Assembly: GCA_021307315.1 (NCBI GenBank)
Contig: JAJSPD010000080.1
Coordinates: 1-64,000 of the forward strand
DNA: 64,000 nt
Direction of reading: 5' to 3'
Source: Bisporella sp. PMI_857
Taxonomy: Eukaryota > Ascomycota > Leotiomycetes > Helotiales > Helotiaceae
In this document: positions 1-64,000 of the stretch, in pieces
Layout of the letters: every line of letters begins with the position of its first letter
Numbering within the stretch: position 1 is the stretch's first letter
Position numbers and translations under genes: made by a program
The notes under the pieces: generated by a model
The model's database searches: none
What the model was told of the DNA's origin: nothing
The model's input: only the letters and a program-made list of their open reading frames with translations

Positions 1-1
1 G

Positions 2-1402
2 TTCAATATAAGCTCTCTGCCGCCCGAATCATGTACGAATACCACATCTGAATTGTTAACGATTCCTGCCAATAACACGCAAGGATGGCTTGCTCTCAAT
101 CTTGTCAACGCAGGTTCCGTCAGCAAATTGGCCGTATCGCTAGACGCTCACTCTATGTACGTATATGCTTCAGATGGGCTGTTTGTAACACTACAGGAGG
201 TCAAGGTCCGTATACTCTAGGCTATGTTTTGACGGGTGTTCCTAACTATATAAAGGTTCTTTACCTAGCGCTCGGCCAACGCTACTCTGTCATGATCAAG
301 CTCGACCAAAGCCCTAGAAATTACTTTCTGAGATTTGCAACTTATCCTGTCGGCGACATGCAGCAAGTTTTGGAGGGCCAGGCTATAATATCTTATATTG
401 TAGGTTTTGTCTCCTATGTGGTAACCGTTATAAAATGTTTGCTGAGCGCATGAAAGGATTCGACGGCAAATAGTACTTCGATGAGCGTGGCGAATGAGCC
501 TGCATCTGTATGGATGCTGAAAAACGGATCGGCGAAAGGGGATGTTGCAACGCTGAATCCATCTCTTCTGTCACCATTCGATGGCAACAAGCCGCCTGCC
601 AATGCTGCTAATCTGACTAAATCATTTGCAATTAGTCAAACAGGCGTCACAGAATGGGTTATAGACGGCTCTCCATTCGTAGAGCCGAAGACACCAATAC
701 TGCTCGGTAGCGCCTCGGATGGTTGGCAGGCAAACACCACAGTTTATATGCCCTTCAACTCCACGATCGACGTCATTATGACGATCGCGACAGACTCGAT
801 GGATACTGTGAGCTATTCTCGTCGAGTATGTAACTAGCTGAAATGCAAGCTAACAACATTTTAAAGATGGGCCACCCGATGCATCTTCACGGACATAAAT
901 TTTGGGTTTTAGGTTCTGGTGAAGGGCCTTTCCCCTACAGCTCTGTCGCAGAAGCGCCGCAGTCTTCTATCAATTTACAGAACCCTCCATACCGCGACAC
1001 AGCAGAACTGCCGCCGTCGGGTTGGGTGGTAATTCGGTAAGCATAATAGGTTCCATTAGTACCATGTGCCAGCCAGGGACTTACTAATATCGTTTCAGGT
1101 ATGTGTCAGATAACCCTGGAGCCTGGCTCCTTCATTGCCATCTCCAGTGGCACTTGGTGGTAAGGATCCTGCTCTCGAGCCAACTGTCTAGGTGGTGACT
1201 AACGGCTTGGTGACTTCCGTAGAGTGGTATGGCATTGGTTCTAGTGGAAGGCGAAGAGCAGATTGCCAAAATAGTTAATGCATCAAACACAAGCACCGAT
1301 GCAACTAGCGACTCCACCAACCAGCTGGCTTTTGACGCACACCGTTATGCAACTATGGTATTCATCACAGTGCTTGGGTTGCTACCCGTTATACTGTTTT
1401 AA
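2..1402 (+). CDS. Multicopper oxidase (laccase/ferroxidase-like), 5' end outside the window
   Basis: Copper enzyme that oxidises a small substrate (phenol, Fe2+ or Cu+) and reduces oxygen to water. My model has six exons: 2-205, 256-399, 457-807, 867-1036, 1099-1159 and 1223-1402; all junctions are GT-AG with CTAAC-like branch sites and the frame stays open to TAA at 1400. The visible part covers cupredoxin domains 2 and 3. Copper ligands are clear: HPMHLHGH at 873-896 and HCHLQWH at 1133-1153, followed across the last intron by SGM, giving the type-1 pattern HCH-x3-H-x4-M with an axial Met (low redox potential class by family knowledge). The protein ends in about 18 hydrophobic residues, suggesting a membrane or GPI-type anchor. 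Neighbours are copper transporter, chaperone and ATPase genes, which supports a copper or iron role rather than lignin degradation. The N-terminal domain and signal peptide cannot be seen. Confidence 0.9.
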
Positions 1403-2748
1403 GCGGATTTGAAGAGTACACCGTCCTAGTGCTTGTTGCATTGCTTGGTATAATATGCTTTTTATCTTTTATTTCCCTTTTGGCTCTTGGCCATCGAAAT
1501 TATATGCCGAGCATAGAATTGCGGCGAGTTGCGGCGAGTTGCTGGCACTTCAGGGCTTGTTTAATGCCAATTTAGTACTAGCAATAGATCAATCTCGCGA
1601 AGCGTAAAAATTACATAATGCTGAATCAGTCTTGATGCTTTCTAAGGATTAGACTTGCCTTTGGTATATCCGTATAGATCTCGCGACTGACACAGTCTAT
1701 AACATGTCAGCTTTTCAAGTCTCACTTGGTTGAAGTGCCCAAAGATTCCGGTCCTTGGAGCTCTTAATTCACTGTTTATAGTGAAATTGTATCTGCGCAA
1801 GGCTGCAATGGACAAAGGAGCGTGAAAGAGAAGGGCCAGAGAAGCCACGAGTACGTGGTTGCATCGGTGGACAAATATGGTAGCATAAGGAGGAATCCGG
1901 CGGTCTGTGAAGCCAGTCGAAGCTAGGAGTGACTAGAATGATTGGAGTGTTTGACGGAGACCATTTATCACGGGAGTTTGGGCTCGGTTTGTGGTGGTGA
2001 ATTCGATGATGATGGCTTACACGCATTTAGGTCTAGTGGATTTACGGAGCGAGTTAAGCGCCATTATCCCTCGTAGTGCGACATTTTTGCGGATTTTAGC
2101 ACGTTTGGCAGATAAACGCCAAGTCCTTGGATTGACAACAGAAAACGAATAAAATGACCGCCAAGTCCCGTGGCCTTGTCCCTGATATGAGAGGGTTGCT
2201 TGCCCATTCGGCGATACGCTAATATGGACTCCTCTTGCACTTCCCACCCACCAACTTCTCAGGCCATAGTTGAAGTGGGGCGCTGTTGTGATTAAGGATA
2301 ATGCGAGCGTAGCATGATAGTATATAAGGATTTCCTTGGCTATATTCGGAACCCTGAGATCGGGTTCAGGGCCATGACAGTGCCTTTCAGCGGAGAGCTA
2401 GGACTATCAGTATACTTTACCGGAGGAGTGACGGCTAGGAACACAGAGTCTATGAAGATAATTTGTGGCGGCAAAAGATTTATTATATGAAGGCAAATTG
2501 GTGAACGGCAAAACACTGTCACGATTTGAATTAGGCTCACTACCTCCGTGCATGTCCATAACTAAAATAAAAGCAGAAAACACGGTTGGTAAACGAGTGG
2601 CTAGGTTAAATGGTTGGTAAAAAGAGCGACTAAGCCTAAGCTCCTGTGCATATAGAGCGAAATTCTATTTTTATCAATGTCAGTGTCCTGCACTAAACTG
2701 CCGATATCCACCTCCCGCCTTCATCTGTATCCCCCCTGGCGGTCGTAT
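1403..2748. other. Gene-free spacer between convergent copper genes
   Basis: About 1.35 kb between the 3' ends of the oxidase (plus strand) and the Ctr transporter (minus strand). The open frames here are short, overlapping and show no recognisable motif. I see no LTR termini or transposase fragments. Confidence 0.5.
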
Positions 2749-3448
2749 CTAATGTTTGACCCAGCCGAGACCAAACTCAGCCAGGAAACCTCCAGCGAGA
2801 ATGGCAAGTAAGTACCCGAGATTGAAGGTCATCACTGCAAGCATGCTAGCAGAACCCAGTGGAGATTAGTTTGAACTCATTACGATGTAGCAGCGGGTTG
2901 AGGGATGAAAGAGATACTAACAGTAAGTAGCCTATTGTCATGGTTGTGAGTTGGAACAAAGCTCTGATGAGTTGGATTGTCGTGTTCCACTCATGGCCTG
3001 AGTGAACTTCAACCTCGTCCACGCGAGCCTGGCCCATCTTGAGGTAGATATCATCTTCGTCTCTACCGCAGCGGCTAGGTCTTTTTGGGTTCCATCGTTT
3101 CTCCGCCATGCCCTTCACTATAGTCAGGAACCGTAGGAAGATAGCCATAAGGATAAGTAGAATGATGGCGCCTGCGTAGCCCTGGCTATTCGTCGGCGTC
3201 AGAGACGTGGTCCAGAGGGTGTCACCTAAGCCAAAGTGAAAGGCGTTGGACATGCCAGTCATGGAAGTCATAGAATCCATTTGGGTTATTGAAGAGGAAG
3301 AGGCAGCCGCCTCCCTGAGGGGCGTTTCTGATGCCGTCGACGCCAGCCGAGTAGCAGTGCTAGCCGCAGCAGCGAGGATGGTAGAAGAAGACAAGCTTGT
3401 AGCAACAGAGCTCATGCTATCCATCCCGGCCATGCCTGACATATCCAT
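2749..3448 (-). CDS. Ctr-type copper transporter
   Basis: High-affinity copper importer of the CTR/COPT family, which forms a homotrimeric pore in the plasma or vacuolar membrane. Two exons on the minus strand (3448-2922 and 2845-2749) joined by a 76-bp GT-AG intron give 207 aa. The N-terminus is rich in methionine (MDMSGMAGMDSM, later MDSMTSMTGM), the copper-collecting region. Three membrane segments follow: about residues 90-110, 155-176, and the last one encoded by exon 2. Exon 2 supplies the diagnostic MxxxM (MLAVM) at the end of segment 2 and a GxxxG-like glycine pattern (GYLLAILAGG) in segment 3. Without the splice the protein would lack segment 3, so the intron is well supported. It converges on the oxidase and shares its orientation with the chaperone. 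Length is normal for fungal Ctr2/Ctr3-like proteins. Which membrane it serves is not decidable here. Confidence 0.9.
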
Positions 3449-4293
3449 ACTGGCTGATTCTGACTAGATAAACGCGCGAGCCTTTGGATTGCCGCCAGCG
3501 AGGAACGGCGACGATACTCTGAAAGGGGTTGCTTGCAAAGAAATTCCGTAACGAATGAATAAATAAGTAACCTGCGACCAGCGCTGAGCGATTGAAAATG
3601 AAGGGAAAAGAAGACGATAATTATGAGGTTAAAGTTCACAAAAGACACAATGCTCGTCTAAACGTGGTTGGGGTATCTTGACAAAAACATTCCTCGCGCC
3701 TCATTCTGCGGAACCTGAATCGTTTCAACAAAAAAAAATGCTGTTATGTCGAAAAGTATGGGACGATTTAGACTTTCGCTTGTTCTTGGCGTGGTGTGCA
3801 CGGTCTCTGAAACACGCAAAAAGACCGCAAGAATGCACCTAGTATCCCTACGGGGAAACAATTTACTAGAATCAACCTGTTTTGCGGTGTCCCTGTTTTG
3901 CCAGCTTTAAATCGACCATCGGGGGCTGTATGGTTGCACGGTTGGTCATGCCGCCAGTTAGCTGGCTATTACTAAACCAAGGTCGCTTAAAGCCAATTAC
4001 ATGTGTGCATTGAAACTCACAAGCTCGTGGCAGATCTGGAATTTTACAGCATCCACAGATGTAGCTCAATGTCAGGTTCAGTGTTTAGCTGTCTTGTTGC
4101 TGGATCACGATCCTGGGAAGCCTCTGGGCACTCAAAAATGGACGGACAGATTATGGAGCAAGGCATTTATTTCAGTCAATTTATGCCATGCTGTTGACTA
4201 TACGAGAGGGAACATTACGTGACTATGCAACCGAACACAATATTGAGCTAGTGAATGTAATCTCTGCCCTTATATCCAGACCATAATCATCAA
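3449..4293. other. Spacer with the upstream region of the Ctr gene
   Basis: About 845 bp between the Ctr start codon and the 3' end of the chaperone gene. No coding motif is recognised. It must contain the Ctr promoter; I do not assert a particular copper-response element. Confidence 0.4.
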
Positions 4294-4614
4294 CTAGTTC
4301 GCAGCCACCGGCCCATTAACTGGCATCTCCGTCACTCCTTCGCTCGTTATGATCCTGCCGCCATCGACCTGCTTCCCGGCGCTCTGGATGGCCAGTTTCA
4401 CTTGGTCGAACGTCACATTATCTGCAACGACGACGTTGACTTTCTGCTTCTCAACTGAGGTATCGATCGATTCAACATCTGGGACGGCCCCCACGGCCCT
4501 TTTCACGGTGGAGGCGCAGCCTGACACGGTCAGTCATCTAGCAAGAATACAAGTAGCTCGGAAAAGCTCACCTCCACAAGCCATCTTAACATCGTACTCG
4601 TAGGAGTGCGTCAT
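4294..4614 (-). CDS. Atx1-type copper chaperone (HMA domain)
   Basis: Small cytosolic copper carrier that hands Cu(I) to P-type ATPases. Two exons on the minus strand (4614-4572 and 4520-4294) with a 51-bp GT-AG intron give 89 aa. The splice falls inside the metal site: exon 1 ends in MACG and exon 2 continues with GC, creating MACGGC, the MxCxxC motif of the family near residues 11-16. The rest follows the heavy-metal-associated fold, including the hydrophobic strand VNVVVADN and a helix ending in QSAGK. It is slightly longer than yeast Atx1, with an extra acidic and hydrophobic C-terminal tail. A TTTATATAA stretch lies about 50 bp upstream of the start. It is divergent from the copper ATPase, its likely partner. 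Confidence 0.9.
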
Positions 4615-5688
4615 TCTGAGACTGAGTACCCGTATTGGTTGGGGGTTGCGAAATGGTTATATAAAGAGGCGTTTAACATATAGGTTGGTCGAGGGAGTTG
4701 TTCTGCGAGTCAACACGGGCTTTAATTTACCCTTTTCACTTGCCTGTTACAGTTTATTTCCAGAGAGACGTAAAGATGTATTATACTTGGGCCAAGGGGC
4801 CACGACCTGACTGCGACCAGCACCATCATCTATGAGTTAATTCTGCGTACATCTGACGAGTTTGGTGAAGTAACCCTTACCCACTTGAGTCTCACGCCAA
4901 AATGGCTCTTGTGCATTCATCAGACAGGACGTGGAGGAGCTATACCGCAAATGGCCACGTGGCGTATCAAGACCGCCTATTGAGAGTAACACACTGGAGT
5001 ATCTAGCGGCGCGCCAAAGCCACTTTGCTTACAAATGCCCCTGTATGCGCAACCATCACAAGCAGCAGGCCAATCTAGCATTGGGCATAGATTTGTGCGG
5101 GTTTAGTCTGAAATTCTGGTTTCGCTTCACCCCTGGTGGGGTGCGCGGTTTGTGCGGGTTATAATCTGAATCTGGGTTCGTTTTGTCCTTGCGTGGTTTG
5201 TGCGGGTTTTAGTCTGATTTCGTTTCGCTTGGCGGCATACGTGATTTATGCGGAAGCGGCGTTGGCGATCGCCTTTTCAAGCTTTGCATACCGCACAAAA
5301 CCCGCAAATGGGTCATGATGATCGGACTACACTAGAAAGCTTGACAAAGCATCTCCCGATTCGATTTTGACGGTTTCGAAACATTGAATCAGAGTGTTGC
5401 TCCGCTTACTAAGGGGCGCCTGCGGTAGCCACATCAGTAGTTCCGTAAAATCAACTCCTAGTTTCGTGTATCTTATTGATCTAAGCAATTCGATCCCCTT
5501 CTTTGGAGTCACTGTTGCGAAAAGTCTTTATTGATCCACCCTTGTGGCATCTACTATGATTACTATATTTGAGAGAAGCTGCATCCTGCCTTAACAAATA
5601 GTTTCTTCTTTGCAGCCCTTGGATATCGAATTTATCCGAAGTATACGAACTCAAATTGATTTTCACAACAATTTTGCCTTTGCAAAAC
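4615..5688. promoter_or_regulatory. Divergent promoter region of chaperone and copper ATPase
   Basis: Roughly 1.07 kb separates the two start codons, so both promoters lie here. A TATA-like sequence on the minus strand (about 4651-4659) suits the chaperone. A small repeat occupies 5091-5312. No known copper-regulator binding site is claimed. Confidence 0.45.
5091..5312. repeat. Short repeat with imperfect direct and inverted copies of a TTTGTGCGGGTT motif
   Basis: The motif TTTGTGCGGGTT followed by an ATCTGAAT-like stretch recurs three times (about 5093, 5149 and 5198), and an inverted form (GCACAAAACCCGCAAAT) closes the block at 5291-5308. This gives MITE-like ends of about 15 bp. No clear target duplication was found. 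Confidence 0.45.
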
Positions 5689-8600
5689 ATGGGGAAACAA
5701 ACCAAGGCATCTTCGCCATCGCCCCGACAGACCACTTTCCTCGTCCCAGGTATCCATTGTCCCACCTGCGCCTCCTTCATCGAAGACTTCCTCTTCTCCC
5801 TTCGCCCAAGACCTATCGCTGTCGAGACTTCGATAGTCTCGCACAGCGTTACCGTCCAGCACGATGCATCCCTGAGCGCTCGTAAGATAGCAAAAGCCCT
5901 CGGCGAGGCAGGCTACGAAGTGGACACCATCTCGGATCACGAACCAGGCGAACCCTCTCCAAACGGACCTCGGGGCGGTTCCGATGATGACTTCCCTTTC
6001 GCATGGCTTAATCATACTGTGGAGCGGTGGACACGGAGCAAGAAGGCTGCCGACGAAGAGACGAAGAGAAGACAACATATCGAGCATTGCGAGCAATGTC
6101 GCGCCCAACAGCGCGATGCCGCATCTCACAAAAATGACCAGCAGCCCTCTATACAGGACTCATCTGACACGGGGGAGGCGGGCAGCTGGTTCGTCGTTGT
6201 CGAGTCTTCCTCGGCGCCAACCAAGGTTTTTCTCGCGTCCGTCTCTATTACAGGAATGAGCTGCAGTTCCTGCGTCGGCAAGATCACCGCAGCCCTAGAG
6301 CAGAAGCCTTGGGTGAGGTCGGCTAATGTCGCCCTCCTTACGCAAACTGCATCTGTTGAGTTCGAAGGAGAGCAGAAGGCTGGGGAGTTGATCGAGATCA
6401 TCGACAACCTCGGTTATGAGGCAAGCCTAGAAGATGTGGATGAGCTTCCACCAGCGCCAGAGGCTAGTCATCGCACCGCCGCAAACCTGTGGACCGCCTC
6501 CTACTCCATCGGGGGTATGACGTGCAGCTCCTGTGTCGGTACTATCACGAAGGCACTGGAAAGTTTCCCTTGGGCTAAGAGCGTAGACGTCAATCTCATC
6601 ACCAATAGTGCCACGGTCGTCCTCGAAGACAAGAGGCACTTGAACGAAATTATTACGGCCATCGAGACTGTTGGCTACGAAGCTAAGCTAAACGATGTTG
6701 TCAATCTAAGTAAGGATAAGGCACAGGATGGCCGTAGAACTGTCTCGATTCGCATCGATGGAATGTATTGTCACCATTGTCCTGGTCGTGTCACGGAAGC
6801 CTTGAAAAGTTTCGGCGACCGTATGACTATTGGTAAGTCGGCGACCGTGGACAACCCTATCATTACAATCTCATATACCCCCCAATCACCCAGCTTTACC
6901 ATCAGAGCCATTCTTTCGGTCATTTCGACAGTCGACCTAGCTTTCAACCCTGTCATATACCACCCGCCTACAGTCGAAGAGCGGGCGGCACAAATGCACG
7001 CTCGCATTCGGCAGCGTATCTTTTATCGCGTCCTCCTTTCCCTCATCGTCGCCATCCCTGCTTTCATCATCGGCATCGTCTACATGACCCTCGTTCCATC
7101 CACGAATTCCGGCCGCGCGTATCTCATGCAAGAGCTCCGTGGAGTAAGCCGTGCAGAGTGGGCGCTATTTATCATGGCGACACCAGTATACTTCCTGGCG
7201 GCCGATGTTTTTCATCGTCGCACCATCAAGGAGCTGCATTCCCTATGGAAGCGCGGTAGCCCCGTGCCAATTCTCCGCCGTTTCTACCGCTTTGGAAGTA
7301 TGGACATGCTGATGTCGTTCGGCACTACCATTGCCTACTTTTCCTCCATAGTCGAATTGATCATCGCTGCGACGACTCCTAATATGATGAATATGCAGGG
7401 AAATACTACTTACTTCGACTCGGTCGTCTTCCTGACCATGTTCCTCCTCATTGGTCGCCTTATTGAAGCATACAGCAAAGCGAAAACGGGAGAAGCTGTA
7501 GCCATGTTGGGCAACCTTCGGCCAAAAGAGGCGCTCCTTCTCCTTCCCGACGATGGTCAAAACGGAGGCGATCGCACCGAGAGCATCCCCATTGATAGGC
7601 TGGACTGCGGTGATGTGGTCAAGATCGTGCATGGAGGCTCCCCACCATGGGATGGCACTCTCCTCGAAGGTGAGGGTGAGTTTGATGAATCTAGCCTTAC
7701 AGGCGAATCTAGGATTGCTAAGAAGACTATCGGCGATCCAATCTACTCTGGCACAATCAACAAGGGCGGGCCGGTCTTGATGCGAACTGCTGGCACCTCC
7801 GGGGACTCTATGTTGGATCAGATTATCAAAGTAGTGCGAGAGGGCCAGGCGCGACGTGCGCCAATTGAACGGAGTGCTGATATTATTACCAGCTATTTCG
7901 TCCCGGTCGTAACCCTCATCGCCATTACGACATGGTTGGTCTGGTTAAGTCTCGGTCTCTCTGGAACGTTGCCTATAGAATACTTAGACGTCAGGACTGG
8001 TGGTTGGGCGTTTTGGTCCTTGCAATTCGCGATTTCTGTCTTTATTATCGCGTGTCCTTGTGGTATTGGCCTGGCTGCTCCAACAGCGCTTTTCGTTGGC
8101 GGGGGTCTGGCAGCTCAACATGGGATCCTGGTCAAGGGCGGGGGAGAAGCATTCCAAGAAGCCAGTGGTCTCGATATCATCGTCTTTGACAAGACGGGTA
8201 CCTTGACGCAGGGTGGCGAGCCCAAGATTACGGATCATCAATTCTTGATATCCAATGATAGTAGCTTAGACGAGCAAACAATTCTTAACGTCCTAGAAGA
8301 ACTGGAAGGAAATAGCAGCCATCCCATCGGCAAAGCCATCCTTGGCTTCTGCAAATCCAAGAATTCGACGGGAGCCAAAGCTACTCATATAGAGGAAATA
8401 GCAGGAAAGGGAATGAAGGGTTCATTCAGTGTCAAAACACTATCCCACCCAGTCGAAATGCTGGTGGGAAATGAGGCGCTCATGGCTGACTACGGCAGCT
8501 CTTTCGACACCACGGCGTCTGCGACTCTAGACTTGTGGAAAGGCCAAGCCAAGTCAGTCGTGCTTGTTGCAGCGAGATCGATGCCACCAGCCGTGGAATT

Positions 8601-9312
8601 ATCGTGGAAACCCCTCGCCATTTTTGCTGTTTCTGATCCTCTTCGACCGGAATCTCGTCCTGTTATCGAGGCTCTTCACCGTGAAAGTGTAGACGTGTGG
8701 ATGATTTCAGGAGACAACCCGACTACCGCCCACGCTGTTGGCGCCATGGTTGGCATTCCTCCGGAGCATATTATCGCTGGCGTGCTGCCAGAGCAAAAGG
8801 CCGACCAGATCAAGTACCTTCAGAAAAGCCAAGTGAAATCTGGCCGACGGCGCTTTTCCAGATTGGGCTTTCAGCGCACCAAGCAAAGAGCAATTGTCGC
8901 CATGGTGGGCGACGGAGTCAACGATTCGCCAGCCTTGACTGTTGCGGATGTCGGTATTGCTATAGGTTCCGGATCTGATGTTGCCATTTCTGCTGCCGAT
9001 TTTGTGCTTATCAAATCGAGTCTCACAACAGTGCTAACCTTAATTAGCCTTAGCCGCACGGTATTCAGGCGCGTTAAATTCAACTTTGGTTGGGCTTTAG
9101 TTTACAACCTCCTGGCATTACCTGTCGCTGCGGGGGTTCTCTACCCGATAAGGAGTAACAGCCAGCACATCAGACTCGATCCTGTGTGGGCGAGTTTAGC
9201 TATGGCTCTCAGCAGCGTAAGCGTGATATGTAGCAGCCTTCTCTTGAGAAGCAAGCTGCCACTTGTGGGATTCAGGGAGGATAGAGCTTTAGCTGAAGGA
9301 GTGGGAGTTTGA
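5689..9312 (+). CDS. Copper-exporting P1B-type ATPase with four metal-binding domains
   Basis: ATP-driven Cu(I) pump, a single exon of 1207 aa. I start at the ATG at 5689 because the open frame further upstream begins only with TTG. Four HMA sites precede the core: GIHCPTC (about residue 21), GMSCSSC (189), GMTCSSC (276) and GMYCHHC (358). The catalytic core is complete: TGES of the actuator domain (671), the transmembrane CPC (789), the phosphorylated Asp in DKTGTLT (834), the class-specific SHP (877-879) and GDGVND (1074). C-terminal segments carry the YN and MxxSS elements of Cu(I) pumps. Size and domain number resemble fungal Ccc2 and the CrpA/Crp1 copper-resistance exporters. Without localisation data I cannot say whether it loads copper into the secretory pathway or exports it. 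Divergent from the Atx1-like chaperone. Confidence 0.96.
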   Translation: MGKQTKASSPSPRQTTFLVPGIHCPTCASFIEDFLFSLRPRPIAVETSIVSHSVTVQHDASLSARKIAKALGEAGYEVDTISDHEPGEPSPNGPRGGSDDDFPFAWLNHTVERWTRSKKAADEETKRRQHIEHCEQCRAQQRDAASHKNDQQPSIQDSSDTGEAGSWFVVVESSSAPTKVFLASVSITGMSCSSCVGKITAALEQKPWVRSANVALLTQTASVEFEGEQKAGELIEIIDNLGYEASLEDVDELPPAPEASHRTAANLWTASYSIGGMTCSSCVGTITKALESFPWAKSVDVNLITNSATVVLEDKRHLNEIITAIETVGYEAKLNDVVNLSKDKAQDGRRTVSIRIDGMYCHHCPGRVTEALKSFGDRMTIGKSATVDNPIITISYTPQSPSFTIRAILSVISTVDLAFNPVIYHPPTVEERAAQMHARIRQRIFYRVLLSLIVAIPAFIIGIVYMTLVPSTNSGRAYLMQELRGVSRAEWALFIMATPVYFLAADVFHRRTIKELHSLWKRGSPVPILRRFYRFGSMDMLMSFGTTIAYFSSIVELIIAATTPNMMNMQGNTTYFDSVVFLTMFLLIGRLIEAYSKAKTGEAVAMLGNLRPKEALLLLPDDGQNGGDRTESIPIDRLDCGDVVKIVHGGSPPWDGTLLEGEGEFDESSLTGESRIAKKTIGDPIYSGTINKGGPVLMRTAGTSGDSMLDQIIKVVREGQARRAPIERSADIITSYFVPVVTLIAITTWLVWLSLGLSGTLPIEYLDVRTGGWAFWSLQFAISVFIIACPCGIGLAAPTALFVGGGLAAQHGILVKGGGEAFQEASGLDIIVFDKTGTLTQGGEPKITDHQFLISNDSSLDEQTILNVLEELEGNSSHPIGKAILGFCKSKNSTGAKATHIEEIAGKGMKGSFSVKTLSHPVEMLVGNEALMADYGSSFDTTASATLDLWKGQAKSVVLVAARSMPPAVELSWKPLAIFAVSDPLRPESRPVIEALHRESVDVWMISGDNPTTAHAVGAMVGIPPEHIIAGVLPEQKADQIKYLQKSQVKSGRRRFSRLGFQRTKQRAIVAMVGDGVNDSPALTVADVGIAIGSGSDVAISAADFVLIKSSLTTVLTLISLSRTVFRRVKFNFGWALVYNLLALPVAAGVLYPIRSNSQHIRLDPVWASLAMALSSVSVICSSLLLRSKLPLVGFREDRALAEGVGV

Positions 9313-9574
9313 TAGATAATGTTCCTGGTCGGCGACGAATTTCAGATCTCTTGTACTAATATTGCATCTCTATCCCATGCTCAATGTGCTGTAGGTATTT
9401 CGTTCCATCTTTAATGTACTATACTTCTGTATTGCTGTTACACTCTACGTGACTTTATATGGGGCCAATGCGAGTGATACTTCAAGTAGCCTGGTTTTGC
9501 AACAGCCTTACGGGACGGGAGAACAGCTCAATATTGAGTTGCTATAAGGGTGGCCAATACCTTACTGTTTGTAC

Positions 9575-9829
9575 TGTAACAACTCAAAGGCGCACAGGGA
9601 TCTCGATCCATGGATCTCAGGGAGAGGGAAGGTATGAACGACTATCAATTGTTATAACGAGAGAACAGGCTACAGACAGAAGAATGGAAGGAACGCAGTG
9701 CTTTATATACAAGAGACTGGCCAATGGCCAGGGTAAGCGAGCCCTATGGTGTCAGGGGCCGAGCCCTAAAAGGCCGAGCCTCAAGGGGCTCTAAGCGAGA
9801 TAGGGCCAGGGCCGTGACATAGACCTTTT
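9575..9829 (-). repeat. Solo LTR-like repeat, family A copy 1
   Basis: Runs from TGTAACAACTC to GGCCGTGACA and is the reverse orientation of the copy at 9991. A TATA box (ATATAAAG on the forward orientation) supports an LTR. Flanks (TGTAC/TAGAC) are not a clean duplication. Just left of it, 9313-9574 is the 3' flank of the ATPase gene. Confidence 0.75.
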
Positions 9830-9990
9830 TTAAAAGTATTCAGGAAAACTTCATTATTTAACGTAGACAGTCGGAGCGATGTAAAAAGCTCGCGGTACCG
9901 GAGGTCTCAATGTATAGTCGAAAAAATCGTTCAGTAGTCGGAACTTGTTTCGAGGTCTGTAAAAAGTTTTGTGGTTATTCCTGTCATAAT

Positions 9991-10223
9991 TGTCACGGCC
10001 CTGGCCCTATCTCGCTTAGAGCCCCTTGAGGCTCGGTCCCTGACACCACAGGGCTCGCTTACACTGGCCCCTGCCAGTCTCCTGTATATAAAGCACTCCT
10101 TCCCTTTCCTTTTCTGTCTATAGCTTGTTCTTTTCGTTATAACAATTGATAGTCGTTCATACCTTTTAGTCCCTCTCCCTGAGATCTACGGATCGAGATC
10201 CCTGTTCGCCTTGAGTTGTTACA
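9991..10223 (+). repeat. Solo LTR-like repeat, family A copy 2
   Basis: Begins TGTCACGGCCCTGG and ends GAGTTGTTACA, with CTGTATATAAAGC about 80 bp in. It forms an inverted pair with copy 1 across a 161-bp spacer. No target duplication is visible. The 356 bp to its right (10224-10579) show nothing recognisable. Confidence 0.75.
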
Positions 10224-10579
10224 ACGATCCCAATACAGGCGCCAGTGATAGCTGTTTGTAAGGTATCAAATACGAAGATTCTAAGAAAAGGTGTAACTTC
10301 TGCTGGAACTGCTCTTACATAACCATAACTAGTTCCAGGGTCCTAGCTAGGCGAACCAATGAGCATTCGCAATTGTGGCGCGACACTGTCAGTGATACCA
10401 GAATTGGTCAGTGCGTTGTGCGCGTGATCTCTACGAAGGTACAGCGGTCAATTGTTGTCACTACGCTAGCTAGGGTACCGCCCTTGTCGCCACCACCTTT
10501 CCTAATAGAGTAACTGATTCATAATCTCGCGATCAAGTGGTGATGGTGTTTTGGAATCAACACTGACTGGTTATTCAGA

Positions 10580-11334
10580 ATGTCGACGATTTACAGCGGA
10601 CTCGTATTGCCTACTATAGAGCCTAGTATTTTCTATGGCCAGCCACCTCCTCCACGCGTAATTGCTGAGTCAACACGTATACAACGTCTAGAAGTACGCG
10701 TTTTACGCGATATAAATTGGACATATCTTGACATTTATCATCGTACGGGATTCACTTTACGACAGATTCGATACGCACGCCGCAAACAAGCTATTCCACA
10801 AAAAAAGACCGGTAGAAAGCCAAGTTTAACTACAGTGTCACGGTCCTCAATATCGCACCAGACGCCCATTGGTTCGCTTACCAGCTCGCCTATGGCGGTC
10901 ACGTGGCCATGGTCTTTATGTTAGGGATGCCACAGCAACAGCTACACCTTTCCTCCTTAGTTTAGTATTCTCGTAATTGAAGCACCTATTCAGCGCCCTT
11001 ACAGGCCATAGGATCGTGATCGTGACATACAGCTCAAGTTGAAGAACTAGTCGAATTTGTATGTGCTTTAAGAACAAATCGACGTATGTCGTATGAAAAA
11101 CTTGCAGAAGTTCTCGATTTTAGAGTCAAGAAAGACGCTATTCGTACTGCGTTAGCAAAAAAAAGATATTTTCGACGTATTGCTTTTCGCAAGTCACCTT
11201 GTTCCGAAACAAATCGTCGAAAACGACTTGATTAGGCTGAAAAGCATAAAAATTAAACAATGGAACAATAGTATTCTGTATTATAAACCGACGAGACTTA
11301 GATTGCAAGCGGAAAACATACTAGAACCTGGGTT
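10580..11334 (+). pseudogene. 5' fragment of a Tc1-type (DDE_3) transposase
   Basis: The N-terminal helix-turn-helix part of a Tc1/mariner-like transposase is readable from 10580, ending in the basic KKTGRKPSLTT stretch. The frame is then broken by a solo LTR (10836-11027). After it the same protein resumes with AQVEELVEF, NRRMSYEKLAEVL and RKRLD, followed by stops and the remains of the first catalytic block (TDET near 11290). The rest is missing because repeat family B begins at 11335. Unrelated in sequence to the Tc1-type gene at 59558 except at superfamily level. Not functional. Confidence 0.75.
10836..11027. repeat. Solo LTR (family I) with 5-bp TSD inside a transposase fragment
   Basis: A 192-bp sequence running from TGTCACGGTCC to ATCGTGACA. 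It is flanked by perfect TACAG duplications (10831-10835 and 11028-11032). Removing it and one TACAG puts the two halves of the Tc1-type reading frame back in phase, which confirms both ends. Confidence 0.85.
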
Positions 11335-11619
11335 TGTAACAACCAGGGTCGGTTTAAGACGGCCATCGTGACAGCCTAACAGCCAGCCGAAGGCTTTTCA
11401 GCTGTAGTACTTTCAGGGCTGCAAGCGGCACGCTCCGCCCATGGCCAGCCACAGGCTTACAGCTAGAGCTTTCTGAACAAAGCAAGCTTGAGTTTTTCTT
11501 TCCATGTTAAACTTACAAGCATACTTATAATCAATTCATCACTATTGCAACTACATCGCTAGCCACATATCCTTATCTGTTATATTGCAAATCCCTCCTG
11601 CTGCCCTCTATCTGTTACA
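11335..11619 (+). repeat. LTR-like repeat, family B copy 1
   Basis: Starts TGTAACAACCAGGGTCGG and ends GCCCTCTATCTGTTACA. It is the left arm of a long inverted pair with 12162-12445. Orientation is taken from the copy at about 42003-42407, which precedes a gag-like frame. Confidence 0.8.
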
Positions 11620-12161
11620 GTTAGCTTTGTTTGCACATGAAATAAATCGGTGCTTGAAGTCGGCGAAACTTTTCGAGCTTGTTATAGACAGCTTGTAGTA
11701 TTTTTTTCGCTGCTCGATTTGCTTATTAGCATTCACGAGACTTATGCTAAAAGTCTCGAGCATCTCGTCTACTGTTTCGTAGCGTACGGGCGATGTAACA
11801 ACCGGTATGCCCAAGGTGCGACACGGAGGCCATGGCACGGGATCAGGAGGCTGATGAACAGGGTATGAGGGGTTTCAGAGCCGATACGGAGGAGAGTCGG
11901 AGTCGCCTATATAAAGGGCGTGCTCCAACTCTCTACAGTTGTTCCTCATGTTTTTGTATCCTTCGTAGGTAGACCTATAAGGCAATCACTATCAGCCTAT
12001 TGTACGCACTCCCATATGCCTCTATTCTAGCCCGTGATTCCTTGCGTCGTTACAAAGCTTACGAGCCGCGACTTTTTCGAAAAAAAGAAAGTGATCGAGC
12101 GCTGCTGTAAGTCGTCGAGAGCTTCTCGAGCTTCCGGTACGATATTCTAACCTTCGTAAGT
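11620..12161 (-). pseudogene. Retroelement gag-like remnant between two inverted family B repeats
   Basis: On the minus strand, 11632-11793 reads like part of a fungal retrotransposon Gag: motifs such as VDEMLETF, NANKQIEQRKKYY and SFADFKHRFI. The rest, 12055-12161, lies on the other side of an inserted family C LTR and is too degraded to assign a frame with confidence. No protease, reverse transcriptase or integrase is left. Confidence 0.5.
11794..12054 (+). repeat. Solo LTR, family C copy 1
   Basis: A 261-bp sequence starting TGTAACAACCGGTATGCC and ending CGTCGTTACA, with a TATA box (CCTATATAAAGGG). Nearly identical to 44800-45060, which has a clean duplication; this copy does not. Confidence 0.8.
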
Positions 12162-12445
12162 TTAACAGATAGAGGGCAGCAGGAGGGATTTGCAATATAA
12201 CAGATAAGGGTACGTGGCTAGCGATGTAGTTGCAATAGTGATGAATTGATTATAAGTATGCTTGTAAGTTTAACATGGAAAGAAAAACTCAAGCTTGCTT
12301 TGTTCAGAAAGCTCTAGCTGTAAGCCTGTGGCTGGCCATGGGCGGAGCGTGCCGCTTGCAGCCCTGAAAGTACTACAGCTGAAAAGCCTTCGGCTGGCTG
12401 TTAGGCTGTCACGATGGCCGTCTTAAACCGACCCTGGCTGTTACA
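12162..12445 (-). repeat. LTR-like repeat, family B copy 2 (inverted)
   Basis: Close to an exact reverse complement of 11335-11619, with its first bases altered (TTTAACAG instead of TGTAACAG) and ending CCTGGCTGTTACA. The 180 bp after it (12446-12625) hold nothing I recognise. Confidence 0.8.
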
Positions 12446-12625
12446 CTAACATCCCAGTTTCTGAACGGCAAGAAAACATGTTCCAGAAGCTAAAGCCAAG
12501 CTTTCAATTACAACTAGCTCCTATCCGCCGATCTACGCCGCTCACTTTTGCTAGCTTTTGTAGCCTGGCCCACGGTGTTTGCCAAAACTCGGTAACGGCC
12601 AATTAACGGCTTCGTACTCGCTAAG

Positions 12626-12826
12626 TGTCAGGCGCCAGGATGTCACGTGCTGAGGGGCAATGAAGGGGCTCGGTAAAGGCACTGAGACTTAGCATGTATG
12701 GGCACGTAGGGAGCCGCCAGGGGTTCGGAGGGTATAAGTAGGGGACTCGGGACGTAGTAGAGAGGGTAGAGATTAGTCTTTGTTCAATATAAGTTGATTT
12801 GTGCCACACTACTCCAGCACTTTACA
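12626..12826 (+). repeat. LTR, family D copy 1
   Basis: Starts TGTCAGGCGCCAGGATGTC and ends CAGCACTTTACA, with a TATA-like GGGTATAAGTAGGGG. A second copy with a clean duplication is at 41088-41290. Here it is followed by a gag-like frame, so it is probably a true 5' LTR. Confidence 0.8.
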
Positions 12827-12891
12827 TTCTAATCTCTCTTCAACGAAGTGTAGTTCGGCACGAGTCAAAAGAGTATCGTACTCGAAACGCC

Positions 12892-13272
12892 ATGGTATTA
12901 AAAGGAAAAGAGAAAGCAGCTGGATCTGCTTCTACAGCTCGTCGACCTATCACTCGATCTTCTACAGAGAACCTGAGTCCTGACCCATTCCTAATCACTG
13001 GTACAATCCGCGTGCACAGAGAACTAGAAGAGAGTCAACACTCGGAGAAGATCGAAGACGAAACGCTCCAAGAACGACAAAAAGACGATGACGTCGTCGG
13101 GGACACACAAGATACACTGGCTCACGAGTTATCTCGTGTAGCAGACTTTCAGAAGGAGATACGTCAGGCGGAGCAACGCAAAAAACAAAGACTAGAATCA
13201 AGCAGTGCTGCCAGAAAACTTGAAAAGTCAGGAAACAGCGAAAGATTTTGGAGGAGAAACTACGTGGCCTGA
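12892..13272 (+). pseudogene. Gag-like N-terminal fragment downstream of family D LTR
   Basis: A 126-aa frame starting MVLKGKEKAAG 65 bp after the family D LTR. It is charged, low in hydrophobic residues, rich in Glu, Lys, Arg and Ser, and has a probable coiled coil around residues 75-115. Position right after an LTR and composition fit the start of a retrotransposon Gag. No zinc knuckle or pol gene follows: repeat H begins at 13294. No specific superfamily can be assigned. Confidence 0.45.
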
Positions 13273-13293
13273 GCGACCTCGAGAAAAGCTAAG

Positions 13294-13655
13294 TGTAGGA
13301 AGTAGGGGTTTACGGATCCACTGTCAGAAATGGGGTTTATCAGGCAAGAGGAATCAGTTAGAGGATCTGTGAAGGTATCACGGTGATGGAAATACAGGCT
13401 TGTATGAGCGTTATTCATTAATGTTGATATCTACAGTTCTGAGCTGTAAATGAGGGGAAGATGTTTCTAGCTCCTTGGCCTACTTACGTAAGCCGATTCC
13501 TGACATCCACATACGACCCACCAGGTCACGTGGTCCGCACAAACCCCATTTTGTAGAATCTAGAGTAGAACCTAATACAACAACAATTACCATATCCACC
13601 AAGGGCAAGAGCGTAGCCTACAGAGCTACGCCCGTTGCCCCGTGGAAGGTAAGGA
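13294..13655. repeat. Repeat family H copy 1, split by a family G LTR
   Basis: Outer parts 13294-13321 and 13506-13655 are one continuous repeat that matches, in reverse, 30298-30479. Terminal TGTAGGAAGTAGG is LTR-like. The middle 13322-13505 is a later insertion. Confidence 0.7.
13322..13505. repeat. Solo LTR, family G, with TCCAC target duplication
   Basis: A 184-bp sequence from TGTCAGAAATGGGG to GATTCCTGACA, flanked by TCCAC at 13317-13321 and 13506-13510. The related repeat at 30298-30479 lacks it and has a single GTGGA (reverse TCCAC) at the matching point, an empty-site control inside the same window. Confidence 0.85.
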
Positions 13656-13658
13656 GGA

Positions 13659-15040
13659 GGCATACCAACATGAAGTTAGTTGCAAAAACTGTGGATTTAA
13701 AATCAGAGCTGCTGAGTCGAAAAAGCATGGAATTTCTATTCTCACTTCGTACACTATACTTGTGGACCTGCTACTCATTTTCAGGCCAGAAATATGAATA
13801 GTTTGGAGTTTATTGTCCCTTGTCATCGTGCAGCGATTCTGGATCATCCTAAAATCACTGCGCGAGCGATTCAGTCCGCAGAAAGACTTCAATATTACCA
13901 CTAAATTTCATATAAGCAAGCGTATCGCGTGAAGCAGCAAGTGCTCGAAGAGCTGTATGGCAACGAGTCAGCTTCATTTGCAAAATTTCCAGCGTATATG
14001 GATCAATATTGCGATTATACTAACGGCGGATACCGAAAAAGTAAAGTATCGATTACGTGAGAGCTTGATAGTAGTCGATTCCAAGCTGCTTTTTTTCTGT
14101 TTTCATCCACTGCATAAAGCTACTCGTTATTTACGCAATTTCTACGCTATCGACGGTATTTACGCTAAGTCTCAATATCGTATGATGCTTTTGATCTGCT
14201 GTGGAATCGATGCCAACGACCGCGTGCTCCCTATTGCCTGGGGATTAGTACCTATTGAAAATGAGGAGTGGTGGACCTGGTTTCTAGAACACTTGAAAGA
14301 AGCTTTTCCTGCAAGCGTAATCAACTCTGGATTGACTTTAATATCTGATCGAAAAAAAGGCATGGCAAGCGCTGTAGAGCAAGTATTGCCAAACGCGACT
14401 CATCTTCATTGTTGCCAGCATATCGCAGATAACTTACAGTAACGATTTGGCAATAAAGTTCGACCTTTTTTTTGGAGAGCATGCCGAGCCAAAACCGACT
14501 CTTAGTATAAAGCAGAAATGATAAAAATACGGGAGGTTAGTCGCCCTGATTTTGATTACTTTTGCGCAATCGACAAAACCTTGTGGACTAAAGCTCACCG
14601 CCAAGTGCCTTGCTTTGGGCATAATACTTTTAACATTGTTGAGTCGATCAACTCGCTCTGGAATGAGTTGAGGCATCTGTCACCTTTTCATTTAATTCAT
14701 GGAGTATACAGCTGGTGTATGACAACAATTCATGACCGGTCGAAAGAAAGCAAAGCTCAGAAATTCGACGTTATTTGCGACGTTCCTATAGCGAAATTCA
14801 ATGGTCGACTGTACACTTCGCGACGATTTCGTGTATACCTTTCCGACGAACAGACTTGTCAAGTTGAAGATTTAGAAAGCAGTTGTAAAAAGATTGTAAA
14901 GCTAGGTGACAACAACGAATGCGAATGCCTTGATTTTCAAGAATATCAAGCACTTTGCTCGCACGTATTGCGGCTGCGAGATTCTTTGGGAAAGTCCCAA
15001 TTCAGTTGTTTGCAGTGCAATATCAAGTCGACCGATATAT
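13659..15040 (+). pseudogene. Mutator-like (MULE) transposase remnant with SWIM zinc finger
   Basis: Reading across frames, the 5' part shows a Cys-rich DNA-binding start (CKNCGFKIRA near 13689), then from about 13990 the MULE core: YAIDGIYAKSQYRMMLL (first catalytic Asp), CCGIDANDRVLPIAWGLV, a WWTWFLEHL block and LISDRKKGMASAV. The C-terminal part keeps a SWIM motif of the form CxC-x9-CxH (CECLDF...LCSH, about 14920-14964). Stops at 14440-14442 (TAA) and 14503-14505 (TAG), plus frame breaks upstream of 13990, show it is dead. The 3' end is cut by the TIR element starting at 15045. A MULE source is relevant because two short elements in this window have 9-bp duplications typical of that superfamily. 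Confidence 0.75.
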
Positions 15041-15044
15041 TAAT

Positions 15045-15804
15045 CGGCAAATATCTCATATACCACAAAAAAGTGGCCATATATCTGATATACCATAGTT
15101 TTTTTGACGAATATCTTATATACCACTTTTATGGTATATGAGATATATGTCAACAAATGTGTGGTATATCAGATATTCGTCAACACTTACTGTAAAGCCT
15201 GTAATACACGCTGGAACGACTTGCACTACAGCGACACACGCTGTAACAACATACACTGTAGTAATACTACACACGCTATAACAATAGTATTAATATAGTT
15301 TGTATTGTATAGTATATATTGTATTGCTACAGCGTGTGTTGCATTACTACAGCGTGTCGCTACAGCATGTGTCGTTACAGCGTGTATCGCTACAGCATGT
15401 GTCGTTACAGCGTGTGTCGCTACAGCATGTGTCGCTACAGCGTGTTGCTACAGCGTGTATTGCTACAAAGTGTCGTAACATACGCTATAGCAATACAATA
15501 TATGTTATAGCTACATAATACATATTGTAGCAATAAAATACATACTGCAGTAATACACTTTATAGTAATACTATTGCTATAACGTTCGCTGCTGCGTGTG
15601 TTGTATTGCTGTAGCGTGTCGCGACAAAATAATGGTATATGAGATATATAAGTGTTTCTTATATACCATCATTTAGTCAATAAATATCTCAAATACCATA
15701 CATTTGCGCCAAGAAACAAAAGATGGTATTTGAGATATTCGTCAAAAAAAGTATGGTATATCAGATATATGACCACTTTTTTGTGGTATATGAGATATTT
15801 GCCG
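15045..15804. mobile_element. Non-autonomous TIR element with internal minisatellite
   Basis: Inverted termini of about 80 bp start CGGCAAATATCTCATATACCAC and differ by only a few bases. Inside, a 15-bp unit like CGCTACAGCATGTGT is repeated from about 15330 to 15470, with looser copies on both strands of a wider stretch (15205-15610). The AT-rich motif ATGGTATATGAGATAT occurs in both orientations near each end. TATTAA flanks the element on both sides (15038-15043, offset by one base, and 15805-15810). It has no coding capacity. It interrupts the 3' end of the MULE remnant. Confidence 0.7.
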
Positions 15805-15814
15805 TATTAAATAA

Positions 15815-17407
15815 CTAGTCAATCTCAATAAAATCTAAAGTAGAATCAGACTCAGTAGCTTCTTCTCTATCTTCTTCTGTGCTTTCAGCTTCTCCAACTT
15901 CCATTTGTGCTTTCCTAATCTTTTCAATGTCTACAAATTTGGAATTCGGACTAGTTTTGACCTTCTTGCGTTTCCTAGGTCTAGCTTTCTCTAATTGAAC
16001 TTCCAAAGACTGTATTTTGAGGTTACGGTCTGCTAGAACACTTTCTTGCTCTTCGAAACCCTTTACAATTTTCCGAAATAAGAGCTTTTGAGTAGAATGA
16101 TCGTTTTCTCCAAGCATTTGGAACCGAGTTGCATAAGCTTTGAGTTCAGTCGATTTTTTAGGCGTAGACCATATGACTTGTAAAGGATCGATTTCTAAGC
16201 GTTTATTAGAGCTTTGAGTAGCTTGTGGAGTGATGCCTGAAGTGTTTTTATCCGAATTGCTGTTCTCCAAAAGTAAAGGGCTCATAAGGGATTTGGCTAT
16301 AGATTTTGGCCATAAACCGGTTGCTTTCCACCCAGCTTTAATAATCTTAGCGGATAAAGCTTCTATTCTAGCCTTTTGATAGCAATCAAGAAAGTTTTGC
16401 TTTCCAATTGGGCTAGAATCAGTCAAAAGAGTCAAATATCCGACTTCTTTCCGGTAGTGACTTTTGAGAGAAGAAAAAACCGATAAATCCAAAGGTTGAA
16501 GAACATGTGAAGTGTGTGGAGGCAAAAATAAAAGGTGTACATTATGCTGGTAGCACAAATACATGAATTCAGTGGTTTCGTGACTTCCGTGGCTATTTGA
16601 AATAAGAAGTCTAGGTTCGGTAGTGTCGGTTTGAGGAAGAAACACTGTTTCGAGCCATTTTATAGCTGTAGAGTCTGAAGTCCATGCATTCTCAGTAGCT
16701 GTAAACTTCCAGCTTTTGTATTGAGTGAGGCTTTTAGGAAACTATTGTTGTTGAACTGATTTTCCTTTAAAAATCACTAAAGGAAAAAGGGCTTTTCCGG
16801 TAGCTGAAACGCACTTAATAAATGAAGTCCAAGCACGAGAACCAGGCTGTTTCTTTTGAATAGAACGTTTTTCAGAGCTTCCAACTACTAGCCTATTTGC
16901 TCCAAAGCTTTCTATAATACTTGATTCATCTATATTCCACCGATTTTCCGGTTTAATGTTTTGAATTTGAGGAAGTGAAAGCAGCTGGAACCAAGACTTA
17001 ATTATAGGAATTGTAGCATTATTGACACGTGCAGAATCGATATTCCGGAACCTTTTAGTCCTTAGAATAGGGTTGCGTCGTAGGAAAGCTTGAATCCACC
17101 GTTTGCCTAGTGATTTGTAGTCTCCTTTAAGAACTAGAAGGCGCTGAGCAAACTCTTTAATTTGACCATGAGTTAAAGGAACACTTAAAGCTTCTTGAGT
17201 AAGAACCCAATTAGATAAGTGATCCTCTTGCACTTTCGATAGTCTCTGCTGACTTTCTGCCGCAAGAATATGGTTTTCACTCCCTTGGTTGCGATTTTGT
17301 AGTGTACTAAAAGGAACACCCCATTCTCGGCTGGCTGACTTAATAGACTTCCCATTTCTGACATCTTTAAGAGCGTTGAGTAAGTCGTCTTCTGTATAAT
17401 GATGCAT
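15815..17407 (-). pseudogene. Pogo/Fot-type transposase with one nonsense codon and a lost catalytic Asp
   Basis: One frame of 531 codons interrupted only by TAG at 16742-16744, where related proteins have Trp (QQ-stop-FP in place of QQWFP). Domains in order: HTH_psq (EDDLLNALKDVRNG, residues 6-50), CENP-B/Tc5-type HTH (about 60-130) and the DDE1 core. The first catalytic Asp is in WNIDES; the third is in PLDLSVFSSLK. The second, normally DGHGSH, reads NSHGSH. Both changes are G-to-A on the coding strand, consistent with repeat-induced mutation but not proof. The C-terminus is a charged tail with the nuclear-type RKRKKVK. Clean TIRs were not identified; C-rich/G-rich ends near 17521-17545 may be one terminus. 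Confidence 0.85.
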
Positions 17408-17545
17408 AATTGCTTTGAGATGCTAAATCTAAAATATAGAGCAATTTGGAGTACAATTGGAATAATAATTGATTATTTCGTGGAAAGAGCGGTCTGAAAA
17501 ATCGCTTATTTTGGCCGATCGGAATGGGGGGGGGGGTATCGGAAT

Positions 17546-18414
17546 GGGGGTGCACGGACTTACCAACACATACCTATTTTTAACAGCTACTTCCTTCAAG
17601 AAGATTTTGACGGCACCGAGCATCTCGGTGTGCTGTCTTTGGCCTCGAATGGATTTGCTACGGATCAAAACAGCACGCCTTCATGGATTCCCCGTTGGGA
17701 CAAGAACACAGGCTCACCCCCTATTCTCGCTGGCAGCTCTCTTCGTTCTAGATGGGTAGCAAGCAAAGGCCAACGGACAGTGTTACTAGAGACGGGTGAT
17801 AAGACCCGTCTAGTCTTACAAGGCTTGAGAATTTCGACCATCACAGAATTCGTCATTAGCCAAGACAGCAAACACGGGAATGTTTATTTTGCGATGGAAG
17901 TATGGGACGCCAAAGCCAGCAAGCTGAACTCATACAACGATATTGACACGCTCAAAGAAGCTTTTGCTCAGACGATTACCGCGGGATATAAACACTTGGA
18001 ACATCAGGAAGAATCAATCGATTCATTCCATAAAGCTGATCTGGATGCCTATTTGAGTCACTGTGAGTTGCTGAAAGGTGAGTCGGGCAATATCTGTGGG
18101 AGTTTTTTCGATCCCTCTCGAATTGCGTTTCCCGGAGCAGGCAGGTTTGCAGCATGCACCCAGCCTCGTGTGGGTGTAACGGGACGTTACTCCTTTATCT
18201 TCACATCTAATGGACAAATGGGACATGGCCCTGAAACTGTGCAGGTGATGTGCTATGTGTACTCTTCGGCCAGAGGCTTCCCTTTGTTCTAAGGCTGGTG
18301 GAAGACGAATATGAGATAGTCGGGGAATGTTTTGTATACGACCTCATACACGGAGAGGCTATCGACGAGTGGAAAGCTGAAAGGCTGGTTGAGGAACAGA
18401 TTTTGCTTCGATAA
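17546..18414 (+). pseudogene. C-terminal remnant of a HET-family incompatibility protein
   Basis: The frame reads from about 17546 and contains PSWIPRWDK (17676-17702) and GVTGRYSF (18172-18195), regions often found C-terminal to a HET domain. At about 18243 the frame shifts by one base: the family-like continuation GDVLCVLFGQRLPFVLRL is in the next frame and runs to TAA at 18412. The HET domain itself is absent; the left side is cut by the Pogo-type element. The assignment depends on the general HET C-terminal pattern and is inference. Confidence 0.55.
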
Positions 18415-18986
18415 GGACAAAGATCTATCATTTTATCTATTGAACTACATGCGACGCTGTTACTAGAGTGCCGCCGATGATCCTCGAATATGGCTCGGAT
18501 ATCGTCAGCACTCCACAATCCTTCAGTTGGTCATCGCTCATTAACTGTGTTGCACCTCTCACTGCTTCCGGATATTCAATTGAAGTATTGAAAGGTTTTA
18601 TACGTCCTGGGAGCTGTGGCGTGTTCCGCAGTTCCCGCTGAGCGATTCGTGTGGCCCTCTGCATGTGATAGACTTTGGTATTACTGCTTGACATTCACTG
18701 TGATGGTGTCCCACTTAAGCAACCTTAGCACAAACTTGCGGTTGCGTGAATGAGTACGCATTGTGCCTATTTCCTGACATCTACTGTGGTGCGATTGTCT
18801 ATTGAATGAATTCATTGATTTTTTTTAACTACAGTGGACGAAGAAGAACTGGTGCTATATAGAGCACGACAATGCTAGAATTTAGCCTCGATGTTTCTGC
18901 CCAAACTTGCGCCTTTTTTTGGGGGGGGGGGGGGGGGGGGGACACATGCAGTTAATTAGTAGTAGGTTCAATGAATAGGATGCTAT
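18415..18986. other. Intergenic region with a 21-base G run
   Basis: No gene is recognised. A run of seven T followed by 21 G lies at 18914-18941, just beyond the 3' end of the ankyrin-HET gene. Homopolymers this long are prone to length errors in sequencing and to G-quadruplex formation. Confidence 0.5.
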
Positions 18987-21893
18987 TTACACAATTGTTG
19001 CCGTCGCCAGTGTCCCCATGTCAGTACCACCAATATCAACATGCCCAAGATACCAGCTACACACCCCGATTCGACGGTATGTAGGATGCTCGCTGTCTCC
19101 TTGTTCAGTTGGCACAAGGCCGAGACAAAGTTGATTATTATGCTCAATGCCAACCAATAAGCAGAACATCTCCGATGGAAAATCGTCGTTAGTGTCAGGG
19201 AACCAGGGCTCCCAGCAGTCGGTTGTGCGCCCCTGCGGCGACAACCGTCTCTGCGATAACCAGTTGACATATACACGAGGTAAGCCATCGAATTCGTCAC
19301 CCTTAGAATCCGTAAGCTCCTCTGCATCGAGATTTGGATCATTTCGCTCTGGCGGAGGTCCAGGACTCAGAAATACTCGCCAGCCTAGATATTTGGCAAG
19401 TCTCCAGCCGGAGTAGTACAGGCATCTACCGTTTTCTTTATCGCGCGTGTAAGCTTTCACCATGTAGCCTTTGACAGTGATTGCGTCCTCCCGCACATCT
19501 AATAAGGTGACGAGAGACTGGAATGGCCCACCATGACTACCCAAGTCGCTCATGTCGTCATCAGGACTTCTGTGAGGTCCGATACTTCTGTAGTCTATTG
19601 TTCCAATAACTGATGCCCAGGACCACGATGGAGCACGGAGGACGACAGGTCTCTTAAGTCGAAGATCTGGATGCTCTATAGTGTGCACCCACCAAAGTAA
19701 ATGTCTTGCCAGCTCATTCTTCCAGACCCCTGAGACGGCATTGTCATGAACCCAACCACCCACGAGAGAAGCGAGCCCCTTGATCGCAATGAGTCGGTCT
19801 GTTTCTTGCGTGAGACCTCGCTTCGTGAATTCTTCCACAGCTTTTCGCCACAGCTCATAAGCCAATCGTTTTCCCTCCTTTGTGAGTTCCTGCCCTTTGC
19901 CGTTATGCCTTGCAACAAAGGACTTCAGCTTTTGCAAGTCTTCCACGGAGAGTCCATTCTTCACTTGTTCAAATTTGTTCACGGGGGCCGAAATTCCGCC
20001 CGGCCAGGACTCAGATGCATGAGCCGTAGCACAGTCCCAAAATAACTCGCTGCTGGCGTAACTCAATACGCGTGGCGACAGGAGCTGCTCTTGCAAACAC
20101 CAGCCTCGTGTATCGAGTTCACCGGATGGCCGAGCACGCGCCTTTCTCGAGAAATAGACGAACGGGTGGTTGTAATCGAAATATCCAGGTTTCATATCCA
20201 GGCTTTGTTTTCGCCTATACGGTCGCGGGTTGTATTGCCGCCTCCGAAAAATGCCATCACCTTCATTCGGTCCATCAATTGCTGCAATTGTAAGAATGGA
20301 ATTTCGATAGATACTATCCATCCTCGAAGCTTCGCGGGTCCAATCTTCGGCGTCATCTTGGATGATTGCGATCGCATCTACCCAAAGGTATCTTACGCCT
20401 AGAGTACGTGTGATTATAATGGCATCCTGGATCGTTTTCGGCAGCTGATCGACGGGTATTTTTCTACGCAGCTCCTCGATATTTGAACGAGTGGTAGCGA
20501 AGAACGTGTGAGCATGCCATCTGTAGCTCAAAGTACAATAGACACCGCGCTCATTCTCGCTACTCACGCACAGGCGCACAGTTTGGTCTTGTTCATTGCC
20601 AACATCCAGAACTCTGCTCGGAAGCTTTGAATTGCGAGCCCCGTGCGAACAGCCCGGATGTTGAGTCAGGCATTTGTGAAGCCAGTATGCTGCCATTGCA
20701 AACGCAGGTTTGGATCCAGTATCCGCATCCTGCCATGGCTCAATATGGTCAAGGAGTGAGAGTAGTTCTTCTGTGATGGTTGGCTGCCATGACACTCCCT
20801 TCCGGTCAGAAATGTCTTCATAGATTGTGACCACAGGCTCAAGGGTTGCCCAATTCTTCGTGTTCTCTTCTCTTTCGAGTTGCAGGTTCGACAAATTAGT
20901 AAGTAGAGAATCATCATCCTAAGTCGGGTTAGATTTAAGCCGGACAGGAGTCTCCATGCGGTTACAACTCACAGATTGCCCCAGAGTGGCAGTAACAGAA
21001 CGGCAGAGGAGACATCGTTTCAAGAAGGGTGTATCAAATGACCCATTTCCTCTCCATCGAGCAACATTTTCATTCTTTTGCTGAAAGGTCTGACTGTTTC
21101 CCTTTCTCAATTTTTCACAGTCAACACAGTGCCTAGGTACTTTGTGCTCCCTCAATTTAGAATTTTTCAAGCTCAAATTTTCAAGCGTAGAGATAAGCGT
21201 CTCCGGTTCCCGAATGAGGATGTCTGAAGTGAAGACCCATTCCGGTAGGTTGCCCAGATCCAAAGCAGTTGCATGGCCTGCACCGAATTCTATGAGCGCC
21301 CAAAATGGCCCTTGTTGCTGCTTGTCACATGCAACATCCAGAGGCGTCCTGCCTATTTTGTCTTTGATTTTGAAATCGGCTCCTCTTTCGAGTAACAGCC
21401 GACTCATATTCTCGCTTCCAAGGAAAGCGGCCTGATGCAACGCTGTAAATCCAGCCTGTAAGTTATCGTATGCGCCTTGGTTCGCAGGTCCGCGGTTGAT
21501 TTCGTAGGAGACAGTGAGTTTAATAACGTCGTTAATGTCTGCACCCTTGTCGAGCAGGTCCCGAACAACGTCTCTATTTTCTGCTGACACAGCACCATGG
21601 AGCGCCGTCTCGCCGCCTTCATTGCGTGCGTGGATGTCAGCTCCGTATGATAGAAGGAGGGGGACTAGATTATCTCTACAGCTAACGGCTTCGTAAAGCA
21701 CACTGGTCCTAACATTCTGCGAGAACTGCGATAGTATTGACTCGTGCGGGTACAGGACATTAATATCCTCGATTTTATCGAGGAGCTCTCTGAGATCATC
21801 CTCCTGAAAGCCGGTCCTCAGCGACGTGACCAGTTTATATTGCAGCTGGGCTTGGGAGTCTCCTTCTTCGGGAGCATATGGACTCGGACCCAT
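18987..21893 (-). CDS. Ankyrin repeat-HET domain protein
   Basis: Probable self/non-self recognition protein; HET domains trigger cell death in heterokaryon incompatibility. Two exons on the minus strand, 21893-20973 and 20918-18987, joined by a 54-bp intron (GTGAGT...CTTAG) that keeps the frame: 950 aa. Residues about 67-190 hold three or four ankyrin repeats (GGETALHGAV, GFTALHQAA, GRTPLDVA). A Cys cluster CVDC...CLLC (about 258-293) resembles the N-terminal Cys motifs of many HET proteins. The HET domain spans about 434-580, with YCTLSYRW, LPKTIQDAI and YLWVDAIAIIQDD. The C-terminal part has PSWSWAS and YRRIGVCSW, as in HET family members. Ankyrin before HET in one protein is less common than HET alone. 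No stops or frameshifts: it looks intact. Confidence 0.85.
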
Positions 21894-22407
21894 GTTGAAT
21901 TCGTCTTTCTGCAGAAATTGGGATGCCTATGCAACGTGAGAAAGGAGACCGTTGAATAGGAAAAGTGGGGAGCTGATGGCCCCGCAGCTGTTGCTTCTTG
22001 TGCCTGGCGGTGTAAAGGGTTTCAATACACTGACTCCGGGGGTCAGTTTAGAGCTGACTAAGCCCGACACCCCACCACCAAAATGATCCCGCGTCGCGTT
22101 CAGCATTCACTTGCACCGTAATTTTGGGGGAGTGATACACGTCCTCCCCCCCTTACTATACGTCCTCCCCCCCCTGTAGCTATTTTTGTAATAGGCAAGC
22201 GGTGTAAAGAGCAGTCAAGGCACAAAATTGTAGTGAGAGATTGGCTGTAAAATTTCGTACCGTAAGTCCCCCCTCCGGAAGTCGGCACCCCCCTGTGGTC
22301 GTCACCTCGCTTAGCACACCGCAATTTGAATACCCACCTTATTAAATCTAAATAACTTTTTCATCTTTTGGTAGAATTATCTCAAATTTGGCAGTCTTTT
22401 GGATCTC
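21894..22407. other. Upstream region of the ankyrin-HET gene with C-rich repeats
   Basis: Contains the promoter side of the minus-strand gene. From 22120 to 22300 there are direct repeats of ACGTCCTCCCCCCC and a related GTAAGTCCCCCCTCCGG, which may be the damaged terminus of the Pogo-type fragment to the right. Confidence 0.4.
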
Positions 22408-22995
22408 ATGATGAAGCCCAAATACACTGAAAGCGATTTGCAATTAGCATTATTTGCTATTGAAAAAGGCATGACCCAAGTAGAAGCTTCCAAAACTTAC
22501 GGTATACCACGAGGGACACTTCGAGATCGATTAAATGGCCGCACCTCGAGATTAGAAGCTCATGCGCATGAGCAAAAGCTTTCCTCTAATTAAGAAAAAC
22601 GTTTTACGGATTGGATTCTTACTCAGGAAGCTTTAGGCCTTGCACCTACACACGTGCAAATTAGACAGCTAGCCGGCCGGATTCTTTATGCCCGTGGAGA
22701 TGAAAAACCACTAGGAAAACGTTGGATGGATGGCTTCAAACGTCGTAATTCTATTCTACAGACCAAAAAGCACTTCTATATTGATTCTGCACGTGTGAAT
22801 GGTGCTACGACCGAAATTATTTCAAAGTGGTTCCAAAAACTGGCTATTCCTTGCATTCAGGCTATAAAACCGGAAAATCATTGGAATATGGACGAAGCTG
22901 GTATTATGGAAGGACTTGGTGATAATAGGCTAGTTCTAGGAAGCAAAGAAAGACGCTTTATTTAGAAGAAAACACTCGGTTCTAAAGCTTGGACT
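22408..22995 (+). pseudogene. 5' fragment of a second Pogo-type transposase
   Basis: One frame with two stops (TAA at 22591-22593 and TAG at 22963-22965). It carries HTH_psq (ESDLQLALFAIEKGM), the CENP-B-type HTH (LTQEALGLAPTH to GKRWMDGF) and the start of the DDE1 core with the first Asp (WNMDEAGI). It is similar in layout to the gene at 15815-17407 but clearly diverged. A family A LTR begins at 22996, directly after KAWT, and removes the rest of the gene. Confidence 0.8.
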
Positions 22996-23283
22996 TGTAA
23001 CAACTCAAGCTGAACAGGGATCTCGATCCGTAGATCTAGGTAGAAGGACTCAGAAGTGTGAACAACTATCAATTGTTATAACTAAGAGAACAAGCTACAG
23101 GCAGAAGAAGGAAAGGAGAGTAGAGCTTTATATACAGGAGGCTGGCCAGGGGCCAGTGTAAGCGAGCCCTGTAGGGTCAGTCGCCAAGCTCTGGGATGCC
23201 GAGCCCTGTAGCAACAGGGGCCAAGCTCTACCGAGCTTTGTGGTGTCTGGCGCCAAGCTCGAGATAGGGCCAGGGCCGTGACA
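22996..23283 (-). repeat. LTR-like repeat, family A copy 3
   Basis: From TGTAACAACTCAAGC to GGCCGTGACA, 288 bp, longer than other copies through extra GAGCCCTG/CCAAGCTC-rich sequence. Its flanks do not match, so it is a recombined or truncated locus. About 80 bp of family B-like CTACAGGCTTACAGC sequence follows. Confidence 0.75.
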
Positions 23284-23449
23284 CTACAGGCTTACAGCTA
23301 CAACAATTACAGGCATACAGCTACAGCAGCCGCAAGCTTACAGCTAACTTATCGTTGTCGAATACACAATAAAAAGAAATGATTTCAAAGAAAGAATTAT
23401 TTGAATTCGATAGCTTGTGGGTTATACAGTATTTTATTTTAGTATTTTG

Positions 23450-23870
23450 GCAGCAAAACAGTGGTATATTAAATATCTGCTGACAAAATAATGGTATTCC
23501 AGAAAGATAGGCAGTATATATGTGTATTTCTGGGATACCACCATTTTTTGGAAGCTATCTCATATACCACCGTTTTAAAAAAGTGGTACGTTGAGAAAGT
23601 GTTGGAACGCATGTAACTAGTCACGTGAAGAGTTGTGGGTCCCTTTCGGGACCTACAACCTCTTCGCGACACGTAGCTTAGAACCAACAATCAAGACTTA
23701 TCCAACAACCTCAACGAGCATTACGCATGAACACATGCGGCTGTGCCCTCAGGTTAAAGTATAGGCAATATCTATGACCCGGGTATTCCGACAGAAAGCC
23801 TCCAAATAAAGTGGTGGTATCCGAGAAATATGGGCACTTTTCGGTGGTATCCCAGATATTTGCCGAAAAA
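23450..23870. mobile_element. Degraded TIR element related to 15045-15804
   Basis: The right end, reversed, reads CGGCAAATATCTGGGATACC, matching the termini at 15045/15804. The left end is weaker (AGTGGTATATTAAATATCTGC). A 108-bp insert from TGTTGGAACG to ATCCAACA at 23600-23707 has LTR-like ends and an internal hairpin (GTGGGTCCC...GGGACCTAC). The exact left boundary is uncertain. The following 510 bp (23871-24379) hold nothing recognised. Confidence 0.5.
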
Positions 23871-24379
23871 AAACCCCCCTTCCGATCCCGACCCGCTATA
23901 CTTTGTACACACCACAATATTCCAGCTTTTTCCATCGGTGCACGCTTAGGCTTGGCACTGGTACTTTTAAGAATTTGTTAGTATTTTACATAGATTTTTG
24001 GCATTATAAACATTGCAATACGCCCAGTGCTATTTTATTTAGTACAGGTGATTATTAAAGCATCAGAACCTGTTGGTATCACTCTCTGTGATACCTTCTT
24101 CGTAATGATGACTTGCAATAGCTTAAGTCGGTTACCCACGGGGCACGTAGCACCGCGATCTCAGCGCAGTGCTATATATGCTCGTTGTAGGTGGTTGACT
24201 TGTTCTTGATTGTTCTAAGTTACGTCCTACGAGCGAGAACTTAAATACATTCAGGCGGTGGCCTGTGCGTCATAGGACGTTCACATGACTTTATACCAAC
24301 AGAACCTTATATATTCTCTAGTTTGTTGAGGGCTTGCAAAGAACTTTCGGCGTGACGCACGGACGTAAAAGGCTGAAAT

Positions 24380-24613
24380 TGTAACAACACAAGGCGAACA
24401 GGGATCTCGATCCGTAGATCTCAGGGAGAAGGACTCAAAGGTGTGAACGGCTATCAATTGTTATAACGAAGAGAACGAGCTACAGATAGAAGAAGGGAAG
24501 GAAAGCAGTGCTTTATATACAGGAGACTGGCTAGGGGCCGGTGTAAGCGAGGCCTTGGGGTGTCAGGGTCGAGCCTCAAGGAGCTCTAAGCGAGATAGGG
24601 CAGGGCCGTGACA
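24380..24613 (-). repeat. LTR-like repeat, family A copy 4
   Basis: From TGTAACAACACAAGG to GGGCCGTGACA. CTGAA follows it and also occurs two bases before it, an imperfect duplication. Reverse orientation relative to copies 2 and 5. Confidence 0.7.
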
Positions 24614-25364
24614 CTGAACGACCGAAGCCGATAACACGTTAAACCACCTTAAGGCTACTTATGACGCGTACACGCCAAGACCGTCTAGTAAGTGAATCTC
24701 CGCCCTTGCCGCCAAGAGCAGCCGAAGCTCAACAGTCAAGATCCGCTACAAGTAGGAGATCTGGAGATCTTACCAAGTATAGGACATCCAACGCTGCTGT
24801 CACCAAAAAGCGACAACCCGTCGGATCGCTTTACGGCCGTCCATAATGCGTTACACACCAGGTAGGCCCTCCAGCAGTTGAACCTCCGCTCTTGCCGCCA
24901 AGAGCAGCGCGAAAGCATAACAGACAAAGTAAGCTACGGGTAGGAGATCTCATCAATTATAAGACAGGTTTCCAAGCTCAATGCCCCTTGCCAGCTATGA
25001 TTCGAAGAAGTGTAAGGTAGTTACGTTCGACAGTTGGCAATTAGAACTGAAAGGTGAAGCTCAGGTTACCTCGGCTCTGCGTTGCAGCTCAGCTTGTTAC
25101 TTCGTACGCAAAGGGCGAGGAGCCGAAGGAGTTCGAGCATTGTAATAAACTGCGTCTGTATTACATACGGGCTACGCTATCCCCCATACTGCTATGAGAA
25201 CAAAAGACTCAGTTCCATATGGGTCAGGGTGCAAAGAGCGGAATTGCGCAGTGATTTGTTCACAATGCCAAGAAATGGGCTAAACGATGCAAGAACGTAT
25301 TTTTAATGAGGAAAAAATCTACATAGTTTGCCTTCACAGCTCTTCAATAGATAAACCAGCTTCC
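24614..25364. other. Probable internal remnant of a retroelement
   Basis: A short basic frame starting MTRTRQDRLVSESPPLPPRA lies at 24661-24846, and about 80 bp of it (CTTGCCGCCAAGAGCAGC onward) is repeated at 24892-24970. Further right, a Lys/Glu-rich stretch in broken frames (PKEFEHCNKLRLYY near 25123) looks Gag-like. Nothing here can be called a functional gene. Confidence 0.35.
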
Positions 25365-28300
25365 CTATGCAATAGGCTGCACTTTTCCTATGCAATCGCC
25401 CTTTTGCGATATGAACAAGACTTGAAATGCTGTGCTGAAATGGCTACTCTCCCCGGCGTATTTATATTCAGCTAACATCTGGACGATCTTTTCGTGCCCT
25501 TTTTCAGAAGCAGCCTGGAGAGCATTGCCGAACACTCCGCCTTGAGCGTTGATATCGGCGCCATTGTCGAGCAGCATCTGGACAATTTTCTCGTGCCCTC
25601 GTCCAGAAGCAGCATAAAGGGCATTGCCATACTCTCTGTATTGAGCGTTGACATCGGCGCCATTGTCGAGCAGTATCTGGACGATCTTTTCGTACCCTTG
25701 TCCAGAAGCAACCTGGAGAGCATTGCCGTACCATCCGCTTTGAGCGTTGATATCGGCGCTATTATTGAGCAGTATCTGGACGATCTTCTCGTGCCCTTGT
25801 TTAGAAGCAGCCTGAAGAGCACTGCCGTAGAATCCGCCCTGAATGTTGACATCGGCGCCATTGTCGAGCAGCATCTGGACGGCTTTCTCGTGCCCTCGTC
25901 CAGAAGCAGCATAAAGGGCATTGCCATACTCTCCGTTTTGAGCGTTGACATCGGCGCCATTGTCGAGCAGCATCTGGACAATTTTCCCGTGCCCTTGTCC
26001 AGAAGCAGCACGAAGAGCATTACTGTGCCCTCCGTTTTGAGCGTTGGCATTGGCGCCATTGTCGAGCAGCATCTGGACGACCTTTTCGTACCCTTTTTCA
26101 GAAGCAGCCTGAAGAGCATTTCCATACTCTCCGCCTTGAGCGTTAACATCGGCGCTATTATCAAGCAGCATCCGGACGATTTTCTCGTTCCCTTCTTCAG
26201 AAGCAGCCTGGAGGGCACTGCCGTAGAATTCGCCTTTGGCGTTGACATCAGCACCCTGCCTTATTAGTTCTTTAACTTCATATTTTAGGCCCCCAATCGA
26301 TGCGTTGTACAAGGCATCTGCTGGTCCCCCTTTTCGAGATGGGGAACCCCCAAACGCCAGATCCGGGTCACATAGGCGATACCAGTTAGTATATGGCATT
26401 TTATGGCGAAGGAACAAGTCCATAATTAGTCTATGTAGTTCCTTATCTTCTATTTTACTCATGGCAGCATGGCGCATCCAATACCGTGCGCAATGCTGTG
26501 CCAAAGGGAAGGCTTTCTGATATCCTGCACAAGAATATCTTGGTCCAAGTGTAGCAAGTATGTTAGGCACACTTTCGTGATTGAGGCTCTGGCAGCACTT
26601 TCCTGAAGATATTGCGTAAAACTTTCCTCAAGCCGGCCGAATGTCAAATATTCCTTGACTGAGAAATGCGCTAGCTGAAGCTTCCTTTTCATTTCCTTAC
26701 TGTACTTACTAGTAGTTCTGGTTTCAATTGTCACCATGCTAGAGCAATACCGCGTGATCTCCGTTGGCTCAGGCATTCTATTTTTTGGATTAAACCAAGG
26801 ACTGCATCCTGCCTGTACTGTTAGTGCATCAACAGCATCTTCAATGGGGTTACAGTTGGGCCAGGCTAGAAAAATCTTGGCCCAGGCCAGAAATCGTTGC
26901 TTTGAGAGCTCAGCCAGGCTAGAAATCCCACCCCGGCATGTGCCAAGCTTAAAATAAGCCACGCGGAGAAAACTTGCTTCGCGTTTTGTATAGCGACGCG
27001 TACAATATAACTTTTGAACTTTGAAATAAAGCGTTACAACTTTGTATTTTTGCGTTGCTTAACTGATTCGACTATTAAAACTACTACAAGTAAATTTGTA
27101 AATAAATAAATAAATAAATAAGCTTAGTGTAAGTAAAAGCTTTTATGAATTATATATTAAGCATATGCTGAACATATACTAAACATATACTAAACATATG
27201 CTACGGATATGCCAACTGTTCTGCTTATTATAATAGTCTTTTTCTAGTAAAAATAAATGCTAGGATATACTCTGCATATGCTGAGCACATGCTTACAATA
27301 TATTATATTTTACACGCTAAGCCTATGTTGTACATCTGCCAAGCATAGTTCTAACCAGATTTGGTTTTTCGCTTAAGTTCATCCAGGCTAGAAATGGTTG
27401 CACAAAGAGTTGAGCCAGGCTAGAAAGTTTCTTGGCGATTTGCCAAGGAAATTTCTAGCCTGGCCCAAGATTTTTCTAGCCTGGCCCAACTGGAACCCGA
27501 TCTTCAATTTGCAGCGGTCGCTCGGAGAACGTTAAAATTTGGAGAATCCTTATAGCACTTTGCTTGTATTCATAAGGAATGGCACGAAGGGTTCGAGCGT
27601 ACGTGTCATCCAATGTCTTCGGTAAGGATGCAAGGGCCTTTTGAAGAGTAGGATAATCCAGGCAGTTCTCTAAAGTGTCTAGCTGGCAAGTCGCCCATCG
27701 AAACCTGTAACTTCTTAGTCCTTTTATTTTAAAGAGAATTGAATGGTATATAATATCCGAACTCTTACATTCCGTCGGCCTTCTTCATGAGTTCGGTCTC
27801 AATCTCCTTTTGAATATCTGACCGCGACCGCCACCTTTTCAGACCGTCATTTTCCCTGACCCTGGTGCGAACATACTCACGGATATCATCAGTAACAAGG
27901 CCGCTTTTAATAGGGATCAGAGTCTTATTATGATCCCATTCGCTTATTGCCGATTCAATGTCTTGTTCTCGGCGACTTGTGACGAGGAGAGAAACGTTTG
28001 CGTACTTAGGGCTTACGACGCTTTTTATCCATGACAACAACCTTTCGGCCGGGGTCCCTTTCCTTGTACAACATTCGTCGAGGGCATCTAGTACAATACA
28101 GATTTCACCAGCTTGTTGTATCATGTCCAAGAAACTGGCACACAGTAATTCTGTGGTCGGCTGTCGATTTCCATTTCCGCAGGAGAAGAAAAGGGAATCT
28201 AATTGTTTTGAGTCTTCTCCCGCTTATAATAAAACTGGCTGATGAGCGAGCGAATCATACTTTCGAACGATTGTTTGCTGGTGTCATTAAAGTCAAAATA

Positions 28301-29776
28301 GAAGTAGAGGGTTGTCGGAGATTCGGAAGTCCTTTCGAGGTCATCGATAATAGCAGAGCTAAGAATAGTCTTGCCACATCCAGGTATGCCATAAAGCCAT
28401 AGAAAGGAATTTCGCTGTGTCTTCCATTTCGCGAAGGCCTCGTTTCGCAAGAACCAAAGACCCGAGCCTTTGTGTCGTTGCTGCAGCGCTTTGGCCCAGT
28501 TTGTTGATGGATCTGGCGGCCGCAGCCAGCGTTCGATCTCTTGTCGCCTGTGCTCGATGCGCAAAGTATTGACATTGACACTCGCATCCTGGATAGTAAT
28601 ATGCATTTTATTTAGGTCTTTCTCAACTTGAATTCGGTTAACAAAATAATCCTTATAGTCCTTTAGTCTGACTAACCGGAGCAAAGAACGTCGCCCTCTT
28701 CTCAGCCCCGACCTTATTAGGAGGAATTCGGCGGAGAAGATCTTTCGCGTATGCAGCCGCCGCCATTGCCGCATACCCTTGCCACGTCTTGTTCTTGTGG
28801 GAGTCCGAGTAGTCGCATACACCGCGAATAACCAGACAGGGAAAGTGGTTCATTAGCCCTGCCGCTTCCATTTCAAAACACAGAACATCCTCTTCCGCTG
28901 CTAGTCTATCCCGAGTCAATGCATCCTTCATTAACTGGTTCCCCGAAGCAATCAGGCCGTAGTGAATTGTCGGATTATCCTCGTCTTCGGTCCGTTCATA
29001 TCGCAACATCAAGCTTGATGGATTATCACCACAGACTGCCGCACAGAGTGCTTCATCGTTCGGAGGATGCGTGAATTGGGCTTGATATAGCCTATCCGTA
29101 CTTGGTTCTGGTCGCTCGTACTTCCGTCGCAGTCTTCGCTTCTTCTCAAGAATTCTGTTGATCGCCACATTGAGTTGGTGGCCATCGCTTTCATACTGCG
29201 CCTTGAGTCCGTTCATTGCTGTTCGCAAGACCGTGGGTGGCAGGTTTAAGAACCCTGTAGTATGGAAACTCTGATCCTGTATCGTCTTGCCAAAGTCGTA
29301 CTAGAACATGCCGCCCTTCCCATCGCGAGGAGCGCTGACCACGATGTCACCCAAACGGATATCACGCTGTCGAGTTGGCGCACCGCCTCGATGCCGACCA
29401 TTAAACCAATTCTAATATTAGGAAAGCTGTGTAGCATGTCCCTCGCCACCATAGCTGCAGACGCTGTACCGTACTCGCCATCAGGCAAGACGGCAATAAC
29501 AACATTGTGTTCCCCAATCTTGCCGAGTGTATAATCGTTATTATCATTGTCAGATACATATTCCGGTCGATCGTGCCTTTCGTCGAGAAAAGCCTGCGCA
29601 GCAACATACTCCGTACTTATAGCACAGATCCAGCCGACGGTATAGTCACCATTCGCCTTCCGCTGAATAGTGTCACTAGCGGGTGCCTGCGCATCATTGA
29701 GCGCTGTCTTCCTCCTTTTTTGAGCGCCGGTCGCAGGATCTTGGCTATGGTCAAAACTGAATACACGCTTCGACAT
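25365..29776 (-). pseudogene. Broken NLR: nucleoside phosphorylase-NACHT-ankyrin
   Basis: Minus-strand fungal NLR, 5' to 3': a PNP_UDP-type domain (starts [10 protein letters not shown] at 29776; [18 protein letters not shown], later EMEAAGLMNHFPCLVIRGVCDYSDSHKN), a NACHT domain (Walker A GIPGCGKT near 28380; Walker B CIVLDALDEC near 28090), a winged-helix region and about nine ankyrin repeats of 33 aa (25480-26280) that are nearly identical at DNA level. Damage: frameshift near 29388, TAG at 29301-29303 where Gln is expected, frameshifts near 28665, 28205 and 26520, and a 654-bp TIR element at 26846-27499. A normal intron lies just 3' of the NACHT part, near 27715-27771 (GTAAGA...TTACAG). 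In intact relatives the N-terminal domain is thought to sense or modify a ligand while the repeats recognise it. Confidence 0.85.
26846..27499. mobile_element. MITE with 9-bp target duplication inserted in the NLR pseudogene
   Basis: 654-bp AT-rich element. Ends are GGGGTTACAGTTGGGCCAGG and, on the other strand, CGGGTTCCAGTTGGGCCAGG. Perfect ATCTTCAAT duplications flank it (26837-26845 and 27500-27508). Subterminal AGGCTAGAAA motifs recur in both orientations. No coding capacity. The 9-bp duplication points to the Mutator superfamily. A second copy is at 43192-44133. Removing it rejoins the NLR frame at the IED/AVD junction. Confidence 0.85.
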
Positions 29777-30297
29777 TGTGTAAGGTAGCGAACGATTTGG
29801 GCCCTAATATCAATCGGAATACGCCAGTTTGGCTGGTTCACGCGATCGCTCGAATGGCTTGTGGATTTGAGGGCTTGGGAGGGCGAGGTTTGGACTGGTG
29901 TCCGATGGGTTCGGTCGGCCACGAGAGTTTAGTCTAACTTTCTCACAACGAAATCCAGCGGTCAATGTCGCTCGAGGAGCAGGAGAGTTGGCTTCCACTG
30001 AGGTAGAAGCGTTGAAATGGGAGAATTGATAGGGAATTAATCAAGAAAATAGAACATATGGGGTGTGGATTCAGCTGAATCTAAAGAGAGGTGGTGAGGG
30101 GCACACTGCAGCGCGGCTGAGTTGCATTGGCCATGTCATCTTCTTATGATTGGCTTGGGGCAGGCACATAGCACCAGAACAGAACGAAAAATAACGAAAA
30201 ATGTTGGATCTTCACCGTGAGGCTCTTGCAGAGAGCAGCATAGATGGAAACTTTAACGATGACATGATATATATTTTAGGGTTTGTGATGGTATTGG
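29777..30297. other. Upstream flank of the NLR pseudogene
   Basis: About 520 bp without a recognised gene; presumed former promoter of the minus-strand NLR. No repeat termini seen. Confidence 0.4.
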
Positions 30298-30479
30298 TGT
30301 CTTACCTTCCACGGGGCAAAAGGCGTAGCTCTATATAATAGGCCACGCTCTTGCTCTTGATGGATATGGTAATTGTTGTTGTTGTATTAGGTTCTACTCT
30401 AGATTCTACAAAATGGGGGTTGTGCGGACCACGTGACCTGGTGGGTCGTATGTGGATCCGTAAACCCCTACTTCCTACA
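30298..30479. repeat. Repeat family H copy 2 (uninterrupted)
   Basis: LTR-like ends TGTCTTACC and TTCCTACA. It is the reverse of 13294-13655 without the family G insertion. Its left part (GGCAAAAGGCGTAG, ACGCTCTTGCT) also resembles family F at 37462 and 39607, so F and H are probably related. Confidence 0.7.
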
Positions 30480-31587
30480 GTTTGGCACGGTCATGTCAGG
30501 ATGAAAATTTTTGTGCACAGGGCCAGGGACGTGGCTCTATGCAAGATGCGAGGCTCTTCCTAGCAAGAACAGAATGATCGCTGCAAGGTAGGGGGTAAGA
30601 ATCTAATTTCACCTTAACTTTATCTGCACTAAATCCTGAAAATACTGCGTCTTTGGGGAGATATACTCCCAGCGCCACCATTCATTCGTCCGACGTACCC
30701 AGCCGTAGCGCGGAATGCATCTCTGATCCATTGATCGTCCCGCTCCGCAGCTAGGGGCGGCCCAAAATCAGGCCCAAGAACAGTACAGCGGAACTCGTGA
30801 TTGCACTAATCAATTCTGGCAGCTGCTCATTGTCAGAGTAGCCACTCAGCCAATCTCAAAAATTTGTAGCGTTCATGGCCACTAGTTCACTGCAGAGTTG
30901 GTGATTTCACTCTCTCCTCCTGCCCTAGTTACGGATGATGATATTATCTACAGTTCTAAGCGTAAATGAGGGGAAGAGATTTCTAGCTCCTTGGCCTACT
31001 TACGTAAGCCGATTCCTAACAGTCAGGAAGATCTTAAGCCCAGCCACGTTTCTGCGTACTAGCACCATTCAGGCTGATTTTATCCCTGCGTTCGCTAGCT
31101 CCACGGCCTAGTATGTCATACTCATATTATCAGGGGCGGACGACGAGCCCCCACCTCTACGTAGTATCCGCTGGGATCTCTTAGAGAAACAGTCTGGCTA
31201 TCTCTGAGTGCCAGGAGGGGTTGGAGGGACGGCGTGGTAGTGGAACTGGGTTTGGGGGCTCAGTTTACGCGACGTGGTCACAACTTCAATGGTGGATGGA
31301 GAAATATGACTGGTGCAAATTTTCCCTCACCTTTGAAGAGATCGCGCTACTACGAGTGACATGATTGGTCCATATACACCACACAACGAATCCTCCTTTC
31401 AGTCCTGTCAACGTTTGAAACGAGGGTCATCTCTCAGCTGAACATTATTCGCAGCTGCCTAGATGAAATATAATATAGGCTATTGATTCCTTCCCATTCC
31501 TCTAAACTGTATTCTTCCAATGGAAACTACATATATCGATTTCCATACTGGTCCCACCTGTCTGTTCACTCAACTAAACCCTCAGAC
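30480..31587. other. Intergenic region upstream of the HET gene
   Basis: Contains a truncated family G LTR (about 30945-31024, ending GATTCCTAACA). The remaining sequence up to the HET start codon shows no other gene and should hold that gene's promoter. Confidence 0.45.
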
Positions 31588-34157
31588 ATGCCTTCTGCAG
31601 CACCAAACCTCTGCAATGCCTGCAGAAACCTCAATTTCGACACCCTCCTCGTCGCCCCCGACATCGAAGAGCGAGCAGCAGCGTACGACCGCTGGGAGCG
31701 CTGGCCGTACGCCAGCATGGGCTGGAACAACACTGAGCCCGAAGAGCGGCCGCCATGCCCCATTTATGACCCCAGCGAGAAGGCCGGCTACCAAATCTAC
31801 CCATCTTTTACTGCCCTTCTCGAATCCGCTGAAAAGGGTTGTGAGCTATGCAAGGCTGTTTCTGTAGAAGTCCCAAGGTATTTGGCGGAGGCGGAGAAGG
31901 GCAATAGAATACCGTTTGGGGACAGGAATCCAGTGAAAAGTGTGCAGTGGAAAGATCTTCCTGTGCAGCTGAGTTTTCTGGGTGATGTGGAGAAGCCGGG
32001 GGCGGAGGTGTGGGTGAGCTTGCTTTGGAGAAGGAGCGAGGGTGGGAAGATTACGTATGTGCTTGCTGGTGCGTTTAGCGTTTGGATTGAGCCCAGTAAG
32101 TACTTACATCAAACTCGAAAGGAGACATGGCTCACTGGAGAAGACGATCCATTGCATTCGCCGGTTTTGTCTTGCGGAAGACCTATCCCAACTGATCCGT
32201 CATCAAGCGCTTCGATGCTGTTCGCTAAAAATTGGCTAGAGAAGTGTCATAATGAGCATCATCTCTGTGCGTATGGGCGGGAGAATAAGTTCCCAAGAAG
32301 ACTAGTCGATGTTGGGCCGCCCGATGGTACTGAGGAACCACGATTAATTGAGACGCAAGATCCGAATATAACTTGGTGCACTCTCAGCCATACGTGGGGA
32401 GGGAAAGTGGCTCTCACAACGACAATGGCAACGCTAGAAGACCGCAAAAAGATGATTAAGATGAGTGAGCTCCCTCAGACGTTTCGGGATGCCGTTACCA
32501 TTGCTCGGCGACTTGACATTCGATACCTATGGATAGATTCTCTATGGCAAGTTGCTCTAATCTTTCTAAAATAGAACAATTTGCTTAATAATTTTCTAGC
32601 ATCATCCAAGATAGCAAATCAGACTGGATATCAGAGTCTCGCCGCATGGACGCTATCTACAAAAATTCCATCCTCACCATATCCGCAACGACCTCCAACA
32701 ACAGCGAAGGTGGGATCCTAACTCCACGACGACAACAATCTCCACAAATCGGTGTCCACTTCCATAGTCAAAGATACAACTTCAGTGGTATCCTCTGGAT
32801 CAGACATGTTCTTTCCCCTTTTGACCATGCCATAGAAGGTGATGAGAGTCCCTTGAGTCGTCGTGGATGGTGTCTACAAGAGCGAGTGCTTACGCCAAGA
32901 ACTTTGCATTTCGGTACTGAGCAGATGTTTTGGGAATGTAGGACGATGCAGGAACCGGAGGGGCTGCCTGCCAAAGAGCAATATTACGGTGATCCGAATA
33001 GAGCTTCTATTGGATGGGAGTGGGAGATGAATAAGTTATATCTTGTTCCATTGGACAAGGCCAGAGAAGTGTTTCCTAACGCTGGCCAATTGCCAGAATT
33101 CAGTAACCTCCCTTTTCAAACGGTCGTCTATTGCGAAGAATCCAGCTAATTTTAGCCAGAGGACGGCCCAACCCGCCCAACAGGCGTAAAATTCCAAACG
33201 GACACCCACGGCCTCGTCCCCTCGCGCCTGTACCTCAGCTGGTACGGCCTTGTCGAGAACTTCACGTCCCGCAACCTCAGCAAATCAAGCGACAAGCTCA
33301 TCGCCATCTCCGGTCTCGCATCAGAAATTCACAAACTTCTCGACAACGACACTTACCTTGCCGGGCTGTGGCGCAAGGACCTCCTCAATGATCTCTGTTG
33401 GTCGCCGCACTACGCCGTGGAATGCTTCCCTGCGGAAAGGTATCGCGCTCCGTCGTGGAGTTGGGCGAGTCTTGATGGGAGGGTTGGGTATCCGCATCAC
33501 CATTTTAAGCGTAGTGGGACACCGGCAACGCCAATGGGAGCGCCGTACGACGAGGCTGAGATCCTTGATGTGGCTGTCTCTTCCCAAAGTCCCTTCGGGC
33601 CTGTAACAGGAGGGTATCTAAAACTCAAGACTTTCTTCATGAGTATCAGAATCAACACCAAAGCGTACTTCAATAGACCCGCTCCAACCAGCTTGTTGCA
33701 ACAAGCGAACGCCCTCAAATTAGCGTTCAAGAGCTCATATATCTCGCGAAATGTCATGGAGAACGAAGATGGAAGCCCGCAATGGGTTAATAATCGGTAT
33801 TTCAAGCTTGTTATTTTCTCCGAGCCGCATCCGTTTTACAATGATGAAACGATTGTGCCTTGGCGAGTTGATTCCAACGGCACGGCTGTGTTTGAGGAGA
33901 ATGAGTTTGCGCTCAATCCAAGAGGGAAGTTAGAGTGTACGCTTGACCAAGTTTTTGATATTGAGGCGTTGGGCGGTACAGGAGCGACGTGGTTAGATTT
34001 TTTTGTATTGAGGGTTACGGGGAGGTATTTTTTGATGGTAACGCCGGTCGAGGGTAAAGAGGGAGTGTATAGGAGGATTGGGCTGGCGGTAATGGGGAAA
34101 TATACGGAATTTGCGGAGGAGCTGGGTAGGAGGGTTGATACTTTTACGATTGTATAA
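31588..34157 (+). CDS. HET domain protein
   Basis: Predicted incompatibility-type protein of about 827 aa. I start at ATG 31588 because the family-typical LCNACRNLNF begins there. Exons: 31588-32546, 32600-33122 and 33156-34157. Intron 1 is GC-AG (GCAAGT...TTCTAG, 53 bp) and splits the Cys codon of the HET signature YLWIDSLCIIQD, so it is well supported. HET blocks: WCTLSHTWGG (about residue 263), LPQTFRDAV, then RRGWCLQERVLTPR. The C-terminal half has RAPSWSWAS and ends GRRVDTFTIV. The second junction is doubtful: two in-frame stops (33147-33155) disappear only if a 33-bp GT-AG segment (33123-33155) is removed, which is very short for an intron. If it is not spliced, the gene is a pseudogene. 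Confidence 0.75.
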
Positions 34158-34618
34158 TGCTGTTTGGTTAACTCGTCATATCAACATAAATGTGAGACAA
34201 ATCGGGTCAATTACACCAAAGCGATCCAGGCAGCCATCGACTTTGCGATACAGAACGGGATCACCAATGTCTCCATCCCCAATGGAATATACAAGATCTC
34301 CGATACGTTCTATTTAGGCTGGGGAATTAGTTATTACAGGTCAATCTCGTGGTCCGCAAGCAGGGGTATGTCTGCGGGTGCTAAGATCTTCTCAATAAAG
34401 TGGACCGGTCCCGTACTATATCCCCCACCAGAACAAGGGTGCAAGGATCTCAATAATCGGCTAGCCAAAAGCATACTAGTGTTCACAGATGTGGATTCGA
34501 AAATTAAATACAGATTGTTCAAACGTGAAACGGGTTTCGCTTGCTACGGTACATAAAGTGACCCGTGACTTCGTGATATTGATGCAAGCAATGCATTGGC
34601 ACCGGTATAAGGTATCGG
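34158..34618 (+). pseudogene. Fragment of a pectate lyase-like beta-helix protein
   Basis: From about 34200 the frame reads NYTKAIQAAIDFA, GITNVSIPNGIYKISDTFYLG and AGAKIFS, the first turns of a Pectate_lyase_3 (right-handed beta-helix) domain as found in GH55-like and pectin lyase-fold enzymes. It has no start region of its own and ends in TAA at 34554 shortly before a family E LTR (34619). Catalytic residues would lie further on and are missing. Substrate cannot be stated. Confidence 0.55.
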
Positions 34619-34789
34619 TGTCACGACACGCGCTGTGGATCTACAGATACAGAGGGCAACGGTGGTATCATACGAGAATATCAAGCTGAGGAAGGAAAAG
34701 GGGCTCGGGGAGAGCAGGCTATATGTACATGAGGGAGCCCTAGTGGCTCGGCAACAGGGCACGTGCTCGACCAGGGTCGGGACGTGACA
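34619..34789 (-). repeat. Solo LTR, family E copy 1, TSD ATCGG
   Basis: 171 bp from TGTCACGACACG to GGACGTGACA, flanked by ATCGG at 34614-34618 and 34790-34794. It is the exact reverse of copy 2 as far as I can compare by eye. Confidence 0.9.
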
Positions 34790-34984
34790 ATCGGAGCAAG
34801 TCCTCAGTCGATTCTAGATCACGTTTGACCCGTTGCATTAAAAAGCTTTTAGTACAATTAACTTGCCATTACAATAAAATTCTTAGTACCTGTGTTAAAT
34901 TAGCACAAGAGTACCGTTTGTACAATTTTAAAGCTAGTACAGCAATTTTCGTTAGCACTAAAAAGCAATTAGTGCCATCAAAAT

Positions 34985-35290
34985 TGTAACAGAAAGAGGG
35001 TGTCACGTCCCGACCCTGGTCGAGCACGTGCCCTGTTGCCGAGCCACTAGGGCTCCCTCATGTACATATAGCCTGCTCTCCCCGAGCCCCTTTTCCTTCC
35101 TCAGCTTGATATTCTCGTATGATACCACCGTTGCCCTCTGTATCTGTAGATCCACAGCGCGTGTCGTGACAGAGGGCAGCATGAGGGATTGCAAAATAAA
35201 GGTAAGAACACGTGACTAGCGATGTAGTTGCAACAGTGATGTATTGATATCAAAAGTATGCTGAAAACTCAAGCTTGCCTTGCATAGGCT
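34985..35290 (-). repeat. Truncated family B repeat split by a family E LTR
   Basis: The pieces 34985-35000 (TGTAACAGAAAGAGGG) and 35172-35290 (GAGGGCAGCATGAGGG onward) are contiguous in the related copy at 41572. The far end is missing. The 190 bp before it (34795-34984) are AT-rich without a gene; 35291-35462 shows nothing recognised. Confidence 0.75.
35001..35171 (+). repeat. Solo LTR, family E copy 2, TSD GAGGG, nested in family B
   Basis: 171 bp from TGTCACGTCCCG to GTGTCGTGACA, flanked by GAGGG at 34996-35000 and 35172-35176. TATA-like ACATATAGCC about 65 bp in. Opposite orientation to copy 1, 211 bp away, with a different duplication, so the two are separate insertions. Confidence 0.9.
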
Positions 35291-35462
35291 GATCTCCTCT
35301 GCTCCTCTAAAAAGTGGACTTCTGCCCGTGGATTAGTTAACATTAGCGAGATCGGCGGACTTTAGCGCTAGGCACCCCGCAAAGTATTTTAGAGTATAAT
35401 CTCAGTCGTAGTGTTTGACCTACTAGGTTTGCGGTCGCCTAGTCAGTGGAGGCTTATTATCT

Positions 35463-36038
35463 ATGAAATTCATTGCCAGAAAGCTTTCAGTTCTGGTCAC
35501 TCTACGACTCATCACGATATCTGTCGCGCTCGACACCGCTATGACCCACCATACCGCTCCAGCAGGCGCAAGCTTTGACGAAAAGGATGATCGAAATCTG
35601 GATAAAAGGGACATCCTCCAGCTCAAGTCCAGCGATGCTGAGTCTTTCGAAAGGCTCGTAGAGGATAATTCAGCTGTTAAGGACGACACCGAGAATGGCC
35701 CAAAGGTAGAAGGCCTGGCTACAGACAAACCACCAAGGTTAACAATAAGAGGATATAACAAAGACATCCCCGTTGGTCCGAATTTTGGGATGTCATTAGA
35801 GGCAATGACGCAGGCGGCAGGTACTTTGATCAGCGTCTACAGTAAGGAACATCATTCGAAAGGTCTTACATGCGTGGCTGGCTATATCCCGTCTCTCGTA
35901 GCAAATTGCTGTGCTCTTATCAAGGCAGGTGGTAAACGTATGTATCATCTTAGACTTTATCCCATCAGAGTTAATCGCAGCCCAGTGCCAAGCAAAGACA
36001 AATTATTCACCAAATCTAGCTCTCCTCTCGCCGTCTAA
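35463..36038 (+). CDS. Hypothetical small protein with putative signal peptide
   Basis: A 191-aa frame, not recognised. The N-terminus (MKFIARKLSVLVTLRLITIS) is a basic then hydrophobic stretch that fits a secretion signal, with possible cleavage after ALDTA. The middle is acidic (EKDDRNLDKRD, EDNSAVKDDTENGP). Cys are few (CVAGY, NCCAL). A GT-AG segment at 35934-35982 could be an intron, which would change the C-terminus. The frame continues after TAA 36036 into another open stretch (36078-36683) and a 45-bp GT-AG segment (36033-36077) would join them without a frame change. It could be a secreted, effector-like protein; that is speculation. Confidence 0.4.
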   Translation: MKFIARKLSVLVTLRLITISVALDTAMTHHTAPAGASFDEKDDRNLDKRDILQLKSSDAESFERLVEDNSAVKDDTENGPKVEGLATDKPPRLTIRGYNKDIPVGPNFGMSLEAMTQAAGTLISVYSKEHHSKGLTCVAGYIPSLVANCCALIKAGGKRMYHLRLYPIRVNRSPVPSKDKLFTKSSSPLAV

Positions 36039-36077
36039 GAACTACTTTACTTATTTGCCTCCGATAACAATAAGCGC

Positions 36078-36683
36078 CTTTCTCACTTCTCCGAGCCCAC
36101 GTACCTTGTTGGCGATTCTGCAAGCCTTCTACGAAAACTCGTAACGCTGTTCCCGGAGCCACTTGTCCCATTCAAGTGGTACAACTCATTTATAGGGCTT
36201 ATTACTCAGCCTCCTTGGTCCGACGCTCTAGTTACCTCTCCCGACCTCCCACATGCTCAGAGTGAAGAGAACAGAATGCAGTGTGACGAAATCCTTATCC
36301 ATGTCGAGACCACACTCGGTTATCTGCCGTTTCCCAACTGTCCTACGCTCCTATACATACTTGATGTGCTCGCAGAATCTGCAGAGAACGAGGCTGAAAT
36401 CGGCGAATTAGTTGCCATGTTCCAGCCTGGCTTGCTCTCTTTGCCCTCTAGCAGGATAGCCTCGCATGACTATCGTCTAGCGCATCAGGTGCTGGTTTTC
36501 ATGCTGCGGAATTGGGACTCGTTGTGGTGGTGGACTAGGTCCTGCCGGATCTGTGGGGAAAAGGAAAAGGCGACAGGGCATGGCCTCTGGATGTGTTGTA
36601 GCATCTCGTCATCTTCCAAGCCGATTAGCTCTCGTAAGAGATATTTTCCAGGCCACCCCACAACACAGGGTAATAATGTATGA
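36078..36683 (+). CDS. Hypothetical coding segment, possibly the 3' part of the preceding gene
   Basis: Open from 36078 to TAG/TAA near 36683 in the same frame as 35463. It reads like real protein: SLLRKLVTLFPEPLVPFKWY, ETTLGYLPFPNCPTLLYILDVL, LVFMLRNWDSLWWW. An internal ATG is at 36276. The last 40 residues lose protein-like character, so a splice or frame change may occur near 36590. Family unknown. Confidence 0.3.
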   Translation, partial: LSHFSEPTYLVGDSASLLRKLVTLFPEPLVPFKWYNSFIGLITQPPWSDALVTSPDLPHAQSEENRMQCDEILIHVETTLGYLPFPNCPTLLYILDVLAESAENEAEIGELVAMFQPGLLSLPSSRIASHDYRLAHQVLVFMLRNWDSLWWWTRSCRICGEKEKATGHGLWMCCSISSSSKPISSRKRYFPGHPTTQGNNV

Positions 36684-37461
36684 TCCACCAATCATTGACT
36701 ACATAAGCGAAGGCCAAGTCATGGGAATGTCCACCGATGTCGCCGATGTCAGCTGATCCACGGGCAAAGTCCGTTCTTGACAGGAGCAGAGGAGTTTAGC
36801 CCTGTGCAGGGTGTCATTAACAAAAAGTGGGGTATGAAGCCGGTTTTGAATTCTACTGTACTAGCTATAAGCATATCTCAATACACACAAACTCACCTAA
36901 GAGACAAGGGGGCAGAGACATGGGGCAGAGACAAGGGCAATAAATATCTTGGCTTGAACTCAGGTAAGTTATACCGTCCAGTTCCCTTACCAAACTCCAA
37001 TTATATCCGGAATCGATGAGGAGCTGCATCTGGTATTTCGACACTTAGAATTATAGGTTTAAATCTGGGAACCCAACTTTTGTTTCAAAACGGGATAATT
37101 CCGGCCCCGCATGCAGTCAACCCTTCTGTCACGGACCTCAATGCCGCGTCAGCCATGGGGACGCTCATCGCACATGTGTCCGGGTTGGTCCCTTTTTAGT
37201 AGCAAATTGTCTGTTGTTTCCGAAAATAAGAAACCCATGTCAAGTAATAATTACAAAAAAAAGGCGGGAGAGACATAGAGAGCTGCAGAGAAAGTTAGGC
37301 GGCTTTGTTCTGTTAAGCAATATACGAGTGTAATACGCTACCTCTAGTTTCGCAAGAAGATACACATCTAGAGCTTATATTCGGGCCGAAGAGAAATGGC
37401 CACGGACAAATAGTGATCTCCTAAACGAACCGTTCGAGAGATCATCAAACACGACTACTAC
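36684..37461. other. Intergenic region, no gene recognised
   Basis: About 780 bp of mixed composition. Short frames have no motifs; no repeat termini found until family F at 37462. Confidence 0.4.
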
Positions 37462-37798
37462 TGTCGGAATACCTACCACGTGGCAAAAGGCGTAGTAGCT
37501 GTTGACTACGCTCTTGCTGGTGTGGTTCTGGTATTCGTTGATTCTTGTTCTATCACGGAGAGTACTCAGTAGTGCTGTAAACAGCTAATTGATGGTTGGC
37601 AATCCCAAATAGCGAAGTGATATTGTTGATGTATACACGCTTAAAGAACAAGTAATCTACAGTTGAGCTATTCTCATAGATACCATCTTCTTAGCCTTTC
37701 TTGGCGTGCGCGTATCCAGCCAATGACCTCCCACAGCGGGTCTATTCTGTGACATGTTCTAAGCTACGGCCTATTGCCAGGTAGATATATAGGTAACA
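37462..37798. repeat. LTR-like repeat, family F copy 1
   Basis: Starts TGTCGGAATACCTACCACG and ends ATATATAGGTAACA. Shares its first 100 bases and its last 40 with the shorter inverted copy at 39607-39723. No target duplication. Confidence 0.6.
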
Positions 37799-38864
37799 AT
37801 CCCCGCGATCCGATGGAACGCGTGAAACTATGTACATGTATTCCAACAACTACACAGCGAAGTGAATGCCCAAGGTCATGGTCAACTCTGACTACAGCCC
37901 CTATTTATTAGCAAAGCATTGGAATATCGCGGAGCCTGATTCAGCTGCTTTTCCCACCACGATAGTTAGAATCAGATAGAGAAACCAAATCGGATCCCAG
38001 CTTCCCACCGGAGTATCTCCGGACAGGAAGTCGTGATAAGAGCGAGGGAGACAAGGGTGCAAAGACAAGGATGCACCAGGGGAAGTGACAGGTTTCTGAT
38101 GCATTTGTTGGCCATCAATACAAGAGGTCCTCAAAGACAACCATCAATAATGGAAGGCCTTCATAAAACACGGCCCTGAACAACAAGTGCGCTAGTCCTT
38201 ATCTAAGGTTAGCCAAGCCAAGAAGGTGCCAAGGCGAGTAAATTATGTGATGCGCTAATGCGGGGGGCACACTGTGAAGTGTGGAGTGTGGAGTGTGGAA
38301 TGTAAATTGTGGATTGTGGTTTTCCCTTGAACCCCGCTGACAGCTGACTGACCGACTTGTCGGGTCTTTTTTTCTCCTCCACAAATAGCCAGCTTGGCTT
38401 CAGCCATCCTTTGTGGTATAACCCACACGGGCGAGGCAGCGCTGGACGTTCTGGCTCACGGTTGGAGGGTCGATAAGCGGAACGCCGATTCTCCCCGATG
38501 TACCGTCGATGTCATACAGCTAACCGTGAGCTCCTGGATTGTTCATAATCATGACCAGTACTCCTTCTGAAACATCTGCATAAGTTCTACGCAACTAAGT
38601 CACGCAAATGCAGACTGCCAAAGCCGAAGTCGTCTTCATCATCAAAATCCGGGTAATGATGATGATGGTCAAAAACGAGCTCGTCGAGGTCTTGCACCAA
38701 CGTCATTATCTGATCGTCCTCCTGGTCTGCCACTCCCCATTGGCGTTTTTTTTTTTTTTTTTGCCCCAAGAAGCTCTTCTAGAACCTGCCTTCCGTATTA
38801 ATTCAACACCGCTTCGCAAAGAAGAAGGCGATCACCAGGTGGGCTAAGACCTAGGACATGCAAG
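37799..38864. other. Intergenic region with simple repeats
   Basis: No gene recognised. Contains a GTGGAGTGTGGA-type simple repeat (38276-38320) and a T run of about 20 (38743-38762). Confidence 0.4.
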
Positions 38865-39430
38865 TCACCATCTTCCTTTGTGCAGACCGAATATATCCTT
38901 CACGCGCAAGACGTGAGAACCACGGTCAATAGCATCGGCCTGGTCAATGCAAAGGTCGTCTACCCATACTTTCATACCAAGGCTGCACTCATAGCTCGAT
39001 GTACATCCCGCAGAGCCGCTTCTAGACGCTTGCTTACGCTGGTCGCAATACCGTCCACGAAAATTGTAGACTTCTTTCCTGCATGGTCTCTCCATGCATA
39101 GCTCAGGCAGGTATAGTCGCCCCAGTTGAACCTTGCCACATCGTCATGGATATCGTGCTTAGACGTGGCGAGCTTGAACTCAGACCGCTCTTTCCAGGCT
39201 TCGCAAAGCCCGAGGTGCTCGGGGTTGGCCTTTTCCGTTCGCGAAAGGAGAGGTATTCGGGCTTCCAGTCGTTCAGAGATACGTAGGATAGACTCAACGG
39301 GGCATGAGAGGGAGTGCCTTCACAGGAAAGTAGACGTATTTGGTTCTGTGAGACGTCAAGGTGACGATATTTCAAAGAATTTTCCTGTACCATGATGACG
39401 GAAATAAATGGTTCAGCTAGCCAGATACTA
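38865..39430 (-). pseudogene. HET domain remnant
   Basis: The minus strand, in several frames, reads: QNQIRLLSCEG and VSLNDWKPEY (near 39350-39270), then NWGDYTCLSYAW (near 39130-39095), IFVDGIATSVSKRLEAALRDVHR (39064-38996) and VWVDDLCIDQADAIDRG (38968-38918). These are the N-terminal lead and the first HET blocks in the right order. At least two frame changes separate them and the protein stops after KDIF. It is an old relic. Confidence 0.65.
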
Positions 39431-39606
39431 TTCTGATAGCTCTGACAGTGTGGTAGCAGAAAGGGACGCATACTGAAGGTGGCACGTGAATGACGTTGGT
39501 TTGCCAAGCATTGATTTCTTGTCCGTTCAAGACGGTTGTTGGAATGCTTGTACATAGTTTCACGCGATCCAACGGATCGCAGGAATTGCGGGCCTCCTAT
39601 CACATA

Positions 39607-39723
39607 CATTTACCTGGCAATTGGCCGTAGCTTAGGACAATAATAAACAAATACCAGAACCACACCAGCAAGAGCGTAGTCAATAGCTACTACGCCTTTT
39701 GCTACGTGGTAGGTATTCCGACA
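39607..39723. repeat. Family F copy 2, internally deleted
   Basis: The reverse strand begins TGTCGGAATACCTACCACG and jumps from TATTGTCCTAAGCTACGGCC to the family F end, lacking about 200 bp of copy 1. It lies immediately 5' of the exonuclease gene and may contribute to its promoter region. Confidence 0.6.
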
Positions 39724-39817
39724 ACGGTAAAACTTTCCCCTATTCCCGAGCTCTTCAACACGCGCACTAAGAGTATAAATAAAGTACTGGTGTACAGTCT
39801 TGATCCCTAAACCCAGT

Positions 39818-40762
39818 ATGAGGGACATCACGATAGAGATTATCAACACAACGAAGCAAATCGGTGATCTAGTCGACTGGCTCATTTTGCGCCATGCATC
39901 GCCAGAGCTGTACAAGCCGACCATGTACATCGATCTCGAAGGCATAGACCTCTGCCGTGAGGGCTCCCTTTCAATCCTCACTCTTTTAATCGATACGGGG
40001 ATCCCAACCATACGCGTCTGTCTTGTCGATGTATATTCGCTGGGCTCACAAGCATTCAACACTACCGGTATCAAACCAAAGACTCTAAAGGATATCCTTC
40101 AGGATGAAAACATTCCAAAGGTCTTCTTCGATGTTCGCAACGATTCGGATGCTTTATTTGCACATTTTGGCGTGGCACTACAGGGAGTGGAGGATGTTCA
40201 GCTTATGGAGAGTGCTACGAGGACGACCACGAGATCGAGGAAGTACTTAAACAGTCTAGCCAGGTGTGTTGAGAATTACGTGCTATATGATAGCGACCTA
40301 ACGCGTTGGAAGCTGGCGAACGAGAAAGGAGAGCGATTGTTCAAGGCGGAACATGGGGGTTCGTACGAGATTTTCAATCAGCGCCCGATCCCCGACGATA
40401 TCATCTCGTACTGTGTTGGTGATGTCCAGTACCTCCCTACGCTATGGGACAGATTCCGGTGGAGGACCAATAGGTGGCGAGACTTGGTCAATGATAAAAC
40501 CAAGCAGCGCGTCGCGGCGTCTCAGAAACCGGAGTACCAGCCCCACGGCCCAGATAGGACGTTGGCTCCATGGAGTGAAGACGAGAATAGGACATTGGAT
40601 AAGTGGAATTACGTCCCTCCTTCTCGTGACTACCTCGGCTATGATTACTTCAATGACGATTGCTTCGGTGACGATTACTTCGGTGACGACTGGGACGACG
40701 GCCAAGGCGACAACGATTTTGAAGACTGGACGAGGGCGGACTGGCAGGGCCCTCCGTCCTAA
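39818..40762 (+). CDS. 3'-5' exonuclease domain protein (DEDDy, RNase D-like)
   Basis: Single-exon gene of 314 aa; start at ATG 39818, since the open frame upstream starts with TTG. The DnaQ/RNase D fold motifs are present: Exo I with Asp and Glu in MYIDLEGIDL (about residue 38), Exo II Asp in FFDVRNDSDAL (about 108) and Exo III YCVGDVQYLP (about 203), with the Tyr-x3-Asp of DEDDy enzymes. Such proteins trim RNA or DNA 3' ends; in fungi many stand-alone homologues near repeats have no known role. The C-terminus is an acidic, Tyr/Phe-rich repeat (DYFNDD, FGDDYFGDD). No stops or frameshifts. It is one of the few intact non-transposon genes in the repeat-rich half. Confidence 0.8.
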   Translation: MRDITIEIINTTKQIGDLVDWLILRHASPELYKPTMYIDLEGIDLCREGSLSILTLLIDTGIPTIRVCLVDVYSLGSQAFNTTGIKPKTLKDILQDENIPKVFFDVRNDSDALFAHFGVALQGVEDVQLMESATRTTTRSRKYLNSLARCVENYVLYDSDLTRWKLANEKGERLFKAEHGGSYEIFNQRPIPDDIISYCVGDVQYLPTLWDRFRWRTNRWRDLVNDKTKQRVAASQKPEYQPHGPDRTLAPWSEDENRTLDKWNYVPPSRDYLGYDYFNDDCFGDDYFGDDWDDGQGDNDFEDWTRADWQGPPS

Positions 40763-41087
40763 TTAATGGTTGGCATAGATGTATCTGCTTCTTCTCAAGT
40801 TTCAACTTCGATGGCGCCATGCAGCCATTGAATCTCACGATGGGTCAGGAATTGAATCCATTCTGCGCAGCTTTATTCTTTAGGATCCTCTCCAGCGGAT
40901 CACCAAACTTGTAACTTATTCTAAAATTCTAATGCTATTTCAATCAGCACTTAATTACCTCATTAGAGCCGTGGCCCTATCTTTTCGCCTAACGCGCTTC
41001 GTCAATTTCAGTGTCCATAGCGCTAATTTTGTCAGTGCTTTGCTCAGAGCAAAGGCTCTATTAAGCGTAGAGACTTTTGTGAGCACC
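40763..41087. other. Spacer between exonuclease gene and family D LTR
   Basis: 325 bp, nothing recognised apart from the 3' flank of the exonuclease gene. Confidence 0.4.
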
Positions 41088-41290
41088 TGTCAGGTGCCAG
41101 GATGTCATGTGCTAAAGGGGCAAGGAGCGGCTCGGTAAGAGCCATGATGCTGGGCATGTATGGGCACGTGGGGAGCCGCCAAGGGTACGGAGGGTATAAG
41201 TAGGGGACTCGGGACGTAGTAGAGAGGGTAGAGATTAGTCTTGTATCAGAATTGCAGTTGACTTGTGCCACACTACTCCAGCACCTTACA
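41088..41290 (+). repeat. Solo LTR, family D copy 2, TSD GCACC
   Basis: Starts TGTCAGGTGCCAGGATGTC and ends CAGCACCTTACA, with TATAAGTAGGGG. GCACC flanks it at 41083-41087 and 41291-41295. The 280 bp to its right hold no recognised gene. Confidence 0.85.
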
Positions 41291-41571
41291 GCACCAGAGC
41301 CACAACTAAACCTAAAACCGCAGGCCACTCATACCGAACCATACTCTTCGTAAGGTCACAATATATGACTCAATGAGACTATCTTTCAGAGGTGATTTCT
41401 ACATTGTTCGAATGGCTTCTACCATCGCTGCGGGATGTTTTGGGCCTTAGCCGCAAGCGAAGGATACGATTCCGTTTCGAACGCAAGGCGTTTTGAAATA
41501 TAACACCCCCATAGCAACGCCGAGCATTTGGCCAAAACTTTGGGAATATGTAAACAGGGACGCGGCATGGG

Positions 41572-41988
41572 TGTAACAGAAAGAGGGCAGCGGGGGGGAT
41601 TGCAATATAACAGGTAAGAACACGTGACTAGCAATGTAGTTGCAACAGTGACGTATTGATATCAGAAGTATGCTTGTAAGTCTAGCAGGAAAACTCAAGC
41701 TTGCCCTTCTCTAAAGAGCTCTAGCTTTTCCTTATATCCCATAACAGTGCTTAACAGTGCTGTATCCTTGACTTACGGAGCCACCAAGCTCTAGACGTTG
41801 GTATCCCCGAAAAGCATTCTATTAGTCGGAACCCACGATTGTCTAGACTATACGCCCCTATAGTGCTGTAAGCCTTCGGCTGGCTGTCGGCTACCATCGT
41901 TACTGATGGCTCGCTTACAACCTAAACCGTCCTTAACCGTTCTGGGCTGTTTTAGTGTGACCGACCTTAACCGCCCCTAGCTGTTACA
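41572..41988 (-). repeat. Long family B repeat (copy 5)
   Basis: From TGTAACAGAAAGAGGGCAGC to CCCCTAGCTGTTACA, 417 bp, opposite in orientation to the copy that follows. No flanking duplication. Confidence 0.65.
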
Positions 41989-42002
41989 CTGTCAGCCTTA
42001 TT

Positions 42003-42407
42003 TGTTACAACGATCTGCGCTGCAAACAGCGTAAACCGGCCATGGCCAGCCACAGGCTTGCAGCACTACCAAGGCGCGGGACCTAGACTTCCTTGTCTTC
42101 AGCTGCCTTCTTGGCCGCAAACGGAATAACCAGCCTATGGCCAGCCATACAGGTTTGCAGCCACTACAATGGCGTGGGACCTAGAATGTCGGCAAATCAC
42201 AAGCTTGGTGGCTGTCAAGGACGAATAAAACACAGTCGAGGGCCGGAAGACATAAAAGGAAGCTGGAACTCCTTGAAGGAGGGCGAGCTTGAGTCTCTCA
42301 TAGATTCAAAGACCTATTACACTTGCATTGCTCATCACGTGATTCTATAACATACGTGTCCTCACCTGCTATATTGCAATCCCTCCTGCTGCCCTCTGTT
42401 TGTTACA
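42003..42407 (+). repeat. Family B repeat preceding gag (putative 5' LTR)
   Basis: Ends GCCCTCTGTTTGTTACA; the left boundary (TGTTACAACG) is uncertain. A gag-like frame starts 37 bp after its end, which fixes the orientation of family B. Confidence 0.6.
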
Positions 42408-42443
42408 ACTTCTCAAGCTTCTACCTACAGGCCCGATTTCAAT

Positions 42444-43080
42444 ATGGCAGAAGAAAAAGCTACTCCTAAAATCAATACAGCCGCTGATATGGCACAATTA
42501 CGTAGAGAAGGCCGAATCCTTAGTTCCCAGGAACTCGAAGAACTTAGCACGAGAGTCACGGCCCTAGAAGAAATGGCAAAATTAGAGGACCGATTCAAAA
42601 TCTTGGAGAGCCGAAAGCGGCCAAGACCAATCACTGATATGGAAGGCAACCAGCCAAAACGTCAACGACAGCAGCGGTATCAACCAGAACCTTCTGTAGA
42701 CCCTTCTAGCTCTCACTGACATGCTTCAAGCATTCCCTCAACTATAAAGCCTGAGAGTTCAGAGTCAAGCTCTTCCGAAACCATACATCACACAAATAAG
42801 CGGCGCGGATATACCAGAGGCATCAAAACTACACCTAGCTACAATCTTAAACTCAACTCGAGCCTTGAAGAATGGGGTGTCTGGATGCACGACATGGAAC
42901 GCATATTCGAAGGCGACCCGGACCCTTATCCGAAAGGCAGCCAAAAAATACTCAAAGCGCTTGATTACTTGGATCCTGGCCTAAAATCTTTATGGTACAC
43001 TTACACCGCGAAAAAACGCATTCGAAAGTGGCCGGTATTCTTGGAATGGACTCGTGAGAATATACAGGGCAACAAACGGA
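42444..43080 (+). pseudogene. Gag fragment of the family B retrotransposon
   Basis: One frame starting MAEEKATPKINTAADM with a predicted coiled coil (LSSQELEELSTRVTALEEM) and a basic segment (ESRKRPRP), a stop TGA at 42717-42719, and then NLKLNSSLEEWGVWMHDMER, KILKALDYLDP and RKWPVFLEWTREN. The latter blocks resemble the capsid part of Ty3/gypsy-like fungal Gag proteins. At about 43070 the frame runs into another piece of family B (AACGGAGGGCAGCAGG, 43072-43190), so pol is missing. Inference: a truncated LTR retrotransposon. Confidence 0.6.
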
Positions 43081-43191
43081 GGGCAGCAGGAAGGATTGCG
43101 ATATAGCAGGTAAAGACATGTATGATATCAGGACACGTGACTGGTATGCAAAAGTAGTAGTATTGTATTGATATGAAATGTAGGTTTCCAA

Positions 43192-44133
43192 CGGGTTCCA
43201 GTTGGGCCAGGCTAGAAAAATCTTGACCCAGGCTAGAAATTTCCTTGGCAAATCGCCAAGGTACGCTCAGGCCTGGCTCAACTCTTTGTGCAACCATTTG
43301 AAGCCTGGGTGAACTTAAGCGAATAACCAAATGTAGTTAAAATTATGCTTGGCATATCCTCAATATAGGCTTAGCGTGTAAAGGATTATATATTGTAAGC
43401 ATATCCTAGTATTTATTTTTACTACAGAAAGACTATTACAGTATAATAAGCAGAACAATTGGCATATTTTTAGCATATGTTTAGTATATGTGAAGTATAT
43501 GTGTAACAGCCAGGGTCGGTTAAAGACGGCCACCGTGACAGCCTAACAGCCAGCCGAAGGCTTTTCAGCTGTAGTACTTTTAGGGCTGCAAGCGGCACGC
43601 TCCGCCCATGGCCAGCTACAGGCTCACAGCTACAGCACAGTTACAAGATATAAGGAACAGCTAGAGCTCTCTGGAGAAGGGCAAGCTTGAGGTTTCTCCT
43701 GTTAGACTTACAAGTATACTTCTGATATCAATACATCACTGTTGCAACCACAGCGCTTGTCACGTGTTCTCACTTGTTATATTGCAATCCCTCCTGCTGC
43801 CCTCTTATTGTTACAGTATATGCTGAACATATACTTCATGAAAACTTCTACTTACACTAAGTTTATTTATTTATTTAATTACAAATTTACTTGCAGTAGT
43901 TTTAATAGTCGAATCAATTAAGCAATGCAAAAGTACAAAGTTATAACGCTTTATTTCAAAGTTCAAAAGTTATATTGTACTCGTCGCTATAAAAAACGCG
44001 AAGCACGTTTTCTCAGTGTGGCTTATTTTATGCTTGGCATATGCCGAGGTGAGATTTCTAGCCTGGCTAAGCTCTCAAAGCTACGATTTCTGGCCTGGGC
44101 CAAGATTTTCTAGCCTGGCCCAACTGTAACCCC
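43192..44133. mobile_element. Second copy of the 9-bp-TSD MITE, split by a family B LTR
   Basis: Ends CGGGTTCCAGTTGGGCC and GGCCCAACTGTAACCCC match the element at 26846-27499, as does the AT-rich interior. Without the LTR (43502-43815) it is about 620 bp. No target duplication remains at this site. Confidence 0.8.
43502..43815 (+). repeat. Solo LTR, family B copy 3, inside the MITE
   Basis: From TGTAACAGCCAGGGTCGG to TATTGTTACA. GTATATG occurs directly before (43495-43501) and after it (43816-43822). The surroundings are rich in this motif, so the duplication is likely but not certain. Confidence 0.8.
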
Positions 44134-44145
44134 AATCTATAAGAG

Positions 44146-44481
44146 ACTCAATTTTGCCCTCCTCCAAGGAGTTCTAGCTTCCTTTTATATCTTTCGCACC
44201 TCGACTGTGTTGTATTCTTTCTTTACAGCCACCAAGCTTGTGATTTGCTTGTGATTTGAATATCTCCGAAAGTACTCTACCAGCTGAAGCCCACGACATT
44301 CTAAGTCCCACGCCTTTGTAGCGGCTGCAAGCCTGTAGCTGTAAGCCCGTGACTGGCCATGGGCTGGTTACGCCGTTTGCAGCCCTGAAGGTGCTGCAGC
44401 TGAAAACCTTATTTCCTCTTGTAAGGACTTTTATTTCATACCCAGGGTCTTGAACTAGTTTGACGGATCCTGGCTGTTACA
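44146..44481 (-). repeat. Family B repeat, diverged copy
   Basis: Contains GCTGTAAGCCCGTGACTGGCC and ends ATCCTGGCTGTTACA, in reverse orientation. Left end truncated against the MITE. Confidence 0.6.
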
Positions 44482-44504
44482 TGCGTACTATCACATACAT
44501 CCCA

Positions 44505-45480
44505 CAAGCTTCAACCCTGTGACGTTGGCATATTTAGACCACTCAAGACGGCTTATCGAGAGGAGGCCGAGCGTTTGTACCGAGGTGGCTCAAATATGAT
44601 CGGGAAGCAGCATTTCACCCTCTTTTATGATCGTGCCCACCAAAAGGCACTTAACCACAGAAACGTGATATCTGGCTGGTCCAAAACTGGGCTTCTCCCG
44701 TTTAATCCTGACAGAGTCCTAAGGGATATTCAAAAGCCAGAGATGACTGTCTATTCATTACCCGATGATACTAAGAAACTATATGCTTCATCAGAATCCT
44801 GTAACAACCGGTATGCCCAAGGTGCGACACGGAGATCATGGCACGGGATCAGGAGGCTGATGATCAGGGTATGAGGGGTTTCAGAGCCGATACGGCGGAG
44901 AGTCGGAGTCGCCTATATAAAGGGCCTGCTTCTATTCTCTACAGTTGTTCCTTATGTTTTTGTATCCTTCGTAGATAGACCCATAAGGCAATCACTGTCA
45001 GCCTATTGTACGCACTCCCATATGCCTCTATTCTAGCCCGTGATTCCTTGCGTCGTTACAAATCCCAGCTTGAGACCTTTAAAACATCAGAAAGTTTGAT
45101 GTCTTTGTTTAATCGTATTGAGAAGAGCATCGTGCAGGTAATGAAATTGATCGTAGCTGCAGAAGTAGCATCCGAAAGTTGGCAAATGCGGCTGAGAATG
45201 CTTTCATTAACAGAGCTATTCTCCTGAATGAGACCTTGTTGCCATTCGAGCAGAACAACGAGAAAACCATTCGGAAATACCTCAAAGCAAAAGTGGTGGG
45301 CAGTGCAAGAGTGATGAGTTACGAAGATATTTGTCGAAGCGCAAAAGCAACATGATGCCAAAGATGCAGCGATTGAAACAGCTCGTGCTCGACGATCAAA
45401 ACGAAAGCTTACCACTCGGGTTCTCGGAAATAGATCACGAGCTCAAGAATTGGAAAAAGCGGAATCTGAGATTATAGCGT
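44505..45480 (+). pseudogene. 3' half of a Pogo-type transposase, split by a solo LTR
   Basis: Starts within the last DDE1 block (CCCACAAGCTTCAACCCTGTG, equivalent to HKLQPCD) and continues with GGSNMIGKQHFT, NVISGWSKTGLLPFNPDRVLR. A family C LTR (44800-45060) interrupts it; after the LTR the frame continues SQLETFKTSESLMSLFNRIEKSI, equivalent to the segment after residue 410 of the intact gene at 50922. Then frame breaks and stops. It is closer to the 50922 gene than to the ones at 15815 or 22408. Confidence 0.75.
44800..45060 (+). repeat. Solo LTR, family C copy 2, TSD AATCC
   Basis: 261 bp from TGTAACAACCGGTATGCC to GCGTCGTTACA, with CCTATATAAAGGGCC. Perfect AATCC duplications at 44795-44799 and 45061-45065. 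It sits inside a transposase gene. Confidence 0.92.
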
Positions 45481-46128
45481 TGGGAACAGGAGCGTATTGC
45501 ACTGTGATTAGATTTTGAAAAGACGAGAAATTAAGTATTGTGTTTTACTAGCCACAAGGTAATATGTTGCAAAACCCGATTTTATTGTGACAAAACATCG
45601 TTTATGGTTCCTACAGAAATTGTGCAATTAGTCCTGACATCTTATTGCTTGCAGATCGGGAGTAACAAGGGAATGCGTTCACCCAAGACAATTTGATTAT
45701 TAACGGCTGAGGAGGCATTTTCGAATGCGTGGACAATCATGATGCGAAAATGCGTCAATTCTACACCAAAATCATTTCACACCCTGTCTCGGCCCGTGCG
45801 CGGCCCGCAGCGCTGTCTTCCATGGTGGGGAAAGCACACTTCTGGTGCACACAGTTGTCTGGAGTGCAGTTGCACATGTTTAGTTTTGGGCGGGTCTCAA
45901 CGATCCAGCCACAGCCCCTGCCGGAGGCTTCATCGCCCGATCTTCCGCCCCCACATGCTGTGGGTAATCAGCCTTGTCTTACCCCCTTCCTGAGGGTCAG
46001 CCGCACCAACTCAATGAAGCTTTCAGCTTCTGAACAACAAACCATCGTGCTTTCATCTACAAAAATACGGCATATTTTGTCGCCAGAAAAGTTTATGATG
46101 GTGTTAACTACGCTTGATTCCGTAGGCG
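45481..46128. other. Upstream region of the hydrolase-NB-ARC-TPR pseudogene
   Basis: The open frame at 45729-46187 has no recognisable domain and overlaps the NLR start, so I leave it out. Presumed old promoter. Confidence 0.35.
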
Positions 46129-49100
46129 ATGAGCCTGGTAGAGCATTACTACACACTTTGGAGTATGTGGGACCTGGTTCACATTGACAGCGCTAACTAT
46201 GTTTTGACAGTATCGTTGTTGTACACGGACTTAACGGTGATCCGCTTTTTTCGTGGACTCATCCGGTGACAAAAGCATTCTGGCCGCAAGACTTCCTGCC
46301 TCTCGATATTCCCGAAGCTCGTGTGATGACTTTCGGGTATAATGCTACTGCGGCTTTCGGCAACACGACGGCAGATATTGTGGACCACGCGAAAGATCTT
46401 TTAGGGAGTCTTCTCGATAAACGAGAAATAGATGAAGAGCAGCGGAGACCGATTATATTCATCGCGCACTCTCTTGGGGGTATTGTTGTGAAGCAAGTAT
46501 GCTGAAGCCTCGCGGATACAAATCTATCATCTAACAAATCAGGCTTTACTTTCAGCCCGGATTGAATCGCAATATTCCTCAATCAACGAGAGCACTGTAG
46601 GAATCATCTTTTTCGGCACTCCACATACTGGAAGCGAAAAAGCAGCATATGGAAAAATTCTGGGAAGTGTTGCATCGGCTATGATCAATAAGCCGTCATC
46701 GAAGCTCCTCAGCGCTCTACAGAGTAATAGTGACATATTGGCTCGACTCACGTCTGATTTTAGGCATCAGTTGCCACAATACCAAATTGTCACTTTTTAT
46801 GAAACACGGCCGATGGGGCTGTTCAAAAAAGAGGTCAGTGCAAACGTGGATAGTGTGTAACGCGTCTGCCTCCTTGAATCTAATCGCCTACAGATCGTTG
46901 AGAAGCAGTCGGCATTGCTACAAGTGGCTGGAGAGGACCAACAGCCGATCAACGCTAATCATCGGGATATGTGCAAGTTCGCTGCCCGAGATGATGAGAA
47001 TTATGAGAAACTGTTCAAAAGAATACGCCGAATGCTGAAAGCGAAGAATAGAAATGAAGCCAGTAAAGCATGTACGTAGCTTTTATACTATTAAGATGGT
47101 TAAGTGCGCTTATATTTTATTATAGCTTCTGGTAACAAATTCTATTTTGTTCCACATAATGTCAGCGCAAGTTTCACTGGAAGAGACGATGTGTGTACTT
47201 AAATTCGAGATAGCTGTATTCTGCGTAACTCCACTGGCACACAGCGTCGCTTTGTTTTATATGGCCTTGGTGGTTCCGGAAAAACCCAAGTTGCTTTGAA
47301 GTTCACGCAAGATCATCGCGAAAGGTACTGAATGTTATATTTACAAGCTCGGCTAACAATATCAGTTACTGGGGCATTTTTTTGGATCGATTGCAGTACT
47401 ATACAGGCAATCGAACAAGGATTCATTAAAGTCGCTCGATTTTTCAAGATCGAAGAAAACATAAACGCGACACGGACATGGTTCTCAAACATCTCAAATA
47501 ATTGGCTTCTTTTATTCGATAACGCGGATGATGCTTCGATTGACATTTCTCGATATTTTCCAAGCGGCGGACGAGGGACTATTGTGATAACTACCAGAAA
47601 TCCTGAATGCAGAGTTCACCAGACAGTTGGTTCATATGAGTTTTCTGGGATGAAGACCGAAGAAGCCATTACTTTGCTCCTTAAACTGGTCGGAAAAGAA
47701 AACAGCTCCCAACATGAATACGAGGCGGCAAAAAGTGTCGTAAGCACATTAAGCAACCTCGCTTTGGCCATTATCCAAGCTGGTGCTGCTATCCGGCAAA
47801 ATTTATGCCGGCTCGAGGATTATTGTGAATTGTATCAGTGTCGCCGGCAGGAACTTTTAAGCTATGCGCCATCTCAAGCTAGGTCTGGTTATAAGTACAC
47901 GGTTTACACAACTTGGGGAGTCTCTATTAATATAATCAAAAGCTGAGAAGGTGAAGCACCCGGCCGTGCTTTGGAACTTCTTCGAATATTTTGTTTCCTT
48001 CACTATGACGGTATATCCGAGGAAATTTTCAAGCAGGGTTGGCAGAACTTGGAAAATGGATCCGACTTAGAGTATACAGCTTTAGGCCAAATTCGTTGGC
48101 TATATAAAGGCGACTTATCGACATGGGATCCTTACACATTCCGAGAAGCAATAGTTCTTTTATCATCTTTCTCTTTAATCAAGATTGATGAGTTTAACAA
48201 TTTTTCTCTCCACCCACTTGTTCATATATGGGCTCGAGATAGATTAAATGCGGAAGAGCAAATAAAGGCGGCAGCTTTAACGGCGCTAATATTAGCAAAT
48301 TCGATATCTTTTGGAGACGAGGTCTTTGACTTTATATATAGGAGATCTTTATTATCACATATTCTATGCTGCATGAAACATTTCAAGCTCCAGAATAAAA
48401 CTATACATAGCCAGGAAGAAGAGATCATAATAGCTTCGAAATTTGCTCAAGTATATGTAGATTCCGGACAGTGGCGAAACGCATGTGAGCTTAGAGAAGA
48501 GGTGCTCGAGGCGAGAAAAAGGACACTTGGAGATGAGCACCCAGATACTTTGTTGTCGATGAATAATCTTGCGTCAAGTTATAGCGATCTAGGTCGAATG
48601 CAAGAAGCAGTTAAGCTTAAAGAAAAGGTGCTCAAAGCGGGTAAAAGAACGTTTGGAGATGAGCATCCAAAAACTTTGACCTCGATGAACAATCTTGCGT
48701 CAAGTTATAGCGATCTAGGTCGAATGCAAGAAGCAGTTGAGCTTAGAGAAAAAGTGCTTGAAGCGAGAAAAAGAACGCTTGGAGATGAGCACCCAGATAC
48801 TTTGATGTCGATGAACAATCTTGCATCAAGTTATAGCGATCTAGGTCGAATGCAAGCAGTTGAGCTTGAGGAAAAAGTGCTCGAGGCGAGAAAAAGAACG
48901 TTTGGAGATTAGCATCCAAAAACTTTGATGTCGATGAATAATCTTACGTCAAGTTATAGCGATCTAGGTCGAATGCAAAAAGCAGTTAAGCTTAGAGAAA
49001 AAGTGCTCGAAGCGAGTAAAAGAACGCTTGGTGAAGAGCACCTAGATGCTTTGGTTTCGGCGAGCAATCTTGATGTCTACTTAGACATTCCAGAGTCGCA

Positions 49101-49221
49101 TATTTCGTCACAGGATCCGAATGTAAGCTTTTCTGTAGATATCAAGCAGGCAGGAAAAGCAGAGCCTAGGGTCCGACGGAGGCTGAAGATCTGGTTTAAA
49201 ACTAAGTTTGAAGGAAGATGA
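46129..49221 (+). pseudogene. Broken NLR: alpha/beta hydrolase-NB-ARC-TPR
   Basis: Exons I can place: 46129-46166, 46211-46496, 46543-46833, 46894-47071, 47126-47324 and 47366-49221, all with GT-AG junctions. The N-terminal alpha/beta hydrolase has IVVVHGLNGDP, the Ser elbow AHSLGG and a His in INANHRD. The NB-ARC core has GLGGSGKT (P-loop, about 47262-47285) and LLLFDNADDA (Walker B). The C-terminus has five kinesin-light-chain-type TPRs of 42 aa (TLGDEHPDTL...MNNLASSYSDLGRM, 48490-49060). Damage: TAA at 47200-47202, an extra T in the T run near 47376-47382, TGA at 47944-47946 and TAG at 48910-48912. The TPRs are almost identical to each other, as in many fungal NLR repeat arrays. Such proteins are thought to detect non-self and release an effector activity. 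Confidence 0.85.
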
Positions 49222-49332
49222 CAAAAATTATCGTCCCAACCAGCGTTGCCACAACCTCTATTTTACTGTCGTCACCTACGGCTCATTGGAATAAGTTGTC
49301 CTATTTATGCGTGACGCTTAGAGTGCTGTAAG

Positions 49333-49554
49333 CGTCACGGCCCTGGCTTCTTTTCGACGGAGCTCGGCACCGGACACCACAGAGCTCGCTTATACTGGCC
49401 TCCGGCCAGTTCCTGTATATAGAGCGCTGCTTTCCTTCCCTTCTTCTGTCCGTAGCTTGTTCTCTTAGTTATTACAATTGATAGTTGTTCACACCTCTGA
49501 GTCCTTCCACCTGGATCTACGGATCGAGATCCCTGTTCAGCTTGAGTTGTTACA
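49333..49554 (+). repeat. Solo LTR, family A copy 5, TSD GTAAG
   Basis: Begins CGTCACGGCCCTGGC (first T changed to C) and ends GAGTTGTTACA. GTAAG at 49328-49332 and 49555-49559. It gives the reference ends for family A. Confidence 0.85.
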
Positions 49555-49572
49555 GTAAGTGTTCTGAACAAC

Positions 49573-50170
49573 GGAAGCGCAGATGACCAGGTAGGTTCAA
49601 GTTCCCCACCAGGTATGTTTTTGCTTATGTAATCCAATTTGACCACCAGGTGTGTTTTTGCTTACATAAGAAACATACCTGATGGGGCATTTCGCAAAAT
49701 TTACAGGCTATGTTACAGGGCTTAACCTTATAAGCAACGCTATATTGTGCAAAGTTTACAGGCTATGTTACAGGGCTTAACCCTATAAGCAACGCTATAT
49801 TGTGCAAAATTTACAGGCCTTGTTACAGGGCTTAACTCTATAAGCAGCGCTATATCGCCCAAAATTTACAGGCTTTGTTACAGGGCTTAACTTTATAAGC
49901 AGCGCTATATCGTAGAAAATTTACAGGCTTTGTTACAGGGCTTGACTCTATAAGCAGCGCTATATCGCCCAAAATTTACAGGCTTTATTACAGAGCCTAG
50001 CTTTATAAACAGCGCTGAACTTAACTTTGTAATATTAAAAAAAAATTAATAATTTGTTACCGACTAGTTATAGACCAGTTACTAGTACATTTGCTTTACC
50101 AGGTATGTTTTTTCGCTTAAAAAAACATACCTGGTGGGGAACTTGAACCTACCTGGTCATCTGCCACTCT
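49573..50170. mobile_element. TIR element with 9-bp TSD and internal minisatellite
   Basis: Inverted termini centred on CAGATGACCAGGTAGGTTCA (49579 and, reversed, 50143-50162) extend for about 45 bp into ACCAGGTATGTTTTT. CTGAACAAC flanks it at 49564-49572 and 50171-50179. The middle is a 55-bp tandem array. No coding capacity. The duplication length suggests Mutator-type mobilisation. Confidence 0.75.
49700..50029. repeat. Six tandem copies of a 55-bp unit
   Basis: Unit starts TTTACAGGCTATGTTACAGG and repeats exactly every 55 bp (49700, 49755, 49810, 49865, 49920, 49975). Each contains GGCTTAAC..TATAAGCA and GCGCTATAT. Copies differ by a few bases; the last is the most diverged. Confidence 0.9.
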
Positions 50171-50327
50171 CTGAACAACTCCTCAACTCGGCAACCGGGT
50201 CTGCTTACATTGCTGACAATCATGGATAGCCAAGCTCCGACACAGGAACTCCAAGAGCAAGCCAAGGATCCAGAAATCCAACCAATGTAGGGATGTTCCT
50301 TATCGTTAGAGATTGCAGAGCTTTGTA

Positions 50328-50921
50328 ACGTCTATCCCTGCGTGCCGAAAAAGCTTGCGTGCCGAAAAGGTTTCACGGTTTTGGGGTGTGAAAAATAGTC
50401 CACGCAGATATATCAAGTTATACTTAGTTTATTATTGTTCTTTAGGTATTTCTCCACAAGTATTCTGGACTCAATAGGGAAATACTACAATTGTAGCAAT
50501 GCTGTTGATCATCTTGTCGCCGGCGTTGAAATTTACTTGAGCTGTTCCCCCCTGCTTTAACCTGACTATCGACCTGTCTTTAAATTTCGGAACCATAGCA
50601 TAAAGCTTCTATCAAAACTATATAAAGCTTATAAACTTTAGAGATATAGAGAACAAAGAATCCCAATGCCGAATTTATCCGGGCAAAGTGGGAGGTACGC
50701 AGAACGCTACACAGCCTAATAAGCGAAGAAGTGGCTTGAATATAATATCATATTTTACACAACTCTAGTCGTAGTTAAAATAGCATGTTTATAGCAGTGC
50801 ACGTGAGGTGTGGCGCACCAGGCGTTCCGTAGAAGCTTCCAGAACAGCCATGATACGTGGCACCTTCCAATCATCCTAATTCTATCCCATCTTCATGTTA
50901 CACATAACAAGGTAATTCCTC
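50328..50921 (+). mobile_element. Left terminus of the autonomous Pogo-type element
   Basis: Preceded by TA (50326-50327). Starts ACGTCTATCCCTGCGTGCCG, with GTGCCGAAAA repeated within the first 45 bases. The first 200 bp align with 53252 onward. The 594 bp up to the transposase start are otherwise AT-rich untranslated sequence. Confidence 0.7.
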
Positions 50922-52688
50922 ATGAGCGCCCGTGCTAGTAGAGCCCTTGCAGAGGCACTTGTGCCGGGAGAGCCTCAAACGTATAATGCCAGATCAAAAC
51001 GCCAAGGACTTCCTTTGTCTACCCTTTATCATCGTGAGCATGGGCGACCCTCGAGGAAACAGAAGGCCGAAAGCCAACAGTATCTCACTGTGCCAGAAGA
51101 GAAAGCCCTCGAAGCCTTTTTGAAACTAATGTCTGACTTTGGATATCCTGTACGAATTAAGTTTTTACCTTCACTCGCTTTTAGTATCGCCCACCAGCGT
51201 TCCACGACAAATAAATCAATTAAGCCTCCAACCAAAAACTGGGCTCAGGCCTTTCAGAAGCGTCACTCAGCACTCAAATCACGAAGAGTTAGAGCAATAG
51301 ACTGGAAACGCCATGAGAACAATATATATAACAAAGTAGTACACTGGTTTGAGGTGATTGAAAAGGTGTTAAAAGACCCCGCTATTCTGCCAGAGAATGT
51401 CTATAATATGGACGAGACAGGAGTTATGCTATGCATGCTCGGCTTCGTCAAAGTCCTCCTGAGTAAGGAGGATCTGCGAGACTATAGAGGCACGGGCGTC
51501 AAGCGAACGATGGTCACTGCCATCGAGTGTATTAGTGCAAACGGTAAGTCTTTGTTACCAATGGTTATATGGCCAGCTACTACCCATCGAAGCAACTGGA
51601 CTACATTCCATACTCCTGGATGGCATTATGCATGCTCCGAATCTGGGTATACCGACTCCAAGATCACCTTGGAGTGGCTCAAGCGTGTGTTTGATTCCCA
51701 AACTAAAGGGCAAACTAATAAGAAACCACGAGTGCTGATTTGTGATGGTTTTGGTACGCACGAGACTCTCGAAGTGTTGGAGTTTTGTTTTGAAAACAAC
51801 ATTATCCTTTGTCGCCTCCCCTCTCATACCTCCCACAAGCTTCAGCCTTGTGACGTTGGAGTCTTTTCATCCTTGAAAGGCTTTTACCGCGACGAGGCTG
51901 ATGCTCTGTTTCGAGGAGGCGCGAATACAGTTGGTAAGGAGCATTTTACCTGTCTGTACAGTCCTTCAAGGGAAAAGGCATTCACAAAAAGAAATATTCT
52001 CGCGGCATGGGCTGCTTGTGGTTTGTTTCCATTTAACCCAGACAGAGTACTCAGAAAGACACCAAAGCCGCCCGCTCCATTAACTGTCCCGAGAGCCGAT
52101 GAGATAGAGGTGGGTAGTTGTCAGCATGACGAACTCCTACCGACGCCTGTAACACCAGTATCAGCAGAGGGCTTTATGTCGCTGCATAACCTGATTAAAC
52201 AAGATGCTCATGCACTCAATGAGAGAAGTATACCGCGCCTGCAGAGCTATGTAGAGAAGCTTGCCAATGCCGGCCAAAGATCTTTTGCCCAATGTGCCCT
52301 CCTCAAAGATCAAAATGAATTTTTGACTAAAATGAATAACGAAGCCAAAGTTCGCAAATCAACCAAGCCCGTAGTGCTAGGGAAGGGGCAGGGAAAGGTG
52401 ATGAGCTATGAGGACCTCGAGGAGGCGCGAGCAACGCGTGCTGCAAAAGACCTTATGAAAGACAAGGGGAAACGTGGTCGAAAGCGTAAGAAGAGTAGTG
52501 TGCAAGAGCCAGAGCCAGAGCCAGAGCCAGAAGTGGCGCATGCTGCGAAAGAGGTCATAACTGGCAAGAGGAAGCGTCGTCGGAGTCATAAAAGTGTTGT
52601 GCAAGAGGAGGATGGGCCAGAGCAAGAAGTGGCCCGCGCGATCGAAGCGCCAGGGCCATGGAGAGCACCAGTGGCGTGTATGTTTTAA
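50922..52688 (+). CDS. Intact Pogo/Fot-type transposase (DDE1)
   Basis: 588-aa single-exon transposase of the Tc1/mariner superfamily, Pogo branch, which cuts and pastes at TA. The N-terminus has a psq-like HTH (RALAEALVPGEPQTYNARSK region) and a CENP-B/Tc5-type HTH (about 60-135). The catalytic triad is complete: Asp in VYNMDETGVM (about residue 165), Asp in LICDGFGTHE and Asp in LQPCDVGVF, spaced as in DDxD enzymes. The C-terminus is Lys/Arg-rich with nuclear-type KRGRKRKK and an unusual PE repeat (EPEPEPEPE). No stops or frameshifts. The left inverted end is 594 bp upstream; a matching right end is found only at 57706, beyond a second left-type end at 53252. Confidence 0.92.
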   Translation: MSARASRALAEALVPGEPQTYNARSKRQGLPLSTLYHREHGRPSRKQKAESQQYLTVPEEKALEAFLKLMSDFGYPVRIKFLPSLAFSIAHQRSTTNKSIKPPTKNWAQAFQKRHSALKSRRVRAIDWKRHENNIYNKVVHWFEVIEKVLKDPAILPENVYNMDETGVMLCMLGFVKVLLSKEDLRDYRGTGVKRTMVTAIECISANGKSLLPMVIWPATTHRSNWTTFHTPGWHYACSESGYTDSKITLEWLKRVFDSQTKGQTNKKPRVLICDGFGTHETLEVLEFCFENNIILCRLPSHTSHKLQPCDVGVFSSLKGFYRDEADALFRGGANTVGKEHFTCLYSPSREKAFTKRNILAAWAACGLFPFNPDRVLRKTPKPPAPLTVPRADEIEVGSCQHDELLPTPVTPVSAEGFMSLHNLIKQDAHALNERSIPRLQSYVEKLANAGQRSFAQCALLKDQNEFLTKMNNEAKVRKSTKPVVLGKGQGKVMSYEDLEEARATRAAKDLMKDKGKRGRKRKKSSVQEPEPEPEPEVAHAAKEVITGKRKRRRSHKSVVQEEDGPEQEVARAIEAPGPWRAPVACMF

Positions 52689-53249
52689 AGAGTAGATTAT
52701 GGGGAACCATGTCGCTACAAAGGAATTGAATTCGAGTAGGTTTCTTGAGGTAGGCTTGCTCCTGGCTAACAATTGTATTTTAGTCAGTTATTGTGTTATC
52801 GGCGTAACGGATGAGATAGAAGGGATAGATTACCACTTTTCAGGATTTCAATATAATATCCTAACCACCGTTAACGTTACCGGTTATGTTGATTCTCTGT
52901 TTGTGACTCCATTTTCCTGTCGACAGATTATGCTTGATGCAATTTTTATCCGGAACCTTTGGATATCTCGCACACTGCAAGCACCGATGTGCTTCGAATC
53001 TTCGAGATTAGAGCAGTAGTAATAAAAGCAAAGAGTGGCGTGAACGAATGATATATCGCGACAAGAACGGTGTCGGCTGACAGAAATGGTGTGCGAATTC
53101 AGAGTGTTCAAATGCCGTGTCAGCAAGTTGCGCCTTCAAAATTTTCACTTTTAATGCGTCAGCCACAAGCACTAAAGAGCCACAAGGTTGGCAAGCAAAT
53201 CAGTTTGGATGAGCAATGACTGAAGTGAAGTGGAAAGGCAACATCCGAT
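52689..53249. other. Sequence between the transposase gene and the second Pogo-type left end
   Basis: 560 bp without a recognised gene. I looked for the right inverted end of the transposase-bearing element here and did not find one. Confidence 0.5.
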
Positions 53250-53251
53250 TA

Positions 53252-56200
53252 ACGTCTATCCCTGTGTGCCGAAAGAACCGGTGTGCCGAAGAAACTTTAT
53301 AGTTTTGGGGCCTTTACTATAATCTCCACCACATAAATATGTAAAGCTATAATCTGTTTGCAATTGTTCTTTAGCTATTTTCTACAAGGGCTCGACTTGC
53401 AGTCAGAAAAATGCTACAGTTTGGCAATGCTGTCGATCGTCCTGTTGAGAGCGTCAAAAGCTGCTGTAGCTATTGCCCCCGCTCTATTATGACTGTACGC
53501 TCAGCTTCCTCTCACAAGAACAAATCATGGCCTAATTGAGCACACATTTCAAAACGTCTTATGCCAACTAAACTTATAGCTTTCAGAACTCCTACGGTGA
53601 GCCCAAGTGATTGGCAGGCCTTGCGCGCTACAGTGACGCAGCGCGATATAGACGCGATGTTATCGCTACAAGGCTGGCGCTCAGCTGAGTGCGCCAGCCT
53701 CAACCCAACGTCCTCACTCAAATCTTCTCACCTCGCATCTATGCCAGCTCGACGGCCTAATAACTACCGAGAACTTCCTCTCTTGCAGTCCTGTAACCTA
53801 GTCGAATAATGCGTCTGCTACAGTATAACAACGATGGCGATTTGAGCCTGACCGAGTTTTTTGGGAGCGAAATACCCAAGTATGCTATACTTTCACACAG
53901 ATGGGATGCGGAAAAGGTCACTTTCAAGGATCTGATAAACGGTACGAGCAAGAGCAAAGCTGGCTATGGCAAAATACAGTTCTGTGGTGAACAAGCTGAG
54001 CGTAATGGCTTGCAATACTTTTGGGTGGACACCTGCTGTATCGACAAATCCAATGCCGTCGAGCTTCAGGAGGCTATCAACTCTATGTTTCGCTGGTATC
54101 AGAATGCGGACCAATGCTATGTCTATCTCTCAGATGTGTCGAGTGATTTGTCTACTGAGTATACTTGGGAACCAGCATTTCGGTCAAGTGAATGGTTTAC
54201 TCGAGGCTGGACCCTTCAAGAGCTTATTGCTCCGACATCAGTTGAGTTCTTCTCTAAGGACCAGGAGCTTCTAGGCGACAAGAGAAGGTTAAAGCGACAA
54301 ATCCACGAGATAACAGGAATTCCTCTCTCAGCGCTTCGAGGAACGCCTTTGTCTCATTTCAACATCGAGGACCGATTGATATGGGCGGGAACCCGTCAAA
54401 CTACGCGCGAGGAAGATAAGGCGTACTCGATGTTAGGCATATGTGACATCTATATGCCACTCATTTATGGTGAAGGGGAAAAGAACGCATTCAGACGGCT
54501 CCGGAAGGAGCTCGGTAAGCTTATTATTTAAATCGCTACCTGATCATAGCCAGCTCAGACTAGGGCTAATTAATATAAGGGTTTGACAACGATCTACTCG
54601 ACTTTTTACCACATGCCATCGAAGCACCTTTCAACTCAGTCAACCGTCACGATGAACCTAGTTGCCTTCCTAACACTCGAGTTGACTTGCTACAAGAGAT
54701 ATGCGACTGGGCTGATGGAGAAGATGAACGGTGCATATTCTGGCTCAATGGCTTAGCCGGCACAGGGAAATCGACAATTGCACGGACCATTGCCCAGCGA
54801 TACTATAAGGAAGAGCGCCTTGGGGCCAGCTTCTTTTTCTCAAAAGGTGGCGGAGATGTGAGCCATGCCGGCAAGTTCTTCACCAGTATTGCCGTGCAGC
54901 TCGCAAACAGCATACCGTCTCTCCGACACTACATTTGTAATGCTATTTCAAACCGCAAAGATATTGCAAGTCAGTCCTTCTGTGACCAGTGGAGCCAGCT
55001 TATCCTTCGCCCATTGTCAAAGCTTGGCAGCGGCTCGTCTCCGTCCTTTTACGTGTTGGTAATCGATGCCCTGGATAAGTGCGACAAAGATGAGCATATT
55101 CGGATGATTTTGCTGCTCTTAGCTGAAGCTCGAACACTGAAAACTGCCAGACTTCGGGTCTTGTTGACAAGCAGACCTGAAATCCCGATGCGCCACGGCT
55201 TTTACCAGATCCCCGACGCCGAACACCAGGACTTTGTACTTCACAACGTACTGCCTACAATTATCAACCATAATATCTCTCTATTTCTGGAATACAATCT
55301 AGAGATAATCAGGCAAAAGTGGACTCTTGGTGCAAACTGGCCAGGCGAAGTAGTTCTCAGACAGCTGATTCTACACGCTTGTGGCCTTTTCATTTGAGCG
55401 GCAACTGCATGTCGGTTTATTCGCGAAGAGAAGCGATTCGCACGCAAAAGACTGGATATAATTCTCAAAAGCAGTAGCAGCGCTATTACCGCACTAAAGA
55501 AGCACCTCAACGAGATCTACTTTGCTGTCTTCAAGCACTCGCTTTCCGCGGAGTATTCGGACGAAGAAAGAGAAGAGGTATGCGATATGTTAAAGTATAC
55601 GCTTGGAAGCATAGTAGTATTGCTTTCACCTCTTTCCACCTTTTCATTAAGCAGGCTATTACACCTTCTAAGGGAAGATATCAACCGGACATTTGAGGAC
55701 TTTCATGCGATCTTTGACATTCCAAAGGACCCGAGTCGGCCGCTCCGCCTCCACCACCCTTCATTTCATGACTTTTTGCTCAATAAAGATCGATGTGGAG
55801 ATTTCTGGGTGGATAAAAAGAAGGCACACCAGATATTAGCTGCTAGTTGTATACAGCTAATGTCCCAGACACTGAAGAAGAACATTTGCGAAATGCATGC
55901 TCCTGGCAGTCAAACCAGCCAAGTTGAGAATAGTTGGATTGAGAAATGCCTTCCGCCCGAAGTTCAATATGCATGCCTTTACTGGGTCCAGCATCTGCAA
56001 AAGGGTGATTCTCAGGTTCGTGATGGCGAAGAAGCTCACCAGTTTCTGCAGGCTTATTTACTGCACTGGCTCGAAGCGCTTGGCTGGATGGGGAAAGCTT
56101 CAGAGGGAATTCAAGCAATATTATCCTTAGAGGCTTATATTCCGGTCAGCTATTTCTCTATTGTTTATAAGAATTTAATTAACTTGCCCTTAGGTTAATA

Positions 56201-57706
56201 ATAGCCCCAATTTGCATGCATTGATCCATGATGCTAAGCGATTTGCCTTATATAACCGATCTGTTATTGAAAAGGTACCTCTTCAATTGTATTGCTCTGC
56301 TCTTGTCTTTGCGCCAGAAAATAGCATTGTTCGAAGGAAGTTCAAGGGTTGTATCCCAGATTGGATTCAGCTGAAACCAAAAGTGCAAGCACACTGGGAC
56401 GCGGTACTACAAACGCTCGAGGGCCACACTAACTCGGTCACATCTGTGGCTTTCTCACTCGACGGCAAGCAGGTCGTGTCGGGCTCAAAGGATGAGACGG
56501 TCCGGCTCTGGGACGCGGCGACAGGAGCAGTGCTGCAAACGCTCGAAGGCCACACTAGCTATGTCACATCCGTGGCTTTCTCACCCGACGGCAAGCAGGT
56601 CGTGTCAGGCTCATACGATGAGACAATCCGGCTCTGGGACGCGGCGACAGGAGCAGTGCTGCAGACGCTCGAGGGCCACACTGACTCGGTCAGCTCCATC
56701 GCCTTCTCGGCTGACGGCAAGCTATTGCCATCCTTACAAGTATCAAATTATTGGGTAGTGGAAGGCAATACGAATATTCTTTGGCTGCCTCCTGATTATC
56801 GGGAAATTCATTCAGCTACTTGGAATAAGAGTCTTGTTATAGGGCATTCATCTGGGAGAATTTCATGCTTTTCTTTTAAAAAAGGAGCAAAGCTTGTTAT
56901 GTAAAATTAAAAAAAAAATCTTTATTTCTTAGAAGGTCCTAGGGAACCATCTACTTATATACTCTTTTAGAATTGTCACTTGCCTTCTAGCATTTTCTAG
57001 AAAGTATAGTATTCAATGGATTTGCCACGAATCCATTGATCTTCTGTATAGACAATACAGGTGTCTTGATTGGTAAGCCTCAAGTGGTGCTTAACAAGAG
57101 CTTGAATAGTTTGTCTCTGGTCCTAGAGTTGACTAATAGAGCTCCGTCGCTGCCTCAATGTATGCTGCTTGGCTGATGATATCATCGCATCAGGCACCAA
57201 AGCACCTCCAGCCACTGTTTGGACTTTATGCCTAAGGCTTCATAAATGAAATTACAGCGTAAATATTATAAGCGTGCGGGGCTGTTTCGCACTAAACCAA
57301 AATTGTCAGCCGAGGTCCTGATCTGTATGGCAATCTTACCTGAATTTGCCTCTCACAGCAGCCACAAGGCTAATAACGATTTCTTATATAGGGGCGAGGC
57401 TCTAGAGCTCGGATAAGACTTTTTTTATAAAGTATTAGGATAGTATAAGCTTAGTGGTGGAGCTGTGGTGGAGGAGCTCTGTTACGCTATAAAAGGAGAC
57501 TCTTTGTAAATCAGGCGTGAAAGCGACGATAAGAATATAGTTTTCTAGTAGGAGAAGTTTAGAGTGTCCAGGAGTAGCTATAGAACATAACTTATAAAAA
57601 ATTATAGGGAGATATAAAAGTATGCACGGATTTTAAGATGCTTTAAGTCAAAGTACCTATCATTTTTTTCGGCACACCGGTTTTTTCGGCACGCAGGGAT
57701 TGACGT
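53252..57706 (+). mobile_element. Putative non-autonomous Pogo-type element carrying an NLR gene
   Basis: Inverted ends of about 45 bp: left ACGTCTATCCCTGTGTGCCG, right (reversed) ACGTCAATCCCTGCGTGCCG, both continuing into CCGGTGTGCCGAA, with four mismatches. TA flanks both sides (53250-53251 and 57707-57708). The 4.45-kb interior holds the HET-NACHT-WD40 gene on the plus strand and no transposase. Left subterminal sequence is shared with the transposase-bearing element at 50328. Alternative: a single composite element from 50328 to 57706 with an internal extra terminus. Confidence 0.65.
53809..56904 (+). pseudogene. Broken NLR: HET-NACHT-WD40
   Basis: Same architecture as the Podospora HET-D/HET-E incompatibility proteins. 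Exon 1 (53809-54514) is the HET domain: YAILSHRWD, YFWVDTCCIDKSN, FTRGWTLQELIAP, EDKAYSMLGI and the C-terminal YGEGEKNAFRRL. After a 65-bp intron the NACHT domain has GLAGTGKST (Walker A) and LVIDALDKCD (Walker B, with Lys where Glu is usual). Then a helical region and two complete WD40 repeats plus part of a third (LQTLEGHT...VRLWDAATGAV, 126 bp each), fused to a conserved tail (NYWVVEG to GHSSGRISCF). Damage: TGA at 55395-55397 where Trp is expected, and an extra base near 56196. Native members usually have more WD40 repeats, so the array has probably contracted. It lies inside Pogo-type inverted ends. Confidence 0.88.
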
Positions 57707-57708
57707 TA

Positions 57709-58191
57709 TGATTTTGACTTCGGCCCACATTTTCTTATAGAGCTAGCCCCAATATAGTTAGCTGCCTTTCATTAGCTTCCGTTCCCCGGTCTGGGGCATT
57801 TAAGGCTGAACTGCATCACGTGGTGGACATACGTCATCCTAAAAATAGATACTGGCACCATGTAGTAGAACATTCTAGAATCAGCAGTAAACTGTGTTCT
57901 CTTGTTGTGTAGTGAAGCATAGGTTCATGCTCTTTAGAAACCCAATTCCATGGACTCAAACTAATCCCCTCGCCCGAAATCCGCCCAGGCATAGATCTAT
58001 TGGCAAGTCAAGGCTTGCCGGACTGAACCTTCTAACAACCTACTTACAATTCTATAGTGTTATGCGATATACGCGCACTTCAGTGTGCTTGCAACGGCAG
58101 GTGCTCGCTTTTGTTTCGATGTTGTACACTCAGATCTCTCATCATGCTACAGGATTGAACAGCCAGACCACGGTCTCATCGAAAACGAACT
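57709..58191. other. Intergenic region, no gene recognised
   Basis: About 480 bp between the element end and the next coding remnant; one short frame at 57894-58205 has no known motif. Confidence 0.4.
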
Positions 58192-59461
58192 ATGAGCAGC
58201 CCTGATCTCTCTGATGACCTTTTCGAAGCAGAAGAGCCTTGGGATCCATATGCTGATTCCAGTCAGCAATCGACGCATACCAATCAAGTCAAGTTATGCC
58301 CGCTTCTTGACTGGCACAGCGAGAGAACATATAATGAGAGCTATATGCGTTATTCAGTTGAGTGGAAAGTTACAGTGAACAACAGAGCAATAATGCCGAA
58401 AGACACGGAGCAGGATGTAATTCTCGTGCTTGCTGCGTTCTGGAGTCACTTGCTCGAGCCTAAACTAAAAAGCTTTTTGCGCAAGAAGAAGAGACCCCTT
58501 AAATCCGAGGATACAAATGTTGTGGTTTCAGTCACTGAGCGGTCAGAGCGTGATCTAACGAAACGATTTGATGACACTACCATTGATTGGGCAATTATAG
58601 AAAAGCAACTTCTCGCATGGAGTGAATGGTACCAAGCAGGTAAGAAACTCAGAGTGAGCCTCTCATTCAACTACGTAGACACTAGTCAGTCGTCAACTAC
58701 TTCATTGGGAAGGGTAGACAAAAGAGGCTCCACATCCACAACTCGGCAAATGCTTGCCGAAGGAGCTGCGTAACTAGATGCGGAAGAGGCGTCTTCTGGA
58801 CACCCCCCCCCCCCGCTTGGCGGAACGTATATAATCTTATGCGCTGCCCTGGTCCTTCCTGTAACAAAGGGCCTCATTGCTGGCGTGACCCTATTGGTAA
58901 GAAGCACTATAAATTGAACACACGTTACTTAAAAAGCCTCGTCATGTACGTGCTTGAAGGTCATACACTAGAGACACATAACGATGTACCTGAAGACCTT
59001 GGTGAGGAGCTGTACGCAGAGGAACAGCAGTCGCTAGAGAGACATCAAAAGGCTTCTAGAGTATCTGCTTCCAGTATTCCTCCTGTCCATATCACAAATG
59101 TGATCCCCGCGCCGTCTGGTCAGATATCCCAATTAGCATCTTCAGCTGGAGGTTTGGCCTCGGACGTGCCTGCAAAATTTACTTCAAGTGTTTGTCTCGA
59201 CATTTCTGGCTACTTAGATGAGCATGTAAAGGAATACTGTGCTTGGCAGCAATCAAGAGTTAAGAAGCCATCATGGAAGGAGGACTGTAAAAAAGCTTGC
59301 GAGGTGATGATTAAAAGGGCATAGACCTGAATCAGATCCGCAAGGATCCAAATCCTGATATTTTGATCTGCGAAGGGGTTCAGAGCGGGACTGCAAAACG
59401 GGTTGTGAGTGAGATCGACTACTGGTTCGAGACGACCAAGCGAGCGAGGACTGAGGAATAG
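58192..59461 (+). pseudogene. Degraded gene with a CPGPSC...GPHCW Cys/His motif
   Basis: Starts MSSPDLSDDLFEAEEPWDPY. A first part (to TAA at 58771) has a WSHLLEPKLKSFLRKKK region. After a frame change in the C run at 58801-58812 the text continues with CPGPSCNKGPHCWRDP, GKKHYKLNTRYLKSLVMYVLEGH and DVPEDLGEELYAEEQQ. A third frame carries GIDLNQIRKDPNPDILICEG and ends TAG at 59459. I recall this Cys-rich block from uncharacterised fungal proteins, often in repeat-rich regions, but know no function. The order and spacing suggest one former protein of about 420 aa broken by a stop and two frameshifts. Confidence 0.5.
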
Positions 59462-59557
59462 CGAGGAGGATAGAATGCATTGCAAAGGGCTTGTTTCTTA
59501 GGGTAACTTAATTGACTTCTATATTCATACTGTTGCTACAACAAAGAGGTGTCGGGC

Positions 59558-60538
59558 TTACGGCTTTTCAATATGTATCCCTGCGTGTCTAAAATGCCCT
59601 CTGGCGCTGTCTTTCTTTTTACCTACTACGTCAATGCACCATTCCAAAAACATATCAAAACCTTGCTGTGGGTTGTCTTCATAAATGTGCCAATTACGTT
59701 TTATAAAAGCTTTTAACTCTGCGAAGAACTCTTCAATAGGGTTGAAATCAGGCGAGTATGGCGGCAGATATACTAGCTTTACACCAGCATCACGACACAT
59801 ATACTCGATTCGCTCTGTGTGATGAAAAGAGGCATTATCCATAACAAGAACTGATTTCGGTTCGGGCCACTTTCCCATCAAAGGCAGCAGTTGTTCGATG
59901 AACTCTTCAAAGACTGTGCTGTCTGTCGATCCTTGGAAGACTCGCGCAAGGACAACACCATCCTGTGCATATGCTGGCAATATTTGGTACCGCTTCTCAC
60001 GTTGAAAAGCGGCGATTTGAACTGGAGTCACCCCAAGCGGAGCCCATCCCATCAGTCTATACCCACTTCGTTTGTCACAGCCAGACTCACCCACAAAGAC
60101 AAAATGATACGAACGGAAGTCCGACTTCCACAAGTTATGTAAGTATAAATCTCGCAGATCAGCATTTCGCGCTTTTGCTATACGACGAATCGTTTTCTTG
60201 GTCCAACCGCGAGATCTGAGGGCTCTGCTTACACTGGAAACCGTGGTACGGACATCAAACTCATCCAATAAGAAAAGGACTATCTCATCCCGACATAAAC
60301 CAGGCTTCTCCAGCAAGTATTCACACAGCGCATCTAGCATCAGAGGCGTAATGCTTCGAGGTCGTCCGGCACCGTTATTGGGGGCTTTAGTGGAGCCATA
60401 AACATAAAGGTTTGACTTGATCGTATAGACGGAACGTTCACTGCAACCAACATCATTAGCTATTTCAGCGGCAGAACATTTAGCAAGGAGCATATCACGA
60501 ATCTGGGCATGTTGAGATTCTGCAAGATTTGGAGCCAT
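59558..60538 (-). CDS. Tc1/mariner-type transposase (DDE_3) with a missing catalytic Asp
   Basis: 326-aa uninterrupted frame. Residues 1-60 are a homeodomain-like HTH (AEIANDVGCSERSVYTIKSN), followed by a second HTH and the DDE_3 core. The second catalytic Asp is D234 (VLVMDNASFHH) and the third acidic residue E269 (PDFNPIEEFFAEL), a 34-residue spacing. The first, expected in FVDESGCDKR, is Gly150 (FVGESGCDKR), so the enzyme should be inactive. The full length and lack of stops imply recent loss. No convincing inverted ends were found by eye. The short gap to its left (59462-59557) has nothing else. Confidence 0.88.
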   Translation of the reverse strand: MAPNLAESQHAQIRDMLLAKCSAAEIANDVGCSERSVYTIKSNLYVYGSTKAPNNGAGRPRSITPLMLDALCEYLLEKPGLCRDEIVLFLLDEFDVRTTVSSVSRALRSRGWTKKTIRRIAKARNADLRDLYLHNLWKSDFRSYHFVFVGESGCDKRSGYRLMGWAPLGVTPVQIAAFQREKRYQILPAYAQDGVVLARVFQGSTDSTVFEEFIEQLLPLMGKWPEPKSVLVMDNASFHHTERIEYMCRDAGVKLVYLPPYSPDFNPIEEFFAELKAFIKRNWHIYEDNPQQGFDMFLEWCIDVVGKKKDSARGHFRHAGIHIEKP

Positions 60539-61047
60539 TTCCTGGATTGGTTTGCGATAACGCGAGTTACCCCGCCTGCTTCAATACAACGCACCGCTAG
60601 GCGGCTCAAAACAGGTGGCTTCTCCTCTGGGGTCCGTGCAGATCTGGGAACAGAGCCGCAGAAGCTGCGGGTCACAGATCTGGAGATGGCAGGCATTTAA
60701 GACTGTAGATAACATTGTCCTGACACACGATTCCTGGCAGAAATTGCTCGCATCGTAGAGCGATACGGTGAATAATTCTTTACGTGACTTGATTGGACGC
60801 CACTAGCCTCGACGCAAACCTGGCAGTTCTGCCTATGGTTCTGCCCCGCGATGCATCAAACTCAGCCTTACAGATAACAACTGCTGGATATTGTCAACAT
60901 CAGTTCATATTTTAATGTGAAAGGTTTCACATCACGATTATTGAAGAATCACATGGCTTTATCCAGACTTCCTACATCGAGAACGGATCATTTTTATTAA
61001 AGCAGCTACGAAAAAGCTGTTGAGGTCTTGTCACAGACTATCGTGCT
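60539..61047. promoter_or_regulatory. Upstream region of the right-edge NLR
   Basis: 509 bp between the divergent transposase and NLR start codons. It should contain the NLR promoter; no specific element is identified. Confidence 0.4.
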
Positions 61048-64000
61048 ATGGCAGATCCTTTTGGCATTGTCGGTGTTATTAGTCTAACTATTCAGATCAG
61101 CCAAGCAGTAGTTCAGATCGGCGTAGACTGGAAGGATGCACCAGACAATGTCAAGGCATTCATGGCTGAGCTAAGAACACTGAAAACTGTGTTATCCGAA
61201 ACGCATGCTAATCTCCTTCTTAACTCAGATTTCGAAGCAGCGTTCCCCAATCGACCGTCGCTTCTCCTTTCACAGCTGGGTTCTAATGGCTCGAATACAG
61301 ACACAAAATTGATGCTAGACTTATGTCGGGGAAATCTGGAAGCTTTGCTGAAAGAGCTTACAAAAAGAGGACAAGGCTATAAACTGGGCTGGGACAGATT
61401 GAAAGGAGCATTTCTGGCTAAAGATACTCGAGATTCGGTCGAAAATCTCAGCCGACAGTGCCAAACCCTGAACTCCATGCTCTTGATCGATACAGCAGTG
61501 CTCGCAGCAAGCACTCACAAAAAAGTCAGCGAAGCAAGAAAAGAGCAGCAGCAATGGCACCAAACAGACAGCAAAACGTTATTAGCAATTCAAAGCAGTG
61601 TTGATCAGTCTGAATCATGGCAGAAAAGCAAAAAAGACCAAGCTATCCTTGACTGGCTTTCTCCGCTCGATTACACTTCTCAGCAACATGACTTTATCCG
61701 TAGACGACAGCCCGGGACAGGCCGGTGGCTGCTAGATGCGGCGGAATATCAAGCATGGATAGGAGCGGAAAAGAAGACGTTATTCTGCCCCGGGATTCCT
61801 GGTGCTGGCAAAACAATTCTGACAGCAATCGTAATTGATGACCTTAGTACGCGTTTTGCTAATGAGAGAAATGTCGGGCTGGCTTATGTTTATTGCAATT
61901 TTAAACGGCAAGATGAGCAAGGAATTGGCGACTTTCTTGCAAGCCTGCTGAAGCAGCTTAGCCAACGAATGCTGTCTCTGCCAAATAACATAAAATCTCT
62001 TTACGACCACCATTCAAATAAGCGGTCTCGACCAGCGAAAGATGAAATCTTGAAGACGCTACAGCATATAGCTTCTACATTCTCTCGAGTCTTCATTATC
62101 GTCGATGCTCTAGACGAGTGCCAAGTGTCTGATGGTTGCCGAACGGAGCTTTTGTCAGAACTTTTTGATCTCCAGTCAAAATGCCAGACCAATTTATTTG
62201 CGACTTCAAGGTTTCTTCCGGACGTTGATGAAGTTTTCAAAGGTAGCATATATTTAGAAATTCGAGCAAACGAACAGGATGTCCAGAGATACTTAGATGG
62301 CCACTTATCGTTGCTTCCGAAATTCGTACGAGATAATCCGGAATTGAAAAACGAAGTTAAACGCGATATTATAAAGGCTGTTGATGGGATGTAAGTCTTT
62401 GTCCGAAGTTTTGGTAGATAATACTTACTCCTATAGGTTCCTGCTTGCACAGCTTTATCTCAACTCTCTGAAAGGGAAAAGATCCCCAAAAGCTGTCCGA
62501 ACGGCTCTGGGAAAACTTATAACTGGATCTGAAGCGTATGACTACGCATACAAGGAAGCAGTGGAGAGAATCGAAGGTCAACTTTCAGACGAAGAAGAGC
62601 TTGCAAAGCAAGTACTCTATTGGATCATTTGCGCAAGGCGGCCATTAACGACGGCTGAGCTTCAGCATGCTCTTGCGGTTGAGCCTGGGGAAACACAACT
62701 TGATGTGGAAAATATGTCACAAGTAGGAGATATGATTGCGGTATGCGCTGGACTAGTCACGGTTGACGAAGAAAGCAGAATTATTCGTTTAGTCCATTAT
62801 ACGGCGCAAGAATACTTCAAACGAACTCAACATGAATGGTTTCCTGCAGCAGAAGCGAGTATAACATCAACTTGCATCACATACCTTTCTTTTCATTCAT
62901 TTAATAGTGGGTCTTGCCGTTCCGATGCTGAACTTGAAGAACGACTACGATTCTATAAGCTATACCATTATGCTTCACAGAACTGGGGACACCACGCTCG
63001 AGTAGCTTCAGTTTTAACTGCTGGAGTTGTGAACTTCCTGTGTCACGTACCTAATTTGGAAGCATCAATCCAGACTTTAATAGCTCGAAAACGTTATTCT
63101 GGGCATTCAAAATATAGCGAGGATTTTCCGAGACAAATGACAGGGCTGCACACAGCCGCATATTTCGGCATCGGAGGTGCGATAAATATTTTGCTGGATC
63201 GGGGGCAACTCAATATACAGGACAGCTATGGTAAAACGCCGCTATCATGGGCTGCTGAGAATGGACACGAAGCTGTTGTCAGGCTCCTGCTTGACACAAG
63301 CAAAGCAAATATCGACTTACAAGACAATAAGTACGGCCAAACGCCGCTTTTGTGGGCTGCTGAGAATGGGCACGAAGCTGTTGTCAGGCTGCTGCTTGGC
63401 ACAGGCAAAGTCGATGTCGACTCACGAGGCAAATCCGGCCAAGCGCCGCTATTATTGGCTGCTTGGAAAGGACACGAAGCTGTTGTCAGGCTGCTGCTTA
63501 ACACAGGCAACGTTAATGTCAACTTACAAGACAACAATTCTGGCCAAACGCCGCTATCATGGGCTGTTTGGAAAGGACACAAAGCTGTTATTAAGCTGCT
63601 GCTTGACACAGGCAAAGTCGATGTCGACTTACAAGACAAGTTCGGCCAAACGCCGCTATTATGGGCTGCTGCGAAAGGACACGAAGCTGTTGTTAAACTG
63701 CTGCTTGACACAGGCAAAGTCGATGTTGACTTACAAGATAACGAGAACGGCCAGACTCCGCTATCACAGGCTGCTGAGAATGGACACGAAGCTGTTGTTA
63801 AGTTGCTGCTTGACACAGGCAAGGTTGATGTTGACTCACAAGATAATAAGTACGGCCAGACGCCGCTATTATGGGCCGCTGCGAATGGACACGAAGCTGT
63901 TGTCAAGTTGCTGCTTGACACAGGCAAGGTCGATGTTGACTTACAAGATATCAAGTACGGCCAGACTCCGCTATCACAGGCTGCTGAGAATGGACACGAA
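61048..64000 (+). CDS. NLR: HeLo-like-NACHT-ankyrin, 3' end outside the window
   Basis: Apparently intact fungal NLR. Exon 1 is 61048-62390; a 46-bp intron (GTAAGT...CTATAG) splits the Met codon after DG; exon 2 runs from 62437 off the right edge. The first 200 residues match the Helo_like_N type N-terminal domain (FGIVGVISLTIQISQAVVQ, DWKDAPDNVKAFMAELRTL), related to membrane-targeting cell-death domains. The NACHT core has GIPGAGKT (about residue 250) and VFIIVDALDECQ (about 350). A winged-helix region (EELAKQVLYWIICARRPLT, RLVHYTAQEYF) follows, then at least eight ankyrin repeats of 35-36 aa from about 63140 (GQTPLLWAAENGHEAVVRLLLDTGK), very similar in DNA. No stops found. It is the best candidate in the window for a working recognition receptor. 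Confidence 0.9.

Follow-up and report, generated by a model that had tools for sequence, protein, structure and literature searches.

An NLR gene between pogo-type transposon ends in Bisporella sp. PMI_857, and a family of elements with like ends and varied receptor cargo

The nearest precedents for the locus described here are Starships and ToxhAT. Starships, as presented in the available part of PMC9594970, are large mobile elements with a tyrosine recombinase (DUF3435) and many genes, and their cargo includes HET, NACHT and ankyrin genes. ToxhAT is a 14-kb DNA transposon of the hAT type with terminal inverted repeats (TIRs) and several genes, one of which encodes a Patatin-TPR protein put in the NLR family by its authors (PMC6737239, available part). 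According to the accessible text of PMC4188875, the Fot1/pogo-like Mariner families of Sclerotinia measure 1.8-2.3 kb and have one transposase gene and TIRs without direct repeats. A DD35D motif has the spacing of pogo groups 33-40, Fot1 being placed in clade 37 (PMC7325037, in part), and MITE derivatives of Fot1/pogo-like Tc1-mariner elements are said to be movable in trans (PMC4188875, PMC7325037). In Fusarium the Tc1-mariner/pogo MITEs mimp and mFot5 lie beside interaction genes, the SIX genes, and one gene pair between inverted repeats is described as perhaps transposable (PMC3599309, in part). None of the accessible open-licence PubMed Central text describes pogo-type elements that regularly carry NLR/HET genes.

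The window analysed here is a 64-kb stretch of contig JAJSPD010000080.1 from one genome, the 55.6-Mb assembly of Bisporella sp. PMI_857 (GCA_021307315.1); its features are collected in Table 1. The original prediction held that inverted termini of about 45 bp, with TA on both sides, enclose a HET-NACHT-WD40 gene but no transposase. This was borne out by the domain matches and by the arms (45 nt, 91% complementary, TA on each outer edge), and a search inside 53250-57708 for similarity to the neighbouring transposase (50922-52688) found none. The coordinates first given, 53252-57706, omit the TA. The right end module is 83% identical over 528 bp to that of the element C54:40701-46419 (C numbers are contigs) and 86% over 400 bp to a HET-ankyrin element on C219. 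We consider it highly probable that 53250-57708 is a worn, non-autonomous pogo/Fot-type transposon in which the NLR gene replaces the transposase, belonging to a family with fixed ends and exchangeable immune-receptor cargo. Wear shows in this copy as a TGA within the reading frame, a small number of WD40 repeats and a missing left target half. The TGA was absent from the earlier description. Judging from the sequence, the frame at 55398-56195 probably has an intron at its end, with the acceptor near 56192.

Table 1. Coordinates of the features in the window
Feature	Position	Strand	Evidence or remark
Empty site of the HET-NB-ARC-TPR element C17:44097-50448, single TA	24070..24301	-	Uninterrupted target copy
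Left end module of transposase element	50326..50731	+	66-74% to left modules of other extracted elements
Pogo/Fot-type transposase, 588 aa, DDE_1, DD35D	50922..52688	+	Domain match
3' flank of transposase gene	52689..52918	+	68-72%, common (partly) to C54, C277 and C220 copies
Left TIR of NLR element	53250..53294	+	Opens with target-site TA; tip pattern recurs genome-wide
Left end module (LE) of NLR element	53250..53494	+	69-87% identity to other left ends (longer genome matches)
HET (PF06985) open frame	53809..54531	+	Domain match; an intron probably follows
NACHT / NPHP3_N domain	54579..55394	+	Pfam match
In-frame TGA, breaks the NLR copy	55395..55397	+	Read in sequence
Open frame linking NACHT to WD40, without Pfam match	55398..56195	+	
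WD40 part: about three 126-bp repeats and C-terminal tail	56194..56901	+	
Right end module (RE) of NLR element	57186..57708	+	Matches C54:40701-46419 and C219 elements
Right TIR of NLR element	57664..57708	-	Closes with target-site TA
Repeat X, interrupted at a TA by the right end	57707..58200	+	Uninterrupted copies at C76, C13 and C1

The gene has the HET-NACHT-WD40 order of the Podospora HNWD genes (het-d/het-e), and high internal identity of WD40 repeats was found in some elements of this genome as well. Among 126-bp blocks it reached 0.93-0.98 on C283 (ten successive blocks) and 0.87-0.96 in C54:40701; in the window copy one block has 0.9, and values were lower in C1, C54:27996 and C156. 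Unlike the genes here, those of Podospora have no account as transposon cargo in the available text of PMC12222747 and PMC1805685, where a transposon relic beside one pseudogene is mentioned. The nearest relatives of the window copy by NACHT domain (83%, 82% and 74%; L029-L031) had no recognised end in the sequence extracted around them, which counts against the family reading.

The neighbouring element opens with a left end at 50326 that is 70% identical over 250 bp to the sequence from 53250 onward, a match already noted at the outset for the subterminal sequence. Among the matches listed at 55% identity or more, its transposase alone is both full-length and free of internal stops. Residues D164, D275 and D311, chosen by motif rather than by a model, leave 35 residues between the last two, so that with the DDE_1 match the protein is a DDD transposase of pogo spacing; a homologue in Rutstroemia bears the name pogo. 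Pseudogymnoascus, Lachnellula and Hyaloscypha are among the fungi that have close transposases or NLRs. A DNA-binding domain of the helix-turn-helix (CENP-B) type gave no match in the transposase at E 0.001, and PF03221 was present in several homologues. The tips read TA-ACGT. Most Sclerotinia families, those outside TcMar-Pogo, are given ACGT tips as well (PMC4188875, available part); the name pogo therefore rests on the transposase. TIRs are shared with transposase-bearing relatives, namely the left end at 50326 and an element on C46. A search with the 3' flank 52689-52918 gave nine places, at which no right end was recognised. Nor was any transposase element found to be both uninterrupted and bounded on either side by NLR-type ends; C38:3334-8650 has the tips and a split transposase but a different inner sequence.

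The insertion site bears on whether the two elements move together. Uninterrupted copies of repeat X (the three in Table 1 and a weaker fourth at C264:65444) reveal the sequence expected to the left of the insertion, which adjoins neither 53250 nor 50326; a search of the rest of the window, allowing up to three mismatches, did not find it. Joined flanks of 53250-57708 found no spanning empty site, and those of 50326-57708, compared with the extracted loci, likewise matched in the right half only. As the left target half is missing, insertion at this locus as a single unit is proven for neither of the two, and since that piece adjoins neither left end, the left junction either underwent rearrangement once the element had inserted or has been assembled wrongly.

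A composite of the two elements with an intact transposase had been raised at the outset. On this reading 50326-57708 would be autonomous, moving as a unit with its own transposase, and the end at 53250 would be an internal relic. The intact transposase frame and the single right end for two left ends agree with it, as does the occurrence of transposase sequence 5' of other cargo in three elements: the first 860 bp of the C46 element align to the 50326 element at 68% (left end and transposase start), the C230 element aligns to it in two blocks and the C220 element matches the 3' end of the transposase, each followed by other cargo and a right-end match (NLR-type in C46). At the locus, however, the left half of repeat X is absent left of 50326. 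At C54:13593, moreover, the same order of left end and transposase has its next listed right end only at 34209, 20 kb away, and a search of the genome found 52919-53249 nowhere else. We regard the composite, which the locus does not support, as unlikely.

The case for a non-autonomous family with receptor cargo comes mainly from the rest of the genome. A 24-nt tip pattern, allowing three mismatches, matched at 159 places, compared with none for the reversed pattern. Thirty pairs of facing ends spanned 2.5-12 kb, and 20 of them enclosed a HET or NACHT match among those listed; Pfam added pairs on C35, C46 and C230, giving 23/30. Only 1-4 of 30 did so over six shifts, and 4/31 among non-facing neighbour intervals. 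An inward-facing end lay 0.5-1.5 kb upstream of 30 of the 150 HET matches listed (mean 0.9, maximum 4 in 1000 runs with HET coordinates shifted by 20-60 kb), whereas an end of the same direction lay downstream of one. Outward-facing ends over the same upstream range (9 of the 150 HET matches) count against this, and we take them for elements that abut or are nested. The 24 elements read measure 4.4-9.1 kb and have pogo-like ends, made up in this family of a 45-bp inverted repeat with two TGCCGA-type motifs and a conserved left or right module of about 0.25-0.5 kb. Between like ends lie HET-NACHT-WD40, HET-NB-ARC-TPR, HET-ankyrin or NACHT-DUF7791 genes. TIRs of 36-70 bp and a DD35D transposase are common to this family and fungal Fot1/pogo-like elements, while the greater size, the NLR/HET genes and the repeated TIR motif set it apart from those of Sclerotinia (PMC4188875 and PMC7325037, both in part). 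From ToxhAT it differs as a multi-copy pogo-type family in which an NLR/HET gene is the usual cargo, and from mimp and mFot5, as far as the available text of PMC3599309 goes, in that those are mostly separate promoter insertions rather than the termini of a single mobile unit that recurs. Against the family reading, LE and RE divergence were not significantly correlated in a Mantel test of 13 elements (r 0.11, p 0.26); two of these carry RE-type sequence on the left as well as on the right, and some are truncated. A tip pattern had no match among IMG/VR viral contigs. HET and NACHT trees started from 14 loci and had 12 rows each (at the cut-off there was no HET row for L018 and L027 and no NACHT row for L037 and L039). 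Elements that have recognised ends and elements that lack them are intermingled in these trees, so either ends have been acquired or lost repeatedly, or some went unrecognised.

Because TA belongs to the search pattern, its presence at ends picked by that pattern is not independent, and target duplication is shown by empty sites only. The HET-NB-ARC-TPR element C17:44097-50448 has four uninterrupted target copies at 97-98% with a single TA, one of them inside the window. Spanning matches were found for C283:30247-34650 (100% over 203 bp in L045 on C25; 78-80% in L016, L028, L040 and L041) and C13:830874-835622 (81% over 245 bp in L021). Whole elements have also moved: C264:69607-74859 and C283:43660-50255 are 92.4% identical over 4860 aligned bases with unlike flanks, and C13:682163-686634 and C283:30247-34650 are 92.9% identical over 4277 with unrelated flanks. 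Two copy pairs at 92-93% identity at unlike sites indicate that the NLR moves together with the ends. The genome search with the element ends, proposed as a check, thus found other copies with different cargo and empty TA sites for three members. The idea of an NLR as cargo of a pogo/Fot-type element stands for the family; for the window copy, which yielded only the right half, insertion as one unit is not proven.

Empty sites and full copies of NLR-containing units elsewhere also weigh against the view that each end is an insertion of its own, unrelated to the other (a MITE or a deleted element), and flanks NLR genes by chance in a repeat-rich compartment, as do the low shift controls. MITE-like end-pairs of 239-251 bp do occur in the family, and the left junction in the window is rearranged; this reading is refuted for C17 and C283:30247, and also for C13:830874, whose target is more diverged, and overall we think it very improbable. 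NLR genes expand by duplication too, and several copies share the contigs C264, C283 and C54. Segmental duplication of NLR loci containing old transposon ends, without transposition, nevertheless seems more improbable still and is already contradicted for the tested copies: likeness ends at the element ends, flanks differ except for a MITE-like repeat at differing distances beside one pair, and the empty sites have a single TA. Least credible is Starship cargo with a DUF3435 captain, since, although NLR/HET genes occur in Starships (PMC9594970, available part) and the genome has 44 DUF3435 matches, none of these lies on C264 or inside a listed end-pair and the elements read are small with pogo-like ends.

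For the non-autonomous pogo/Fot-type family, mobilisation in trans is suggested by what remains of a transposase in three elements, together with the intact DD35D transposase that follows a related left end. Movement would be by cut-and-paste, driven by a transposase like that at 50922-52688, and the left module may supply the promoter of the cargo. Such elements could have arisen when the transposase interior was swapped for host NLR genes, either several times or with ends exchanging their cargo later on.

It is not settled how fungal NLR/HET genes come to be so abundant and dispersed and to vary so much from strain to strain. In this genome, parts of the self/non-self recognition repertoire are copied and relocated as transposon cargo. 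Small DNA transposons with ends of known type carry NLR/HET genes here, with empty sites and whole-element copies, which makes the origin of this variability directly testable through insertion sites in isolates and by asking whether one transposase is responsible. It is possible, though we put it forward tentatively, that cut-and-paste copies, their ends fixed and their cargo swappable, built up a sizeable share of the HET/NLR genes of this fungus and form a dedicated class of immune-receptor transposons. If so, receptors would show presence-absence polymorphism, duplicated receptors would be exposed to RIP-like mutation, and a receptor might serve its element by rejecting partners.

The inverted ends of the NLR element at 53250-57708 are members of a genome-wide family. 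They are 45 nt long, 91% complementary and bordered by TA on the outer side, and domain matches to HET, NACHT and WD40 lie between them, as the original prediction had claimed. Searches of the genome (55.6 Mb in 284 contigs, designated C; the window is C264:1-64000) gave 31 matches to a 271-bp left-end query and 43 to a 309-bp right-end query, window included. A 24-nt tip pattern matched 159 times, again including the window, and never in the control; two more tip patterns gave 77 and 122 matches in overlapping sets and none in controls. At least 205 distinct ends were assembled, with at least 40 facing neighbour pairs, at least 30 of them spanning 2.5-12 kb. Counts of ends, pairs and HET matches (150 scored of 325 candidates) are lower bounds.

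Among the matches listed, HET or NACHT lay inside 20 of the 30 facing pairs of 2.5-12 kb and a transposase of the close clade inside two, both lower bounds; a Pfam search found HET or NACHT also in C35, C46 and C230, giving 23 of 30. Moving the same intervals by 12-30 kb reduced the number to 1-4 of 30, and other neighbour intervals gave 4 of 31. Pairing is least sure for five of the 20, which measure 10.6-11.4 kb (C25:19341, C68, C135, C215, C248). In the best 150 HET matches of 325 candidates, an inward end lay 0.5-1.5 kb upstream of 30 and an outward end of 9; downstream the numbers were 1 and 0.

The complete sequence was retrieved for 22 of the 30 pairs; the other eight (C25:19341 retrieved in part) include C25:47407, C76:22215 and C234, three of the seven pairs without HET or NACHT. 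Together with C283:43660-50255 and C252:1085441-1091425, which the pairing rule overlooked and whose ends abut other ends, 24 elements were read, and HET and/or NLR genes were present in 20, including C252 with its truncated right end. Retrieved loci that have a single end (such as L011, L026, L032, L033, L035 and L036) and short pairs in L016 and L017 lie outside this count.

Elements read and other features of the genome and the window
Feature	Location	Remark
HET-NACHT-WD40	window, C264:69607, C283:43660, C54:40701, C54:27996, C38:50316, C283:83370	
HET-NB-ARC-TPR	C17, C13:830874, C283:30247, C25:13604	
HET with ankyrin	C219, C46	
NACHT-WD40	C1, C156	no HET match
HET-WD40	C252	no NACHT match
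HET with TPR	C13:682163	
NACHT-DUF7791	C35	
Other HET genes	C230, C146	
Split transposase	C38:3334	
Transposase fragment, acetyltransferase	C30	
BTB protein	C63	
GST, Zn2Cys6 regulator and NmrA-like genes beside transposase 3' end	C220:250806-257662 (L022)	left tip truncated; NLR-type left and right modules enclose metabolic cargo in place of an NLR
Long inverted ends, ~300 bp	C54:27996-34209 (L013), C156:214307-220298 (L027)	right-module sequence at both ends, inverted
MITE-like pairs, 251 bp	C92:10977-11227, C106:757-1007, C156:681563-681813, C38:18479-18729	related tips (CGTAGCG type)
Pogo-type transposase-like relics	window 16301-17341, 22489-22950, 44476-45352	31-57% identity
HET, ankyrin, weak NB-ARC and NACHT genes with repeat arrays	window 18987-21893, 25365-26477, 31588-32574, 47332-49072, 61048-64000	
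55-bp tandem unit, 5.9 copies	window 49694-50016	immediately left of the transposase element
DDE_3 transposase frame, 326 aa	window 59558-60538	right of repeat X

Cargo between like ends is exchangeable, and the search with the element ends returned other copies with different cargo, for example HET-NB-ARC-TPR, HET with ankyrin or NACHT-DUF7791. The window and C219 elements agree at 82% over 213 bp on the left and 86% over 400 bp on the right, whereas their HET parts have 49% protein identity. Like ends around unlike cargo suggest either that cargo was acquired more than once or that ends and cargo recombine.

The NLR-carrying elements of the family do move, and the empty TA sites expected of a transposon were found for three of them. 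C17:44097-50448 is inserted in a repeat of about 235 bp, four uninterrupted copies of which (L016, L026, L029 and window 24070-24301; 97-98%) have a single TA. The insertion point of C283:30247-34650 is 104 bp into the tip of a sibling element; L045 (C25) has the uninterrupted target at 100% identity over 203 bp, and four others match it at 78-80%. The joined flanks of C13:830874-835622 are spanned by an 81% match in L021. C264:69607-74859 and C283:43660-50255 (5253 and 6596 bp, with differing WD40 arrays) are 92.4% identical over 4860 aligned bases; comparison of their left flanks gave no match, and the right flanks have a MITE-like repeat in common, at different distances. C13:682163-686634 and C283:30247-34650 are 92.9% identical over 4277 aligned bases and have unrelated flanks.

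The likeness claimed between the window element and the neighbouring transposase-bearing element at 50326 held: the left module of the latter aligns with NLR elements over about 400 bp. The 50326 element also aligns with C46 over 860 bp, into the start of the transposase, with C230 in two blocks and with C220 at the transposase end. The window transposase (588 aa, DD35D) is the only full-length stop-free copy among the matches listed at 55% identity or more (74 scored of 352 candidates). It is the obvious candidate helper for the NLR elements, on whose ends it would act.

Repeat X lies directly right of 57708, and its copies at C76 (94% over 133 bp), C13 and C1 continue through the same TA, preceded in all three by a common tip of about 37 bp that a diverged copy at C264:65444 also has. 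Neither the sequence left of 53250 nor that left of 50326 contains this tip, and the window has no match to it at up to 3 mismatches. The right end therefore inserted at a TA within repeat X, but what now lies at the left end differs from the junction made at insertion, owing perhaps to repair after a one-ended cut, to an exchange between ends or to misassembly. Insertion of 53250-57708 as a unit is thus supported at its right end only, and the missing X tip left of 50326 makes a composite 50326-57708 unlikely.

The window copy has a short WD40 array, and an in-frame TGA at 55395-55397 breaks its NLR gene; the remaining frame changes look like introns. Longer open HET-NACHT frames occur in other copies (for example, 770 aa in L037 and 805 aa in L039). 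The window region is rich in receptor-type genes. The transposase and a related NLR have close homologues in fungi; Lachnellula, Pseudogymnoascus, Rutstroemia, Hyaloscypha and similar genera account for many of the nearest named ones. These four belong to the Leotiomycetes.

NLR-like genes on mobile elements are already known from Starships and from ToxhAT, according to PMC9594970 and PMC6737239, respectively. A small pogo-type family with many copies and an NLR/HET gene as its usual content appears to be new; a literature search of open-licence PubMed Central papers found no report of one.

Of the 303 differences that separate C13:682163-686634 from C283:30247-34650, 236 are changes from C to T or from G to A on the C13 side, where the frames are shorter. 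These changes appear RIP-like, although CpT (99) exceeds CpA (72) at the changed sites. Such a bias is nearly absent between C264:69607-74859 and C283:43660-50255 (144 in one direction, 124 in the other). Duplicates made by transposition may lay NLRs open to RIP, as the RIP-like change in one copy (L044 compared with L043) suggests.
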